From assembly GCA_026874595.1 (NCBI GenBank), contig CM049322.1:53719386-53783385 (forward strand): a stretch of 64,000 nucleotides of DNA. The letters are read 5' to 3'. Positions 1 to 64,000 of this stretch are shown here, piece after piece (within the stretch, counting starts at the first letter, position 1; every line of letters starts with the position of its first letter). This stretch comes from Sipunculus nudus. Its lineage: Eukaryota; Annelida; Sipuncula; Golfingiida; Sipunculidae. Both the position numbers and the translations under genes were made by a program. Under the pieces are notes generated by a model. That model was not told where the DNA came from. It did not search any database and saw only the letters and a list, made by a program, of their open reading frames with translations.

Positions 1-1325
1 TCAAGGTTAAGACACCTGCCGTAATCACCGCTGACCTCCGACTTAATGAGCCAAGATACGCAACATTACCCAATATCATGGTGGGTACCAAGTTTTCAAA
101 GTTTGGAATTTTTATCCCAAAACCATATAGGCCTGTGAACTGTGAGGGCCCTTAGAATTGATATCATTTCTTTACATGTGATTCAGTTCTCATTTCAGTT
201 CAAATTTAAGTATTAAATTTTAGGCTTTTTGTAAATATGAGCAATTTCACCAGAATGGATTTAAGTAGACTGAACAAGTAAAAGAAAAATATAGCTCTCC
301 TTCTATTTGTCACTGGTCCACCAGTGAACACTAAAGTAGATTTAGGGCACATGCGCGTTAAAGAGCTTAGTACTTGCAGACTGCTCCATCAAATCAGAGA
401 GCTCACAGAGGACTCCAGGATGCTAAATGAAAGTGGATATTTATTGACAAAACTGAATTTTCAGGATATTTGTATTATCAACATATTTATCTGATTTTAT
501 GTTAACCACTGAATCATAGGTATAGTGAGCATTTTAGTACTTTAATAATATCAGCATGCAAACACTCCAACTGTGCATTAAAAAACCCTTGTTTGACTAG
601 TACAGTGGAACCCACCATTAGACCACCAAATACCGAGTGCCAACATATGGGCCATGGAGAGTGCCTCGTATTAGTTATTAAAACTAGTTGTACAATCCAT
701 GTAAAATAAATAAAGTTTATATCAACACTTGTCTGTTAAGATCACCCTTGGGTGAACCGAATGCTTTACATTGAACATTACTGACATGTCTGGTAATACA
801 GTTTACATGATACAGCTGTTTCCAGAATTGTTGAAGATGTTAATGCAAGTTGATTGTGTAGTGACATTTGTTGTGATCAATACAACATTATGCAAAATAA
901 TAACTTTGATGAATGGAGGGATTAACCACTTTTCCATGCTGATATTAGAAATAAGTGCCAAGGGATCTTTAGTCACATGTTGTCCATATTTACTGACCAT
1001 GCAAGTGGGTTAGTGACTGAATCAAATATCAGGCCAAACAGGCTTAAATCTGTCATTGTTGGCAGGGTTTATTCCTATGCACAGTAGTTGACACTGCGCT
1101 GGAGGTTGGATGTGTTTATTATAGACTGATACATTTTGATATATTTGTTTATAGAAAGCAAAGAAGAAGCCGATTGTAAAGAAGAAGCCTGCTGATCTCG
1201 GTGTAGACATTAGTCCCCGACAAGAGGTCCTTTCTGTAGAGGATCCGCCAGTACGAGAGGCAGGACAGAAAGTCGAAAATGTGGAGGAACTCGTCGAAAA
1301 ACTGAAAGGAGCTGGACTTGTATAG
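1..1325 (+). CDS. ETFB: Electron transfer flavoprotein subunit beta, last two coding exons (partial)
   Basis: Coding exons are 1-80 (frame starts at base 3) and 1155-1325, with a GT donor at 81 and an AG acceptor ending at 1154; the stop is TAG 1323-1325. The first exon reads through [18 protein letters not shown] and the second begins [18 protein letters not shown] and ends in a leucine/lysine-rich helix ([13 protein letters not shown]). This closely follows the C-terminus of animal ETFB, including the [19 protein letters not shown] segment and the following SVEDPP motif. ETFB pairs with ETFA in the mitochondrial matrix and carries electrons from acyl-CoA and other dehydrogenases to ETF-ubiquinone oxidoreductase. 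The N-terminal exons lie before the window. The intron (81-1154) contains a truncated SINE. Identity is from conserved motifs and is nearly certain. Confidence 0.95.
630..722 (+). repeat. Truncated 3' end of a tRNA-derived SINE in the ETFB intron
   Basis: The stretch containing GCCATGGAGAGTGCCTCG, then a TTAGTTATTA-AACTAGTTGTACAATCC block and an AAATAAATAAAG tail, matches the 3' half of the complete SINE at 33711-33951 almost base for base. The tRNA-like head is missing, so this is a 5'-truncated copy. Confidence 0.8.
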
Positions 1326-1535
1326 AGACTTCTAGGAATTAGGGACTTTAGGACTAGACTATTTTTGTTCTTTGTCAGACCAGAACTAAAAAAATCCAGT
1401 CGTACAGTTATTTTGTAAAAACATTAATTGCACAATTTCAAAAGAGAGGGTCAGTACATTCAGTCTCCTTTATTTCAGTTCTGAGTTAAATTTGTTGCAC
1501 CTTTTTTTGAAGTCACACTGAAAGTATCTTTTCTA

Positions 1536-1732
1536 AATAAATATTGAATGGAGAAGAAAATGAAAATATGAAAATCACCACTAAGTTCATTCATTTTGAA
1601 TGCACTGAGAATTGTGGTGTGATGGACAATCAGAAATCAGATTTCCTACATTTATTAAGATTACAGAGATACTTTCATAAAGAGTGTTTATAAGTTTGCT
1701 TTCTCAATATTGAAAATTAATGCTAAAATAAA
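1536..1732 (+). promoter_or_regulatory. Candidate polyadenylation signals for ETFB
   Basis: Two AATAAA hexamers lie 3' of the ETFB stop, at 1536-1541 and 1727-1732. Either could end the transcript; a GT-rich stretch (CTGTGTCAACTG..GTGTTTTC) follows the second. Confidence 0.5.
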
Positions 1733-3440
1733 GCTCTGCCTGTGTCAACTGCCAGCAGTGTTTTCTTTACAAGTCCATATCAAAAATAGAATTTGATGAT
1801 ATTTGTAAGAATTTGAAAAATAAAATATATAAATATAGCACAGCACTTCATCAGCTTTTAAAATAACTTACTAATTTGATAAAACATTAATCAGGGAACT
1901 GTCCCATGATAAAATTCAGGGGTCATGTAATATCAGCAGTATCATGTTGAAATGCAGTGGTCGGGTAATATCAGCAGTCACATGGTAAAAAAGTGACCAA
2001 TATGAAAACCATTGTAATCACCTTGACTCAATGAGAAAAAATATGTCATCAAAGGTAAACTTTACTTTAGGCTACAGAAAAATATCATAAGAAACTGCCT
2101 TTTTCATACCTCCCAAATCTTATCAATTTTGATGGAATGGTCCAGCAAATGTAGTAAAAAAGATGTGCATTTAGCAAATCAAGCACATATCAGTAGTGAC
2201 CTTTGACCTTTCTTTAGTCTGTTTTTTTTATGTTATATTTTTATCATGTATCCCATGCTTGTCTCTCTGTTTTGTAAACGTGTACACCATGTTCTACCAG
2301 TATTAAATTTTCCTTGTGGAACTGCACATCAAAATTAAACAAACTTCTGGTACATTTAAAATCATATTTATTATTTTATATAGTTCTTGTCTTCCACAGT
2401 TTACAGGAGTTTCTTGATAAAAAAAATATGGATGTTGAATGTACCCATATGTTTACATCAATACAAGAAAAAATGTTAAAAAATTATACAATGTATGCTC
2501 CTTATGCTGTTGAGTAACGCAAGGCATTAATTTATGTTGTACAGATATTGATTGTATTCTAGCATGTGTTTCTGTTCTTTCTTGTCATCAAGGCCTAGAA
2601 CCATGTTTGTCTTGATGTTATAATTAATATCAAGGTGTGTCTATGTTGATTTTACAGCTCTGTAATTTGCTGATAAATTCAACATAAATTATGATCAATC
2701 TGGACATGGCTTTTAATAGAGAGGCAGCTTAAAATGGAGAAACTACAGTACACAAACAGAAAAGCTAAAAATAAAGAAATCATGTTCTTGCTTGTCACTG
2801 CTATAAGATGCTGTTATTCACTGTTCAAATACAAGTTCATGAAAACAGTATGTCTCTTTTGTTACTTCAGTCTGTGTGAAGCTATTGTGATTGGTTCACA
2901 TTTTGGCTTTGTCAGTGATAACAGTTCCTCTACTTATATATTTTATGACAAACTTATTTGGTCCACATATTCATATTGGATGGATTGTAGGGCTAATACA
3001 AGAAAAATGAGATTTCACATTTGACCAATTTTAACAAGTTTGACTCATTACAGAAATCCCATACAAAAAATGTACATGTTTAAAGAGAGAAAAAAAAGTA
3101 TGTACAGATCAGTTTGATTCTGATGTTTGCACATTTGTGAATGTATAACTACTGTAGATGTACGATTAGGGATAGCCTGGTCATACGAAGAATATTCACA
3201 CATTAACCCATATTTTATATGGACTCGTGTCTTATGCAGGGTTGGGGTCAAATACAGTGTGCCAAATACAAATGTAAATAGGATAGCTGGTCCCGTCCAA
3301 ATACAAAAACGAGTGACTGAATATAAATACAAATAAAGAACATCAAATACAATTACAAATACACAAATGAAGGTTATACAGAATATTTATTAATTTCCAG
3401 CGCCATAAATATTCATTATGTCTAAGGGAGAAGTGAAAAA
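1733..3440. other. Non-coding spacer after ETFB
   Basis: AT-rich sequence without a convincing open frame, splice-bounded exon or clear repeat boundary. Short open frames here look random in composition. A short run of related 'AAATAC(A)' words occurs at 3250-3370. Confidence 0.6.
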
Positions 3441-3462
3441 CCGGGCTTGGGGGGGGGGGGGG

Positions 3463-3617
3463 GACAAAGAGGAAAGTTAGACGGAGCAAGATCAGGTGAA
3501 CAATAGGTTGTTCCAGTACAGCAATGTTCATCTCAGCCATGATCTGCCTAGAACTCCTGGCGTTGTGAGCAGATGTATTGTCGCCATGAATCAAAGCCAT
3601 ATTGATCACGTTCGTCG
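3463..3617 (-). pseudogene. Mariner/Tc1-like transposase fragment, frameshifted
   Basis: On the minus strand the translation contains HGDNTSAHNAR followed about 30 residues later by YCSPDLAP, the catalytic-domain signature of mariner-type DDE transposases (HDNA.pHtA ... PYSPDLAP). The second half is in a different frame from the first, so at least one frameshift lies near 3510. Upstream transposase sequence is not recognisable and a 17-bp G tract abuts the 3' end. It is a dead fragment. Confidence 0.75.
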
Positions 3618-3635
3618 GTATGAAAAGCTTAAGCT

Positions 3636-4830
3636 GCGTGTCCACTTATGCGATACGGATGCGGATGCGTTTTAAATCGTGCAAATGGAATAAAGGAGTG
3701 TGTCCACTCAAGGAGTTTACAGGGATGGAGTATCAAGTGAGAGTCTGGCCGTGTCGGATGTTGCTGACGGGGGTCATAAAACTCGCTGCTCAATGGCACA
3801 CAGAGATGCCGCTGATAAGCCCGGAGCTAACTGATTCAGCGCGAGAGACCACCCTTCGGCGTGACTTCGGAACAGCTCGTTAGTTCCCGGAGACCACCAA
3901 TGTGAACTAACGCGAGACCCACGCGTGATCTCCGTTGCTATTAACAAAATAATTACAGGATTTTATAGTACCGGTATTTTTATTAATGTTTTGACAGGGA
4001 TGAGTAAGTTTCTCCCGAAATTTATCTCCGGTAGTACTTAATATAAATTTTTAAACAATCATAAATTTGAACACCATATTTTCATATGTGTGGGAAACGT
4101 GTGTGAAGGTTTCGTTGCTAATGACGCCTGAGCTATAGCTTGGCTGCGGTACATTTGGGCGATAATACGAGAACAACGCCGTCAGTGACAGAGCGGACAA
4201 TGGCTCGCTGTTATCCATCAAAATGAAAGTCATCCGAGCATAAGCTAAAAATTTTTTTTATCGTCGGAATACTATAATACATGGCCAGTTATTAATATAA
4301 GTCAGAAGTGTGGGAACTAATGGAATTTTTTATAATTCCGAAGTTATTCAGGGAAAGTAAGGTTTACACTTGCCAGTCGTCCGTCATGAATCACGGCATA
4401 AGTTGATGTAGAGTGTCCGCATCTATCAAAAAATTGGTCAAGTGATTCCTCAACACGAGACCTCTCTAGATATATTTGTTGCGCATAATTCTTGACAAAA
4501 CAAACCATTTGCGCATTCATAATTCTGGTCAATGTTATTCCAGTGATTTACTGCTCAGTTACTGGATATATCGCTCTCCGCTTCAGCGAGCTACAGCGGA
4601 CCGCAGAAGTAACATCTAGCAGGCTCGCTTTATCAAAGGCCGTGCCGCCGCTGCGCCTGACACCGCGGCACAATAGGCGTACAATAGAGTTAATGGGCTT
4701 ATCATGTCTTAATTGCAATTAGCGCACGACTGACACTCGCGACCTGGCAGGGCTTCTGACAGTTGTTACTCCAGTCCTGTAAACTCCTTGGTCCACTTAT
4801 GCGATGCGGAGTGCGTGCGGAAACGGATAC
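3636..4830. repeat. Unclassified repeat unit with both inverted and direct repeats
   Basis: AAGGAGTTTACAGG near 3710-3724 recurs inverted as CCTGTAAACTCCTT near 4776-4789. Just outside these, TCCACTTATGCGAT followed by a GCGG-rich stretch occurs in direct orientation near 3642 and 4793. The interior is more GC- and CpG-rich than the surroundings (GC-rich blocks near 3750-3930 and 4570-4690). No complete protein is recognisable. It may be a decayed DNA transposon or foldback element; the class is unknown. Confidence 0.5.
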
Positions 4831-5019
4831 GTTTTTTTGAAAACCGGACCATGTAGCCGCTCTCTCCATGTGACTTTTGTTTCCCAAAAAGCTCAAAGGG
4901 ATCAAGGGGTTTGTTCTGAAGGGCTGGAAGCCATTAAGAGGGCCGAAAAAAAAGATGCTGAGGGGCCTCCTAGAACAATTCTTCAAGCAGTGCATAGAAT
5001 TAAAGCGTGACAGAGAATG

Positions 5020-6530
5020 ACGGAAAAGTGCATGAGACTCAAAAGGGGGTTATACTGACAATAAAACATGTTGGGTATACGGAGAGCTTTACTTACTATA
5101 AAAACCATAATAAAATGAGTATAAAAGCGCGCTGATGACAGACTGGATCACGCTAAAAGATAGTCCGCCACGTACGGACTCCATTTATCTGTGATACGCT
5201 TGTATTGTTTACTATATATGTCAGCGCTGCAAGACTGCAGCAAGCTAAAAGATAAATATCATTGAGACATCATAAATATCATACAAATATCATAATTATC
5301 GAGATGCGTAAAATGCTGCGCAATTATAAAGTCAAGTGACTGTTGTTACTTGTCTAGTCTGGCTGAACAATAATAAAGTTCTCCGTACAAAACTAGGATG
5401 AGACTGGGTGGGGAAGCACTTGACAAGCGCAAAGCGCTAAATGCTAGGAAAGAATGAAGACGTGGCCGGCCTAGGTGACTGGAGGTGCGTGCGCAACTGA
5501 CCGCGAGTAACGCAGGTGCGTTACGCCCGAGTGTACAGAAACAGTATAAACACAATTTAAACCAAGTCTAAATTGTCCGTTACTTTGAAGGGGAAACCAT
5601 GTTCTTTGTTGTTTGGCATTGGAATGATTTTTTTGTGGCACCAGTCCCGTTAACTTTCAGGCACGCCTCGTAAACCCCTAGGCGTTGGTAAAAGCACAGG
5701 CAGGCACTGATCACGATGAATATACAACGTCCATTCTGGTGGTTGTAACTAAACAACACTGGGATTACATACCCTTGATGTCCTCTGAATCACTTAAGTA
5801 TATCCAAAGTGCGCTCATTAAACAAGGAAATTTATGAATGCTCTGATAAGATAAATAGTTGGATTCATTGGGTGGGATCGCAGGCATGTGAACATTTGAG
5901 TTGCGCCCCCCCCCCTATGTTTTTATCAAGCCTGAAAATAATTGGGACTTTAGGAAATTTTACCTGAATAGTGATAGCACCGTCGTCTGCATTCAGTTTG
6001 TACTGTGTCCACCAAAGATGTAAAGGGGCAAGGCAAAAATTAAAGAAAAAGTTACGATTGCAGATTTATGTTAAAATTTACCATTTGAACAGACTGCGTT
6101 CCTGAATGCCAAAAGCATATAATATTTATTTTGTCTGTGAAACATTCACAAATAATCGATCCCACTTGTATATAACATTTGAGGTACCCACCAAAATAAC
6201 CCATACACATTCGAAAAGGACATCTGGCAGCAAATAAGACGAACCAGAATTTGCAAAGGGCCATTTGCATATAAAGTGACCTTTAACCTTCCCCACATAT
6301 GAAACCGACCAATAAGGTTCGTCCCTTCGTGGTTTTTCCATTTGTCAACATTGCTGTGTTTACTAACAACTTACATGTATATAGATACACAAACTCGTAC
6401 GTCATGACACTATACAATCGCTTAATATTCCCGGTTTGTATATGTCTTCTTAGTTTAATGGACCTATATAACACTGTATTTTATTGTAATTTATCTACTA
6501 TTCGGCTTAAAGATGTGGTTCATAGGCATT
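5020..6530. other. Non-coding spacer
   Basis: No gene is supported. It holds a short poly-C tract near 5907 and, at about 6330-6400, a block ('TTTGTCAACATTGCTG.GTTTACTAACA') that recurs near 40295-40330, so part of it is an uncharacterised dispersed repeat. Confidence 0.5.
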
Positions 6531-6531
6531 T

Positions 6532-9500
6532 TTAGCTCAGCTGACTATAAGTCATCTGAGCTATAGTCGTGGTCCATTGTCCGTCGTCCGTCCGTCTGTC
6601 CGTCCGTCCGTCCGTCCGTAGATGTGGCACGTTTTGAAACCGTAAGACCTAGGAATCCAAAATTCAGCATAATGTTAGATGTCCCCAAGATCTCCTACCA
6701 AGCCGAAAACTGGGTCTTTGCGACTTTGTTCCTTTGAGAAATTAAGGAAAAACCTCAATTTTTTTATTAAAATCCTATTTTCACACTTCAGGACTGCCTA
6801 ATATCAAAACCACTCATCTGTTTTTCCTCATATTTACCATAAATAATCCTCTATATGGTTCCTATGTACATGCCAGAAATTGGGTCTGTATTATATAATT
6901 TAAAAAAGTTATGGGCCCAAACATAATGCATTTTGTAAATAATTAGGAAAAAAATTTGATCACTTAACACAAAACTTGTTAAAGCTAAGCACTTTTTTTC
7001 CAGTAATATAACTTTTATTAATCAAAATTAAATTGTATACCCAAAATTTGATCAAAATCTTTTAAATTTTTTGAAATATTAGCAAAAATAAAAAATTGGT
7101 ACCTTAAACTTTGCCCAACTTTGACCATGGCACGTTTTTTTCCTGTAACTGCTGTGGATTTAATTTTCAAAGCATGTTTTTGTTAGCATTTCAACTGTTA
7201 ACATTTAAAATTTGAAACCAGTTGATCAAAAACTGTAGATTTAATTCAAGTTTTCAAGCACCATGTCACATATTGTTTACATCAACCTAGTGTTATGCAG
7301 TTTGCTAGAGCTCAGCTCCCCAGCTTCAGCTCTAAGTTCCTTAAATTAGGCATACAGTAAGATGTCTCCAAAATCCCCTACCATGCCAAGAATTTGGTCA
7401 CCAGAACTTAATTCCTTCGAGATATTAATGAAAAACTTCATTTTTTCATTAAAAACCCTTTGTTACACTTCAGGACTGCCTAGTATCAAAACCACTGATC
7501 TGACTTTGATCATATATAATATACATATTTTTCTATACATTCGCTATGCACATGCCAGAAATGATGTCAGTATTGCGTTTTGTTTTAAGTTATGTGCCCA
7601 AACAAAATTGACTTTGTAAAAAGTCAGGAAAAATATTTACTCAGGTTTCATGAAAATTATTGAAGCTAGAGAATTTTTTTTTTAAGTATATAACTTTGTT
7701 TAATTAAGATTCAATTGTATACCCAAAATTAGATCTGTATTTTGTAAATTTTATAAGTTATTAGCATAAACATAAAATCAGTACCTGAAATTTTACCCAA
7801 CTTTGACCATGGCACATTTTTTCCCTGTGAGTACTGTTGATTTAATTTTCTCAGAATGTAAACATAAGTATTTAATGTGTTTAAATCTGAAATTTGAAAC
7901 TAAAAGGTTGAAAATTAGGCTAGTTATTGAATTTTATCTTGAGGGTCTATTGTAGTCACTTGCTTTGTTCCAGATGCAGGTAGGCCACTCCAGGTCACTG
8001 GAAGTCAGCTATGCCAGGGTTCCTGATTTGTTTCAGTCACTGGGGGAGATCCCCTGCTGTGACAGGTGTACAATTGTTCTCATATCACACCCCCTCCCAT
8101 TTGTATGCATGATGTGGTGTTACATGACAAGATTGAGATTTATGATGATGCAATTTAGAATTATGAATCAACGTTTATATTCAGAAATATATGTTATATT
8201 GGAAATGTATAAAAATTAAACTAAAAATAAAAAAATGAGGATCTAATACAAACATGTGTTCATTATTTTCGAGCCTCAGCAGAATTGGAGATCAGGCTTT
8301 GTTTGCCCTGAATGTTTATGCAAAAGAGTTGTTAATTCCATCTCTTCCCCCCCCCCCCCCCGGGCTGTCATTGATCCTTAGCACCTCACTGTCACTTGTG
8401 CACTGGGACATTAGTTATTATTGCAAATGTGTACAATTTTTTCAATTTGAAAGATAATTGGATTAGAAAAAAATTAAGATCTAATATTGAAACATATTCT
8501 TGCCCCAGGAGAATGGAACATAAAGTGATCAGCTCTTGTCTGTCCATCATCTCTCAATTATCATTAAATATATATACTAATTATGAAATTTTTCCTTTAA
8601 GCACTGTTGAAATAACTTTCATATGCTGTATGTGTATGGATTTAAGCCATTAAAGTCTGAAATTTGAAAGCAACTTATGTATTCAGATGTGTTATATTGC
8701 AGATGAAAAACTTTAAAATATTAAAATATATTATCAGCTTTGTTTGTCTAACAGTCTGTCTGTCCTTTTTTAAATATTATGTAATTGTGAATGGACTGTT
8801 TAATCCTGTAAGTATTGTTGAATTAAGTGGAAATCCTATATGTATATACACTATGTTAATACAGAGATGTTGTAACTCCCATCATTCCAGCCCTCCCCCC
8901 CCCCCCCCACAACCACCACCACCAGGTTCTTGCATCTGGGGACTGGAGACATCAGTTATATTTCAACTGTATACATTTTATAAAATAAAAATACATATAT
9001 TTAATAATATATATTATGTAAAATAGATCCAATTGAGCAAATGTGTAAACTACTGAACTGGCAACAAACTATCAAAAAGCCAGCCAATGATCATGGTAAT
9101 AATATACATCTTATGTTCACAAACTGCTCACATGCTTCAATTTTGACATTAGAGAATGCATGGTTTGGTCACAAAATATTATTTGCAACAATTTCTCACT
9201 CATCAATACAAACCAATCATGTCAACCAGCCATGGCATATATTACCTTTTCATCTTAGACTTGATCTCCATTATTATTTTAGATTTTTACCTTCAAGGCC
9301 AACTTCAGCTGAGCACAGTGACCCATATTTATAGCACCATGTCTTGAATGTTTACATCAAGTCATTGGTTAACAGTGTTCCAGGCTGTTACATAACACCT
9401 TCACTCCTTGCCTACTGCTTCTGTGATTGTCTGGGTCAGGCTGGGTCAGGCAGTAATTACCAGAGAGCCTTTCTCCTCTCTCTTTCCCTTTCTCTCTTTC

Positions 9501-11029
9501 TAGCTCTCTTTCTCTCTCTCTCTTTCTCTCTCTCTCACCCCTATGCCTCCCTTCCTCCCTCCACCCCATTATGTTGACAGGTACTATAAACCTAATTTAT
9601 TAGATATATATGTTGATGCAATTAAGAAATGTGAATCAACTGAAATATTCACATATATATGTTATACTCTAAATGTATAGTTACATTTTCAAACCTGGAA
9701 AAAAATGATGTTATAAAAAAGGGAATTTATGTAAAAATTGTTCATAATTTCCTGGCTCAGAAGAATGGGAATTAAAATTATTTGCTTTGTTTCTCTAGCT
9801 TTCTTGCCTGTTTTAAATATTTAATAATTATGAATAAACTTTTTTTTCCTGTAAGCTCTGATTAATTAAATTTCATATCCTGTACGTATATGCAAGGGTA
9901 TTGTAACTTCCACCATCCCCTTCCCCCACCCCACTAAGTCCTTGCTCCTTCGCACCGTCAACAATAGTGCTATTGCTATAGCATAAAATTTAATAATTTG
10001 AAGAAAATATATACAGAGAGACAGAGGCGTTGTAACTCCAAACGTAACCCCCCCCCCCCTCCATCAAGTCCTTCCGCCTGTGGAGTGGGGATTTTATAGC
10101 AACTGTATACATATCATAAAATGGAAAAAACAGTTTAATTAAAGTATAAATTAAAAAAATTGGATCTCATTAAACAAATGTGTTAAATGTTGAACTGTCA
10201 ACAGCCTGTCAAAAAGGTATCCAATGAAAGCGCAAGGTCAGATCTTAAAATATTATTTGCAACAATTTCTTCAATCATATCAACCAACCATAGCCTAGAT
10301 TACCTCTTTCTCTCAGACTTTATCTACATTTCATAATATTTTAGATTTTAACCTTCCAGGTGTTTAAGTACTGTTGAATGCTCCCTCTCTCTCTATCTCC
10401 TTTTCTCTCTACATCCAACCCTCCTTGCTGCCCACAGTTTCCTTCTCCGAACCCCATCCCAATGTCAGCCTCAGTAAACGAGAACAAGTTGAATCAGATA
10501 TATTCATATTTTTATATATTGTATAACTGTTTGTTGCCTATGTACGTGCCAGAAATTATGTCAATATTGTGTAATATGTAGATGTGGTGGGCATCAATAT
10601 AATGTACCTTGTCAAGACCTAAGAGATATCATGTCATACAGTCACAATTCATAAATCCACTCTTCAGCATAGTTAATAATAACATTATATATGTCAAATT
10701 GAAATCTTGCAGACTTCTATACACTACTTCAACAAATAGCCTTATCATCATTCTACCACTGCTTAGTGTACTGTCATTGCATTCATATTTGCTCAAATAT
10801 ATTGCTATTTTCAACAGCTCCCAAATAAATAAAAAATAAATCACTATATTTACTCCATATTAATCCATCAGTCAGGTAATTTCATACATGATTTACTCGC
10901 ATATTACATTATAATCCTTTATAATAGCCTAATAGGTCCATGATATTCATAAGGTTTGTCGACTAAATATAGTATCACAATGGTGATACATCATGATCAG
11001 CTGAGCGCCGTGACCCATAGGTCCCTTGT
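6532..11029 (+). mobile_element. Helentron-like element, family 3 (long copy)
   Basis: The 5' end has a hairpin with arms AGCTCAG (6534-6540) and CTGAGCT (6556-6562), followed by a (GTCC)n tract. The 3' end has GATCAGCTGAGC (10995-11006), an inverted copy of the 5' end, then the near-palindrome GACCCATAGGTC (11012-11023) and CCTTGTTT. An inner copy of the 5' terminus next to a 3' hairpin is the asymmetric arrangement known for Helentrons. The interior repeats itself at about 0.5-0.7 kb spacing (for example the 'CATGGCAC.TTTTTTCCTGT' block near 7128 and 7810) and carries poly-C tracts near 8350, 8886 and 10050 plus a CT-rich tract at 9470-9540. No helicase/Rep frame is present, so it is non-autonomous. 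Treating the whole 4.5 kb as one element is inference. Confidence 0.55.
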
Positions 11030-11588
11030 TTCATAAATCAGTGTGGGTGGGCGATTGTTTTTGTCTACCTTTTTATGTTTTGATAAAAATGTCATATGAT
11101 CAAGGGAAAGCATGATAACAGAATTTTTTGCTAAACAGGTAAAGCACTACATAACAAAAAAAAAATAAAAATTTTGATGCGGGGGGGGGGGGGGTGACGC
11201 AGGCGGTGCCTGAAAACGATACCTTTATTTGGCCTTACAGGCCCCTAGCAAGTGTCATAAAATATTATTTTGATGTATAACCTACTCGGAAAATGTAATA
11301 AATAAACAAATCCGTCACAGAGGCATCATGATGCATAAGCACTAGAATTCATCAATATGCACGATCGGACTTACATGAGCTACATACACTAGGCCTATAT
11401 CCAAGATAAATACCTCCGGGGTTATGATATGACAGCATACATGTGTGACTTTTATTTATTAATTTCAATATATTTATACAGGGTAGCCTGTTCAGTAAAG
11501 TTCAGTTAAATATTTGATGATCCTGATGATACCAGTTGGTGCCTGAGTAAGTTCGCAACATCGATATCAGTAGTCGACAAAAGCGCCC

Positions 11589-11591
<3 letters not shown>

Positions 11592-11631
<40 letters not shown>
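11592..11631. repeat. (TA)n microsatellite
   Basis: About 20 uninterrupted TA dinucleotides. A short (TG)n and a poly-G tract follow near 11668-11699. Confidence 0.95.
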
Positions 11632-11632
<1 letters not shown>

Positions 11633-12029
11633 TTATGAAAACAATACATGCACTTATCACAGGTGTATATGTGTGTGTGTGTTTGGGGGGGGGGGGGGGA
11701 TTGAAATAATAAGCACCGCGGAGGTACGTCCCCTGCCCAGCTGTCGTTTAGCTTATCGCATCGTCAATCAAACTATAATTTCCTTAATTTTTTACTTACT
11801 TGAGTGCATATTTAACCAAGATATGCCGTGACCCGCTAAAAAACGCCTTAAATATAAATTTTCAAACATTTCGTAGCGCCCGGGCCCGTTTCCATTGGTA
11901 CCAATAAAAAGGTTATCCACCACGGCCCATATATGCTCCGCCTTTTTAATCTTATTATTATAATTAGCCCCAAAACGCTCATTCACAGAAGGTCTCCCAT
12001 GCCCATGGTTGCGAGAGCTGTTTACAAGA

Positions 12030-12193
12030 TAATAATGACGTCACAATTAAAGGTCGATGATCGACCTATGACGTCGCAATGACTGGCGTCATCAACTGGA
12101 ATCGCTGTGCTCCATTGATGAATATACCGCAGTCATTGTGAACTGTCTGGCCATATTTTGGATTATTTGTCTCTTACGAATTACGTGCTAGGT
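12030..12193 (+). promoter_or_regulatory. Possible promoter with CRE cluster and 5' splice donor
   Basis: The full CRE TGACGTCA is at 12036-12043, a second near-CRE TGACGTCG at 12069-12076, and TGGCGTCAT at 12084-12092. Between them is the near-perfect palindrome AGGTCGATGATCGACCT (12051-12067). A good splice donor (TGCTAG then GTAAGA) lies at 12191/12192. This could be a non-coding first exon and promoter for OLAH, whose first coding exon begins 1.9 kb downstream; no transcript evidence is available. Confidence 0.35.
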
Positions 12194-12559
12194 AAGACAT
12201 CATTATTTATTCAGTAGTCGGAGGAATGGCTCCTGCAGCCTATGGCCTAGAACTCTTTGGTCTATCTCCTTTGTATACAAAAAATCCCGGAAAACATCCC
12301 GACATTAGTACTGATACAGACTATCCTTTTGGCAGATCGAGCTCTGCCAAATTATGCAGATTTTGTGCTTGTCAGATGATTTACGGTTTACAATGCCAAT
12401 TAAAGGTCACCTGATTGGTTACTCGTTTGTCCAATGCTTATGATTATTCATTGAATGAATATGCGATTAAGGTTACATGGAGTTCATGGATATAGGTCAA
12501 TTATCTCACAAACTGCAGTCGGAGAGTGAAAGTAACAGACACTTTCAGCTCTCGGTTAC

Positions 12560-13530
12560 GAACATTACAAAGGGTTCCACAAGGTTCCTCGTTGAGACCA
12601 ATTAATATTTAAATGAATATTTTTTATACAGTCGGGGAAGCGAAATCGTACAACTATACAGATGACAAATCCATTTGCTATTATCATATAATTCAACAGA
12701 AGTATTGAAGCCAGCTCTAGAGGCTGAGAGTTGTCTTGCTTTGTAATGGTTTAGAATCAATCACACGCAAGCTAACCTAAATTAATAGGTCTATACATAA
12801 AATTTCAAGGCTTTGTATATTATAAATATAAGGTGGAAAATGTTACTATTTATTCAGCTGCTACTGAGGATGTTATTATTAAAAGTTACAACAATGTCAA
12901 AATACTCAGGATAATTTTTACATCTATTTCTGTTTTAATACTTATAGCATTGCAATTTGTTGCAAGGCAAGCAGAGAGCTCGATGTACTTTACACGCTTG
13001 CTAATCTTTCAGATATATCTAGCCGACTTTCAATTCTTAAGACCATATTTCCTATTTTTTGTTTGGCAATTTTGTGAGGCCAAGAACTCGGGAACTGGGG
13101 AAGTTACTAATCAGTTTCACGATTTGTACCTACCGGTATACCACAATTTCTCGACGCACATGCACCAGCTCTTAACAATATTGGTTGATGAAGCCTATAC
13201 ATAGGCCTATATTTGTTCAACGATTGATAAATATATAATATCACATGTTTTTTTAAAAATACTCCTCAATATTACCTCTAACATGTTATGAAATCTTGAT
13301 ATTGTCAGTGATCGAAGCAATTTCAGGAGAGTATGACCATTAGAGCTTTCTAGAGTAAAGACACTAGAAAATATGGCCTGAACTCACTCAGGTATACAAT
13401 TTGCAGCAAGCTATATATGGAATAACCTGGACAATGACCTTATAAATACTGCTCATCTGTAACAGTTTTTAAACAGACATTAAAAATTAAACACCTGGTT
13501 TGACGAAAGTAAACCAAAATGCATATCCAA
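12560..13530 (+). pseudogene. Decayed non-LTR retrotransposon reverse transcriptase
   Basis: Interrupted frames contain VPQGSSLRP (near 12573), the catalytic YTDD (YADD type, near 12660), a downstream piece resembling the VKILG..F thumb region (near 12895), and a C-terminal piece with SYIWNNLDNDL (near 13410) and TWFDESK-like sequence (near 13495). The order matches the ORF2 of jockey/CR1-superfamily LINEs. Frameshifts and stops throughout make it non-functional. Confidence 0.75.
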
Positions 13531-13539
13531 ACTCTGATC

Positions 13540-14054
13540 GTTCAGTATACGTCTTATTTATCATGAACTCATTAATTCTCATACTCACGAGTCATAGGCC
13601 TATAGTTTTAGATACTAGTTTTATCAGTAGCCCTAAAGAGAGACTTTAAGCTGTACTGTTTTTCATGATCATACATCTCATACTATATTTATTATACGTA
13701 ATAATTATGTTAGTTGTTCAAAACATTGGTCGACTTAGGTAGCAGTATTACTGGTTTTCCCGTTTTTGAAGACCCTATTATCAATAATACGTTTGAGTAA
13801 GCCAGTTATCATACAAGTTTCATAAAAAAGGGTACCGGCTGTGCAGCTGGTTAAAAAACCTTTCCCCTAAATTCTTAACAGATTTTGTACATGTATTTTG
13901 CTTTCTTTAATTTAGTGACTATGAAAAAAAAAAAAAAACACGAAAGAAATTTACACATGCAGAGGTGTTGCGAGTGGGTCAGGAACGATAAGCGTGGCAC
14001 CTGGTATGAGCCGGTGTTTCCAGCTTAATATTTCCCCGTTTGAAACGGTAAAAT
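13540..14054. other. Non-coding sequence before the OLAH first coding exon
   Basis: No gene recognised. Possible splice acceptors near 13914 (TTTAATTTAG) and 14021 (GTGTTTCCAG) could join an upstream 5' UTR exon to the OLAH start exon. Confidence 0.35.
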
Positions 14055-17000
14055 ATGGCGCATGTGGGCGAGTTGCTGGTCAGTGGAGTCGGGAGGGCGG
14101 GCAAGAAAGCCGGTGCCTCGTGTCGTTTGATCTGTTTTAACTGGGCCGGGGGAGGGGCAGCTCACTATATAAGATGGGCCAGAGACTTCTCAGACGAAAT
14201 AGAAGGTAGGTATTGGATTTGGTGCCTACTGCGGCAGTGATGGCTCTGTACTGTAGTCTGTAGACAGTAATGTCAGTATAGACCATATATTATATAATAT
14301 ACTATACTGATATGGTGCAAGTCTAGAATTCAGGCTGCTGTTCTGGACACGTTGAGACACCATGGATACATGTGAAATGTTGTAATAATATATCCAGTTT
14401 ACTCCTTAGTAAGTTAATGGTATCCTATATCCTTCCCATGTATCTCTTACCCTGTAATAATGTACAATTTATCTTTCCTTCACGCAATTTAACATGCTCG
14501 TATCCGTCATGATTCCAACCTCTTGCTTGTTTACACCACTTGGCCTATGTGCACATGTCCTGCCTACATCATTCACATCCGTTGTCTTGCGCCCTCCAGG
14601 CATTTGTACGCACACACATCATGGATATATTTGGTGTATTTCAAGGGTTAGGGTTCACAAATAAAACAGTGACTCCACCTTGTCTGCGGGAAGCGCGAGA
14701 CGGAGTACGGTTTAGTGGAAGGCAGTTAACAAAGGGCTGAGGGTTAATTTTTCAAGCTGTAGCGACGTCAGGGTGCCCTGACGATGCATACGCTTGACAA
14801 AAATTAACCCTCATTTTAACAACTATGACCAATTCTCAAAAGTCGATTTAAATATCCCACTCGACCCCTCACACCCAACTCGTCTGCAGTGGCAGCGCAT
14901 AGGACTTGTTTATCCATGATTGCTGGTTTGAATCCCGGTGGAGAGCTTCTCAATTGCATGTTATGTGTACTAATAATTGCATTTCTCATTACAGGTTCGC
15001 CACTAGACGGAGACACAGATACATACGGCAGACATACGAACAAGAGACTAGAAACCATAAACATAGACACCAGAAGTTTTATTCATCGACTGAAACTCAA
15101 TGGCTCAAACAGCAGCCTGAATTCTAGATGTGCTCCGTGATATATATCACTGTATGCAGAGCCACAGGATAACAAGGCCCTACCTCTGTTACCTATACTC
15201 CCTTCCAGCACCCCTGTCCAAGTAATTTTTCGTGATAATTTTTATACAATGCACAATAGCTTACCTTTATTTACACCTGAGGCAAATGTGGCATTTTCGT
15301 AAAGTGATTCCTTCCTTCTACCTTTCCCCCTTCCTATCATAGTCAATCAGTCACTGCATGCCTTCAAGTGTAGAATGTCATTAATAATACACAGTATATG
15401 AAAGATGAATAAATATGACACTGCCAGATACGACTTGATCCATTTGTGGCCCTGTAGTATATACAGAGCCACAGACCACTGCCTTCATTTATCCAGCAGA
15501 CGGAAAGCATACAAAAGGTTGATGCAGCACTTGTTCTGAATACTTTTGACCCTGTATGTTGAATGCTTGTAAAGTGAGGTTTCGTGACTTTTCCAGCCAG
15601 CCCTTCTTTAGAACACTATTTTAGCTCAGGTGACTCTAAGTCAACTGAGCTATAGTTATGGTCCTTTGTCCAATAGCTGTCCAACCATCTGTCCGTCCGT
15701 CTGTCCCCTAAACTGGCACTTTTTGAAATCATTGGACCTACGAATCTGAAATTTGCCGTACATTTAGAGGCCCCATAATCTACTACCATATCAAAAATTG
15801 AGTCACTACGACATTGTTCCTTTGTGATATTAAAAAAAAAATGCTTAGTTTTGTATTAAATCCCATTGTCACACTTAAAGACTGCATTATATCAAAACAA
15901 CTAATTAATATAAATATTCCTCTATATATGTCCTATGTAGATACCAGAAATTAGTTCAGTATTGTATAAATTATTGAAGTTATGGTCCCAAACATAATGA
16001 ACTTTGTAAAAAACAGGAAAAATATTTGCTCACTATACATGAGAACTGATGTAGCTAGAGATTTTTTTTTTGCAAGGATATATCTTTATTTAATCAAGAT
16101 TCTATTGTATAACCAAAAAAGATCTGAACATTGCAATTTTTTTAAGTTATTAGCATAAATATAAAATGGCTATCTTAAATTTTGCCCAAAATATGCTATG
16201 GCATGTTTTTTTCCTGTGAGTACTTTTGATTTCACAGCATATACACAAAGGATTCAATCTGTTAAAATCTCAAATTTTAAAATAAAAGCTAGAAAATTAG
16301 TCTACTTATTGAATTTCTGTTTGAGGCTCTTATCCTATTCACTCAATTTCACTGGCACAGTGAAACTCCAGCCAGCCCACTTCTGGTCACTGGAGGTCAG
16401 CTGTGCCAGGGTACCTGATTTATCATGGGCCACTGGTGGAGATCCACTGCTGTGGCAGGTGTACATGCACTGAATCTCATACCAACCCACCAAGTGTTAA
16501 GCAGTAATTGTTATTGTTTAAACTGGATTTCCTGAACTGTATACTGTTTCCACTCCAATATACAAAACTTTTTTCTTGAGATAGGAGTAATCCAGAAGAT
16601 GCCATATTGTAACATATGTAGCATTGTAAAAGAAATTTATTTCTTTTTTTTTTTAATAATTTTTGGGGAATCAAAATATAGTTAAACCTATCAGTATGCA
16701 TAATTTGATAATATATGAGCCAAGTTATGGATATATATAGTGGTGCAATTTAAAATTGTGAATTCTAAATCAAATGTTATTGTATCCCCAGACAAAGTCG
16801 GGGGATACTATGTTTTCATACCGGTCCCGCCGCCGCCGCCGCATATAAATCTTGTTGGCGCGATAACCCAAAAAATATTTCACGGAACTTTACCAAACTT
16901 GGTATATGTATAGATATGGGTGAGAGGACAACGCCTATTTAAAATGAGGTCATGAACTTTACTAGGAGAGTGTCCTTGACCTTGAATAGGTCCAATTTTG

Positions 17001-20000
17001 GGGAAAATCACACAAATTCTTTAATATATCAAGAAATCTTGCATGGATTTATCCCAAAATCAAGTTGATGGAAGATCATGGATAGGGTTGTCATGTTCCA
17101 GAAACTGGTGGCGCCACCTATTATTCTTTACTTGTTTTTGTGCCGTTTAATACCCCCAAAATTGCCACCTTACAGTACTGTGAGCATTATAAGTTAAAAA
17201 CTAATGGACAGATTTCTTTTATATTATGCATATACAAAGGTATGGGTTATGGGATGATGTTTATTTAAATTGGGGTCATGACCTTTCCTATGATAGTGGC
17301 CTTGACCTTGAATATTGCCATATAGGGTGAAAATCACACACCTCTTATGATATCTCCAGTGTTGATAGCCATATGGATTTCAAACATGACTTATGTATGG
17401 CCCACCACTAAAGTAAGAACCCTATAGGTTCTAGGGTCATGAGGTCAAAGGTCAAGGTCACTGGACTGGCATTTTAAAAGATACTGTGGATGCATTTTAA
17501 GCCAAACTTTCATCTTAGGTCTTCCATCTTGAATATATAGCTCACTTGCCAGTAGTGGATGATCCATATAAATTTTGGGGTCACAAGGTCAAAGGTCAAG
17601 GCCACAGGAGCTATCTGTCCAAAAATTAGTTTCTGGATGATAATTCCTGCTTTTAATGATGTATTGATTTCAAACTTGACTTATATATGTCCCATTGAAA
17701 AAGCAAGACTCCAATTGATTTTGGGGTCACAAGGTCAAAGGTGAAGGTCACAGGAGCCATCTGTCCAAAAATTAGTTTCTGGATGATAATTCCTGCTTTT
17801 ATTGATGTATGGATTTCAAACTTGACTTGTATATGTCCCATTGGAAAAGCAAGACCCAAATTGATTTTGAGGTTATGAGGTCAAAGGTCAAGGTCACAGG
17901 ACACACCTTTAAAAAGATGTGGATGCATTTTCAGCCAAACATTTCATCTCAGATCTTTCATCTTGCACATATAGTTCACCTGCCAAGAGAGGAAGAACCC
18001 TATCAATTTTGAGGTCACAATGTCAAAGGTGAAGGTCACAGGAGCCATCTGTCCAAAAATTAGTTTCTGGATGATAATTCCTTCTTTTATTGAAGTATGG
18101 ATTTTAAACTCGACTTGTATTTGACCCTTTGGAAAAGCAAGACCCAAATTGATTTTGGGGTCATGAGGTCAAAGGTCAAGGTCACAGGAAACCTTTTTGA
18201 AAAGATTGTTGATGCATTTTCAGCCAAACAATTCATCTCAGATCTTTCATCTTGCACATATAGTTCACCTGCCAAGAGTAGAAGACCCCTATCAATTGTG
18301 AGGTCACAAGGTCAAAGGTGAAGGTCACAGGAGCCATCAGTCCAAAATTTAGTTTCTGGATGATAATTCCTGCTTTTACTGATGTATAGATTTCAAACTT
18401 GACTTGTATATGTCCCATTGGAAAAGCAAGACCCAAATTGATTTTGAGGTTATGAGGTCAACGGTCAAGGTCACAGGACACACCTTTAAAAAGATGTGGA
18501 TGCATTTTCATCCAAACATTTCATCTCAGATCTTTCATCTTGCACATATAGTTCACCTGCCAAGAGAGGAAGAACCCTATCAATTTTGAGGTCACAAGGT
18601 CAAAGGTGAAGGTCACAGGAGCCATCTGTCCAAAAATTAGTTTCTGGATGATAATTCCTTCTTTTATTGATGGATGGATTTCAAACTTGACTTGAATTTG
18701 ACCCATTGGAAAAGCAAGACCTGAATTGATTTTGGGGTCATGAGGTCAAAGGTCAAGGTCACAGGAAACCTCTTTAAAAAGATTGTGGATGCATTTTCAG
18801 CCAAACAATTCATCTCAGATCTTTCCTCTTGCATATATAGTTCACCTGCCAAGAGTGGAAGACCCCTATCAATTGTGAGGTCACAAGTTCAAAGGTGAAG
18901 GTCACAGGAGCCATCTGTCAAAAAATTAGTTTCTGGATGATAATTCCTGCTTTTATTGATGTATGGATTTCAAACTTGACTTGTATATGTCCCATTGGAA
19001 AAGCAAGACCCAAATTGATTTTGGGGTGATGAGGTCAAAGGTCAAGGTCACAGGACACATCTTTAAAAAGATGTGGATGCATTTTCATCCAAACATTTCA
19101 TCTCAGATCTTTCATCTTGCACATATAGTTCTCCCGCCAAGAGAGGAAGAACACTATCAATTTTGAGGTCACAAGGTCAAAGGTGAAGGTCACAGGAGCC
19201 ATCTGTCCAAAAATTAGTTTCTGGGTGATAATTCCTGCTTTATTGATGTATAGATTTCAAACTTAACTTGCATATGTCCCATTGGAAAAGCAAGACCAGA
19301 TTTGATTTTGAAGTCATGAGGTCAAAGGTCAAGGTCACAGGACACATCTTTAAAAAGATCAAGGTCACAGGACCAACATCTTTAACAAGATTGTGGATTG
19401 TTAGATGGAAGAGACAATGAATATGCCAAGTGTCAGTATATGCTGCTAAAAATGGGGGTCTATTTATAAAGGGGGTGGGGGCCTACTATGTCTGGGGATA
19501 CTCTGGCACCTGCGGTGCCAAGAAATGTCTAGTTTTCAGATATTGGTTGTTTTGCAAATTTATAAAATTTATGTATAACAGTCCTTCGACTGGGTTCAAA
19601 AGAAAAGGGGAAGTGTCCTCTCTCTTCCATCCACGAACAAGCAAACGACCGACGTGGTGAACGGGTTTACTGCGAAGTAACAAACATACAATGATTATGG
19701 CGTGTTCCCATTACGAAGTTTGGTGACGGAATCTCATCTTTTTCTATTACAATGGAATTTTATATATAAATATTGTGGTAGTTACAATCCAGAGACATTT
19801 TAAGAAATACAATATTCAAATGCAAATGGGTTACAAGCAGTGTTACAGAATGTCATTAGACAAACGCACTATAATACAAAAGTACAGTGGATGCTCTTGT
19901 GAAGACAAATATGAGGCTTGATCGAGTGTTATAATACAAGACCGAAAATTATAAAATGAATTACGCCATTGACACACAAACCTTGATATTTGTAATAATC

Positions 20001-23000
20001 TTGTACAAAATTACGAACGCAAATAATAATGACTATCGTAGGCAATGAAGGCAATGCTTACCTGCGAAGTAACAAACATACAACAATTATGGCGTGTTGC
20101 CATTAAGAAGTTTGGTGACGGAATGGCGCAAAAATGAAGAATATTGAAGTCGTTTGTGCGGCAGAGTCAGATGTCAGGTGCAGTGTGACGTGTGCATATT
20201 AGATAAGTGAACTTAACCCTATAAGGAAATATATGCAAATGACTAATTAACTAGTGATGCCACCTGTCGGACATCATAGACACTAAAATGACCTTAAAAG
20301 ACTATAAATGGGGTGCCCTCTATTGGGCATCACTTACACTATTGAAGTATACACATGAGCCTGTTACATATGTCTTAAAAAAATTAATACATCTGTGTGC
20401 ATAATGTGATGTTATCTGATAAAATTATTGATAAATGTTGATGCAGTCAAGAACTGTGAATCAGCTTATATATTCAGTTATATATGTTATATTGCAAATG
20501 TATAAACTTGATAAACAATGTGATCTTATGCAAATATATTGCCCATTATTTTCCTGCTTAAGCAGAATATGAAATTAAATGATTGGCTATGTTGTCTGTC
20601 TCTCAGTCTATTTTTAAATATTTTATAGTTATGAATCAACCTTTTTCTTATAAGCACCTTAGAATTAAATTTCTTATCCTGTGTGTATATATACATGTAT
20701 ATGTTACTCCCACCATTAACCCCCCCCCCCCCCCTTGCCATTGTCCTTGCACCTGTGGACTTGGTGATAAGTTTTATTGCAACTATTTTATCAGTATATA
20801 AATGTGAAGTACCTTTATTTGTATAGGACCAGGATGAAATCTAGAAACCACACCGTTAACTTGTTGCTAAGACATTAGTGTTAGTATCAGAATTTGGTCA
20901 AATCAAGGATCTAAATAAGTAATATAATCTGCATGATTTCAGTGCTGGCAGTACGACTGCCAGGGAGAGAGGTCCGGTTGAGGGAGCAGCCATACACAGA
21001 TGCCGCGTCACTTGCCAGAGACGTCGCCAATTTAGTCAAAGACCAGTACTCTGATAAACCATTTGCATTTTTTGGTCACAGGTGAGTGCACCAGAATTAA
21101 ACTGTAAATTGTCTTGAGGTCTTTTTATATTAATAATTCAGTTAAAGGTTAGTAAAACATATTTTATAATAAAGAGGCATGAAGAGGCAATTCCCAAGTG
21201 GAAGAGTTAGTCAACATCTGACCATCTGGCCATATGCAAAGGTGCAAGCTCAGTTTGCAGTTGTCATTTTGGTGCTATGCATGGGTAGACTTATTAGCCA
21301 GGAGAATCTTAAGCATACACAAGATACAGATTTATTTCAAGTACATTATAGTTATATCTATTAAAATGTGGTATTGGCTGGCAAAAGAAAATGGAAATTA
21401 AACAGGCTATTTTCAGTGATGCAGGACTTTATTATGGTCTTGAGTCATCTCATTCATTGACTCCCCGAGCTTACTTGGATTGGAGGGCCCTGCATTTAAT
21501 TGGACTTATACTTCAACATGAAGTTTAGGACTGCATGTAATATATCCTTTAGAGAAATGCTCTGTTGCATACAATAATGACATAAAGCTACTTACATAAA
21601 ATACAGAAAATGACTTTATATATCAAGCCTCTCATCTGCATCAGGATGAAAATAAATGTAATTAAACATTCAGGTAAAATACATGTGTAAACAAGCAAAA
21701 TAAATATGTAAATCTCAAATTCTGTTTTTAATTTCTTTTAATAAGGAGAATTGTAACAGACTCAGACTTGGACTCGGTGCTCTATATGATTCAATCTCAA
21801 AGAAGGTGGACTTGGACTCGTGTTCCATATGACTGAGGCTCAAAATCGGTGGACTTTGACTTTAACCTCAAGGACTAGGACTTGGACCCATTATCCATAC
21901 GACTTGGACTCAAAGAAGGTGGACTTGGACTTTAAACTTTTGGACGCATATTCAAGTGGCGTGGGCTCGGACTTGCACCCAGACTTTACTACATCACTCT
22001 TAGTTATTATTGTATCCGCCAAAATGAAGTTTTGCGGATACTATGTTTTTGACCGGGTTCCGCCGAGGCGGCGGCGGCCGCGTTCATTTCCGGAGAACTC
22101 CTCTGAGACTACTGGACGGATTTTTCCGAAACTAACACAAATTATTGGGTCACATGTGAACTGGTGCCTGACCAAGTGGCCTTGACCTCTGACCTCTCTG
22201 CCCAGCGTCCATTTGTGCGTCTGTTTCCATACATAAACCCACATATCTCAGAAACCGTTTGACCGATCAGGGAAAAAATTTTTACACAAATGTAGCCCTT
22301 AGACAGCTTTATAACATACACAAAAAAGGTGGCACCACCTGCAACCATGTTTGCACAGTGTCCATCTGTTCATCTGCCTTGGGTTAAAATCGCTCATATC
22401 TCTGCAGTGGTTTGACTAATTCACCTAAAATTTGACATGCATATACATCCTAGATAGCTTTCTTGATTATATGACAGGTGGCGCCACCTTCATTCATGTT
22501 AACACTGCAGACATTAAAGCTCATATCTTGGTAACCGTTCGACCAATTAGGAAAAATTTTTTTACACAAATGTAGCCCTTGGATAGCTTTATAACATACA
22601 CAAAAATGGTGGCGCCACCTGCAGCCATTTTTGCACAGCGTCCATCTGTTCATCTGCCTTGGGTTAAAATCACTCATATCTCTGCAGTGGTTTGACCAAA
22701 TTACCTGAAATTCGGCATGCGTATACATCCCGCATAGCTTTCTTGATTTTATGACAAGTGGCGCCACCTACATTCATGTTCACGCTGTAGACATCAATGC
22801 TTATATCTCCGGACTCATTTGACCAATCAGGAAAAAAGTTTTACACAAATGTAGCCCTTGGATAGCTTTATAACATACACACAAATGGTGGCGCCACCTG
22901 CAGCCATTTTTGCACAGCGTCCATCTGTTCATCTGCCTTGGGTTAAAATCACTCATATCTCTGCAGTGGTTTGACCAAATAACCTGAAATTCGGCATGCG

Positions 23001-26000
23001 TATACATCCTGGTAAGCTTTCTTGATTTGATGACAGGTGGCGCCAGCTTCATTCACGTTCACACTGCAGACATTAATGCTTATATCTCCGGACTTGTTTG
23101 ACCAATCAGGAAAAAAAAATTACACAAATGTAGCCCTTGGATAGCTTTATAACATACACAAAAATGGTGGCGCCACCTGCAGCCATTTTTGCACAGTGTC
23201 CATCTGTTTGTCTGCTGTGGAATAAAATCACTCATATCTCTGCAGTGGTTTGATTTTTCCACCTAAAATTTTGCATGTGTTCTAATTCTCTTTGCCACTT
23301 AATCCATGCCTCACGTCACCCGTCCTACTATGATTTTGGCGGATACACGTTGTCGCTTGTCGACTACCCGTATTCTAATAACTGGTGAGTGGTAGTAGAA
23401 AGGAGGAGACATTCTTGAGTGGCATTAAAAAGAGACCACACACTTGATATTTTTTATTTTGACGGAAATTGGGGAAAAAGTTTTATGGAATTTAAATAAT
23501 GTGTAAAACTGTATTAATTTCCTTTAAAAAATATAATAACAAAATATAAGAAACCAGTCTTATTTATTGGTCATCTAAACAATACTACTTCAGCAGTTAA
23601 TAACATAATGAAGGAATTGTGTAATTTATTCTAAAAGTGATTTTTGTTACATCATTCCTATATCATTCCACAAAAATGAAAGTTAGATCATGGAAGTCTT
23701 GGTTAAATATCCAAAAGACTACAGATCTTAATGTAACTGCTCTTTACAACTAATTACTATTGTCCCAAAATTAAACCATCTGAAATTGTCTGCTGGTCTG
23801 GATTTTTAAAATAAGTACTGAATAAAAAACATGCTTGGATGACTATTGGTTTTGGAAAAGAGTTAAAAATATAAGACATGCAAGAAGTTGTATATAAATT
23901 AACCATTTGATATATCTTTTACAGTTTTGGATCTCACACATCTCTTGCTGTATCACATTACTTGAAAGTTCACCACCAGATGGAGCCAGTGCACCTGTTT
24001 GTTTCTGGAGCATATCCTCTATTTGTAAGTAATTTACAGTGAAGTTTCATTCATTAGAACACAGTCTATTAAAAAGGACATTTATCCATAATTTAAACTT
24101 GAGAACCCAAATTTTGACTATTTTATACAAACTTTTTACAAAAGTTAATTTGTTTATCTGAAATTATTATTTATTGAATCGGAAGGACAGATTGTCATAT
24201 GTGTATTTACAACTTATTAATGCTTGCATCATGGCACAATTTTATTTTGTGCATGACCACTCATCTGAACATTCATTTATCCCAACAAAGCATCGTATTG
24301 CTTGTTGATTGCAGAAAAAGTTGTAAGCTGCAGTTCATTTTTTCATAACATGTAAAATGTTACTTTTTAACTGTTTGTCAAAGACTTTTTAAATTCTATA
24401 AATAAAGTGCAAGTCAATAAAATCAATAAAAAAACTACACTTTTTTAGAGAATATTGTAAAATATATTGTAGATAAATTTTTTAGAGAGTTCAGGGATTA
24501 TTGAGGAGAATGATCATAGCTTACAGGCTTAATGATTAAGATGGGATAAGTAATTCTGCCGGTCAATTTATCAGACATTAAGGCATTCTAGTGTGTCCAC
24601 ATACTACATGCAGTGTTATAAATTCCAGGAGTCCCTGGGTAAATGTTGTTAAATTATAAACAAGGGACCCATGGGTCGTGGTGCTAAGCTGAGTTTAGTC
24701 AACTCTTGGCAAATTCAAAATTGACTTATTTCTGTTATTATACATTTTTTATCTATTTTGCATTGGAAAAGCTAATAGGAACTGGTCCTGCTATTTGATG
24801 AGAATCAACTACTTAATAAACTAGAGGTCTGCTAGTGCCCCCCCCCCCCCATCTTCTTGACTAAATTCAGCTGAGCTAAAAAGTGTATCCTGCTTTTGGT
24901 GCGTTTTCTGTCAGTTTAAAGCCCTACTTCTGACCCTCTTCCGTAAAAGAAATCCTGGCCATTTGGCATGCACAAACACGTGGCCTATACACTGATTATA
25001 ATATTTTAAGTGAACATCAACACCCTTGATGTTAATACTCAAGTTGACGACATAGTACACTGGCATATTTCCCCAGGTCATACTAAACATAAATGATGCC
25101 ACAACAATAAAGCCCTTGCATGTTCTGGTTGTGTGCTGTTTGGCCTGAGACCCCACAGCCAGCTGGATTACAGGTCCTTTAATTTATGTTTTAAGAGTTA
25201 TTGCTGCAAAGCTGGATTTTCTTTATTTTATTTATCATACCTTTTTTTATACATGTAAATTGATAACCTGCAGCAATATTTCATTTTATTTTTGGTGTGG
25301 AAGTAATTTAATGCAAATTGCAGTCCACTGAGTTGGTCCATGCATTGTAAAATTTGTTTGGGAAGTTTCAATTTTGAAATATAAGAATTTATGTATAAAG
25401 TCATAATATCTCTGTGTCTGCATATCATCACATGATTGTATACTGGTAGTAACAATTATTTTTATCTTTGTAGACTGAAGCAGGACAGCAGGTTCTTCAG
25501 TCTCGGTTACCCCCATCACAGGATGACGATGCGTTCATAGAATACCTCAAAAGACTTGGTAATACATATAGACTCTTTTCATTCCAGTGTTATTCACTCT
25601 TTACATTTGAGAACTGCATTAAGCTCAACCAAACTTGAAAGTCAGCAATCTCTGAGGTGGCCATCCTTTTGTTGTTTTAATATAAATGTTGGTCATTCCT
25701 TTTTGATGCCAAAGATTTTTGTGGCATCCCTATGAGAAATTTATCAGAGACTCATGGATGTGTTACTTCCCTAATGAATATTCATATTTTTGTAAGTTTG
25801 TTGTCATTATCAAAATGCGGACCCACCTATATATACTTGCATTAATTTTTACCTGATTTGAAAATAGATATTATGTAATGAACGGGTATGGATGTCACAA
25901 AAAGTCATAAAAAGTAACCAGGCATCTCTATATTACCTACTCAGTTAAAGAATACATATAATACTCAGGAATTTCTAGCCTTAAACATACAAAATGTTTT

Positions 26001-28829
26001 AGAAATGTACAATTTATCAGAATAGTAAAGGATAAAAGTACAGTTCACTGGATGCCGTATTATCTTTTGTTCTTTATCATTTCCCAATTCAACAATATAA
26101 TTACATCTACCAACACTTTACTTAAAATGCCATGAATATTCATGACATCATAACTGTGGGTATTCTTAAGAAATATCCCCCAGTACATTAGTCCCTTTGT
26201 CATTGTCATGGATTCAGCACTTTGTAAAATATCCCATTTTAGGCAATAAACTGAGCACATAGACAGGAAAAATTTATCTAAAAATAGCACAACCTTCGCC
26301 TGCTGAACCATGTGATGGTATACATTACTATGTTGCCAGTGTAAACTACATGGATATGATTCATATTGTAATATCCCCATTCCTTTTCCATTTATTTTCA
26401 ATGCAGGTGTGCAAGATATGCTCATACAGACTTAGCGCCATGTCAGCCCTCTGACATTATGCCCAGATTACTGTCTATCAGAGTGCCTTTAAATCTAGGT
26501 CTGAGGTATGCATTATAAGGCGACATGAGGATGCAAATATTTTGTTAATTTTTGACAATGCCTCATGGCCCACAGCTCCAATGTGAATTAACATAAACCA
26601 GACTAATCGTTAGCATTTTTAGTGTACTTTCTAACAACACCCAACATGAGCAAGAAAAATTTTGTTTTAACTTGGCATATTGGTAAACTCCCCCCCCCCC
26701 CCCCCCCCCCCCCCCCGCATGTTTGTTGAATTTCTGACCGCATGAATACAGACATTGCTCACATGGGGTTACTAGATGCAACCAACTTGTACTCAATACA
26801 GGAAATGACTCATTAGCATCGAGACAGTGTTTCAGTTTGGGTTGTGAGTTCACATGTATTCACTTGTGTTAATTCATTATTTGTAGCATAATGTTAAGAT
26901 TATAGGCTGTTTACCACAATGTGAATGCAACATAATGGAAGACCACTGTGATGCATTCCTCAATATTTCCTGTATCATGACTGAAGTAGGCTTACCAGCC
27001 CAGTTATCATTGCCTACTATGGGTTGTCACAGCTAATAAAGACTACACTAGTTGAACTGAGTGAAGTGTCACTTGTCACTTGTATGTTGTTTTTCCAGGG
27101 GGCACACCTCCTGAGATAATGGAAAATAAAGAAGTGCTCAAGTTTTTCTTGCCTCCTCTCAAGGCAGACGTCAAGGTCATGCAAGGTTACAAGTGAGTAA
27201 AGAGCCAAGTAAATAATTCTGACAAAAATCTGTTCAAGTGACCTATTCACATTCTAAGTATGTTCAGTAGAGTATTATCTCCTTGATATCTGCCAATATT
27301 GTTCATTCTAAATCTATTTGCTAACTTTGATACATTGGTTTAAAAAAAACATTTGGACCAGGCATGATCAGTGGTGCTGGGTTATAAAAGTGTGCATGCC
27401 ACTTGGTGGCCATAATACGCATCTTCACAAATAAAACTTTTTCAAGCTGCACACTTGTGTTCTTTTCTGTTTCTTTATTTATCTGACTTCTCCTAGTTTT
27501 GGAGTTGCTGTGCATGAGCAAGGTCAGACCTCTGGTCACGCAGCCTTGTTATTGTAAAAGACAAACATGGACCCTGTTTACTCGCACAAAGAACCATAAA
27601 GTATTTAAAACAAGTGAATGTGCTTGAGTGCTTTTGAAGAAACTTATATTCAATGGTGTGAGATAATGCACGTATTAATTATTATTATTATTGCATATGG
27701 TTCTTCACCTTTAATGAACAAATAGACTTCTCCTGCTGGAAATCTCAGAATACACCAAGATTTTCATATTCATATTTAATTCAAATTCATGTAAAACTTC
27801 AGCTTCTTTTTAGGAAAACATGTATTAAGTTCCTTGTTGCCATTAAATTTTCATTTTACTGAATAAATCTGGCCTCACACAGTTTAATAACAGCATATGA
27901 GAGCTCCTATATAAGAAGATTCTTTCACTTAATATCAATAATAAATCAGAAGAAATAATAATAGTAAACCATATATTATATGGTGCCACCAAAACGGGAT
28001 CCATGATTAAGGACAAATTTTATACTTTTATCATTATCCGTTTTCAGACCAGACTTTGGAGATGAGCCGCCCCTGTCTTGCCCCGTGACTGCCTTCTCTG
28101 GTAAGGAAGATGAACCAGCAGCATCCATGTTGGAAGGTCAGTTCAAGGTTTTTGGTTGTTGTCATAGAAAAGCACATCTGCTGAGTGTCATTTTCATACC
28201 ATAGGAAATCAGATAAACCCGATCAGTCTTGCTTCACAGGGCTCGACATTTATGGTTAACCTCTTGCCCAGGGCAAGTGACAGTTCCAAAAATAATGGTT
28301 GAGCAACTAGAAGTCCTCTCTTACTTGCCCGACTGGGCAAGTGGGTCCAACATAAACAATTACCCAAGGCATGAAAAAGAACCTTTTTTTTAATACAATC
28401 AATAATATTTGTAGGGCAAGTAAAAATTCATGTAGGGCAAGTAAGAACTAGATGTTACTCTCCTGACTAGGCAAGTACTTTCAAAAGTTAATATCGAGCC
28501 CTGCTTCATCAATCAGTGTGTCATGAAATAGTGCCATCCCTAATATTTCCAAGCTTTCTAAAACTATCCATGCATGGATACAACTGTAGGTGGTCATTTT
28601 TTTTCCCAAGGATCACTAAAACCAGGGACCTCTGTATTGTGATGTAATGCTACTCCCTATTTTAATGCTATTTTCGTTTTTTTTAGGATGGAAGGCTGTA
28701 ACAAGTGGACCATATAACCAGCACATATTGTCAGGGAAACATTTTTATCTGCTGGAACCACAGAATGCAAGCAAACTCAGAGAGCTAATAGAGTGGGAGC
28801 TGGACAAATCATCATGTACACCACTCTGA
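14055..28829 (+). CDS. OLAH: S-acyl fatty acid synthase thioesterase, medium chain (type II thioesterase), complete
   Basis: Seven coding exons, all with GT-AG introns and compatible phases: 14055-14205, 20943-21081, 23925-24024, 25474-25558, 27099-27192, 28048-28136, 28687-28829. They total 801 nt, 266 aa, against 265 aa for human OLAH. The alpha/beta-hydrolase features are in order: RLICFNWAGGG near residues 24-34, RLPGRE at 55-60, nucleophile elbow GHSFG with Ser97, catalytic Asp211 in FSGKEDEPA, and catalytic His238 in LSGKHFYLL. The family releases C8-C12 acyl chains early from the acyl carrier protein of cytosolic fatty acid synthase; close bacterial relatives clear mis-primed carrier domains. 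No signal peptide is visible. Start chosen at the ATG in AAATATGG, about 20 residues before the conserved core. Introns are loaded with repeats. Whether its partner here is a fatty acid synthase or a polyketide synthase cannot be told. Confidence 0.93.
14323..15127. mobile_element. Element bounded by inverted repeats in OLAH intron 1
   Basis: A perfect 20-bp inverted repeat, CTAGAATTCAGGCTGCTGTT at 14323-14342 and its complement at 15108-15127, is extended outward by weaker similarity of about 15 bp on each side. The 805-bp interval has no coding potential. It is probably a non-autonomous DNA transposon; the superfamily is not clear. Confidence 0.55.
14880..14950 (+). repeat. tRNA-like head of a possible SINE
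   Basis: A box-A-like CTGCAGTGGCAGCGC is followed about 30 bp later by the box-B-like GGTTTGAATCC (14925-14935). The spacing resembles an internal pol III promoter. No clear 3' end or target duplication was seen. Confidence 0.35.
15621..16784 (+). mobile_element. Family 3 Helentron-like element, 5' part
   Basis: Begins with the family 3 hairpin (AGCTCAG at 15623-15629, inverted ACTGAGCT about 20 bp later) and a GTCC-rich stretch, then follows the body of the 6532-11029 copy. At 16785 it is broken by the family 1 element, and similar body sequence resumes near 20405. Confidence 0.6.
16785..19532 (+). mobile_element. Helentron-like (HINE-type) non-autonomous element, family 1, in OLAH intron 1
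   Basis: Starts TC after an A, with a 5' hairpin of arms ATCCCCAGAC and GTCGGGGGAT. The inverse of the 5' terminus, GTCTGGGGATAC, recurs at 19490-19501, followed by a 3' hairpin GGCACC-TGC-GGTGCC (19505-19519), nine bases and a terminal CTAG (19529-19532) before TT. No target duplication is seen. An asymmetric inner inverted repeat plus a 3' hairpin and CTAG is the known structure of Helentron-type rolling-circle elements. There is no helicase frame, so it depends on another copy. The middle is an array of 288-bp repeats. Confidence 0.8.
17430..19385 (+). repeat. 288-bp tandem repeat array rich in AGGTCA half-sites
   Basis: The landmark GAGCCATCTGTCC recurs at 17754, 18042, 18331, 18619, 18908 and 19196, spacing 288-289 bp, with a partial half-unit at 17608. 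Each unit is itself a dimer of about 144-bp halves. Both halves carry the core AGGTCAAAGGTCAAGGTCA or a one-base variant (exact at 17442, 17878, 18166 and 18743). Confidence 0.9.
19533..20404. other. OLAH intron 1 sequence between repeat blocks
   Basis: No gene. A stretch resembling 'CTGCGAAGTAACAAACATACAA.GATTATGGCGTGTT' occurs at about 19670 and again at about 20065, a local duplication of roughly 400 bp. Confidence 0.5.
20405..20815 (+). repeat. Family 3 element body, continued
   Basis: Matches blocks of the 6532-11029 element ('GATGCAGT.AAGAACTGTGAATCA', the poly-C tract at 20720-20734 and 'CTTGCACCTGTGGACTTGG'). It is probably the continuation of the element begun at 15621. Confidence 0.5.
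21750..21985 (+). repeat. Degenerate GGACTTGGACTC repeat
   Basis: The word GGACTTGGACT and variants are repeated many times, and TCAAAGAAGGTGGACTTGGA occurs twice about 115 bp apart. It directly precedes the family 2 element at 22015, inside OLAH intron 2. Confidence 0.7.
22015..23378 (+). mobile_element. Helentron-like (HINE-type) element, family 2, in OLAH intron 2
   Basis: The 5' end TCCGCCAAAA folds with TTTTGCGGA after a 5-base loop. The inverted terminus ATTTTGGCGGATAC recurs near 23333, then a stem-loop region related to GTAGTCG-loop-CGACTAC and a terminal CTAA (23375-23378). The middle is a roughly 279-bp tandem repeat: GGTGG(C/T)(G/A)CCACC landmarks at 22328, 22608, 22887 and 23166. 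It has no coding capacity. Confidence 0.75.
24661..24880 (-). mobile_element. Miniature family 3 element in OLAH intron 3
   Basis: On the minus strand it begins TTTTTAGCTCAGCTGAATTTAGTC, about 18 bp of which are inverted at the other end (GCTAAGCTGAGTTTAGTC), and finishes with the perfect palindrome GACCCATGGGTC (24666-24677) then CCTTG. Only about 220 bp remain, including a C tract, so it is an internal-deletion derivative. Confidence 0.65.
28237..28503. mobile_element. hAT-like MITE in OLAH intron 6
   Basis: Termini are CAGGGCTCGA (28237-28246) and TCGAGCCCTG (28494-28503), flanked by CTTCA on both sides. The 267-bp interior is made of GGGCAAGT words in both orientations, including CTTGCCCAGGGCAAG. 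CAGGG-type ends recall hAT elements, but those usually make 8-bp duplications and only 5 bp match here. Confidence 0.65.
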
Positions 28830-28833
28830 TATA

Positions 28834-29405
28834 AAAATACACCTCTGTAATCTGGATAAAAGGAATATCACAACTACAAAAAATACACCCCTGTAACCTA
28901 GACAAAAAGAAATGTCACTGCTACAGAAATACACTTCTGCAACCTAGATAAAAAGAAACTTTGCAACTACAGAAATACACCCCTATAACCATGATATTAG
29001 GAATATCACAACTACATAAAAACACCTCTGTAACCTAGATAAAAAGTAATTTGCAACTTCAGAAATACACCCCTGTAACCTTGATATAAGGAATAGCACA
29101 ACTACAGAAATACACCCCTGTAACCTTGATATAAGGAATAGCACAACTACAGAATACACCCCTGTAACCTTGATATAAGGAATAACACAACTACAGAAAT
29201 ACACCTCTGTAACCTTGATAGAAGGAATATCACAACTACAGAAATTCACCCCTGTAACCTTGATATAAGGAATAGCACAACTACAGAAATACACCCCTGT
29301 AACCTTGATATAAGGAATAGCACAACTACAGAAATACACCCCTGTAACCTTGATAGAAGGAATATCACAACTACAGAAATACACCCCTGTAACCTTGATA
29401 TAAAT
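28834..29405 (+). repeat. 45-bp minisatellite directly after the OLAH stop codon
   Basis: About 12 copies of a 45-bp unit with the core ACAGAAATACACCCCTGTAA, spaced 44-45 bp (for example 29063, 29108, 29153, 29198, 29243). The first unit starts within 5 bases of the OLAH TGA, so it forms the proximal 3' UTR. Because 45 is a multiple of 3, long repetitive minus-strand frames arise by chance. Confidence 0.95.
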
Positions 29406-29568
29406 AATGAAACTACAAACATTCTCCCTTTTTTTGCCAACAAAAGAATTAACAAGTTTGAGATTTGGTTGTAATGAATAGAGGGTTGGTTGGTGAGCAG
29501 GTATAGATTTGGTGAATGAAAGAATATATTTGGTTCATGAATAGGTCTGGGTCTCCACATCAGTGCTT

Positions 29569-29593
29569 GGGGGGGGGGGGGGGGGGGGGGGGG
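29569..29593. repeat. Poly-G tract of 25
   Basis: Twenty-five consecutive G, then AGGGGG. It lies in the spacer after the OLAH minisatellite. The longest of its kind in the window is the 27-C run at 26690-26716 in OLAH intron 4. Confidence 0.95.
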
Positions 29594-29981
29594 AGGGGGT
29601 TAAAAAACCACCATCACAACCCAAGCTATGAGCTGAAATTGAGAGATTCTGTATGACAAACTTGACATCGGAATAACTTTGTTATAACTGAAATTATGTT
29701 GGTGTTATATTCACCCACATTATAGTTTCCAGGGGTACCTGTCAATCTTTTTGTCTATCAGTTCTTTTGTAATATATTTAATATTGTTTGTTGTAATGTT
29801 TTGAAAGTGTCTGTTGAAATTGCTCAATTTTATGAAATGCAGTGGAATGTCATTTATCATAATTTGTTAAAAAAAACAAATATATTCATATGCAGTCATG
29901 TGTAAAATACAGTCACAGTGACAGGATCAACCTCACATGGTTTATTGATTAATTAAAATGAATAAGAATGCAGTAATCCAC

Positions 29982-29987
29982 AATAAA
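29982..29987 (+). promoter_or_regulatory. Candidate polyadenylation signal for OLAH
   Basis: A canonical AATAAA about 1.15 kb after the stop. No canonical hexamer was noticed nearer to the stop, but variant signals are possible. Confidence 0.35.
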
Positions 29988-30312
29988 ATCCTGTTTACTT
30001 ATATATCATAATGGAAAAATTATAACTGACTTTGAATTGAATTTGCCATCAAATTTCCAGTCATTTCATACGGAATGAGTTGGGTCATTCCAAGCACATT
30101 TAATTAAAGGATGGATGGTTGCATGTGAAGAAGACACACAGCTTCACAGCTTATCTAAAGAAGCCCATTCCAATTAGTCAGAACTGAGTAAATATTAAAA
30201 TCTGTACATTCCTGACCATAGGCATTAATCATTGCTGCCATTCTGGACTTTATAAAATAAGAAGAGCCCATATCTTGCAGGAAAAAAAGTACAGAACTGT
30301 ATTAAAAAGTGC

Positions 30313-30383
30313 TCCCTGTTAGCTCAGTGGTAGAGCAGACGACCGGCAATCGGAGGGTCATGGGTTCGATTCCCATACGGGGT
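30313..30383 (+). repeat. tRNA-derived SINE head, copy 1
   Basis: A 71-base tRNA-like block: acceptor arm TCCCTGT with ACGGGGT, D arm GCTC-loop-GAGC, T arm ATGGG-TTCGATT-CCCAT. Box A (TAGCTCAGTGG) and box B (GGTTCGATTCC) are perfect. The anticodon stem has only about three pairs and position 33 is C instead of U, so it is not a working tRNA. The shared 3' flank TTTTTCTGTGTATTCTTG is the same as in copy 2, which marks it as a SINE. Confidence 0.8.
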
Positions 30384-30617
30384 GATCCGACTTTTTCTGT
30401 GTATTCTTGTTCTAAATCTCCATGAGATGGACCAGCATGACCATTCAACATCTTTGTATATAATATTTGATGCACACCATAAAAGGCCATCAGTTTATCA
30501 CTGCTGCATGCAAAGTCGCCGTGTCGACACAGGTAGTATGTATAATACCAGTCACAGTAGTGACGCCACTTCGCTGGTTCCTATGAAAGTGTGCTGATAC
30601 ACAGAGGAAGTTGGGGA

Positions 30618-30688
30618 TCCCTGTTAGCTCAGTGGTAGAGCAGATGACCGGCAATCGGAGGGTCATGGGTTCGATTCCCATACAGGGG
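30618..30688 (+). repeat. tRNA-derived SINE head, copy 2
   Basis: Second copy exactly 305 bp downstream of the first. The acceptor stem is better here (TCCCTGT with ACAGGGG), and box A and box B are unchanged, but the anticodon arm has the same defects. It is followed by the same body sequence. Confidence 0.8.
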
Positions 30689-31213
30689 GATCTGACTTTT
30701 TCTGTGTATTCTTGTTCTAAATCTGTATGAAAAAGTATATATCATCACCAAAGTGTTGAACGTTTTGCACAATTTTACAGTGTGCTGCTTCAAGAGATGC
30801 AAAAGGTTTGACATTTATCACTTATTCAGGATTTATAACACATGATTCCTCTGTATTTCATATTTCCGATAATTTTGATGAGCCAATATTTTAACATTTT
30901 GCTATCCTGAGTTGACAGAACATATTGTTTATGTTATTATATGATTATATGACTCCAAAGTACCATAATTATCCTGAAGATAAAGATTTGAACAATACCT
31001 GAGAGTATGGAAAAAGTATACTTTTAAAAAAGCGTAAAGTGCCAGCACTAATTAATTTCAATGTCTTTACTTATGTGATAATTTTGATAAAATGTTTAAA
31101 ATTATGAAGAAGCAGTTAAGTGTGGTTTGGATAAAAGCGGCTCAACTATATCACAAATCTCCTGTGTTCTGACATTGTTTGATCAAAAATGTCATAGGAG
31201 TCTGTTAATTGTA

Positions 31214-32473
31214 TCGCCAGACATAGTCTGGAGATACTATGGTTTAGGCACGGTCGCCACGGTCGCGCCGCCGCCGCAGAGATTTCTTTTGGACACAATA
31301 ACTCAAAAAATATTTCACGGATCTTTACCAAACTTGGTATATGTATAGATATGGGTGAGAGGACGACGCCTATTTAAAATGAGGTCATGACCTCAACTAG
31401 TGACCTTGACCTTGAATAGGTTCAATTTTGGGGAAAATCACACAAATTCTTAAATATCTCAAGAAAACTTGCATGGATTGATCCCAAAATCAAGTTGATC
31501 AAAGATCATGGATAGGGTTGTCATGTTCCAGAAACTGGTGGCACCACCTATTATTCTTTACTTGTTTTCATGCCGTTTAATATCCCCAAAATTGCTACTT
31601 GACAGTACTGTGAGCATTATAAGTCAAAAACTAATGGACAGATTTCTTTCATATTATGCAGATACATAGTTATGGGTTATGGGATGATGTTTATTTAAAT
31701 TGGGGTCATGACCTTTCCTATGAGAGTGGCCTTGACCTTGAATTTTGCCATATATGGTGAAAATCACACAAAATCATTAATTTCTCAATAAGGGATGCAT
31801 GCATTGGTCCAAAAATCAACTTGACCGAAGATCTTGGATAGTAATGTCATGTACCGGAAACAGGTGGCGCCACCTGTTATTCTTTTACTTGTTTTCGTGC
31901 CGTTTAATACCCCATCATTGCCATTTATCAGTACTGTGAGCATTATAAGTCAAAAACTAATGGACAGATTTCTTTCATATTATGCATATACATAGATATG
32001 GGTTATAGGATAATGTATATATAAATTGGGGTCATGACCTTTCCAATGAGTGGCCTTGACCTTGAATATTGCCATATATGGTGAAAATCACACAAAATCA
32101 TTAATTTCTCAATAAGGGACGCATGCATTGGTCCAATAATCAACTTGAACGAAGATCTTGGATAGTGTTGTCATGTACGGTAAAAAGGTGGTGCCATCTG
32201 TTATTCTTTTACTTGTTTTCATGCCGTTTAATACCCCATCATTGCCACTTAACAGTATTGTGAGCATTATAAGTCAAAAACTAATGGACAGATTTCTTGC
32301 ATATACATAGACATGGGTTAGGGGATGATGTATATTGAAATTTGGATCATGACCTTTTCTATGAGTGTGGTCTGATATTAATTGTTGCTGAAGATGGGGG
32401 ACCTATTCTTAAAGGGGGGGCGGATTAATTGTCTGGGGATACTATGGCACCTGCGGTGCCAAGAAATATCTAG
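31214..32473 (+). mobile_element. Helentron-like element, family 1, intergenic copy
   Basis: Starts TCGCCAGAC folding with GTCTGGAGA, ends with GTCTGGGGATAC (32431-32442), hairpin GGCACC-TGC-GGTGCC, AAGAAATAT and CTAG (32470-32473) before TT. It shares the first approximately 600 bp with the OLAH intron copy but has about 300-bp repeats of another type ('GTCAAAAACTAATGGACAGATTTCTT') instead of the AGGTCA array. Confidence 0.8.
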
Positions 32474-33134
32474 TTATTGTTATGTGTTTAAATGATATGA
32501 GTATTGTTATACCGTGATAATGATACAACATTTACTGTGGTATTTTTGTAGTATCAAGATCTGTATCATAGTTGTCAGTACTTTTTGTCAGTACAAAAAC
32601 CCACAGAATCTCTGAGTATGTTCAGAGATGAAGATTCTAAAAATTAGTGGACAAATGTTTGGTACATTGTCATATATTTTGGGTATTATAATAGTGAGCT
32701 GTTCAACAATTCTGTATGATAAACATGTTATAAATGCTGCACTTGGAAATAAAAGTGTTATCCTGTGAAAGATAAGACCTAGTTTTGCCATTATTTTCAG
32801 TAAATACTCCTTAACAGCCGTCAATGTGTACCAAATCCATGAACAAAAATGCGTATCATGATATAACAGTAATAGCGAGGTTAATAATGCAGTTATTGTA
32901 GCCTGTGGTAATTGTGAATATTCTGGATATGGGAAATGTTGGATCAAAGTGTCCCTACTGTCCAAATGTTATGACTGCAGTACTGAACTAAGCAAAACTC
33001 AACACTTAATGTACTGTGTTAAATTACTTACTAGTTTGATACACATGTATGTGTTTTGTTAATATATACTGGAGTACACAAGTATGTTTAAGTCCTGAAA
33101 TGTTTATGTAAGTTTTGTTTATATATCATTTTAG

Positions 33135-33241
33135 TACCATCAGATAACGAACACAAAAGTCACGCAGTGAAGGTGTTGACAGCTCTCAGGATCACAACTA
33201 TTGAAATCATGAATAAAAGAAAGTTGGCAAATGTGCCATAA
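33135..33241 (+). CDS. Possible terminal exon of an unidentified or alternative transcript
   Basis: After a TATATCATTTTAG acceptor, an open frame in phase 1 runs 35 codons to TAA: residues include SDNEHKSHAVKVLTAL and RKLANVP. Base composition and codon use look more coding than the surroundings. No upstream partner exon was found. The phase is compatible with the OLAH donor at 28136, but splicing that way would remove the catalytic His. Family unknown; it could be chance. Confidence 0.25.
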
Positions 33242-33710
33242 ATTGCATGTGTATAAACATCATGATATCATTCATATCACTGAGTAAAATGAAGTTGCAT
33301 AATGACATATATTAATCATGCTCGACTTACTTTCCATTGATCACTCTATTTTTGTCTACATGATACTTATTGTCTGCTTTTTCAAATTACTAGAAGTCGC
33401 GGCTTCTGCAAGGAATTTTACAGTAGTCTGCAATGCAGTCTCATTCTACTATATTTGTGTGTATTAGTTATTTTTAGAGTGGTCAGTGCAATGTATTGTG
33501 AATCTGAATTCTCGTCTAATGTGGAGCATCATCAAAACAACCAATAAAAATCGTATTTAAAGAATATTTTTCTTGTGTATTAGAAACTAAATATTTTATA
33601 AAGTTCTTAACATACTTCACACCAAAACACAGACACAATATACAGTATAGAGATATTTTAATGATTTGCATGTATTTACAAACTATATATCTGAGAGTTA
33701 ATATGAAGAG

Positions 33711-33951
33711 CAACTGGACAGCTGAGTGGTAAAATGCTCCCCCTTCTCTGCTGGCGACCTGGGTTAGATTCCTGGTGTGGCTATAAGAGTGGGTTGTAGT
33801 GGCCCGTCCAAGGTCGATGGTTTTCTCTGGGTCCACTGGTTTCCTCTACCCATACCGACTACCCAGCGCTAACATCCGTGCCATGGAGAGTGCCTCGGAT
33901 TAGTTATTATAACTAGTTGTACAATCCATGTAAAATAAATAAAGTTTATAT
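33711..33951 (+). mobile_element. tRNA-derived SINE with perfect target-site duplications
   Basis: The 241-bp insertion is flanked by identical 13-mers TTAATATGAAGAG (33698-33710 and 33952-33964). It has a degenerate tRNA-like head (GCTGAGTGGTAAAATGCTC, later GGGTTAGATTCC), a body with GGTTTTCTCTGGGTCCACTGG, and an AAATAAATAAAG tail. The body resembles SINEs reported from bivalves (RUDI-like, from memory). Confidence 0.9.
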
Positions 33952-33964
33952 TTAATATGAAGAG

Positions 33965-35200
33965 TAGTCTTATTGCTGGGCAGCTCCTGCTATAACTGTA
34001 ATCCTTCTAAAGAACTGACCAGGCTAAGATTACACCAGACTGGGCTTTAATGGAGATAAGCCAATTTTTTTTTTTCTTCAAAGAACAACTGATCAAGAAA
34101 CTGTTTAAGAAGTTTTCTATTTAAAGCTGTTAGAACGTGTCATTTGAACTTATACTTTAAAGCTAAGATACTTGTCTCATTTGAACTGAAACTTTAAAGC
34201 TGGGATACTTTATGTACAGCATGTGGAATTCCTGTCATGAGATCACTTGCAGCACGCTTACTTTCTGTGTCACTCAGGGATACTCTGCAAAAACTGCAGA
34301 AATTTGCTACATAAAGGGATTTGTTTTGCTGGATATGCATCACAGGCATTAGGAATCACCTTATTATTTAGTCAATGCTGATTTTCATTCGCTTTCCACA
34401 TCCTGGATCCACATTTGGTACATGAGGAATTTTAGCAGAATTCCTCCACTCATCACCATACTTAACTTTACTTTTTATAAAAATTTATAGCCCTAAACTA
34501 ATTATTTTCTGAAGTTTTGTTCATCATTTGGTTATTCTGGTGCAGTTTCCAGAGAAGTCTCTGATTCACCTGTAGCAGATAGCTGTGGGAAGCATTAGAT
34601 AATTAAACACCTGATCTTGTCTAATTCCTGTGTTACCTTTTATGACATTCTTAACATAACTTTTCAGACCACAAAGACCCCTGATGGGAATTAACAACAA
34701 ATTTCTTACAACAAAAGCTAATGTTTGGTCATATCACATACATGGTTTATGAATTACCCAACCTGGAAGACTTAATTACTGGGTATTCATCATCTATACT
34801 CCATTCCACTACCCCTGCCTGCCTCTACATTGTCAGGGGTGGGGACTGCTTTTCATAAAATTCACTAAAGCTTACTTTTTTCTGTGAAACAGAAAAGGGA
34901 GGTAATAATAACGCAACAAGGAAGTACCCTCCCTCCCATGAATTTCAAGTAATGAAATTACAATGATATCTGATAAAACCTGTATTACGACAAATTTTCA
35001 CTTGCTTGTCCAAAACAGTCCTAAACTAGATCAAGTGAAGATACAAAGAGATGACATCAAAATAGGATCTTTCTTTTTACTTGCAAATGGTACATTCAAG
35101 TGCACTCTGTTATGCTACAACAAGCAATATATCTCCAATATATCACTGATGACCAAGATGGCCACTTGGTAACATATCCTTTTTTTTCAAAGATAATATC
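33965..35200. other. Non-coding spacer between OLAH and SNAPC2
   Basis: No gene supported. At 34801-34850 CCATTCCACTACCCCTG and a downstream CAGGGGTGGGG form a tiny inverted pair that resembles the ends of the 38960-39580 MITE family. Confidence 0.5.
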
Positions 35201-35201
35201 A

Positions 35202-35237
35202 TTTATTAACCAATGTATTTAAGCAATTATATTTATT
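35202..35237 (-). promoter_or_regulatory. Candidate polyadenylation signals for SNAPC2
   Basis: Two minus-strand AATAAA hexamers at 35232-35237 and 35202-35207, about 145-180 bases after the SNAPC2 stop. Confidence 0.5.
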
Positions 35238-35380
35238 TCATTAATTACCGCCAAGCCTCCTGTGATAATAGTGTTTGCTTCATTCAAAATAAAGTAGAAA
35301 GAAATATTACAATTAAATGCCAGACATGTAGGGTGTTGGAATGGAGTATAGTCCATATGTCTTCCCACTAAAGTCAAAGT

Positions 35381-38300
35381 TCAGATAGGCTTGTACTTGG
35401 GATTGAGTAAGGGTATGGGGATACACAGAGGATTAATGCTGTAGAGATCATGTTGCACAACAGAGGCAGTGGAACGTCGCGACGTTTCTGTCAACCTTGA
35501 CCTTGCTTCATTACTGGGAGCACTTTCTGTTGTGTTTGCCGCATCTCCTTTTCTGTCTGCTGCCTTTTGATTGGTATTCAAATTAACTGGGTCAGGTGTG
35601 GCAGTGTTCCCTTCTGATTGGCCAGTTTGTGTGTCAGTCATCTGATCAGGAGGCATGGCCTGTGAATCATTCACTTGGTCAGGAGGCGTGGCCTGGTTAT
35701 CAGATGTGGCAGTGCTCTTCTCTGATTGGCTTGTTTGTGTGTCAATCATTTGGTCAGGTGGCGTGGCATGTATGTCAGTCACTTGGTCAGGGAGTGTGGC
35801 CTGGTTATCAGGTGTGGCAGTGTTCTTCTCTGATGGGCTTGCTTGTGCGTCAATCACTTGATCAGGAGGCATGGCCTGTGTGCCAACCATTTGATCAGGA
35901 GACACGGCTTGTGCGTCAATCACATACTCAGGGGGTGTGGCTTGTTTACTAGTTGATTGTTTTTTTTCTTCAGGCTCTTTCTTTAGTGGGATCACCTCCA
36001 GTTCCCCTGACTCAGTGAGTGTGTATTGGTACACCTTCTCTGGTTCCTGTTTAATGACATCTGCTACACCTGTAGCGTCTGAATCTGCAGTATCTGCATC
36101 TGAAAGGAAAAAAAAAAAACAGAACATTAAACCTGTATCTGAAAGTAAGATAAATAAAAGGAAGGAACATTAAACCTGCTATCTTTTTTTTTGTCTGCCA
36201 CCCAGTTTTAATGTTACCAGATTCTTCCCCCAGATGTCACCATCAGTGCAAATCCCTTCCTCAGAGACAGCAGTCAGTTCTGGTTCTTCAGGACCATGAA
36301 ATTCTCTTATAAATAACTTAGATTTGGTGGCCCAATAGAAAGGTGGCCCTTAAATTTCCTAACTTGCATTGAAGTGATATGAACTATGCTTTTTCATGTA
36401 GATACAATTGGCTAAAAGTGGTTTTAATCAACACAGATCTGATAAAAATTACAAAAAAAAATAAATTTTTCTCAAGACAGATGTGTTATCTGTTCATGTA
36501 ATGGGACCTGGGGGGGGGAGATATATCAGCTGGTCCTGGATATTTCCGAACAGAAATTACAAAATCAAGCATGGATACATACAAGGTAAAGATAGTCTGA
36601 AATTAAACTGTTTCCATATGAGCATATAGGCGTGAAAAATCACCTAAGACTTTGCAACTGTGGTGAATCCATGTTTCCATTAGCATATACTGTGGTTGTC
36701 TTTTTGTTAACGAGGGTATCAAATTTGTGATATTCACTACAGGAAAATTACCGTGAAAATGAAACCTTCATGAATATGACGTCTCATCTACACAGGGGAT
36801 TGGTCATTTAAAATATAGGTTTAAGAGTCAAAAAGAGGTAGACACTGGGCCTGGGTGACAAGAGGATACAAAATAATATATGATAGGAAGTACATACTTA
36901 GATTAAAGATTAGATAGGAGTGCAAGAATTTCTACTCGTTCTTGTGTGTCCTTGTCAAATAATGCAATACTGGATATACAATGTATAAGTTACCGCATGA
37001 TAAGATTGTGAAAATGGAACCTGCGCGAAAACAATGAAAAGTGAAAATCACGAAACTTTATACTGGGGAATATTAATCTTACCACAACGTGCATGAACGT
37101 TGCAATAGGCATGATTTTCATACGGATATTTTTGAACTAGGAAAATCTCAGTGAAATGACATTGCATAAAACATTTTTAAGAGAAGACCTGCAAAATATA
37201 CTGTGCATCTATAAACATATGCCACTTCATGCACATATGCACACATAGAAACACAGCTTGATTATTCAGTCTAAAGCATTCCTGTCAGGATATGCTTGCT
37301 TGTACACAATACATAAATCTGGATTAAACATGAATTCCTATTGAATCATTTCTCAGTATTTACCAACTGCACAGTATAATAACAATACGGTTACACCTGT
37401 GTTATCAGACCACCCATGGGGCTAGCCAAAAGTGGTCTTAAGTAAAAGCTGGTCTTATTAAACAGGTGAGTTATAACCAATGTTAATGCTTTGGGTTCAC
37501 TCAAGAGGGGTCTTAATAGACTGGTGGTCTTATCAGACGGGTAGTCTTTCAGACAGGTTTAACTGTAATACAACCAGGTTCGTAACTTACTAGAAGTTTG
37601 TAGTGCTGAGGTTGTTTTGGGTTGTGATCTTGGTTGAGTCAGTGTGGTTGTAATTTGTAGAGTTGATGGTTGTGCCAGTGTCAGTTTTATTCCCTCTTTC
37701 TCGTGTGTTGACTTTGCTTTATTGATCATCTTAGCTATAGACTTTAGCACTGTGGGAGGAGCCAGTGTCGTTGTGGTTAATGTTGTTCTTGGTCCTGATG
37801 AGGTATGGCTGGACGTAGCTGCAGATGCTCTGGATACTGCAGGACTTGCCGCTGTGACTGTGGCTGATGTTTTCTGAGCTGATCCCTGTGCTGCAGGGCG
37901 TGTCAGCGTGGCTGTTCTAGGCGCTGCTGCTGGCCTTTGCGGCTGGGCATTACTGGCAGAATTGGGGCTCTGAGATTTCTTGTGGCTGCTGGCTGCTGTG
38001 TTTTTTGGTGTCTCTTTAAGTTCCTCAGGAATTTCAAATTCTAAAAGAAAGTATGTAAAGAACAAGTAGCTGAGAGACAAAGAGCCTGGGAATCAGCTCA
38101 CCAATAAAAGGAATAAGATATACATTGAAGAACTGAGAAAAAGATAACAAAACCAGAATGACAGAATAAATCAGAAAGGGGCAATGAGAGAATAGGACAG
38201 CAAGAAAGAGTAAAAAAAGTGTGACAAAAAGAGGCAGAAAGAAAAAAAGAATGAGCCCATTTCCCCAACATGTGTTTAACAGGGAATATATAGTTTACTA

Positions 38301-41300
38301 AATGAAGGAATTAGATATACAGTGAAACTACCTGAGTTATGAGATCATCAAAAAGTGGCCTTTATTTACAGGTGGCCTTATTAGAGAGGTCAGCTGTAAC
38401 CACCGTGAATGATTTCTGTTAAGGGTGGTCTAAATACAGAGGTTGTCTTATAGGACAAATGAACAGAGTTTACTTACAGTTTAATTTCCTGTTATCAACC
38501 AATAAACATATATTAATTACCCCATAACTCAGTGTTAAACAGAGCTTAATCACCAAGTTACTCACCATTAAACAGAGCTTTCCGGACCCCCTCCAGCCAC
38601 TTCTTGCGGTCCGCCCCGACCACCAGCGGAGACAGGAGTCGCATCTTCTCCTTCATGACCCAGCGCTGCACCCTGGTGTCCATGACCTGAAGCTCTTTGA
38701 CGAGTGACTCCAACAGGTCCAATATAACTGCTGCATCTGTAATGAAGTGATGCACAGATGGGTCAAAAGGTCTCTCAGTGCAATCCATTGACAATGCTAA
38801 TCAAAGTGTATAAAAACGCGAAATCACCTTCCACTGGACATTTATTGGTTTTCATGTCCATGGCACACATCACAGGACTTTCCATCTAAAACAATCAAAT
38901 TTTTTATGGTTTAAAATTAACTTAATCCTCTGATGTTTGCAATAGACCTTTTTGACTATAGTCTGTTCCTGTACCCCTGTCCACCTGATTTTTTGCGATT
39001 ATCTCTACATAAGACAAATTTGGCAAACAAAATTTGCATCTTTGGCATAATGAGGCAAAAGCGTAATTTTTGGTATCTTACCTACTCACAATATAAATAT
39101 TATTTACTTTACGGCCTTGTTGACATGTCTAAAATATATCCGTGGTTGATGGTGTCCCTAATATGCTGCCATTCTTTATCCTCCTTGGATATGGATATAA
39201 AGTAATGTGACGTAACAGTGAAGCGCGTGCACGTGCAGAATACAAGTCTCGCTATAAAACAGGGGTCGGCAGCTCTTGATTATTGGTCCCGTGAATGTTG
39301 GTGTCTCTATAGTACGTCACGTCTATTATGACATCATCACTATCCCCTGATATGCCCATTTAACAGATAAGTGGCAAGATGTCGCTAAAGAATAGACTAG
39401 TTACTCATAAAATGCTTTTAAATTGTTTACAAGAAAATTACATAAGGTAAGCTATCATTTCCATAATAGTTAATTACGCTTTTTCCTCTTTCTTCCCCAA
39501 GGTCAAACAGTTTTGGCATTCTTTGATTCACAAATAAATAATAGCAAAAAAACAGGTGGACAGGGGTACTGGAACGGATTATACACATAATGGTGGTCTG
39601 CTGGGCTTGGGTTCTTTGAGCCAGCATTGCGGGTTTTGTTTAATGAAGCCAGATACATGCCACACACACAGACAGGGCTCCTACTTCTTATGATAAGACA
39701 GGATTCTTATACTTTCATCATTTTGGATAAAGCAATTAGTCTCTTTCCTTGATGTAAGGGACCCACACTGTTAGTGTGAATCTTCGCCAACAGATGTCGC
39801 TAATGTGGTGGAAAAGGTCTATTTGAGGAATATGTCTGCGTTTCTGTGCAAATGAAAAATAAACCACCAATCAGCACTTTTTTCTCCATTTGCTGAAATG
39901 TGAGTATTCCTACACGCATAACATAATGACACATAAGAGAATTTATTTACACTTAAAATAAATTAGAGCAACTCAACCAGTGGATGCTCTGCTTGTAATT
40001 ATCATTTTTGATCATGCCATATGCCCTGCGAGTATGATGTCACTTTGATTATAAAAGATCAAGCATAATATACATTTATACTTTAATAATAACAAGCATT
40101 GTGCATGAACAGGTATCAGCAAATATTAAAGATAAGTGGTGATGTAAGCATAGCTTTCTTGCACACCTTTGGGGATCATTGGATATTTTGTTGAAAAAAA
40201 AGTATTTTCTGTGTATTAAATGGCCTATTCTGATATCTGGGTCTATTAAGAAAAGGAAAATCTCAACCACCTCAAGTTACATGGTTTGTCTGTTTGTCAA
40301 CATTGCTGCATTTACTAACAGTTTTTAGATAGCTGAGCTCATACATACATCACATAAGAACTTTTCTTAACAGGAAATATCCAGGGTTCATTCATATTTG
40401 GACAGAGTAAGCCAGAAATCACATTATTTCTATATAAAAGGATGGGTGAATAGCTGGTTTTAATGGCTCAATTACAGCCTAATTCTATACAGCAATGACC
40501 ACTTAAACATATAGATTTCTGTACGACTGGTGTTATGGCTTGAAATAGGCCCAGTCTGTCCACATATAGTGCTAACAAGGTCGTGGCTGTTATGTGAAAA
40601 GTCCAAACAGATTCATCCCATGTACGCTTGTTCTCATAATGATAAGCTTACTCACCAACAGGCCGTACTTGATCAGGTGTATGGCCCCGCAGCAGTGACA
40701 CCAAGAACTGGTAGATGGCGCTGTAGTCTGCACTCTTTGTATTATGTTGTAGTTCTCTGGGTTCGTAAGCTTGTATAAGGGACAATACCTGTAGTCAGAA
40801 TGAAGTGGAATAAGGTAAAAAACAGGTATAGTTCTACAGCATAGCTAATTATGTAACTGTCAGCAAAAAACTATATTATTGTTTGAATTTATGTTAAAAT
40901 TATCAATGCTTTACCGTGTTATAATTCGTTTTTATATACAGAGGATTCATCCTTATAAATATTCTTAAATATTCCTGCACTTCAATATTAAAGTCATGCA
41001 CAAATAAGAAATTTAATTGATGTTAAATAAATGTCACCATGAATACATATTGTGGTAAGCTGAATTATCATCATATTGAAACTACAAAGGCTGACCCATT
41101 AAGACTTGCCACATAAACACTGTCGTTAGATCACAAGTAAGCAATCTAACACTTCTTTTATCACTCATCAAATGATCTTGAAAACACATGGAACCTTTGA
41201 AGTTAAGTTTATCAACTGAAACATTTATACAGGTTTATTTACTTGGATTAAAATTAATGACAGAATCATTATTCTGACAGAATTTTCTATTTTTGTAAAA

Positions 41301-44300
41301 AAAAAAAAAATTTTAAATGTATCATGTAATGGACCATGCAGGTGCAGGCACAGTTCAACAAACTGCAGGTCAGCAAGGTCACAGGTTAACTAGCTCAAAG
41401 GGAATTCCTACTCAAGTAAAATCATATCACAAAAATACCCAAAAGTGACATAGGAAAATGGGAATTAGAATATAGAATAAACACTTGGTTACAGCAGAGA
41501 AAACAGGAGACATGCATATTTTGAAAAGGTTGTTTTCAAGTTGAGCAGATCTTGGGAAAAATTTATTTGATGATTCTCAAGTTACAGCAAAAGATAATTA
41601 AGAATCTAAATGTTTATGATTATCAATCTGATTAACCCAGATTTGTCAATAATCTCTGAGTTCCAGTGGGCACAAAAAAGTACACACCTGAGCCAGAGTA
41701 TACGAGTAGTCAGTAGTGTTACTTGTCAGGGTCTCCATTTCTTCCAGCCAACACTGTAATAATACAAAGATCACATGTCATACCCCTTTCACACACAAAA
41801 CACTTTCAAATCTATTTGGGCAAAATGGTTTGGTCAAACCTTTTTGGTGCGTTCACATGGCATCTAGCACCAATGTGTGTTGAGTACATTTCGTGTGTGG
41901 AACAATGTAACAACATGCTGACACAAGCATTCATGACTGAGTTGCTGCTTGAAAAAATGAGTCTAAATAGTTTTAGAGCATTCACACAACAGTTAAACAA
42001 AGCAGATAAAAGGATTCTCATTCAAAATGGTTTTAAAAGACCTCCAGAGCTTGATCCAAAATGCTTTGGCCAAAACAGTTCGAAAACTCTTTGGATTGCC
42101 GTGTGAATGCTCTAAAAGGTTACCAAACCGTTTGAAAATGGTTTGCATTTGCCGTGTGAATGGGATAGTAATTCTGTACTACAAAGTATCAAATACTGCC
42201 ATGACTGCAGTACAGTACTGTTATATCAACATACAACATTCTGTTATATCAGAACCAAATAAAGCACAGTGCATTATTAAATACTTGGACTGGAGTACTC
42301 GTTACCAAAGCAACAGTACATTTCAACAAAAATATTGTACGGCAAAAATATGCTATAAATTTATCTAGAGGCTTCTAGAAAGATTTGACGATGTAAATGT
42401 ATGGCACTGAAGAGTTAGTGATCCTTAAATAAATTGACTTATTATGAATAATTACATGTAATTACAAATGTATATTCTGATATGTGAGCATGCACATGTA
42501 AAAGGAGTCTTAGGTAATTTAATTTGGTTTTGATTAATGTTATATATTTATTTTAACTAAAATACTTGGCATCTCCTATCAGCTATATTAGGGGTACTTG
42601 AAAATAATATTGAATGTTATTACACAAACACCTTTCCAGACTAACCTCAATAGGTGCCTTGATATTAAAATCATGGTCTGGCAGTGCTTTTTCTGAAAAA
42701 AAATCACAGGAGTCAGCAGTATACAAATTATTCCCTTCAATTCAGATAAGCTGATGTTATCTTATTATTTTGCAACTAGATATTCACTATGCTTTTTTCA
42801 ATGGAAACCAAAATAATGTTTTCAGATGAAAAGACCATATGCTGTGTTAATTCTTGTTACTGGTCATGTGTGTCTGTCTTATAATGGGTTCCACCAACCT
42901 GTTTCCACCTGTTTCTTGGAGATAATTTTCTTTAAATTTTTAATTTTTCAATAATTTCCCAATATGTCACATGAGCTCCACCGGCATCAAACCCTTGTTC
43001 ATTCTTTATTAAGGTTTTTTTTGCCTAACATTACATGTATGCCTAATATAGGGTTTAAATAAAAAAAAAAAAACCCTATATTGTGGTAGGTGACACCCTT
43101 GTCCTGTCTGAAGATGCTTTATTCCAATTTGCTCTGCTGCTCTACAACAACAGTTGTGGTTTCAAACATTTGACACCCCATCTGGCATATCCCCTATTGG
43201 CCTAAATTTGACTGGGAATACAAAAACAGCTTGAGCTAATTCCATTTCTAACCTCCCCCCCCCCCCCCCAATTATATGTGATATAGGGTCTGATGCAGAT
43301 TGCATTTCTGTGTGAACAACAGAAATTATAAAAGGCTGTAAAATATAATAATGATTGGCCTTCTTTAGAGCTCATATTATTTACTGTCAGCTTAGCTATA
43401 AGGTACTAACACCACCTGTTACATTTTCTTTAATTAACTTACCTTTGTTCCTCAGCCGTAAACGGTCCATGTACTCTTTTACCTGATAAAAAAAGAGAAA
43501 AGTATAATTAATTTTATTTTCAAATGAAGTTAACAGCATCCAAAGTGAGCATTACCAATTCAACCATGGTTTTTTATATTACATCAGAAATGTTATATAT
43601 TCTTATTATATAAAATGAAATAGCATCTGATGTGTGGAGATAAAACCTGCTCTGTAAAGATTAAACCCTGCACTGAGAGGATGATGCTTTGGAATGTTAA
43701 CCTAAGTATTGCACCTCGGAACTTTTTTCAGGAGTGCTGTATGCTGACTTGCTGCCTCATCTTTTACAGATTTACTATGTTATGTTGACATTGGCACAAG
43801 TGCAAGACTGAATTAAACTAGAATACTGGTAGTCGACAAGCGACTACGTGTATCCGCCAAAATCAGAGAAGGACGGGTGAAGTAAGGCATGGATTGAGTG
43901 GCAAGGGGATATAGAGTTACATGTGTTAAATATTAGAATGGATCTCTGCCACATAAACATGATTGTAGGTGGTGCCACCTGCTATTTGAAACTATCCAAG
44001 ATAAATACACAAGCAAAATTTCATGTGGAAAAGTCAAACCACTGCAGAGATATGAGTGATTATATCCCACAGCAGGCAAACAGATGGACGCTGTGCAAAA
44101 ATGGCTGCAGGTGGCGCCACCATTTTTGTGTATGTTATAAAGCTATCCAAGGGCTACATTTGTGTAAAAAATTTTCCTGATTGGTTGAACGAGTCCATAG
44201 ATATAAGCATGGATGTCTACAGCGTGAACGTGAATGTAGGTGGCGCCACCTGTCATAAAATCAAAAAAGCTATGCGGGATGTATAAGCATGCTGAATTTC

Positions 44301-47114
44301 AGGTAATTTGGTCAAACCACTGCAGAGATATGAGTGATTTTAACCAAAGGCAGACAAACAGATGGACGCTGTGCAAAAATGGCTGCAGGTGGCACCACCA
44401 TTTTAGTGTATGTTATAAAGCTATCCAAGGGCTACATTTGTGTAAATATTTTCCCTGATTGGTCAAACGGTTCCCGAGATATGAGCTTGGATGTCTGCTG
44501 CGTTAACATGAATGTAGGTGGCCCCACCTGTCATAAAATCAAGAAAGCTATCTAGGATGTATATGCATGCCAAATTTTAGGTGAATTAGTCAAACCATTG
44601 CAGAGATATGAGTGATTTTAACCCAAGGCATATGAACAAATGGACACTGTTCAAACATGGTTGCAGGTGGCGCCACCTTTTGTTGTGTATGTTATAAAGC
44701 TATCCCAGGACTACATTTGTGTAAAAATTTTTTACGGATCGGTCAAACGGTTCCAGAGATATATGGTTTTATGTGTAAAGGGTTAACGTGAATGTAGGTG
44801 GCGTCACCTGTCATAAAATCAAGAAAACTATCTAGGATGTATATGCATGCCCATTTTTAGGTGAATTAGTCAAACCACTGCAGAGATATGAGTGATTTTA
44901 ACCCCAGGCAGATGAACAAATGAACACTGTGCAAACATGGTTGCAGGTGGCGCCACCTTTTGTTGTGTATGTTATAAAGCTATCCCAGGGCTACATTTGT
45001 GTAAAAAATTTTTCCGCATCGGTCAAACGGTTCCCGAGATATAAGGGTTTATGTGTGGAGCGTTAACGTGAGTGTAGGTGGTGCCACCTGTCATAAAATC
45101 GAGAAAGCTATCTAGGATGTATACGCATGCCGAATTTTAGGTGAATTAGTCAAACCACTGCAGAGATATGAGTGATTTTAACCCCAGGCAGATGAACAGA
45201 TGGACAATGGCAAACATGGTTGCAGGTGGCGCCACCTTTTGTTATGTATGTTATAAAGCTATCCCAGGGCTACATTTGTGTAAATTTTTTTTCCGGATCG
45301 GTCAAACGGTTCCCGAGATATATGGGTTTATGTGTGGAAACAGACGCACAAATGGACGCTGGGCAGAAACGAAAGGTCAGAGGTCAAGGTCACTTGGTTA
45401 GGTACCTGTTCACATGTGACCCGATAATTTGTGTAAGTTTCGGAAAAATCAGTCCAGTAGTCTCAGAGGAGTTCCCCAGAAACGAACGTGGCGGCGGCAG
45501 CGGAACCCGGTCAAAAACATAGTATCCGCAAAACTTTGTTTTGGCGGATACAATAAATGGATACTTAATTTAACAGTGACAAAAGCAAGCTGGTGACGAA
45601 GTGCTGTTCCATACTGTACCAAGAAAATTTGCATCACCCACCTCATTTGTTTTCTTGGTTGGAATACAGCGACTTATCTTGTTTAGGTCTGTCTGGCCAT
45701 ACCTGAAAAGGAAAACGGGTATACATTATTCACTATATATTAAATAGATATATATCTATATATAGTTTAGGACTAGAAACTACATGTGTTTTACAGCATT
45801 TTACAAGGTGTGTGTGTTTGTATTTTTACTTAAATATTGCTGGGTTCAGATTTAAGCTGTGTTTTCTACTGCTGTTTGCTTATACATATTCATGACAAAC
45901 AAACATGCATGTATTATAACATATCTACTCCCTCTGCTCCTCTCAAAAAATCAATAAACCAAAAATAAAAAAGTCTGGTCTAACTTGGGTGATAATGATT
46001 CACTGGTGAGCAATATCGCATGACACAAAGCAAATAATCAAACTGGTATCATAAGATGTTCCTGCACTGATAGGCTGATGATATTTGATCATTTGATGAG
46101 AAGTGACATCTGACATTTAAAATACTGCCAAGCCTTAGCACCATGTAACACATTAAAAGTGAAATTTCACTCGTAAGAAAAATAGTTGAAAGACATCCTT
46201 ATGACTAATTGTTTGTTAATAAAATACATTTATGGTTTAAAAATACATTTTGCAAGAGTAAATTTATTCAAATTTCCATATACAAAATAAAAATTCACCT
46301 TGGAATGTAATTATTTATATTAAATTATCATGTGTCATATATTGTATTGCGTATTATATGGTGAGTAAAGGATAGTGGAACCCCACAATTACAACCACCT
46401 TGCAGACTGACCATAGTGGTTATAATTTAAGGGTGGTAATAGTTGTGAAATTCTGGATACCTGGTCAATATATCTGGGACCAAGAAAAGTTGTAATTGTC
46501 TGGCGATTGCAATTATGGCGTGGTCTCAAAGCAGGGTTCCACTGCATCGAGATATGTATCATATGGTGGGATAATGTATGGTTACAGCCCTTGGTCTAAT
46601 GTTGTATTGTGAGATAATATACAATTACACTCCTAGGCCTAACATCCTATTGTGAGATTCTGTGGGGTTACAGCCCTAGGTCTAATGTCAGATCATGATA
46701 TAATGTATGATTACAGCCCTAGATCTAATTTTGTATAGTTACATATCATGGTCTGACTTCATATCATGAGATAAAGTACGGTTACAGCTCTAGGTCTAAC
46801 CTTTTTACAGCCTCCAGCAGCCACTGTTTCTCTTCAATTGTCCAGTTATTGGTCCTCCTCCAGTCACACTTCTTTATCTTGTATAAGTCCATGTTATCCG
46901 CTTCGTATTCATCATCACATACTCTCTTTCTCCTCTCACGCTGGCTCCGCCTGGTGGAGGTGGGGTCTACTGGCTTTCTCTTTCTTCTCCGTTTTGTTGT
47001 TTTCTCAGACTCCCCTGGCTCAGTGCTGCCATCTTGTGTGGGTTTCTCTGTATTACATGTTGTATCTTCCTCTGCATTTGTGGCAGTTCCTTCCTTTGAC
47101 CTGGTAGCTGCCAT
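35381..47114 (-). CDS. SNAPC2: snRNA-activating protein complex subunit 2 (SNAP45), complete, enlarged
   Basis: Nine coding exons on the minus strand with matching phases: 47114-46801, 45702-45642, 43482-43443, 42692-42646, 41753-41688, 40788-40656, 38736-38566, 38040-37591, 36099-35381; 2001 nt, 666 aa. Recognised by a basic N-terminal region (RRRKRKP, RRSQRERRKR), a Myb/SANT-like helix start NNWTIEEKQWLLEAVKR near residue 89, the KAPIECWLEEMETLT segment like human APIEVWTDLAEKIT, IYQFLVSLL with DAAVILDLLESL, and a C-terminus SINPLCIPIPLLN like human PLNPFLVPLELLG. SNAPC binds the proximal sequence element of snRNA promoters for pol II and pol III. Human SNAPC2 is about 334 aa; the surplus is a Ser/Thr/Ala/Pro-rich exon 8 and a repeat-bearing exon 9. 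Start is the ATG in GAAAATGG; a possible acceptor just upstream (GATTGCAG) may mean a separate 5' UTR exon. Confidence 0.88.
35596..35940 (-). repeat. 108-bp coding minisatellite in SNAPC2 exon 9
   Basis: The DNA repeats with 108-bp period (CTGGTTATCAG at 35693 and 35801; GTGGCAGTG at 35598 and 108 bp on). It encodes about three 36-residue units, each two 11-residue PPDQx-x-D-x-QA motifs plus a 14-residue SEK.TATPDNQA motif. The frame is preserved. Confidence 0.9.
37386..37569. mobile_element. MITE-like element in SNAPC2 intron 8
   Basis: The ends ACGGTTACACCTGTGTTATCAG and the reverse of CTTTCAGACAGGTTTAACTGTA form an imperfect inverted repeat. The inside has repeated 'GGTCTTA.TAGACAGGTGGTCTTAT' words, also seen near 38331-38460. 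Confidence 0.5.
38960..39580. mobile_element. MITE with about 30-bp inverted ends in SNAPC2 intron 6
   Basis: Left end AGTCTGTTCC then GTACCCCTGTCCACCTG; right end is CAGGTGGACAGGGGTAC then GGAACGGATT. The 621-bp body is shared with the copy at 52162-52752, and a fragment of the left end occurs near 15199. It has no coding potential. Confidence 0.8.
41783..42164. mobile_element. MITE with ATA flanks in SNAPC2 intron 4
   Basis: Left end CCCCTTTCACAC, right end GTGTGAATGGG, flanked by ATA on both sides (41780-41782 and 42165-42167). Related words (AAAATGGTTTG, GTGTGAATGC) occur inverted inside. The 3-bp duplication would suit PIF/Harbinger elements; that class is a guess. Confidence 0.65.
43818..45549 (-). 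mobile_element. Helentron-like element, family 2, in SNAPC2 intron 2
   Basis: Reverse-oriented. The 5' hairpin is TCCGCCAAAA with TTTTGCGGA (near 45522-45549). The 3' end has an inner GTATCCGCC terminus (43850 on), a perfect stem GTAGTCG-loop-CGACTAC (43829-43847) and CTAG (43818-43821) beside TT on the minus strand. Five tandem units of about 279 bp (landmarks at 44110, 44388, 44666, 44946, 45225) each hold GGTGGCGCCACC-type palindromes. It fills about 80% of the intron. Confidence 0.85.
46374..46543. mobile_element. 170-bp MITE-like element in SNAPC2 intron 1
   Basis: Ends AGTGGAACCCC and AGGGTTCCACT are inverted. The interior is AT-rich with repeated 'GGTTATAATT/GTAATTGTC' words. A similar left end (CAGTGGAACCC) starts near 603 in the ETFB intron. 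Confidence 0.6.
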
Positions 47115-47510
47115 TTTCCTGCAATCCAGCAAAATAATACAAGGACCAGAATAAGGGCAGTTGACCAGCCAATTTAGAACTGTCCCTTTTTATCTTGTTT
47201 TGATTGTAGGTTGTCCCCCACATTTTTACCCTCTGCCATTATGATCCTACAAATGCCTTGTGGCATTTTGCTTTAAAACATTTGATCTTGGTGACACTTT
47301 GTTCCCAGATATCATTTTCTGTGGCATTTTGTGAAGGACACTTTGTTCTGATGGCATTTTGTTCCTGGAGACACCGATGACATTTTTATCCTCATTGGTC
47401 TTGATGCTCAGCTGAATTTGTCTACAAGGATATGTTTATGAGCTTTTTAAAAAGATGGGTCTTGTCATCAGTTTGAAGCCAACCTGTCTAACCATCCAAA
47501 CTGGAGTTAT
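47115..47510. other. SNAPC2 upstream sequence
   Basis: The likely promoter side of SNAPC2. It contains a loose repetition of TGGCATTTTG/TTGTTC words at 47255-47385. No TATA box or clear core element is seen. Confidence 0.4.
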
Positions 47511-47519
47511 CATCAATAA

Positions 47520-48080
47520 ACAAAATTTGTGAATGAATGGGCCCTGTGACCCTAACACTTTTACCTAGTGACCCCAAAACAAAACATGCACCACATGTGG
47601 AATACAGAAGGTTTGCGATGTAAAGTTTGGCTTAAAATATCCACAATCTTTTTAAAGAAGTTGGTTCTGTGACCTTGACCTTTGACCTCATGAGCCCAAA
47701 ACCTAAAGGGTTCTCATATAATTGGCTGGTCATATATAAGTCAAGAAACTATATGTCAAACCAAACTGGAGTTATAAGAGGTCAGATGGCTCCTGTGACA
47801 TTGACCTTTGACCGCCAGACCCCAAATCAATCAGGTTCTTCCCCTGTTGAGAGGTCTGAGCTCTCATATGTGCAAGATGGAAGGTTTGGGATGATTAGTT
47901 TGGCTTAAAATGCATCCACAATCTTTCTAAATAAGCAGGTCCTGTGACCATGAATTTTGACTTCATGACCCCAAAATCAATAGGATTCTTGCATTAGAGG
48001 TAGGCCAAATATAAGTCAAGTTTGAAATCCACGTCAGTCCAAACTGAAGTTATCATCAGGTAACAAATGTGACAGACAAA
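47520..48080 (-). repeat. Family 1 type repeat fragment with inverted AGGTCA motifs
   Basis: On the minus strand it carries the same body as the OLAH intron array (on the plus strand: GTGACCTTGACCTTTGACC followed by CATGA.CCCCAAAATCAA). It has about three diverged half-units at roughly 140-bp spacing. No Helentron termini were found. Confidence 0.7.
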
Positions 48081-48419
48081 CATAAAGATGAACAGAAGAA
48101 CTGACAGGGTGATGAATTTGGGGCATCCGCTTATTCAATCGGGCCCTAATAAACCCTCAATGTTTGAGGACACAAATGAAACCACAGTTGCGAATCTGAA
48201 AGTGTGTATCATTATAGTTTGTCAGTCTCAAAATAAGGGAACAAATGCATCAAAATTAGACATTAGGCCTACAGGCCCAATGCGAACCTGTGCAATGGGA
48301 TATACATCAGGTATATAATGCTTCCATGCTGGACCTTTACTTTTCAAGTACTTGTGTGACATGTACATTTACAATGGAAGCACTGAACATTTTGAACCAG
48401 AGTGATTGCATCAATTACA

Positions 48420-49495
48420 CAAACTTCACTGCTGAAATACTGGCATGGATGCACACAGCACAAAAATGATTGTAAGTGACACCACCAGTTATGCTTACAA
48501 GAAAGCCATCAAAGATGTATGGACATGACAAATTTCAAGCAGATAATTCAAACTAATGTTAGGCAATGTGCACAGATGCATGAAACAACTAGTAAATGGG
48601 TAGTCAACAAGAAACAACCTGTATTCGCCGAAGTCAGAGTAGTACGGGTGAAGTGAGGGATGGGTTGAGTGGTATGTCACATCATGTCCTGAATATAGTA
48701 CACAAAAATTCTGAGAAAAGAGCATTCAATTATTCAACAAAAAACATGTGCTGCCACCTGTCTGGTTTAAGAGAAAACTCTCCAAGACTGATTGACAAGC
48801 CAAATTTCAGACCAATACCTTGAACCATCCTGAGATATGACCAATTTTCACCAAAAAACACATGTACAGATGGACGCCACGGGAAAATGATTGAAGATGG
48901 CACCACCAGTCTTGGGTACAAGATGGATGAGTCCAAGATCTATAAATATGCACAATTTCAGGCATTAAAAGGGCTTGGACCTAGCAACCCTGTTGCCACC
49001 AAATTTCCAAGATCCTAGGACAGCATAAAAACATTAATAAACTAGAATAAGTGTAGTTGAAAAGCAACTACCTGTATCAGCCAAAATCAGAGTGGGACGG
49101 GTGAAGTGAGGCATGGATTGAGTGGTAAGGGGAAATAGAGTGAGATGTGTTGCACATTAGCATGGATGTCTGCGACATAAACATGATTGTAGGTGGGGCC
49201 ACCTGATATTTGAAAAAGAAAGCTATCCAAGATGTATATATATGCAAAATTTTAGGTGGATAATTATAAGTCAAACCACTGCTGGGATATGAGTGATTTT
49301 TACCCTTAGGCAGATGAACAGATGGACACCATGCAAAAATGGTTGTAAGTTGGGCCACCAAATTTGTATAAGCTGCAGAGCTATATGTAAGATCTCATGC
49401 AAAATTTCAGACTGACAGGTCAAACCAGTCCTGAGATATAAACATGTCTGCAGTGTAAACATGAATGTAGGTGACCTAATTTCAAATTTTCAAGA
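48420..49495 (-). repeat. Two diverged family 2 element fragments
   Basis: A 3' end like that of the 43818 element occurs near 49041 (CTAG, then the stem GTAGTTG-AAAAG-CAACTAC and GTATCAGCCAAAATC), and a more decayed one near 48593 (CTAG, GTAGTCAACAAG, GTATTCGCCGAAGTC). Both are followed by GG.CGGGTGAAGTGAGG and family 2 body sequence, in reverse orientation. Confidence 0.7.
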
Positions 49496-49599
49496 TGATT
49501 TTTTTTTAACCTACCTGCATATTCAGTTTAAAGTTTCTAAGATTAGATGTTACAATTTGTGCCTTGAATGACGGACCAAGGACAAAGCGCCAATCCTAT

Positions 49600-49635
49600 A
49601 CCTCAACTGACCTTCAGTCAGCTGAGCTAAAAATA
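49600..49635 (-). repeat. Solo 5' end of a family 3 element
   Basis: On the minus strand TTTTTAGCTCAGCTGACTGAA then GGTCAGTTGAGG makes the family 3 terminal hairpin. No matching 3' end was found nearby. Confidence 0.6.
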
Positions 49636-50273
49636 GAAGTTGAATAATAACAATTACAGATCAGCTAAAACATCAAATGTGCAGCCACATATAACAAGGA
49701 AACAGCCAACTAACCACAACAAAACCCGGCGTGTAAGTATTAAGTCAAAACCAAGAGGTCAGAGAGTGCTAGTAGTGCATATTATATATTTCAAATGAGT
49801 GGTTTATCAACAAGGATATTACAGAGCTACACCGCAGGTTTTTATCTCATACAGCATCAACTAACCACCACAGATAAATACAATGAGAAAAGTCAGCTTA
49901 AAGAGCTGAGAGTCCTGAGGTTATAGAGACTTAAATTGATTCCCTTAACCTGCATGGTTACTGGTGTACTGTGAATCACACATCCAAGCCAGCCCATACA
50001 CCAGGACATATTATGAACACACCTTCCTCGTTTAACAAAGGATTATCACATACAAGGATATCCAGTGTCAATACTACCGGCCGACTCACAGGAAAACAAA
50101 TTTAACAAAACGCGATCTGTGTTACATGCATGTATAAATAGTGTTTTATCATGTACTATTAAATAACATCAGAAGTATTTTGCTGTACACTTTTCACTTT
50201 CTAATAAATATAATTCTAATGATCTATAATATATAATTAAGAAAAAAAAAATTAAATTATTAAATCGACCTGG

Positions 50274-50502
50274 TTAGTTGAGGGGTAAATACTCGGCTCT
50301 CTCTAATGGTGACCCAGGTTTGATCCCCAGCTTGGCTATGAGAGTAGGTTGTAGTAACCCATCAAAGGCTGGTGGTTTTTCTCCAGGTTCTCCGGTTTCC
50401 TCCATCTTTAGACTATTGAACGCCACCTCCTGAGCCATGGAGTGTGCTTCGTATTAGTTTTTATAACCAGTTGTACAATCCATGTAAAACAAAGTGTAAT
50501 TT
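50274..50502 (+). repeat. tRNA-derived SINE, second full-length copy
   Basis: Same family as 33711-33951: head GGTTAGTTGAGGGGTAAATAC, box-B-like GGTTTGATCCCC, body GGTGGTTTTTCTCCAGG, 3' part GAGCCATGGAGTGTGCTTCG and TTGTACAATCCATGTAAAAC. The tail is altered and no target duplication was seen. Confidence 0.8.
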
Positions 50503-50508
50503 TAACTA

Positions 50509-51130
50509 ACCTGAGGGAATAAATCTACAGTACTTTAAAAGTTATGGGGTTCACATAAATTACATTTTTGGCATAGTTGACCTTCAGTATCAAGGTCAAG
50601 GTGATAAGTTTTCTGAGAATTAACGTAGTCAAACCTGAGGGAAAAATTTGCGATAAAAAAATTCATTGGTTTCATAAAACTCTTATATTTTGAATTATAT
50701 AACCTTCACAGATTTGATGCTGTAGATCAAGGTCACCAGTTTCAGACTTCTGTAAGAACTTTGTCAAAACTACTGGTGTGTCAAATTCACAGTAAAGGGG
50801 TTTACAAAAATATATATTTCGTAATATTTGACAATCCAGATCAACGTAAGGGGCTCAAGTTGTTGATGGTCCAAGAACTTGGTTGAAACTATACATTTAC
50901 AAAATTTGAAGAAGAAATATTTGCAGTGCTTCAAAACTTACAGGGTTCACAATAATCCTTTATTTACACTCATTCAACCTTGGAGATCCAGGTCAAGGTC
51001 TCCAGTTTTCAACTTATTATCTGAGATATTTAATTTTGATTTTCAGAACCTTCCATCTATCTAAAGAATTTTAAGATTTGTGTTTTTCATCAAATATGGA
51101 ATTACTCAAGGTCAAGGCCACATTCTTGGA
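50509..51130 (+). repeat. Diverged tandem repeat of about 124 bp
   Basis: CCTGAGGGAA-type landmarks at 50511 and 50635. Several degenerate units follow, with AAGGTCAAGGT words and 'TTTACAAAA/GGGGTTCACA' blocks. No gene. Confidence 0.6.
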
Positions 51131-52161
51131 AAAGATACTGGTCCCCACGTGAGCAGGATTCTTCTACTGATCCATATCTAATCATGTGCACAGAATGAAT
51201 AGTTATTGAATAATATTGCTTGCACTATTGCCAATTTGCAGTGATGGTAGAATGAAATGACACAAAAACAAGAAAAGGACTATAGGTGGCACCACAAGTC
51301 TTCTGTACAAGACAAAGTTATCCAGAATTCTCAGTCGGTCCGATTTTCAGACAAAGTTATCAGGACTTTTTATATCATCAAGAAAAGGTAATATATTCCC
51401 TGTATCCTTTCATAAAACACCCCTCCTTTACTTAAAGTTGACTAACCCATCTACATCCTTGTGATAAAGTAAGCTGGCTTGTCTGAAAGAGGGAGATTTA
51501 TACTTGACCACCAGCTGGCCAAAAGGGAAGGAGGCCTCTGTCAAACATAACATGCCTCCACCCAAATCTCTGTATTCTAAAATAGATGCTTTCCCAAGGA
51601 CTGGCAGGATGAACATTTTTGGCATATTAATAACGGTCATTCAAACTTCTCTGAGATATTTCAGTCATTTGTAAATGTAAAGCAAAATAAATGTGTAGTT
51701 GAATCTTATCTGTGGAGGCAATCATGCAAGATAACTGTGCTTACGGTAAGTTTCAGTCAGAAATCAGTTACACTTTATATATTGTTTATCTAAACAGTTG
51801 ATTATCAAACAATCTGTTTCTCAAAAAAAACCTGAAAACAGAAATCAAGGCAGTTTATTTTAAATCTGCTCAAGAGGATGATGTTGAAATTTACACCATT
51901 TATGACAGGTTAATTGTGACTTCTTCATATTTCCTATCATCTTGTATATTAAAGTTTTAATAATAACTCATCACTATTATATGGCTGCACTCATCCTGAT
52001 TTAAGCATTGTGATACTGACTGAAGCTTGTCTGAACCAAATGATGATGTATAATAATGATATATCCAACATAATCATAAAATTTGATTAATGCAAAAGGA
52101 TTGGTTGTGTTGCTACCACAAAGATTATTTGGTATATGTTTTAATGTATATATAATTATAT

Positions 52162-52752
52162 AGTCCATTCCAGCACTCCTGTCCACCTGATTTCTCGCGA
52201 ATATCTCCACTTTAGACAAACTTATTAAACAAAACTTGCACCAATGGCAGAAAGAGGAAAATGCAAAACTACTATTGGTACACTATATACCTGCTTATGA
52301 TATAAATATTTTTTACTTTACAGCCTGGTTGACATGTCTCACATATATCTTTGGTTCATGGTGTCCCCAAAAAGTAACCATTGTTTATCCTGCTTGGATA
52401 TGGATATGAAGTAATGTGACGTAACAGTAAAGTGCAGGGGTTGGCGGCTCTTGATCATTGGTTCCATGAATATGGGCGCCTCTTGGCTGCATCATGCCTA
52501 TTATGACATCATTACTATTCCCTGGCATGCCCAATTCATATATTGGTGGCATGATGTCACAACAGAATAGACTAGTAACTCATTAAATGGTTTTAAACTA
52601 TTTACAGGAAAATGCCACAAGGAGGTTATAATTTCCATAATAGTTAATTATGAATTTTATTCTTTCTGACCTGGGACAAAAAGTTTTGGCATCTTTGACT
52701 TGTACAAAAATAATCACAAAAATAGAGATGAACAGGGGTGGTGGAATGGACT
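52162..52752. mobile_element. MITE, second copy of the 38960 family
   Basis: The ends AGTCCATTCCAGCAC and GTGGTGGAATGGACT are inverted. The 591-bp body aligns along its whole length with 38960-39580, including GGATATGGATAT.AAGTAATG and TTTCCATAATAGTTAATTA. Confidence 0.8.
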
Positions 52753-55095
52753 CTATTAAAAGCAATGCTTAAACGCTGCTGATCAAGGTTATTGTTCTCT
52801 CATATCATTAAGAAACGAAGGTATATTTAAGGCTTATGTCAATGTTTACATTTTATAATAGTAAGGTATATATGGAAAGTAAAACAAACTGAAAGCAAAG
52901 CATCATCAATAAAGATAAAGATTTTGATAAACAACAGAGCAGCAAATAGTAGTTGATACTTACTGCATAATACAATTCATATACTGTGGTCAGCTTTTTG
53001 TTAGCAGGGTTTCAAATCTGTGTTATATGCAATAGGGAAATTATTGCTATTGATTTCATGAAACCTTCATGAACATACATTCCTACTACACAGGTGACTT
53101 TTTTTAATCCTGTAGCCTCATTTAAATCTCATATCATAATGCATGATCTATACTTGCAGTGATGCAAGGAAAAATTTGATGTTAACAGGCTAAAAAACAT
53201 TTGGTTCTCAGGCAATTTTTTCCTTGGAATCAATGCGGGCGGGCGATTTTTTTTACCATTTTTTGTATGTTTTGTTAAAATGATCAAGGAAAAGCTTGAT
53301 AATAACATATTTATTTTTCTAAACAAGTAAAAGCACCAAAAAACAAAGGAAATTTTAACAAAATTTTATTTAATCTTCTTCAAGTTGAAAGAAATGTCCA
53401 GCGGCTGGAGCTTAAAATTGGTAAGTTTCTATTAAAAATCAAATTAACAAATCTGGATGCCGGGGTTTAAAAGGATGCAGGCGGTGCCTGAGAACCATTC
53501 CTTTTAATTTTTTACCTTAATAAACATTTGTTTTTAATTATCTGTGAGTCAAAGACTGAGATTATGAGTAATATAAAATCGTTCATATTATCATCCTATA
53601 ATGAACAAGGGTTTCCACTTCATTTAAGGCTCCCAGGGACCTTGCACCATATTGGCAAACATATTAATAATTCTCACAATAATATACAGTGTAATGTACT
53701 ATGTAGGGTAAAATTGCAATAAGGGAACCCTCTGGGCTCATAAAAAACACTGAAAAAGTAGAAACTGTGCAAGTTTAACCTCTTGTATATGAAGCCAACC
53801 ACAGAACATTACTGAAATATGGTGCTGTAAGGTCTTAAAAAAAGTGAGCAACTTCAAGCATTTGAGAAAAGTGTCTAAGCACTATTTCATACAATAACAT
53901 GTATGGTGAAACTCCATTGGTTAGATACCAGTGTATATACAACACAAATCTGACTGCCTGCTTAATTATAAGGATGATAATCCAACTGAAGTAATTCAGC
54001 CTGACACCTTAATAACATAAGGTATTATACAGGCAAGTGTGGAGGTGGGATTATGTTCTCATGATCCATCCATGCACTGTATTCATGAAATTTTCCTTAT
54101 TCCTTATTCAGATGGTCAATACCCTTCTCTATGACTATGTATTAATTTTCAAACTTGTTTAAAAAAAGTTTGTTATGATTTTAAGTTCAATGTGTCAGAT
54201 GATTGAGGAAAGGCTCAGTATACCTTAATCAGCAAAAGTGGCTTCTTACTACTTCTGATATATCATGGAAAATCAAACTAAATTAAAATTTCATTGGTTC
54301 AAAATGGCAATGAATTAATATTCCAATAGGCTAAATTTTCACAGACTTTAATTCCGCGACCATCTGTGGCATCTGTTTCATGAATAAGGCAATTGAACCA
54401 ATCAAATGTCTCCTACACACTTGTTCTGCGTGGATGTGTGGTGCATTTAGATCGTATGTTTAACATTGCTGGGAAGGCATCAAGAATCTAATCAATCAAA
54501 TAAGCCTGTACTGTATCTGGCACATATTAATGTTTCGATGGTGTGTGAGTAGTGTTTATTTGCATTTTTACGTCCTCATTGGATTTGATTGGCAGATGTT
54601 ATTTAAGCCCAACTACTTGCACTCTTGTTCATTCTTCTTGTTAAAGATAACAGAGAGGGTTGCAGAATCAAGGTCTGTGAAAGCATAGCCATTAAATTGG
54701 TAGTATGAAGATGGTTATATTTAATAAAGACAGGCTGTCTAAATGTATTATGCTATTTACTGGCCTCACAGTGTCTCATAGTATTTTAGGAAGATATGCA
54801 CAATTTAAAAGTCCTTTGTGTGCCATTGGTAAAGAAACAGGGATTGTAAGGCAACAAGCAGGGGGGGGGGGAATTAATATAAATTTAAAATATATACTGA
54901 ACAGAAATATCATTGAAGCTCCAGCTAAAGTACAAAAATGAACAGAGAAGGTTTAAACACTAGATAAAACAATTGTAGTACCACTGTAACTATCACTAAT
55001 AATTACAAATCAAATTAACCAGTTCAATTTTAAAAATGGGTCATCATATGCAGATGATCATATTTTTCAATAATTGAAAATTATTCAAATATGAA
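52753..55095. other. Non-coding spacer between SNAPC2 and ERCC6L2
   Basis: No gene. Stretches near 53220-53500 ('GGGCGGGCGATTTTTTTT', 'ATGCAGGCGGTGCCTGA') resemble ones near 11045-11215, so an uncharacterised repeat of about 300 bp is present in both places. Confidence 0.5.
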
Positions 55096-55101
55096 TTTAT
55101 T
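55096..55101 (-). promoter_or_regulatory. AATAAA overlapping the ERCC6L2 stop region
   Basis: The minus strand reads TGAATAAA: the stop codon TGA and a polyadenylation hexamer share bases. If used, the 3' UTR would be only about 20 bases. Confidence 0.4.
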
Positions 55102-58100
55102 CAATTCTTAAGCAGAGGAACAAAATCAGGATGCTGTTTGCCATAAAATTTCTGCAATATTTTCTCCAATTCATCATCACCACACTGTACTAATACTTCA
55201 GCGAGTTCAGTTAGTGACTTGTGCTTGGTTTTTGCTAACAACTTATTTAAATGCTTCTGGCTGATGGCCTTTGGTGTCTGACCCACCAATATCTTTTGGC
55301 CCTGATAATTCAGTGACACAGGTTTGTCAATTTGAAAATTAATGCTTGTATCACTGCTTGGTCCAGGAGTCTTTCGACCTGTTCTTCTTGTAGTTTTACT
55401 AACACTCTCCACATCACAATCTTCCTCAGGTTCACTCTCCAATTCAGTTGAGTCAGAATACGGATCGCACTCCATGGCTGGTGCCTGAGTCATGTGATGC
55501 AGTTCGTAGACATCCTTCAATGCCATCTTGCTCATGTGGTCCTCGGCTTTGCTGGCACCGATCAGTTTACTATTCTGGTGAGTATGGACCACACTACACT
55601 GCATCAGTACATCACTCACGCTCTCCAAGGTCTGTGCCATGTCTACCATTACACCTGTACCACCTTTATCATCACTCTTAACTTTCTTTGCAGGAACTTT
55701 CCCTTTTCCTGCTGTAGCCTTTCCAAGATCTTCTTCATCTGAGGAACACCAATCCAAGGATGGTCGCTTAACTTTTATGGCAGTGAAGTTCACTTTTGCA
55801 CTCTTATTCTTTACCTCACCAGTACCTTTCGCAGTTCTCTTTCTTCCCCTGCTACTGTAGTTTAGAGTTTTTCCAGATTCAACCTCTTTCTCATCTTCTG
55901 ATGATGAATGTAAACAGTGTCTCTTTCTTATATTGGATGTGCTTGGCTTTGGTGAGCTCCCTTCCTCAGAGTCTTCAATATATTCAGTTTGCATCTTCTT
56001 TTGTTTCATGTTATTGCTGTCTCCCTGGCAACTTTTGTCTTTAGTATGTGACATGGGTTTGGCCCTCATCCCTTCAGATTTTTTCTTGATTTTTTCTAAT
56101 TTGGTATTAAAACTTTCTTCTTCACTTAAAAATTCATCAATTTCAATATCTTCATCTGACTCCACCATTAATGTGTTATACACATGATGAAGCCCAAACT
56201 GGTCATCATTTTCATTTTTTCTTGTGTGTTGCATTTTTCTAGATACCTGACCATCCATAGCCCCGCTATCAGACTGATCACTGACTGACTTCTGATTGAT
56301 GTATTTTGTCATTTGAACTCCAGCAACCAAACCCTCAACATTCTCATTGCGGCTGATAATGTCAGAGGTCAAACAACTGTCTCCAGTGCGCAACTTAAAC
56401 ATGTTCTCAATGCCGAAGAGTTCACCTCTGTTCTTTTTGTCACCCTGGATACCATGGAAGTATCTTTTGGCATTAACCTCTGACACAGCAACATTGTCCA
56501 ACTGTTGTTTGTACACTTGTCGGAGGTAGATATTTTCTTCAATGGTACCTGAAGATATCAAACGATAAATTCTGACATCACGTCCTTGACCCAAACGATA
56601 GGCTCTGTCCTGAGCTTGTAGATCATGTGTTGGGTTCCAGTTAGGGTCATAAATCACTACTACATTGGCACCTGTGAGATTCAGACCAATACCTCCTGCT
56701 TTTGTGGAAGCCAAGAACAAGAAAATGTTTGCATCCTTGTTGAACTCTCTAACAATCTGCATGCGTTTAACATTACTAGTTCTGCCATCCAGCCGGCGAT
56801 ATTCGTACCCTGAGCACATCACATGGTGCTCCAAAATATCCAGTAACTGAACGGAGTAGGAGAACAATAACACTTTACAACCCTGCTTTCGGAAAACCTT
56901 TAGGAGTCCTTGCAAGACCTTCATTTTCCCACAGTGTTTGGGGTCAGACAAGGTCCTGAAGGAAGCTTCTTTTGCTTGCTGTACAAACTCTGAATGACCA
57001 ATCAAAGCTTCTTTGCATACAGCTATGGCATATTTTCTCTGATTATCACTTCCTGTTTTCTCAGGTAGCAATAATCCCACATGATTGGCTACTTTCAGCA
57101 GCAGATGCATATACATAAATGTAAGGCCTGCCACCTTTTGACCCTCCTTATTGGTTTTGTAACAACATTTACCATGAGTTCTTTTCCGTCCACAGTCACA
57201 AAGATTGTGCTGGTTCAAGATGAGCTTCATGTCTGCTTGGTTTAACAGAGCTTTATATACACTGACTTGCAGGTCTGTTAACTTACAGTACACAACCATT
57301 TCTTCTTTCTTGGGCAGCTGATCTGCAATATGCGTTTTGAGTCTTCGAATCATGAACTGATTTTTCACAGCTGCTAGTTCTTCCATAGCTTTCCTGCCCT
57401 CAGCAAGTTCACGTTTTGTAGCATCATGTCTCTGCCCTAATTCTATTGGTTTAGCGATCTTCTCAACAAAATTTGCAAGTGTACCCAAGCGATTTGGAAC
57501 AATCCAGTCTAAAATACACCAAACTTCAGTCAAGTTATTCTGCAACAATGTTCCTGTCAAACCAAAGCGTCTTTTACATCTCAACCTTTTCAGCGCTCCT
57601 GTTATTTCTGCATTGAGACCCTTGATTTTATGAACTTCATCAGCAATAACAGCACTCCATTTGAAAGCATTTAACTCTTCAACATGATCCCTACAAGTTT
57701 CAAACGTGGTCACTACCACATCCAAACGACCTTTTTCAAGCAAGGCCAAAGTTTCCCTCTTGTGACTCTGGTGGAACTTTCCAACAGAAAAGTAACCCCA
57801 CACATCAAGCTCATCGACCCAATTATACAACACACTGGCGGGACCTATGATGAGGAATGGTCGCTTTTGTTTCTCTTCCTCCTCATCCAAAGTTGCATCA
57901 GACATTTTTCGGATAAACATTGGTCTTTGTTTAAGCAGATCCACATCAGTGCCTGTTTTCTTTAAAACTGCAGACATAAAGCCAATGACCTGTATTGTTT
58001 TGCCTAACCCCATGTCATCCCCCAGAATGGCGCCTTCGTTCTTCACATAATGGTCATACAAAAATTGTATTCCATCACGCTGGTAATCTCGAAGGTACTG

Positions 58101-58253
58101 GTTGATTGTAGCAGGCACCTGAAGCACTGGATCATCAGGTTTGGACAGTACAAAGGGTATTTTCTTTGAGGATGCTTTCTGTGAGAAAGAAGGCTTCTCC
58201 TTCACATCATCGTCAGAGAATGTTCCATAAGGGCTGGTGGGAGCTGCTGCCAT
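55101..58253 (-). CDS. ERCC6L2: ERCC6L2-type SNF2 ATPase, single exon
   Basis: 1050 aa in one open frame from the ATG in AAGATGGCAGC; the frame extends five codons upstream but without ATG. SNF2/Rad54-like helicase motifs in order: Walker A GDDMGLGKT (residues 78-86), motif II DEVH (205-208), motif III GLTGTLLQNN (231-240), motif IV KVLLFSYS near 460, motif V STKAGGIGLNLTG near 516, motif VI QAQDRAYRLGQ (546-556). The Cys-rich insert CDCGRKRTHGKCCYKTN and the post-helicase stretch NAKRYFHGIQG.KKNRGELFGI are specific to ERCC6L2. A long acidic/Ser-rich linker follows, and a conserved-looking tail starts VGQTPKAISQKHLNKLL. ERCC6L2 is a nuclear factor in DNA repair and end joining. The human gene has many introns; this copy has none, suggesting a retrogene or intron loss. 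All motifs are intact. Confidence 0.93.
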   Translation of the reverse strand: MAAAPTSPYGTFSDDDVKEKPSFSQKASSKKIPFVLSKPDDPVLQVPATINQYLRDYQRDGIQFLYDHYVKNEGAILGDDMGLGKTIQVIGFMSAVLKKTGTDVDLLKQRPMFIRKMSDATLDEEEEKQKRPFLIIGPASVLYNWVDELDVWGYFSVGKFHQSHKRETLALLEKGRLDVVVTTFETCRDHVEELNAFKWSAVIADEVHKIKGLNAEITGALKRLRCKRRFGLTGTLLQNNLTEVWCILDWIVPNRLGTLANFVEKIAKPIELGQRHDATKRELAEGRKAMEELAAVKNQFMIRRLKTHIADQLPKKEEMVVYCKLTDLQVSVYKALLNQADMKLILNQHNLCDCGRKRTHGKCCYKTNKEGQKVAGLTFMYMHLLLKVANHVGLLLPEKTGSDNQRKYAIAVCKEALIGHSEFVQQAKEASFRTLSDPKHCGKMKVLQGLLKVFRKQGCKVLLFSYSVQLLDILEHHVMCSGYEYRRLDGRTSNVKRMQIVREFNKDANIFLFLASTKAGGIGLNLTGANVVVIYDPNWNPTHDLQAQDRAYRLGQGRDVRIYRLISSGTIEENIYLRQVYKQQLDNVAVSEVNAKRYFHGIQGDKKNRGELFGIENMFKLRTGDSCLTSDIISRNENVEGLVAGVQMTKYINQKSVSDQSDSGAMDGQVSRKMQHTRKNENDDQFGLHHVYNTLMVESDEDIEIDEFLSEEESFNTKLEKIKKKSEGMRAKPMSHTKDKSCQGDSNNMKQKKMQTEYIEDSEEGSSPKPSTSNIRKRHCLHSSSEDEKEVESGKTLNYSSRGRKRTAKGTGEVKNKSAKVNFTAIKVKRPSLDWCSSDEEDLGKATAGKGKVPAKKVKSDDKGGTGVMVDMAQTLESVSDVLMQCSVVHTHQNSKLIGASKAEDHMSKMALKDVYELHHMTQAPAMECDPYSDSTELESEPEEDCDVESVSKTTRRTGRKTPGPSSDTSINFQIDKPVSLNYQGQKILVGQTPKAISQKHLNKLLAKTKHKSLTELAEVLVQCGDDELEKILQKFYGKQHPDFVPLLKN

Positions 58254-60945
58254 CTTTATTTCAAACAATTACAACAGTTCAGGTATACATCCACAGCAGA
58301 AAATGGATGAATGTCATGGGGCTGGGTCAAACATTATCTTTTTTCCATAAGATGCCTCACAGACTGTCCTTCTTTGGATTTATTACCAAACACCATTCCG
58401 TACTCAATGTTCTGTTCAACAGTGAACTTCCATATCAGTCTTCTCCCTGAAAAAACACAGGGATTCAATTATCTTTATCTTCTCATCATCATCATCATCA
58501 TCATCACCATCATCACTTATTAATGTGCTAAGTTTCTTCATTTGATTTCTCCCTTTGTCTCAAAGTTCACATCTGCCTACCTGGATGACCAATATCACCA
58601 GGCTGACACAATCTGACAGAAACTATACTGGCTGTCATCCTTTTTTTTTTAGGGGGGGGGGGACGAAATAAGTTATCAACTGGGTCATCACACAACAACT
58701 AAGAACAACAGCTAGTTCAAAGAAACTTTTGCCACTCAATGGGTATTTAGTGAAGATACAATACTGAAGATATGATAAAAGTACACAATATATACCAGTT
58801 CTTTTAAATCAGTAGGGATTAAGAAACCTTGTCCTCAATACCTAACACAAAAGGCCTATGGTTCAATTAACTGCTTTAATAAATCCATAAGCAATAGGCA
58901 AAACTGAGCCACATATTGACAGACAATTACATGGCTAGATAGCTTGTTGACAATAATCCTAGCAGACACGACCAGACAAAACAATTTTAACAGGGAAGTC
59001 CCAATTTTAATTTTTTTTTGACTTTTTATTATCATAAAATAATGTGGTGTTTATCACATTATAACCCTGATTCTGCAACATATTGTGAACGGAGCATCAC
59101 AGGCAAAATCAAATAAAATTTTACTTCCAGGCTTGGGCCCAAATGTAAGTGCACTTGAAAATGTTCTTCTTAATTCAGACTTCAATACTGCCTTAATGAT
59201 ACTCTGTACCTGTATATTACCATTGAACTGAAAAACAGGTAATTTTCAAATGCAAATGCAGTTCCACAATGCTATTTTAGAATAATAAACACAAAAGAGA
59301 ACTTCAATCAAAATCATGTAATAATTTTTAAAAAATATTCTACTATGACAGTTTAAAGTAGCTCATTAGATAATACGCACATGTATATATCTTGATGTAA
59401 GGTAGCAAAATGGAGATAAATTCGGAATGCCTTTGTAAGTGTACTTGATCATTCTTACAGCATTTGAAAAATTTTCATTTCAATTTAAGTCACAGTTGAA
59501 CCCAACATGGCTCCATCTTTGAACTGTTTGTGGTGAGATGTGTACAGATACAGACATGGTGTGTGAAAACCCAGTGTCTCCTTGAAGCTTTTGTCAAGAG
59601 GTAGTCTGACAAGGAGATTTGAACCATAACAGCTAGTGACTAATATATATTAAGTTTGATATGGTTCCTGGTGGAATTTGTGCTCAATGACATTTAATTA
59701 CTTTCTTTTTTAAAATGTTATTATCACCTTTCCAAATTTTGTGTTACCAGTTTGGACAGTTTATAGTTCTTATATCTTCCCCTAATCAGATAGAACAAGT
59801 TCTGGCAAGTTACAACCAGATACATTAAACAGAACTGCTTTCAGAAAACACCTTGTTAATTAACTCACCTACACTAATGAGATACAACTGTGCTATTGTG
59901 TAAATTACAATAAGTAATTAAGTCACTGCATGGCTCACTTGTCTGGACATGATGAAACCCCACATGGGGCAGTGAAAATGCTCATTAAGCTCTGCCTCTT
60001 TCACAATTTCAATAAACTTCCTTTACTTTCTCTGAATACAATACAATCAATTTAAATTTTACACTCCTTGAATATGAATACATGACAATCAGCATAAATT
60101 TTACACTCCCCAGTCAATGTGTGTGGTGGACAAGAATAGTGAAAAAAATAAAGTTCCAAATATCAAAGCATCACCTGATGATCCAGTGGAACTTATTTCT
60201 TTAAAGTTATAATAACCTGGAGCCACATGATACAGAAGATGACAAAATGACTCTAATTAAGTGAAACTGTTTTTTCCTTCAGTGGTACCTTTCAAGTTAC
60301 AAAATTACAGAGGACTAAAAATACTTTTATCTCTTGCTTTTTTTCCCAAAAAAATAAGGGTATGCTCAAAATGTAACCAAAACCTCCTTAAATATGTAAA
60401 ACTCTTTTCTAAATATTTTGTTGGAACACATCTAAACATCAAGTATGTTGAGAAGAGACATTATCAGTAATCAATGTATGGCAGCGTTATGTCCTAGTAT
60501 ATTTTATGCCATGTCTATCAAATTAAATTGCTGTAATGGTGTTAAATAGGACTTACTGTGACCCATGTGGTATTACGGGTCTGGCGGAGTGAACAACACT
60601 ACGAAACGAGTTTGTGTAGAAAAGGTGGACTAGTTTATTCGTATCTGGATCTGCAAACGAAGTGGATACACTTGAAGCAACCTATAGGTGCCATCAGAAA
60701 TGAACTCTTTTGTTTTCTCTGAATGTGGGTTAGTCATGACAGCCTGAGAGGAGAAACCTCCATTGGATCAAAGTCATTCAGGCATCCTCCTCTACTGGAC
60801 TCTAGTTTCCCCAAAAGTTACTGACAGTGGGCTGCAAATGTCATCCTGAAGCCTGCCCTTGGCTTTAAGTTAATTTAAGTGGCTTAGGAAGATGCTATAA
60901 AGATTATACATCCTAATGACAATCAGCTAGAAGAGTAACACAGCA
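58254..60945. other. Spacer upstream of ERCC6L2
   Basis: Contains a (TCA)n microsatellite at about 58481-58518 and a poly-G tract near 58652. No exon, repeat family or clear promoter element was recognised in the remainder. Confidence 0.5.
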
Positions 60946-60953
60946 TAAGCTAA

Positions 60954-61427
60954 CGGTCCCCTTAAACACCCAAAACACCGATGTTTTGGGTATCTGTGAC
61001 GAAACATCACAAAACACCCACTTAACTTCAAACCTGAACCCAAAACGTAACACCAATCAATAAATAATCATCCTATGGATATATATCTGCAATTTTGTTT
61101 CATAAATTTATGACATAAAGATAAAAATGAGTGTTTCGTGCCATGGTCGGTTCACCGGCGCACACTGCAGCCATTAATGCCAGCTATGACCCTGCCCCCT
61201 AACGGCGCAAGTCGCAATCAGGCAGCGCACTTGTCAGTTGTACAAAACACCATTGCTTTCTTTTATTTTACAGAATAGTGGCACAATATCGCATTAATAT
61301 ATGCAACAGATGATGATTTATTAACTGGTACCAGTGTTTTGCTTCAAGAACAATTTTAAAAGGGTGTTTCGTGGTGTTTCGTCACACGTACCCAAAACAA
61401 AGGTGTTTTGGGTGTTTAGGCGGACCC
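60954..61427. mobile_element. hAT-type MITE with about 65-bp inverted repeats
   Basis: The left end CGGTCCCCTTAAACACCC, continuing to the CACAAAACACCC block near 61019, is inverted at the right end (GGTGTTTCG ... GGGTGTTTAGGCGGACCC). Flanks are TAAGCTAA (60946-60953) and TAAGCTAC (61428-61435), an 8-bp duplication with one change, as made by hAT transposases. Each end also folds on itself (CCAAAACA / TGTTTTGG). No coding capacity. Confidence 0.85.
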
Positions 61428-61630
61428 TAAGCTACAAAGGCTGCTGACAAAGGTGAAACCTGAACCTGGAGGAACTTGCCAATTAAATATCAAGCTTTTA
61501 CATTATTAATATATTAAAAACCTTTCTTTAATTATTTATCCTGAATAACATAAATTGTAATTTAAATAAAATTTGACAAGGTGATTCTTAGATTGATCCA
61601 GTAGAATTCCAGTTTAATCCTGTATAGTCT

Positions 61631-61670
61631 GGATAAAACTGGATTAAACTGGCTAAAACCAGTTTTATCC
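61631..61670. repeat. Short perfect inverted repeat
   Basis: GGATAAAACTGG and its exact complement CCAGTTTTATCC are separated by 16 bases, inside a stretch that repeats GGATTAAAC-type words from 61595 to 61705. Confidence 0.85.
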
Positions 61671-62260
61671 AATGTCCTGGATTAAACAAGTTTTAACCGG
61701 ATAAAACCAAACCCTGATATAATGCTCGGGTTCCTGAATCCTTTATCTGCTTTTTTTAATATTCTCCCTTTAACTAAAGGTTTAAACGTTTAGTTAAGTT
61801 TTACTTTTTTTCCAGTTACCATATATAAATTGAAAATATGATAGGAATTAATAGCCAACATTGTAGGATTGTAACCAGGAGTGATGTATACATGTGTGTG
61901 ATTTATGTTAAACTGTCTGTTGTGGTTCTTGTTGCTTGGCTGATTCACTTAGTTACCATACTGACCCAAGAAACAAAAACTGCGTGGGTTAACTTATGGG
62001 CAAGACTCCAAACACGTCTTGGTATGATTAGAGATATCCATGAAATTGATAAATTACAATTCCTTTGACAGAGTATAAACCAATCTGGGGACCTCATTTC
62101 GATTTCAATCGTAGCATAATATTCTTGTTAGGCGCATGTGTTGGTTTCAGTTTGATTACTTACGTATGTATGAAGTGAAACCATGGAATCAGGTCAAATC
62201 AGTTGAGTGATAATAGGAGATATTATGGATAACAGTGGTTTCAGCAAGTCCTCGCATCCC

Positions 62261-62520
62261 GCCTACGTCACTATCATGTGACTTCTGACGTCACGATTTT
62301 CTGGGATCAGGCGGATACGGACGTACACGAGTCTTCCCGACACTTATCCCGAGTTTCCAAATAAGATTCTGATTGGTTACGAGATTTGCCGAGTGCTCGC
62401 TACGAGCATGGATTACATCGTCATTGTACGAATGCAACAGCCATTGGAAACGATTGTAGGGCCAAACAGGGGATAGTACCGTGTTCGACGCGAATATATG
62501 CCTGGATCTACCTAATGTGA
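62261..62520 (+). promoter_or_regulatory. Probable GSK3B promoter / 5' leader with CRE and E-box
   Basis: A full CRE TGACGTCA is at 62286-62293 with a half CRE TACGTCA at 62264-62270 and TCATGTGAC between them. CpG content rises compared with the flanks. No TATA box is evident. Transcription start is unknown. Confidence 0.5.
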
Positions 62521-62689
62521 GAACAGATCAACTATTTAACCAGTCCGTATGTAAGATAAGGCCCTGAACATAGTTTATATGTAGAAAAATTCCTGGAAAT
62601 TCTGTCAGAAGTGGAATTTTTAAGCCCATATTCCGAGGCCTACCCCTGTGAATTTTCAGGCGAAACGGTGACAGATCTTGCAATCTGAA

Positions 62690-62695
62690 ATGTGA
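62690..62695 (+). promoter_or_regulatory. Start-stop upstream ORF before GSK3B
   Basis: ATGTGA, a start codon immediately followed by a stop, with A at -3, lies 59 bases before the GSK3B ATG. Another ATGTGA is at 62515-62520 and a five-codon uORF at 62498-62515. They matter only if inside the 5' UTR. Confidence 0.45.
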
Positions 62696-62748
62696 CTGCC
62701 GCTGTTGAAACGGGAAAATTACCTAAAAACCAGTTTCATGAGCGTACG

Positions 62749-62830
62749 ATGAGTGGAAGGCCAAGAACTACTTCATTCGCTGAAGGTGGAAAACCTGGGA
62801 ATACATCTTTTGGAGGCATGAAAACTATAA
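62749..62830 (+). CDS. GSK3B: Glycogen synthase kinase 3 beta (shaggy), first coding exon (partial gene)
   Basis: Encodes MSGRPRTTSFAEGGKPG and on to FGGMKTI, 27 codons plus one base, ending at a GTGAGT donor. Human GSK3B begins MSGRPRTTSFAE and has FGSMKV at the same place, so the identity is secure although the kinase domain lies beyond the window. Ser9 in RPRTTS is the inhibitory phosphorylation site for Akt and related kinases; GSK3 is a cytosolic/nuclear Ser/Thr kinase in Wnt and insulin signalling. The exact GSK3B-type N-terminus, not the longer GSK3A type, is present. Start chosen because it matches the family; the frame is open further upstream but has no earlier in-frame ATG. Confidence 0.93.
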
Positions 62831-64000
62831 GTGAGTATCCCAATGCGGGCCAGCCATTTTCCTGGTCGGGTCAGCGAAGGCAAAGTTGATCAGGATTGCT
62901 TTTTCTTCCAAGATTATTGATGGATGGTTTAACGTTGTACCCCTACCTCACTATCTTCTTACTGTGTACATATGAACCAGCCGTAAACCTGCTCACGTTT
63001 TGTTGTGCTCCATCTGGAGTTGTATCAAATTTTGACAGGTTTGTGGTGTGTATTCAACATGTCGAGTCTGTTTGAGTGACTGCACTTGTATGTCACTAAT
63101 TGACAGTATGCAGCCCCCCCCCCCCCCCCAACACACCTGACAGAGAAAATATTGCCTGTTTACATGTCAGCTGTACATGAATTTAGTGTTTTTCCTTTCT
63201 TTTTTTGTTTGTAAATTATTCAGAAACCCGTGGTTTCAAATTTTTTTATGTGAAATTTTATTTGAGCCATAAAAATGTTTTACATTAAGATTAACATTTA
63301 CAGCTCATGTGTATGTCACTTATGGCTAGTGCTTGGAGTTTGGTATTTATAATACTGCTATTTATATGGAACTCTGTGATTATATGTTTCTTGGGTTGCT
63401 TTTCAGGTTTGTTTTCACACAACAGTATAGTTTGATGGAACTCTCATTGGTTTGAGCATTACATCCAGCTGTTATTAGACAGAGTGTTTAGGTTGTTATG
63501 TGTTGCATTTCTGTGGGAGTTTAAAGAACCATATTCACTGCAGCATTCTCTTGAGAAATGGTTTATTTAATTGATCAAATTATGTTGGACTTCAGTAATT
63601 GTTTGTCTGTTTTCTCTGCTCATGAACAAAAAGAAATGTAATTGGTCTGTCACAGGTTTGCTAGGTGCTGTCATTTAAAGTGTTTTTTTTTTCTGTAAAT
63701 GTTGTTATTGAATTTTTTAAGTTAGTCCCATACAAGTACTGTGGTACCAAGGCTTTCGAAGTCTTCTTTGTAGAATTATTCAGACTGGCTCATTTTCAGT
63801 GGTATGAGTGCATGATCTGTGACATTGGGGGATGCGGTAGTTAAAATCCTGCAGCCTGTCAAGGTCCAACAACTGAACTGATTAAAACAGTAAGATGTGA
63901 TGAAGTATTGATTGCTTCTCAAATTGCCATTCAGGTCCAGCTGTAGGGGCCATTTCAGCCTTCCAGGTACATCAAAAGAGAGCAAGAATAAAGTACTGAT
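62831..64000 (+). other. GSK3B intron 1, start
   Basis: Begins with a strong donor GTGAGTATCC. No further exon is seen before the window ends. It has a C tract near 63114-63129 and T-rich stretches only. Confidence 0.7.

Follow-up and report, generated by a model that had tools for sequence, protein, structure and literature searches.

Does an array of nuclear-receptor-like sites inside a gene of lipid metabolism serve that gene, the mobile element that carries it, or neither? The question arises from the window, i.e. the whole stretch of 64,000 nucleotides analysed here (C17:53719386-53783385; the assembly comprises 1.43 Gb in 153 contigs, C1-C17 measuring 61-111 Mb and C18 52.5 kb), and from an earlier interpretation of its letters (the sequence-only reading), which had placed a repeat array packed with such sites within a fatty-acid thioesterase gene, OLAH. 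This placement is confirmed: six OLAH exon pieces, when joined, match PDB 4xjv ('S-acyl fatty acid synthase thioesterase, medium chain') with an E value of 2.7e-32, and the array is flanked by exons 1 and 2 and thus lies in intron 1.

The array is the central part of a larger repeat. The interval 17430..19385, to which attention had originally been drawn, captured the array and left out both ends of what we call element A, a complete HINE (non-autonomous Helentron; Table 1). The earlier suspicion of a Helentron-type repeat is borne out by 12/12 complementary positions between the subTIRs (13/13 in the related element C), by a 5′ inverted repeat, a 3′ palindrome and a CTAG|TT end. The inverted arms of element A occupy 16782-16801 and 19482-19501, and its 5′ end reads GTATCCCCAGAC-AAA-GTCGGGGGATAC, followed by the CCG-rich segment. 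As read from occupied sites, the insertion borders of four copies are ..T|TGTATC or TTGTATC on the 5′ side and CTAG|TT on the 3′ side.

Table 1. Features of the OLAH intron 1 element, its array and its relatives in the window.
Feature	Position	Strand	Remarks
OLAH exon 1 (coding part)	14055..14205	+	ATG 14055, GT donor 14206
OLAH exon 2	about 20.94-21.08 kb
Element A, complete HINE, OLAH intron 1	16780..19532	+	ends, arms, element B match
5′ subTIR GTATCCCCAGAC and inverted repeat GTCGGGGGATAC	16782..16808	+	element A
CCG-rich microsatellite-like segment	16821..16845	+	left flank of element A
Segment akin to the 326-bp units of element B	16904..17340	+	element A
Central array	17422..19349	+	14 monomers of types A (146 bp) and B (142 bp), one box each
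Box cores	17442, 17586, 17732, 17878, 18020, 18166, 18309, 18455, 18597, 18743, 18886, 19032, 19174, 19319	+	exact AGGTCAAAGGTCAAGGTCA at 17442, 17878, 18166, 18743, 19032, 19319
3′ subTIR GTCTGGGGATAC	19490..19501	+	element A
3′ palindrome GGCACCTGCGGTGCC	19505..19519	+	element A
Terminal CTAG	19529..19532	+	element A; then host TTTT
Element B	31209..32473	+	ends as in A; three 326-bp units; no 146-bp array
Element C, second HINE family	22010..23378	+	subTIR GTATCCGCCAAAA; box-free 279-bp array
Box-like site of element C	22177-22195	-	single, near 5′ end
Element D, family of C	43818..45553	-	last 60 bp 92% identical to C
Box-like site of element D	45374-45392	+	single, near 5′ end; reverse to element
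Relic E, old dimer-array copy	47503..48068	-	no element ends; long array matches 69-72% identical
Relic F, 326-bp-type fragments	51076..51324	-	71-79% identical

Element A has several relatives in the window. Elements A and B have common ends, with an identity of 89% across 573 bp of the 5′ part and of 88% across the last 60 bp. Element B carries no box array. Elements C and D contain arrays of 279-280 bp units. Two further copies, L033 and L041, were met in the sample described below, and the last 60 bp of A, B, L033 and L041 show identities of 0.83-0.95 in all six pairs; the four fall within the published subfamily rule of 80% over the last 60 bp (PMC4067079). As a separate observation, the palindrome GGTGGCGCCACC occurs both in the 326-bp-type sequence of A and B and in the 279-bp units of C and D (positions include 17107-17118 and 22477-22488), forming a second short box common to otherwise unalike repeats.

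Within the window, the 19-mer AGGTCAAAGGTCAAGGTCA has 18 matches at up to three mismatches, against a chance mean of 0.01 (maximum 1 in 100 shuffles). Fourteen of these lie at 17442-19337, all on the + strand, six being exact and eight carrying one or two mismatches; the 'about twelve' copies in less than 2 kb of OLAH intron 1 that had been claimed are thus real and slightly more numerous. The remaining four are found in related elements, at 22177(-), 45374(+), 47670(-) and 47796(-). Tandem repeat analysis (TRF) of the array returned a period of 146 bp (12.3 copies, 63% matches) and one of 288 bp (5.7 copies, 91% matches), and the better unit of the array is a dimer of two monomer types. When the array is cut at the boxes, types A and B mostly alternate: 6/7 B monomers contain the exact 19-mer, and six of the seven A monomers have G for C at box position 12, four of them without any other change. 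Beyond the box, the consensus of A and that of B align barely better than shuffled sequences (31/500 shuffles were as good). The box itself measures about 22-33 bp, is built of AGGTCA direct repeats and matches both AGGTCA-N-AGGTCA (DR1) and TCAAGGTCA, the ERR/SF-1 consensus; the overlap of a DR1 site with an ERR/SF-1 extended half-site in one 19-mer, also part of the sequence-only reading, therefore holds at the level of sequence match. The 14 copies form one array and therefore represent one amplification rather than 14 independent events, and for this reason copy number was dropped as evidence.

The proposal that this repeat family spreads the motif is upheld by the genome-wide count: the exact 19-mer occurs at least 22,468 times (11,219 + 11,249), or once per about 63 kb, against 0 for the reversed control. 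Among the first 100 places listed, 60 show the dimer spacing, 16 were assigned by a rule for a spacing of about 1.3 kb, four have other short spacings and 20 stand alone. The 1.3-kb stretch in L046 is a different tandem repeat, with AGGTCAAAGGTCAAGGTCAAGGTCA, following a Helentron-like left end, and the variant with A to G at position 1 and a CACAG tail is present as at least 826 exact 22-mers genome-wide (one single-base variant was counted). A sample of 190 kb (19 stretches at preset positions) gave 17 matches at up to three mismatches, 15 in L033 and two in L041, both copies of element A's family. In the 254 kb formed by window and sample, all 35 such matches fall inside a mask that marks similarity to elements A-D and covers 6% of the sequence; 18 belong to the window, itself the source of these elements. 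Outside the mask, 11 DR1-like sites at one mismatch were seen against 1.2 expected, several of them located in other repeats, and 18 TCAAGGTCA words against 3.0 expected. Of the 14 TRF rows in these 254 kb whose units measure 100-400 bp, ten lack all four receptor-type sites tested, which rules out the box motif as a trait of all arrays in this sequence.

Other repeats met on the way deserve a brief description, the ends of L008, L035 and L046 having been read by eye. L046 (C1:290800-294200) combines a tandem unit of about 1.3 kb with a Helentron-like left end, a TCTG/TTTG microsatellite and AGGTCAAAGGTCAAGGTCAAGGTCA, and L050 (C1:323000-323500) is about 80% identical over 401 bp. At C1:1405488-1421903 exact boxes stand in groups that recur every 2.6-2.9 kb, which equals the length of an entire element; these are perhaps complete HINEs joined head to tail, as rolling-circle replication could make them. 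L035 shows apparent inverted DNA-transposon ends at about 5800-5860 and 9360-9430, each with the DR1-like AAGGT(G/C)AAAGGTCACC, and in another repeat of L035 (690-1330) AGGTCAGAGGTCA-type sites recur in successive units.

A scan of genome contigs for the box yielded 11 stretches. Three of them resemble animal contaminants that carry HINE-like box arrays: L002 and L003, catalogued with a Bacteroidetes MAG, and L008, catalogued with a Bathymodiolus symbiont. Of the two families, one is probably from a mussel. The HINE of L002 and L003 has subTIRs complementary at 11/12 positions, a palindrome and 147-bp monomers containing the AGGTCAAAGGTCAAGGTCA 19-mer plus CACAG, and in L008 the box core occurs twice, 158 bp apart, between HINE-like ends. 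All BLAST HSPs between element A and these loci (E up to 0.05) overlap the box on both sides (89/89 for L002, 106/106 for L003 and 26/26 for L008, i.e. 221/221), the best containing 23-24 identical bases; identity between the families amounts to 22-24 bases at the box, with monomers that otherwise do not align. Against L046, 13/13 HSPs of element A overlap the box, and since some reach 30 bp upstream at about 77% identity, a remote common origin of the two is possible. Other short sequences are also held in common: L002 and L003 each have one left-flank segment of 25-26 bp in common with element B (84-85%), and elements B and C have GGTGGCGCCACC. These loci show that the box can be all that two families have in common; having been found through it, they do not tell how frequently this happens. 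Box conservation is biased in L002, L003, L008 and L046-L057, all of which were fetched for the box. The bases common between families extend beyond the motif to a TG before it and a CACAG after it, and the conserved unit is for this reason larger than a DR1/ERR site. We know of no receptor sequence that corresponds to the CACAG tail. As judged by eye, the box runs forward relative to the element in A, L002 and L046 and in reverse in C/D and L008.

The other eight stretches were set aside. L007 (Firmicutes MAG) is a bacterial repeat, L004, L005 and L009-L012 are isolated or short-repeat occurrences of the box, all judged on about 90 bp of context (more for L004); L006, judged on more than about 90 bp, lies at the end of a possibly eukaryotic contig. 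A separate scan of viral contigs gave one match, L001, which is isolated. At L007 5111-5206 the 19-mer appears twice in a GGTCAAGGTCAAAGG-rich repeat, suggesting that it can arise in unrelated bacterial repeats.

Whether the box has been retained by selection was approached through the four arrays not chosen by their box, those of element A (winA), L033, L041 and relic E (winE), with 32 monomers; note that the window itself had been flagged for the motif, that the A-type monomers of relic E fell below the score threshold and were dropped from the decay comparisons, and that at the lower threshold of the window ranking one more relic E monomer entered as type B. Mismatches to the type consensus numbered 16/608 in the 19-mer and 315/3949 outside it, a pooled count that includes inherited subtype differences, so variants were split into those common to two or more arrays (shared) and the remainder (private). 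In B monomers (n=17) there are 0 shared variants at the 19 box sites against 37 over 123 outside (Fisher p 0.0036), and private variants number 8 against 71, or 0.025 against 0.034 per cell (p 0.50); A monomers (n=15) show no deficit of shared variants, with 2 over 19 box sites against 16 over 127 outside (p 1), and 4 against 53 private ones (0.014 against 0.028 per cell, p 0.23). These p-values are rough, as shared variants and not sites were the input of the Fisher test and monomers are not independent. Addition of five box-chosen arrays gave 0 against 78 shared variants and private rates of 0.0138 against 0.0145 for B (n=46), and for A (n=43) 3 against 33 shared variants (p 0.41) and private rates of 0.0061 against 0.0154 (p 0.04). 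Motif decay in older copies as fast as in neighbouring repeat bases was, in the sequence-only reading, part of what would refute its proposal. In this partial check the private changes of B monomers are about equal inside and outside the box, and A monomers show no difference in shared variants, but those of B are missing from the box.

When 19-bp windows are ranked by divergence, no other window of the B monomer is as low as the box (0/87), and none of the L002/L003 monomer is (0/92, for loci chosen by their box). In the A monomer the box is not the slowest, 9/91 windows being as low (18/91 with all nine arrays). A 22-mer of the B monomer outside the box is found at least 7,283 times genome-wide, against the count given above for the exact 19-mer, which covers all families. 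In the first 1.6 Mb of C1, 25/44 monomers picked by this exact outside 22-mer keep the exact box, and 25/60 dimer-spaced monomers picked by the exact box keep the 22-mer; two more exact boxes at offset 37, beyond the range used, would raise 25 to 27 in both counts (by eye). The survival advantage of the box over one well-conserved outside word is thus modest. A set of 53 boxes, small in number and including 18 from L002, L003 and L008 and 28 from loci not chosen by their box, has changes at the core Gs (positions 2, 3, 9, 10 and 15), an unchanged DR1 spacer (position 7) and an invariant TCAA at positions 4-7; neither a half-site-specific substitution pattern nor a concentration of changes where receptors tolerate them was found in it. 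Taken as a whole, the case for constraint is moderate: the B monomers provide good evidence, the A monomers none. The absence of shared variants from the B box, next to private changes that are as frequent inside as outside, suggests that the box is retained during the spread of the element and left to decay later, and the similar private rates give no sign of a host preserving single copies.

These data bear on a role of the array for OLAH, which is not supported. With one exact site per about 63 kb, an insertion in OLAH is unremarkable, and presence in a metabolic gene needs no explanation; location in a lipid gene was dropped as evidence because of this density. Element A lies in OLAH probably by accident, and an effect on the gene is possible, with nothing in the analysis of the sequence to indicate one. 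Fourteen DR1-like sites about 3.4-5.3 kb past the start codon would suit a copy co-opted to enhance or silence OLAH under receptor control, and we nonetheless hold this to be very improbable, for individual copies show no sign of preservation in the comparison of private and shared variants, and a chance location is likely at such a density of elements. The reading towards which we lean, at somewhat less than an even chance, is that the box may be maintained because it helps the element to propagate, DR1/ERR-type receptors being plausible candidates for binding it, and that its OLAH location is chance. The box would then do something for the element during amplification and be left to decay after insertion; its likeliest job would be that of a landing site for host nuclear receptors of the HNF4/RXR/COUP-TF or ERR/FTZ-F1 type, which recognise DR1 or extended half-sites such as those in the box, and whose landing would keep donor copies accessible in the germ line or early embryo. 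Consistent with this are the complete HINE anatomy, the abundance of the exact 19-mer in the genome with a reversed control of 0, and the dimer spacing of 60 of the first 100 places; selection during copying of the element is suggested by the lack of shared box variants, and the mixed orientation of the box between families fits a double-stranded site for a host factor. According to the account in PMC3252374, the HNF4 site is AGGTCAxAGGTCA (DR1) with CAAAG as the more relevant core, which the invariant TCAA would fit. The same set of boxes, however, varies at the core Gs and is fixed at the spacer. Selection on half-sites would not leave such a pattern, and this counts against receptors, as do the CACAG tail common to the families, the unconstrained A monomers, the modest survival advantage over an outside word, the TRF rows devoid of sites and the occurrence of the 19-mer in bacterial repeats.

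Nearly as likely as the receptor reading, and doubtful by the same token, is that the box is kept for a reason at the level of DNA, being a short, repeat-rich motif that helps array monomers to exchange, homogenise or rearrange in the manner of a CENP-B box, its likeness to receptor sites then being a coincidence of AGGTCA repeats. The varying core Gs and constant spacer, which weaken the receptor reading, would suit such a motif, as would a common stretch (TG..CACAG) larger than a receptor site and the position of the box as the common joint between otherwise unalike monomers. Elements A and B, with common ends and different arrays, point the same way, as does the mosaic at L041 2990-3980, in which two box monomers lead into 279-type sequence and then into an A/B-type 3′ end. 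In the oyster, monomer clusters with two conserved segments and a dissimilar remainder have been described in a study that also refers to work in which motifs resembling the CENP-B box promote the rearrangement of arrays (PMC7492417). Against this stand the ten of 14 TRF rows without tested sites and elements C and D, which carry the motif once and outside the array, where exchange between array units would not maintain it. We think it unlikely that the box has no function at all, having been present by chance in an ancestral monomer and copied along, with its conservation due to sampling, shared descent and low mutability: the lack of constraint on A monomers, private changes in the B box as frequent as elsewhere, the modest difference in paired survival and half-site bases that are not specially spared all agree with it, yet it leaves unaccounted for the 22-24 identical bases between families whose monomers otherwise do not align, and the 0 shared variants at 19 box sites of B monomers against 37 over 123. 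Also unlikely, in our estimation, is a wider version of the receptor reading, in which Helentron families of several animals would keep a composite of DR1, DR0 and extended half-site in either orientation so as to be opened by host receptors during amplification, seeding tens of thousands of sites that could rewire hormone or lipid networks.

The architecture of element A is already known from the Pacific oyster, where Cg_HINE has a 5′ subTIR with an inverted repeat and a microsatellite, a central satellite-like array, and a 3′ subTIR with a palindrome (PMC7492417). The likeness extends to an apparent TT-type insertion, to array monomers of 138-181 bp in the oyster, to related flanks enclosing unrelated arrays and to conserved segments between dissimilar monomers. 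Two alternating monomer types with a common AGGTCA box are what sets element A apart; in the main text of the oyster study the word 'receptor' occurs only in a BMP-receptor reference, and a receptor-like box is not described there (PMC7492417). Terminal structures, an apparent TT insertion and the 80% rule over the last 60 bp link element A to the Helentrons and HINEs, including DINE-1, of PMC4067079, and its central array and box distinguish it from DINE-1-type HINEs. The ISX helitron of Drosophila miranda spreads sites for the MSL complex, for which binding and selection have been shown (PMC4384637). Like it, element A is a rolling-circle element that disperses a motif, here a putative host-factor site; it differs in motif and factor. 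Abundant transposons with nuclear-receptor-type direct repeats are also found among Alu elements, which are reported to carry HNF4 sites, with HNF4 binding tested on microarrays (PMC3252374), and DR2 retinoic-acid elements (PMC1785376). Unlike element A, Alu is a retrotransposon without satellite arrays. Among the best matches in the open-licence literature, searched also by sequence letters, we found no paper that describes such a box within a transposon.

Should the box work as a receptor site, this genome would owe more than 22,000 perfect composite sites to a rolling-circle transposon, and single insertions, with a dozen or more boxes in one array, could serve DR1-binding receptors as strong sinks or enhancers. 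As a rearrangement motif, it would instead offer a clear case of a short box that is kept when the rest of a satellite monomer has diverged beyond recognition.

We also would like to record three features of the window outside these elements. Directly after the last OLAH exon lies a 45-bp minisatellite of 12.6 copies (28835-29403; TRF). Two tRNA-Ala (GGC) genes follow about 300 bp apart on the + strand (30312-30385 and 30618-30689), both above the Rfam gathering score. On the - strand, an SNF2-family reading frame runs uninterrupted for 1055 codons (55101-58268), its top PDB match being DNA excision repair protein ERCC-6.
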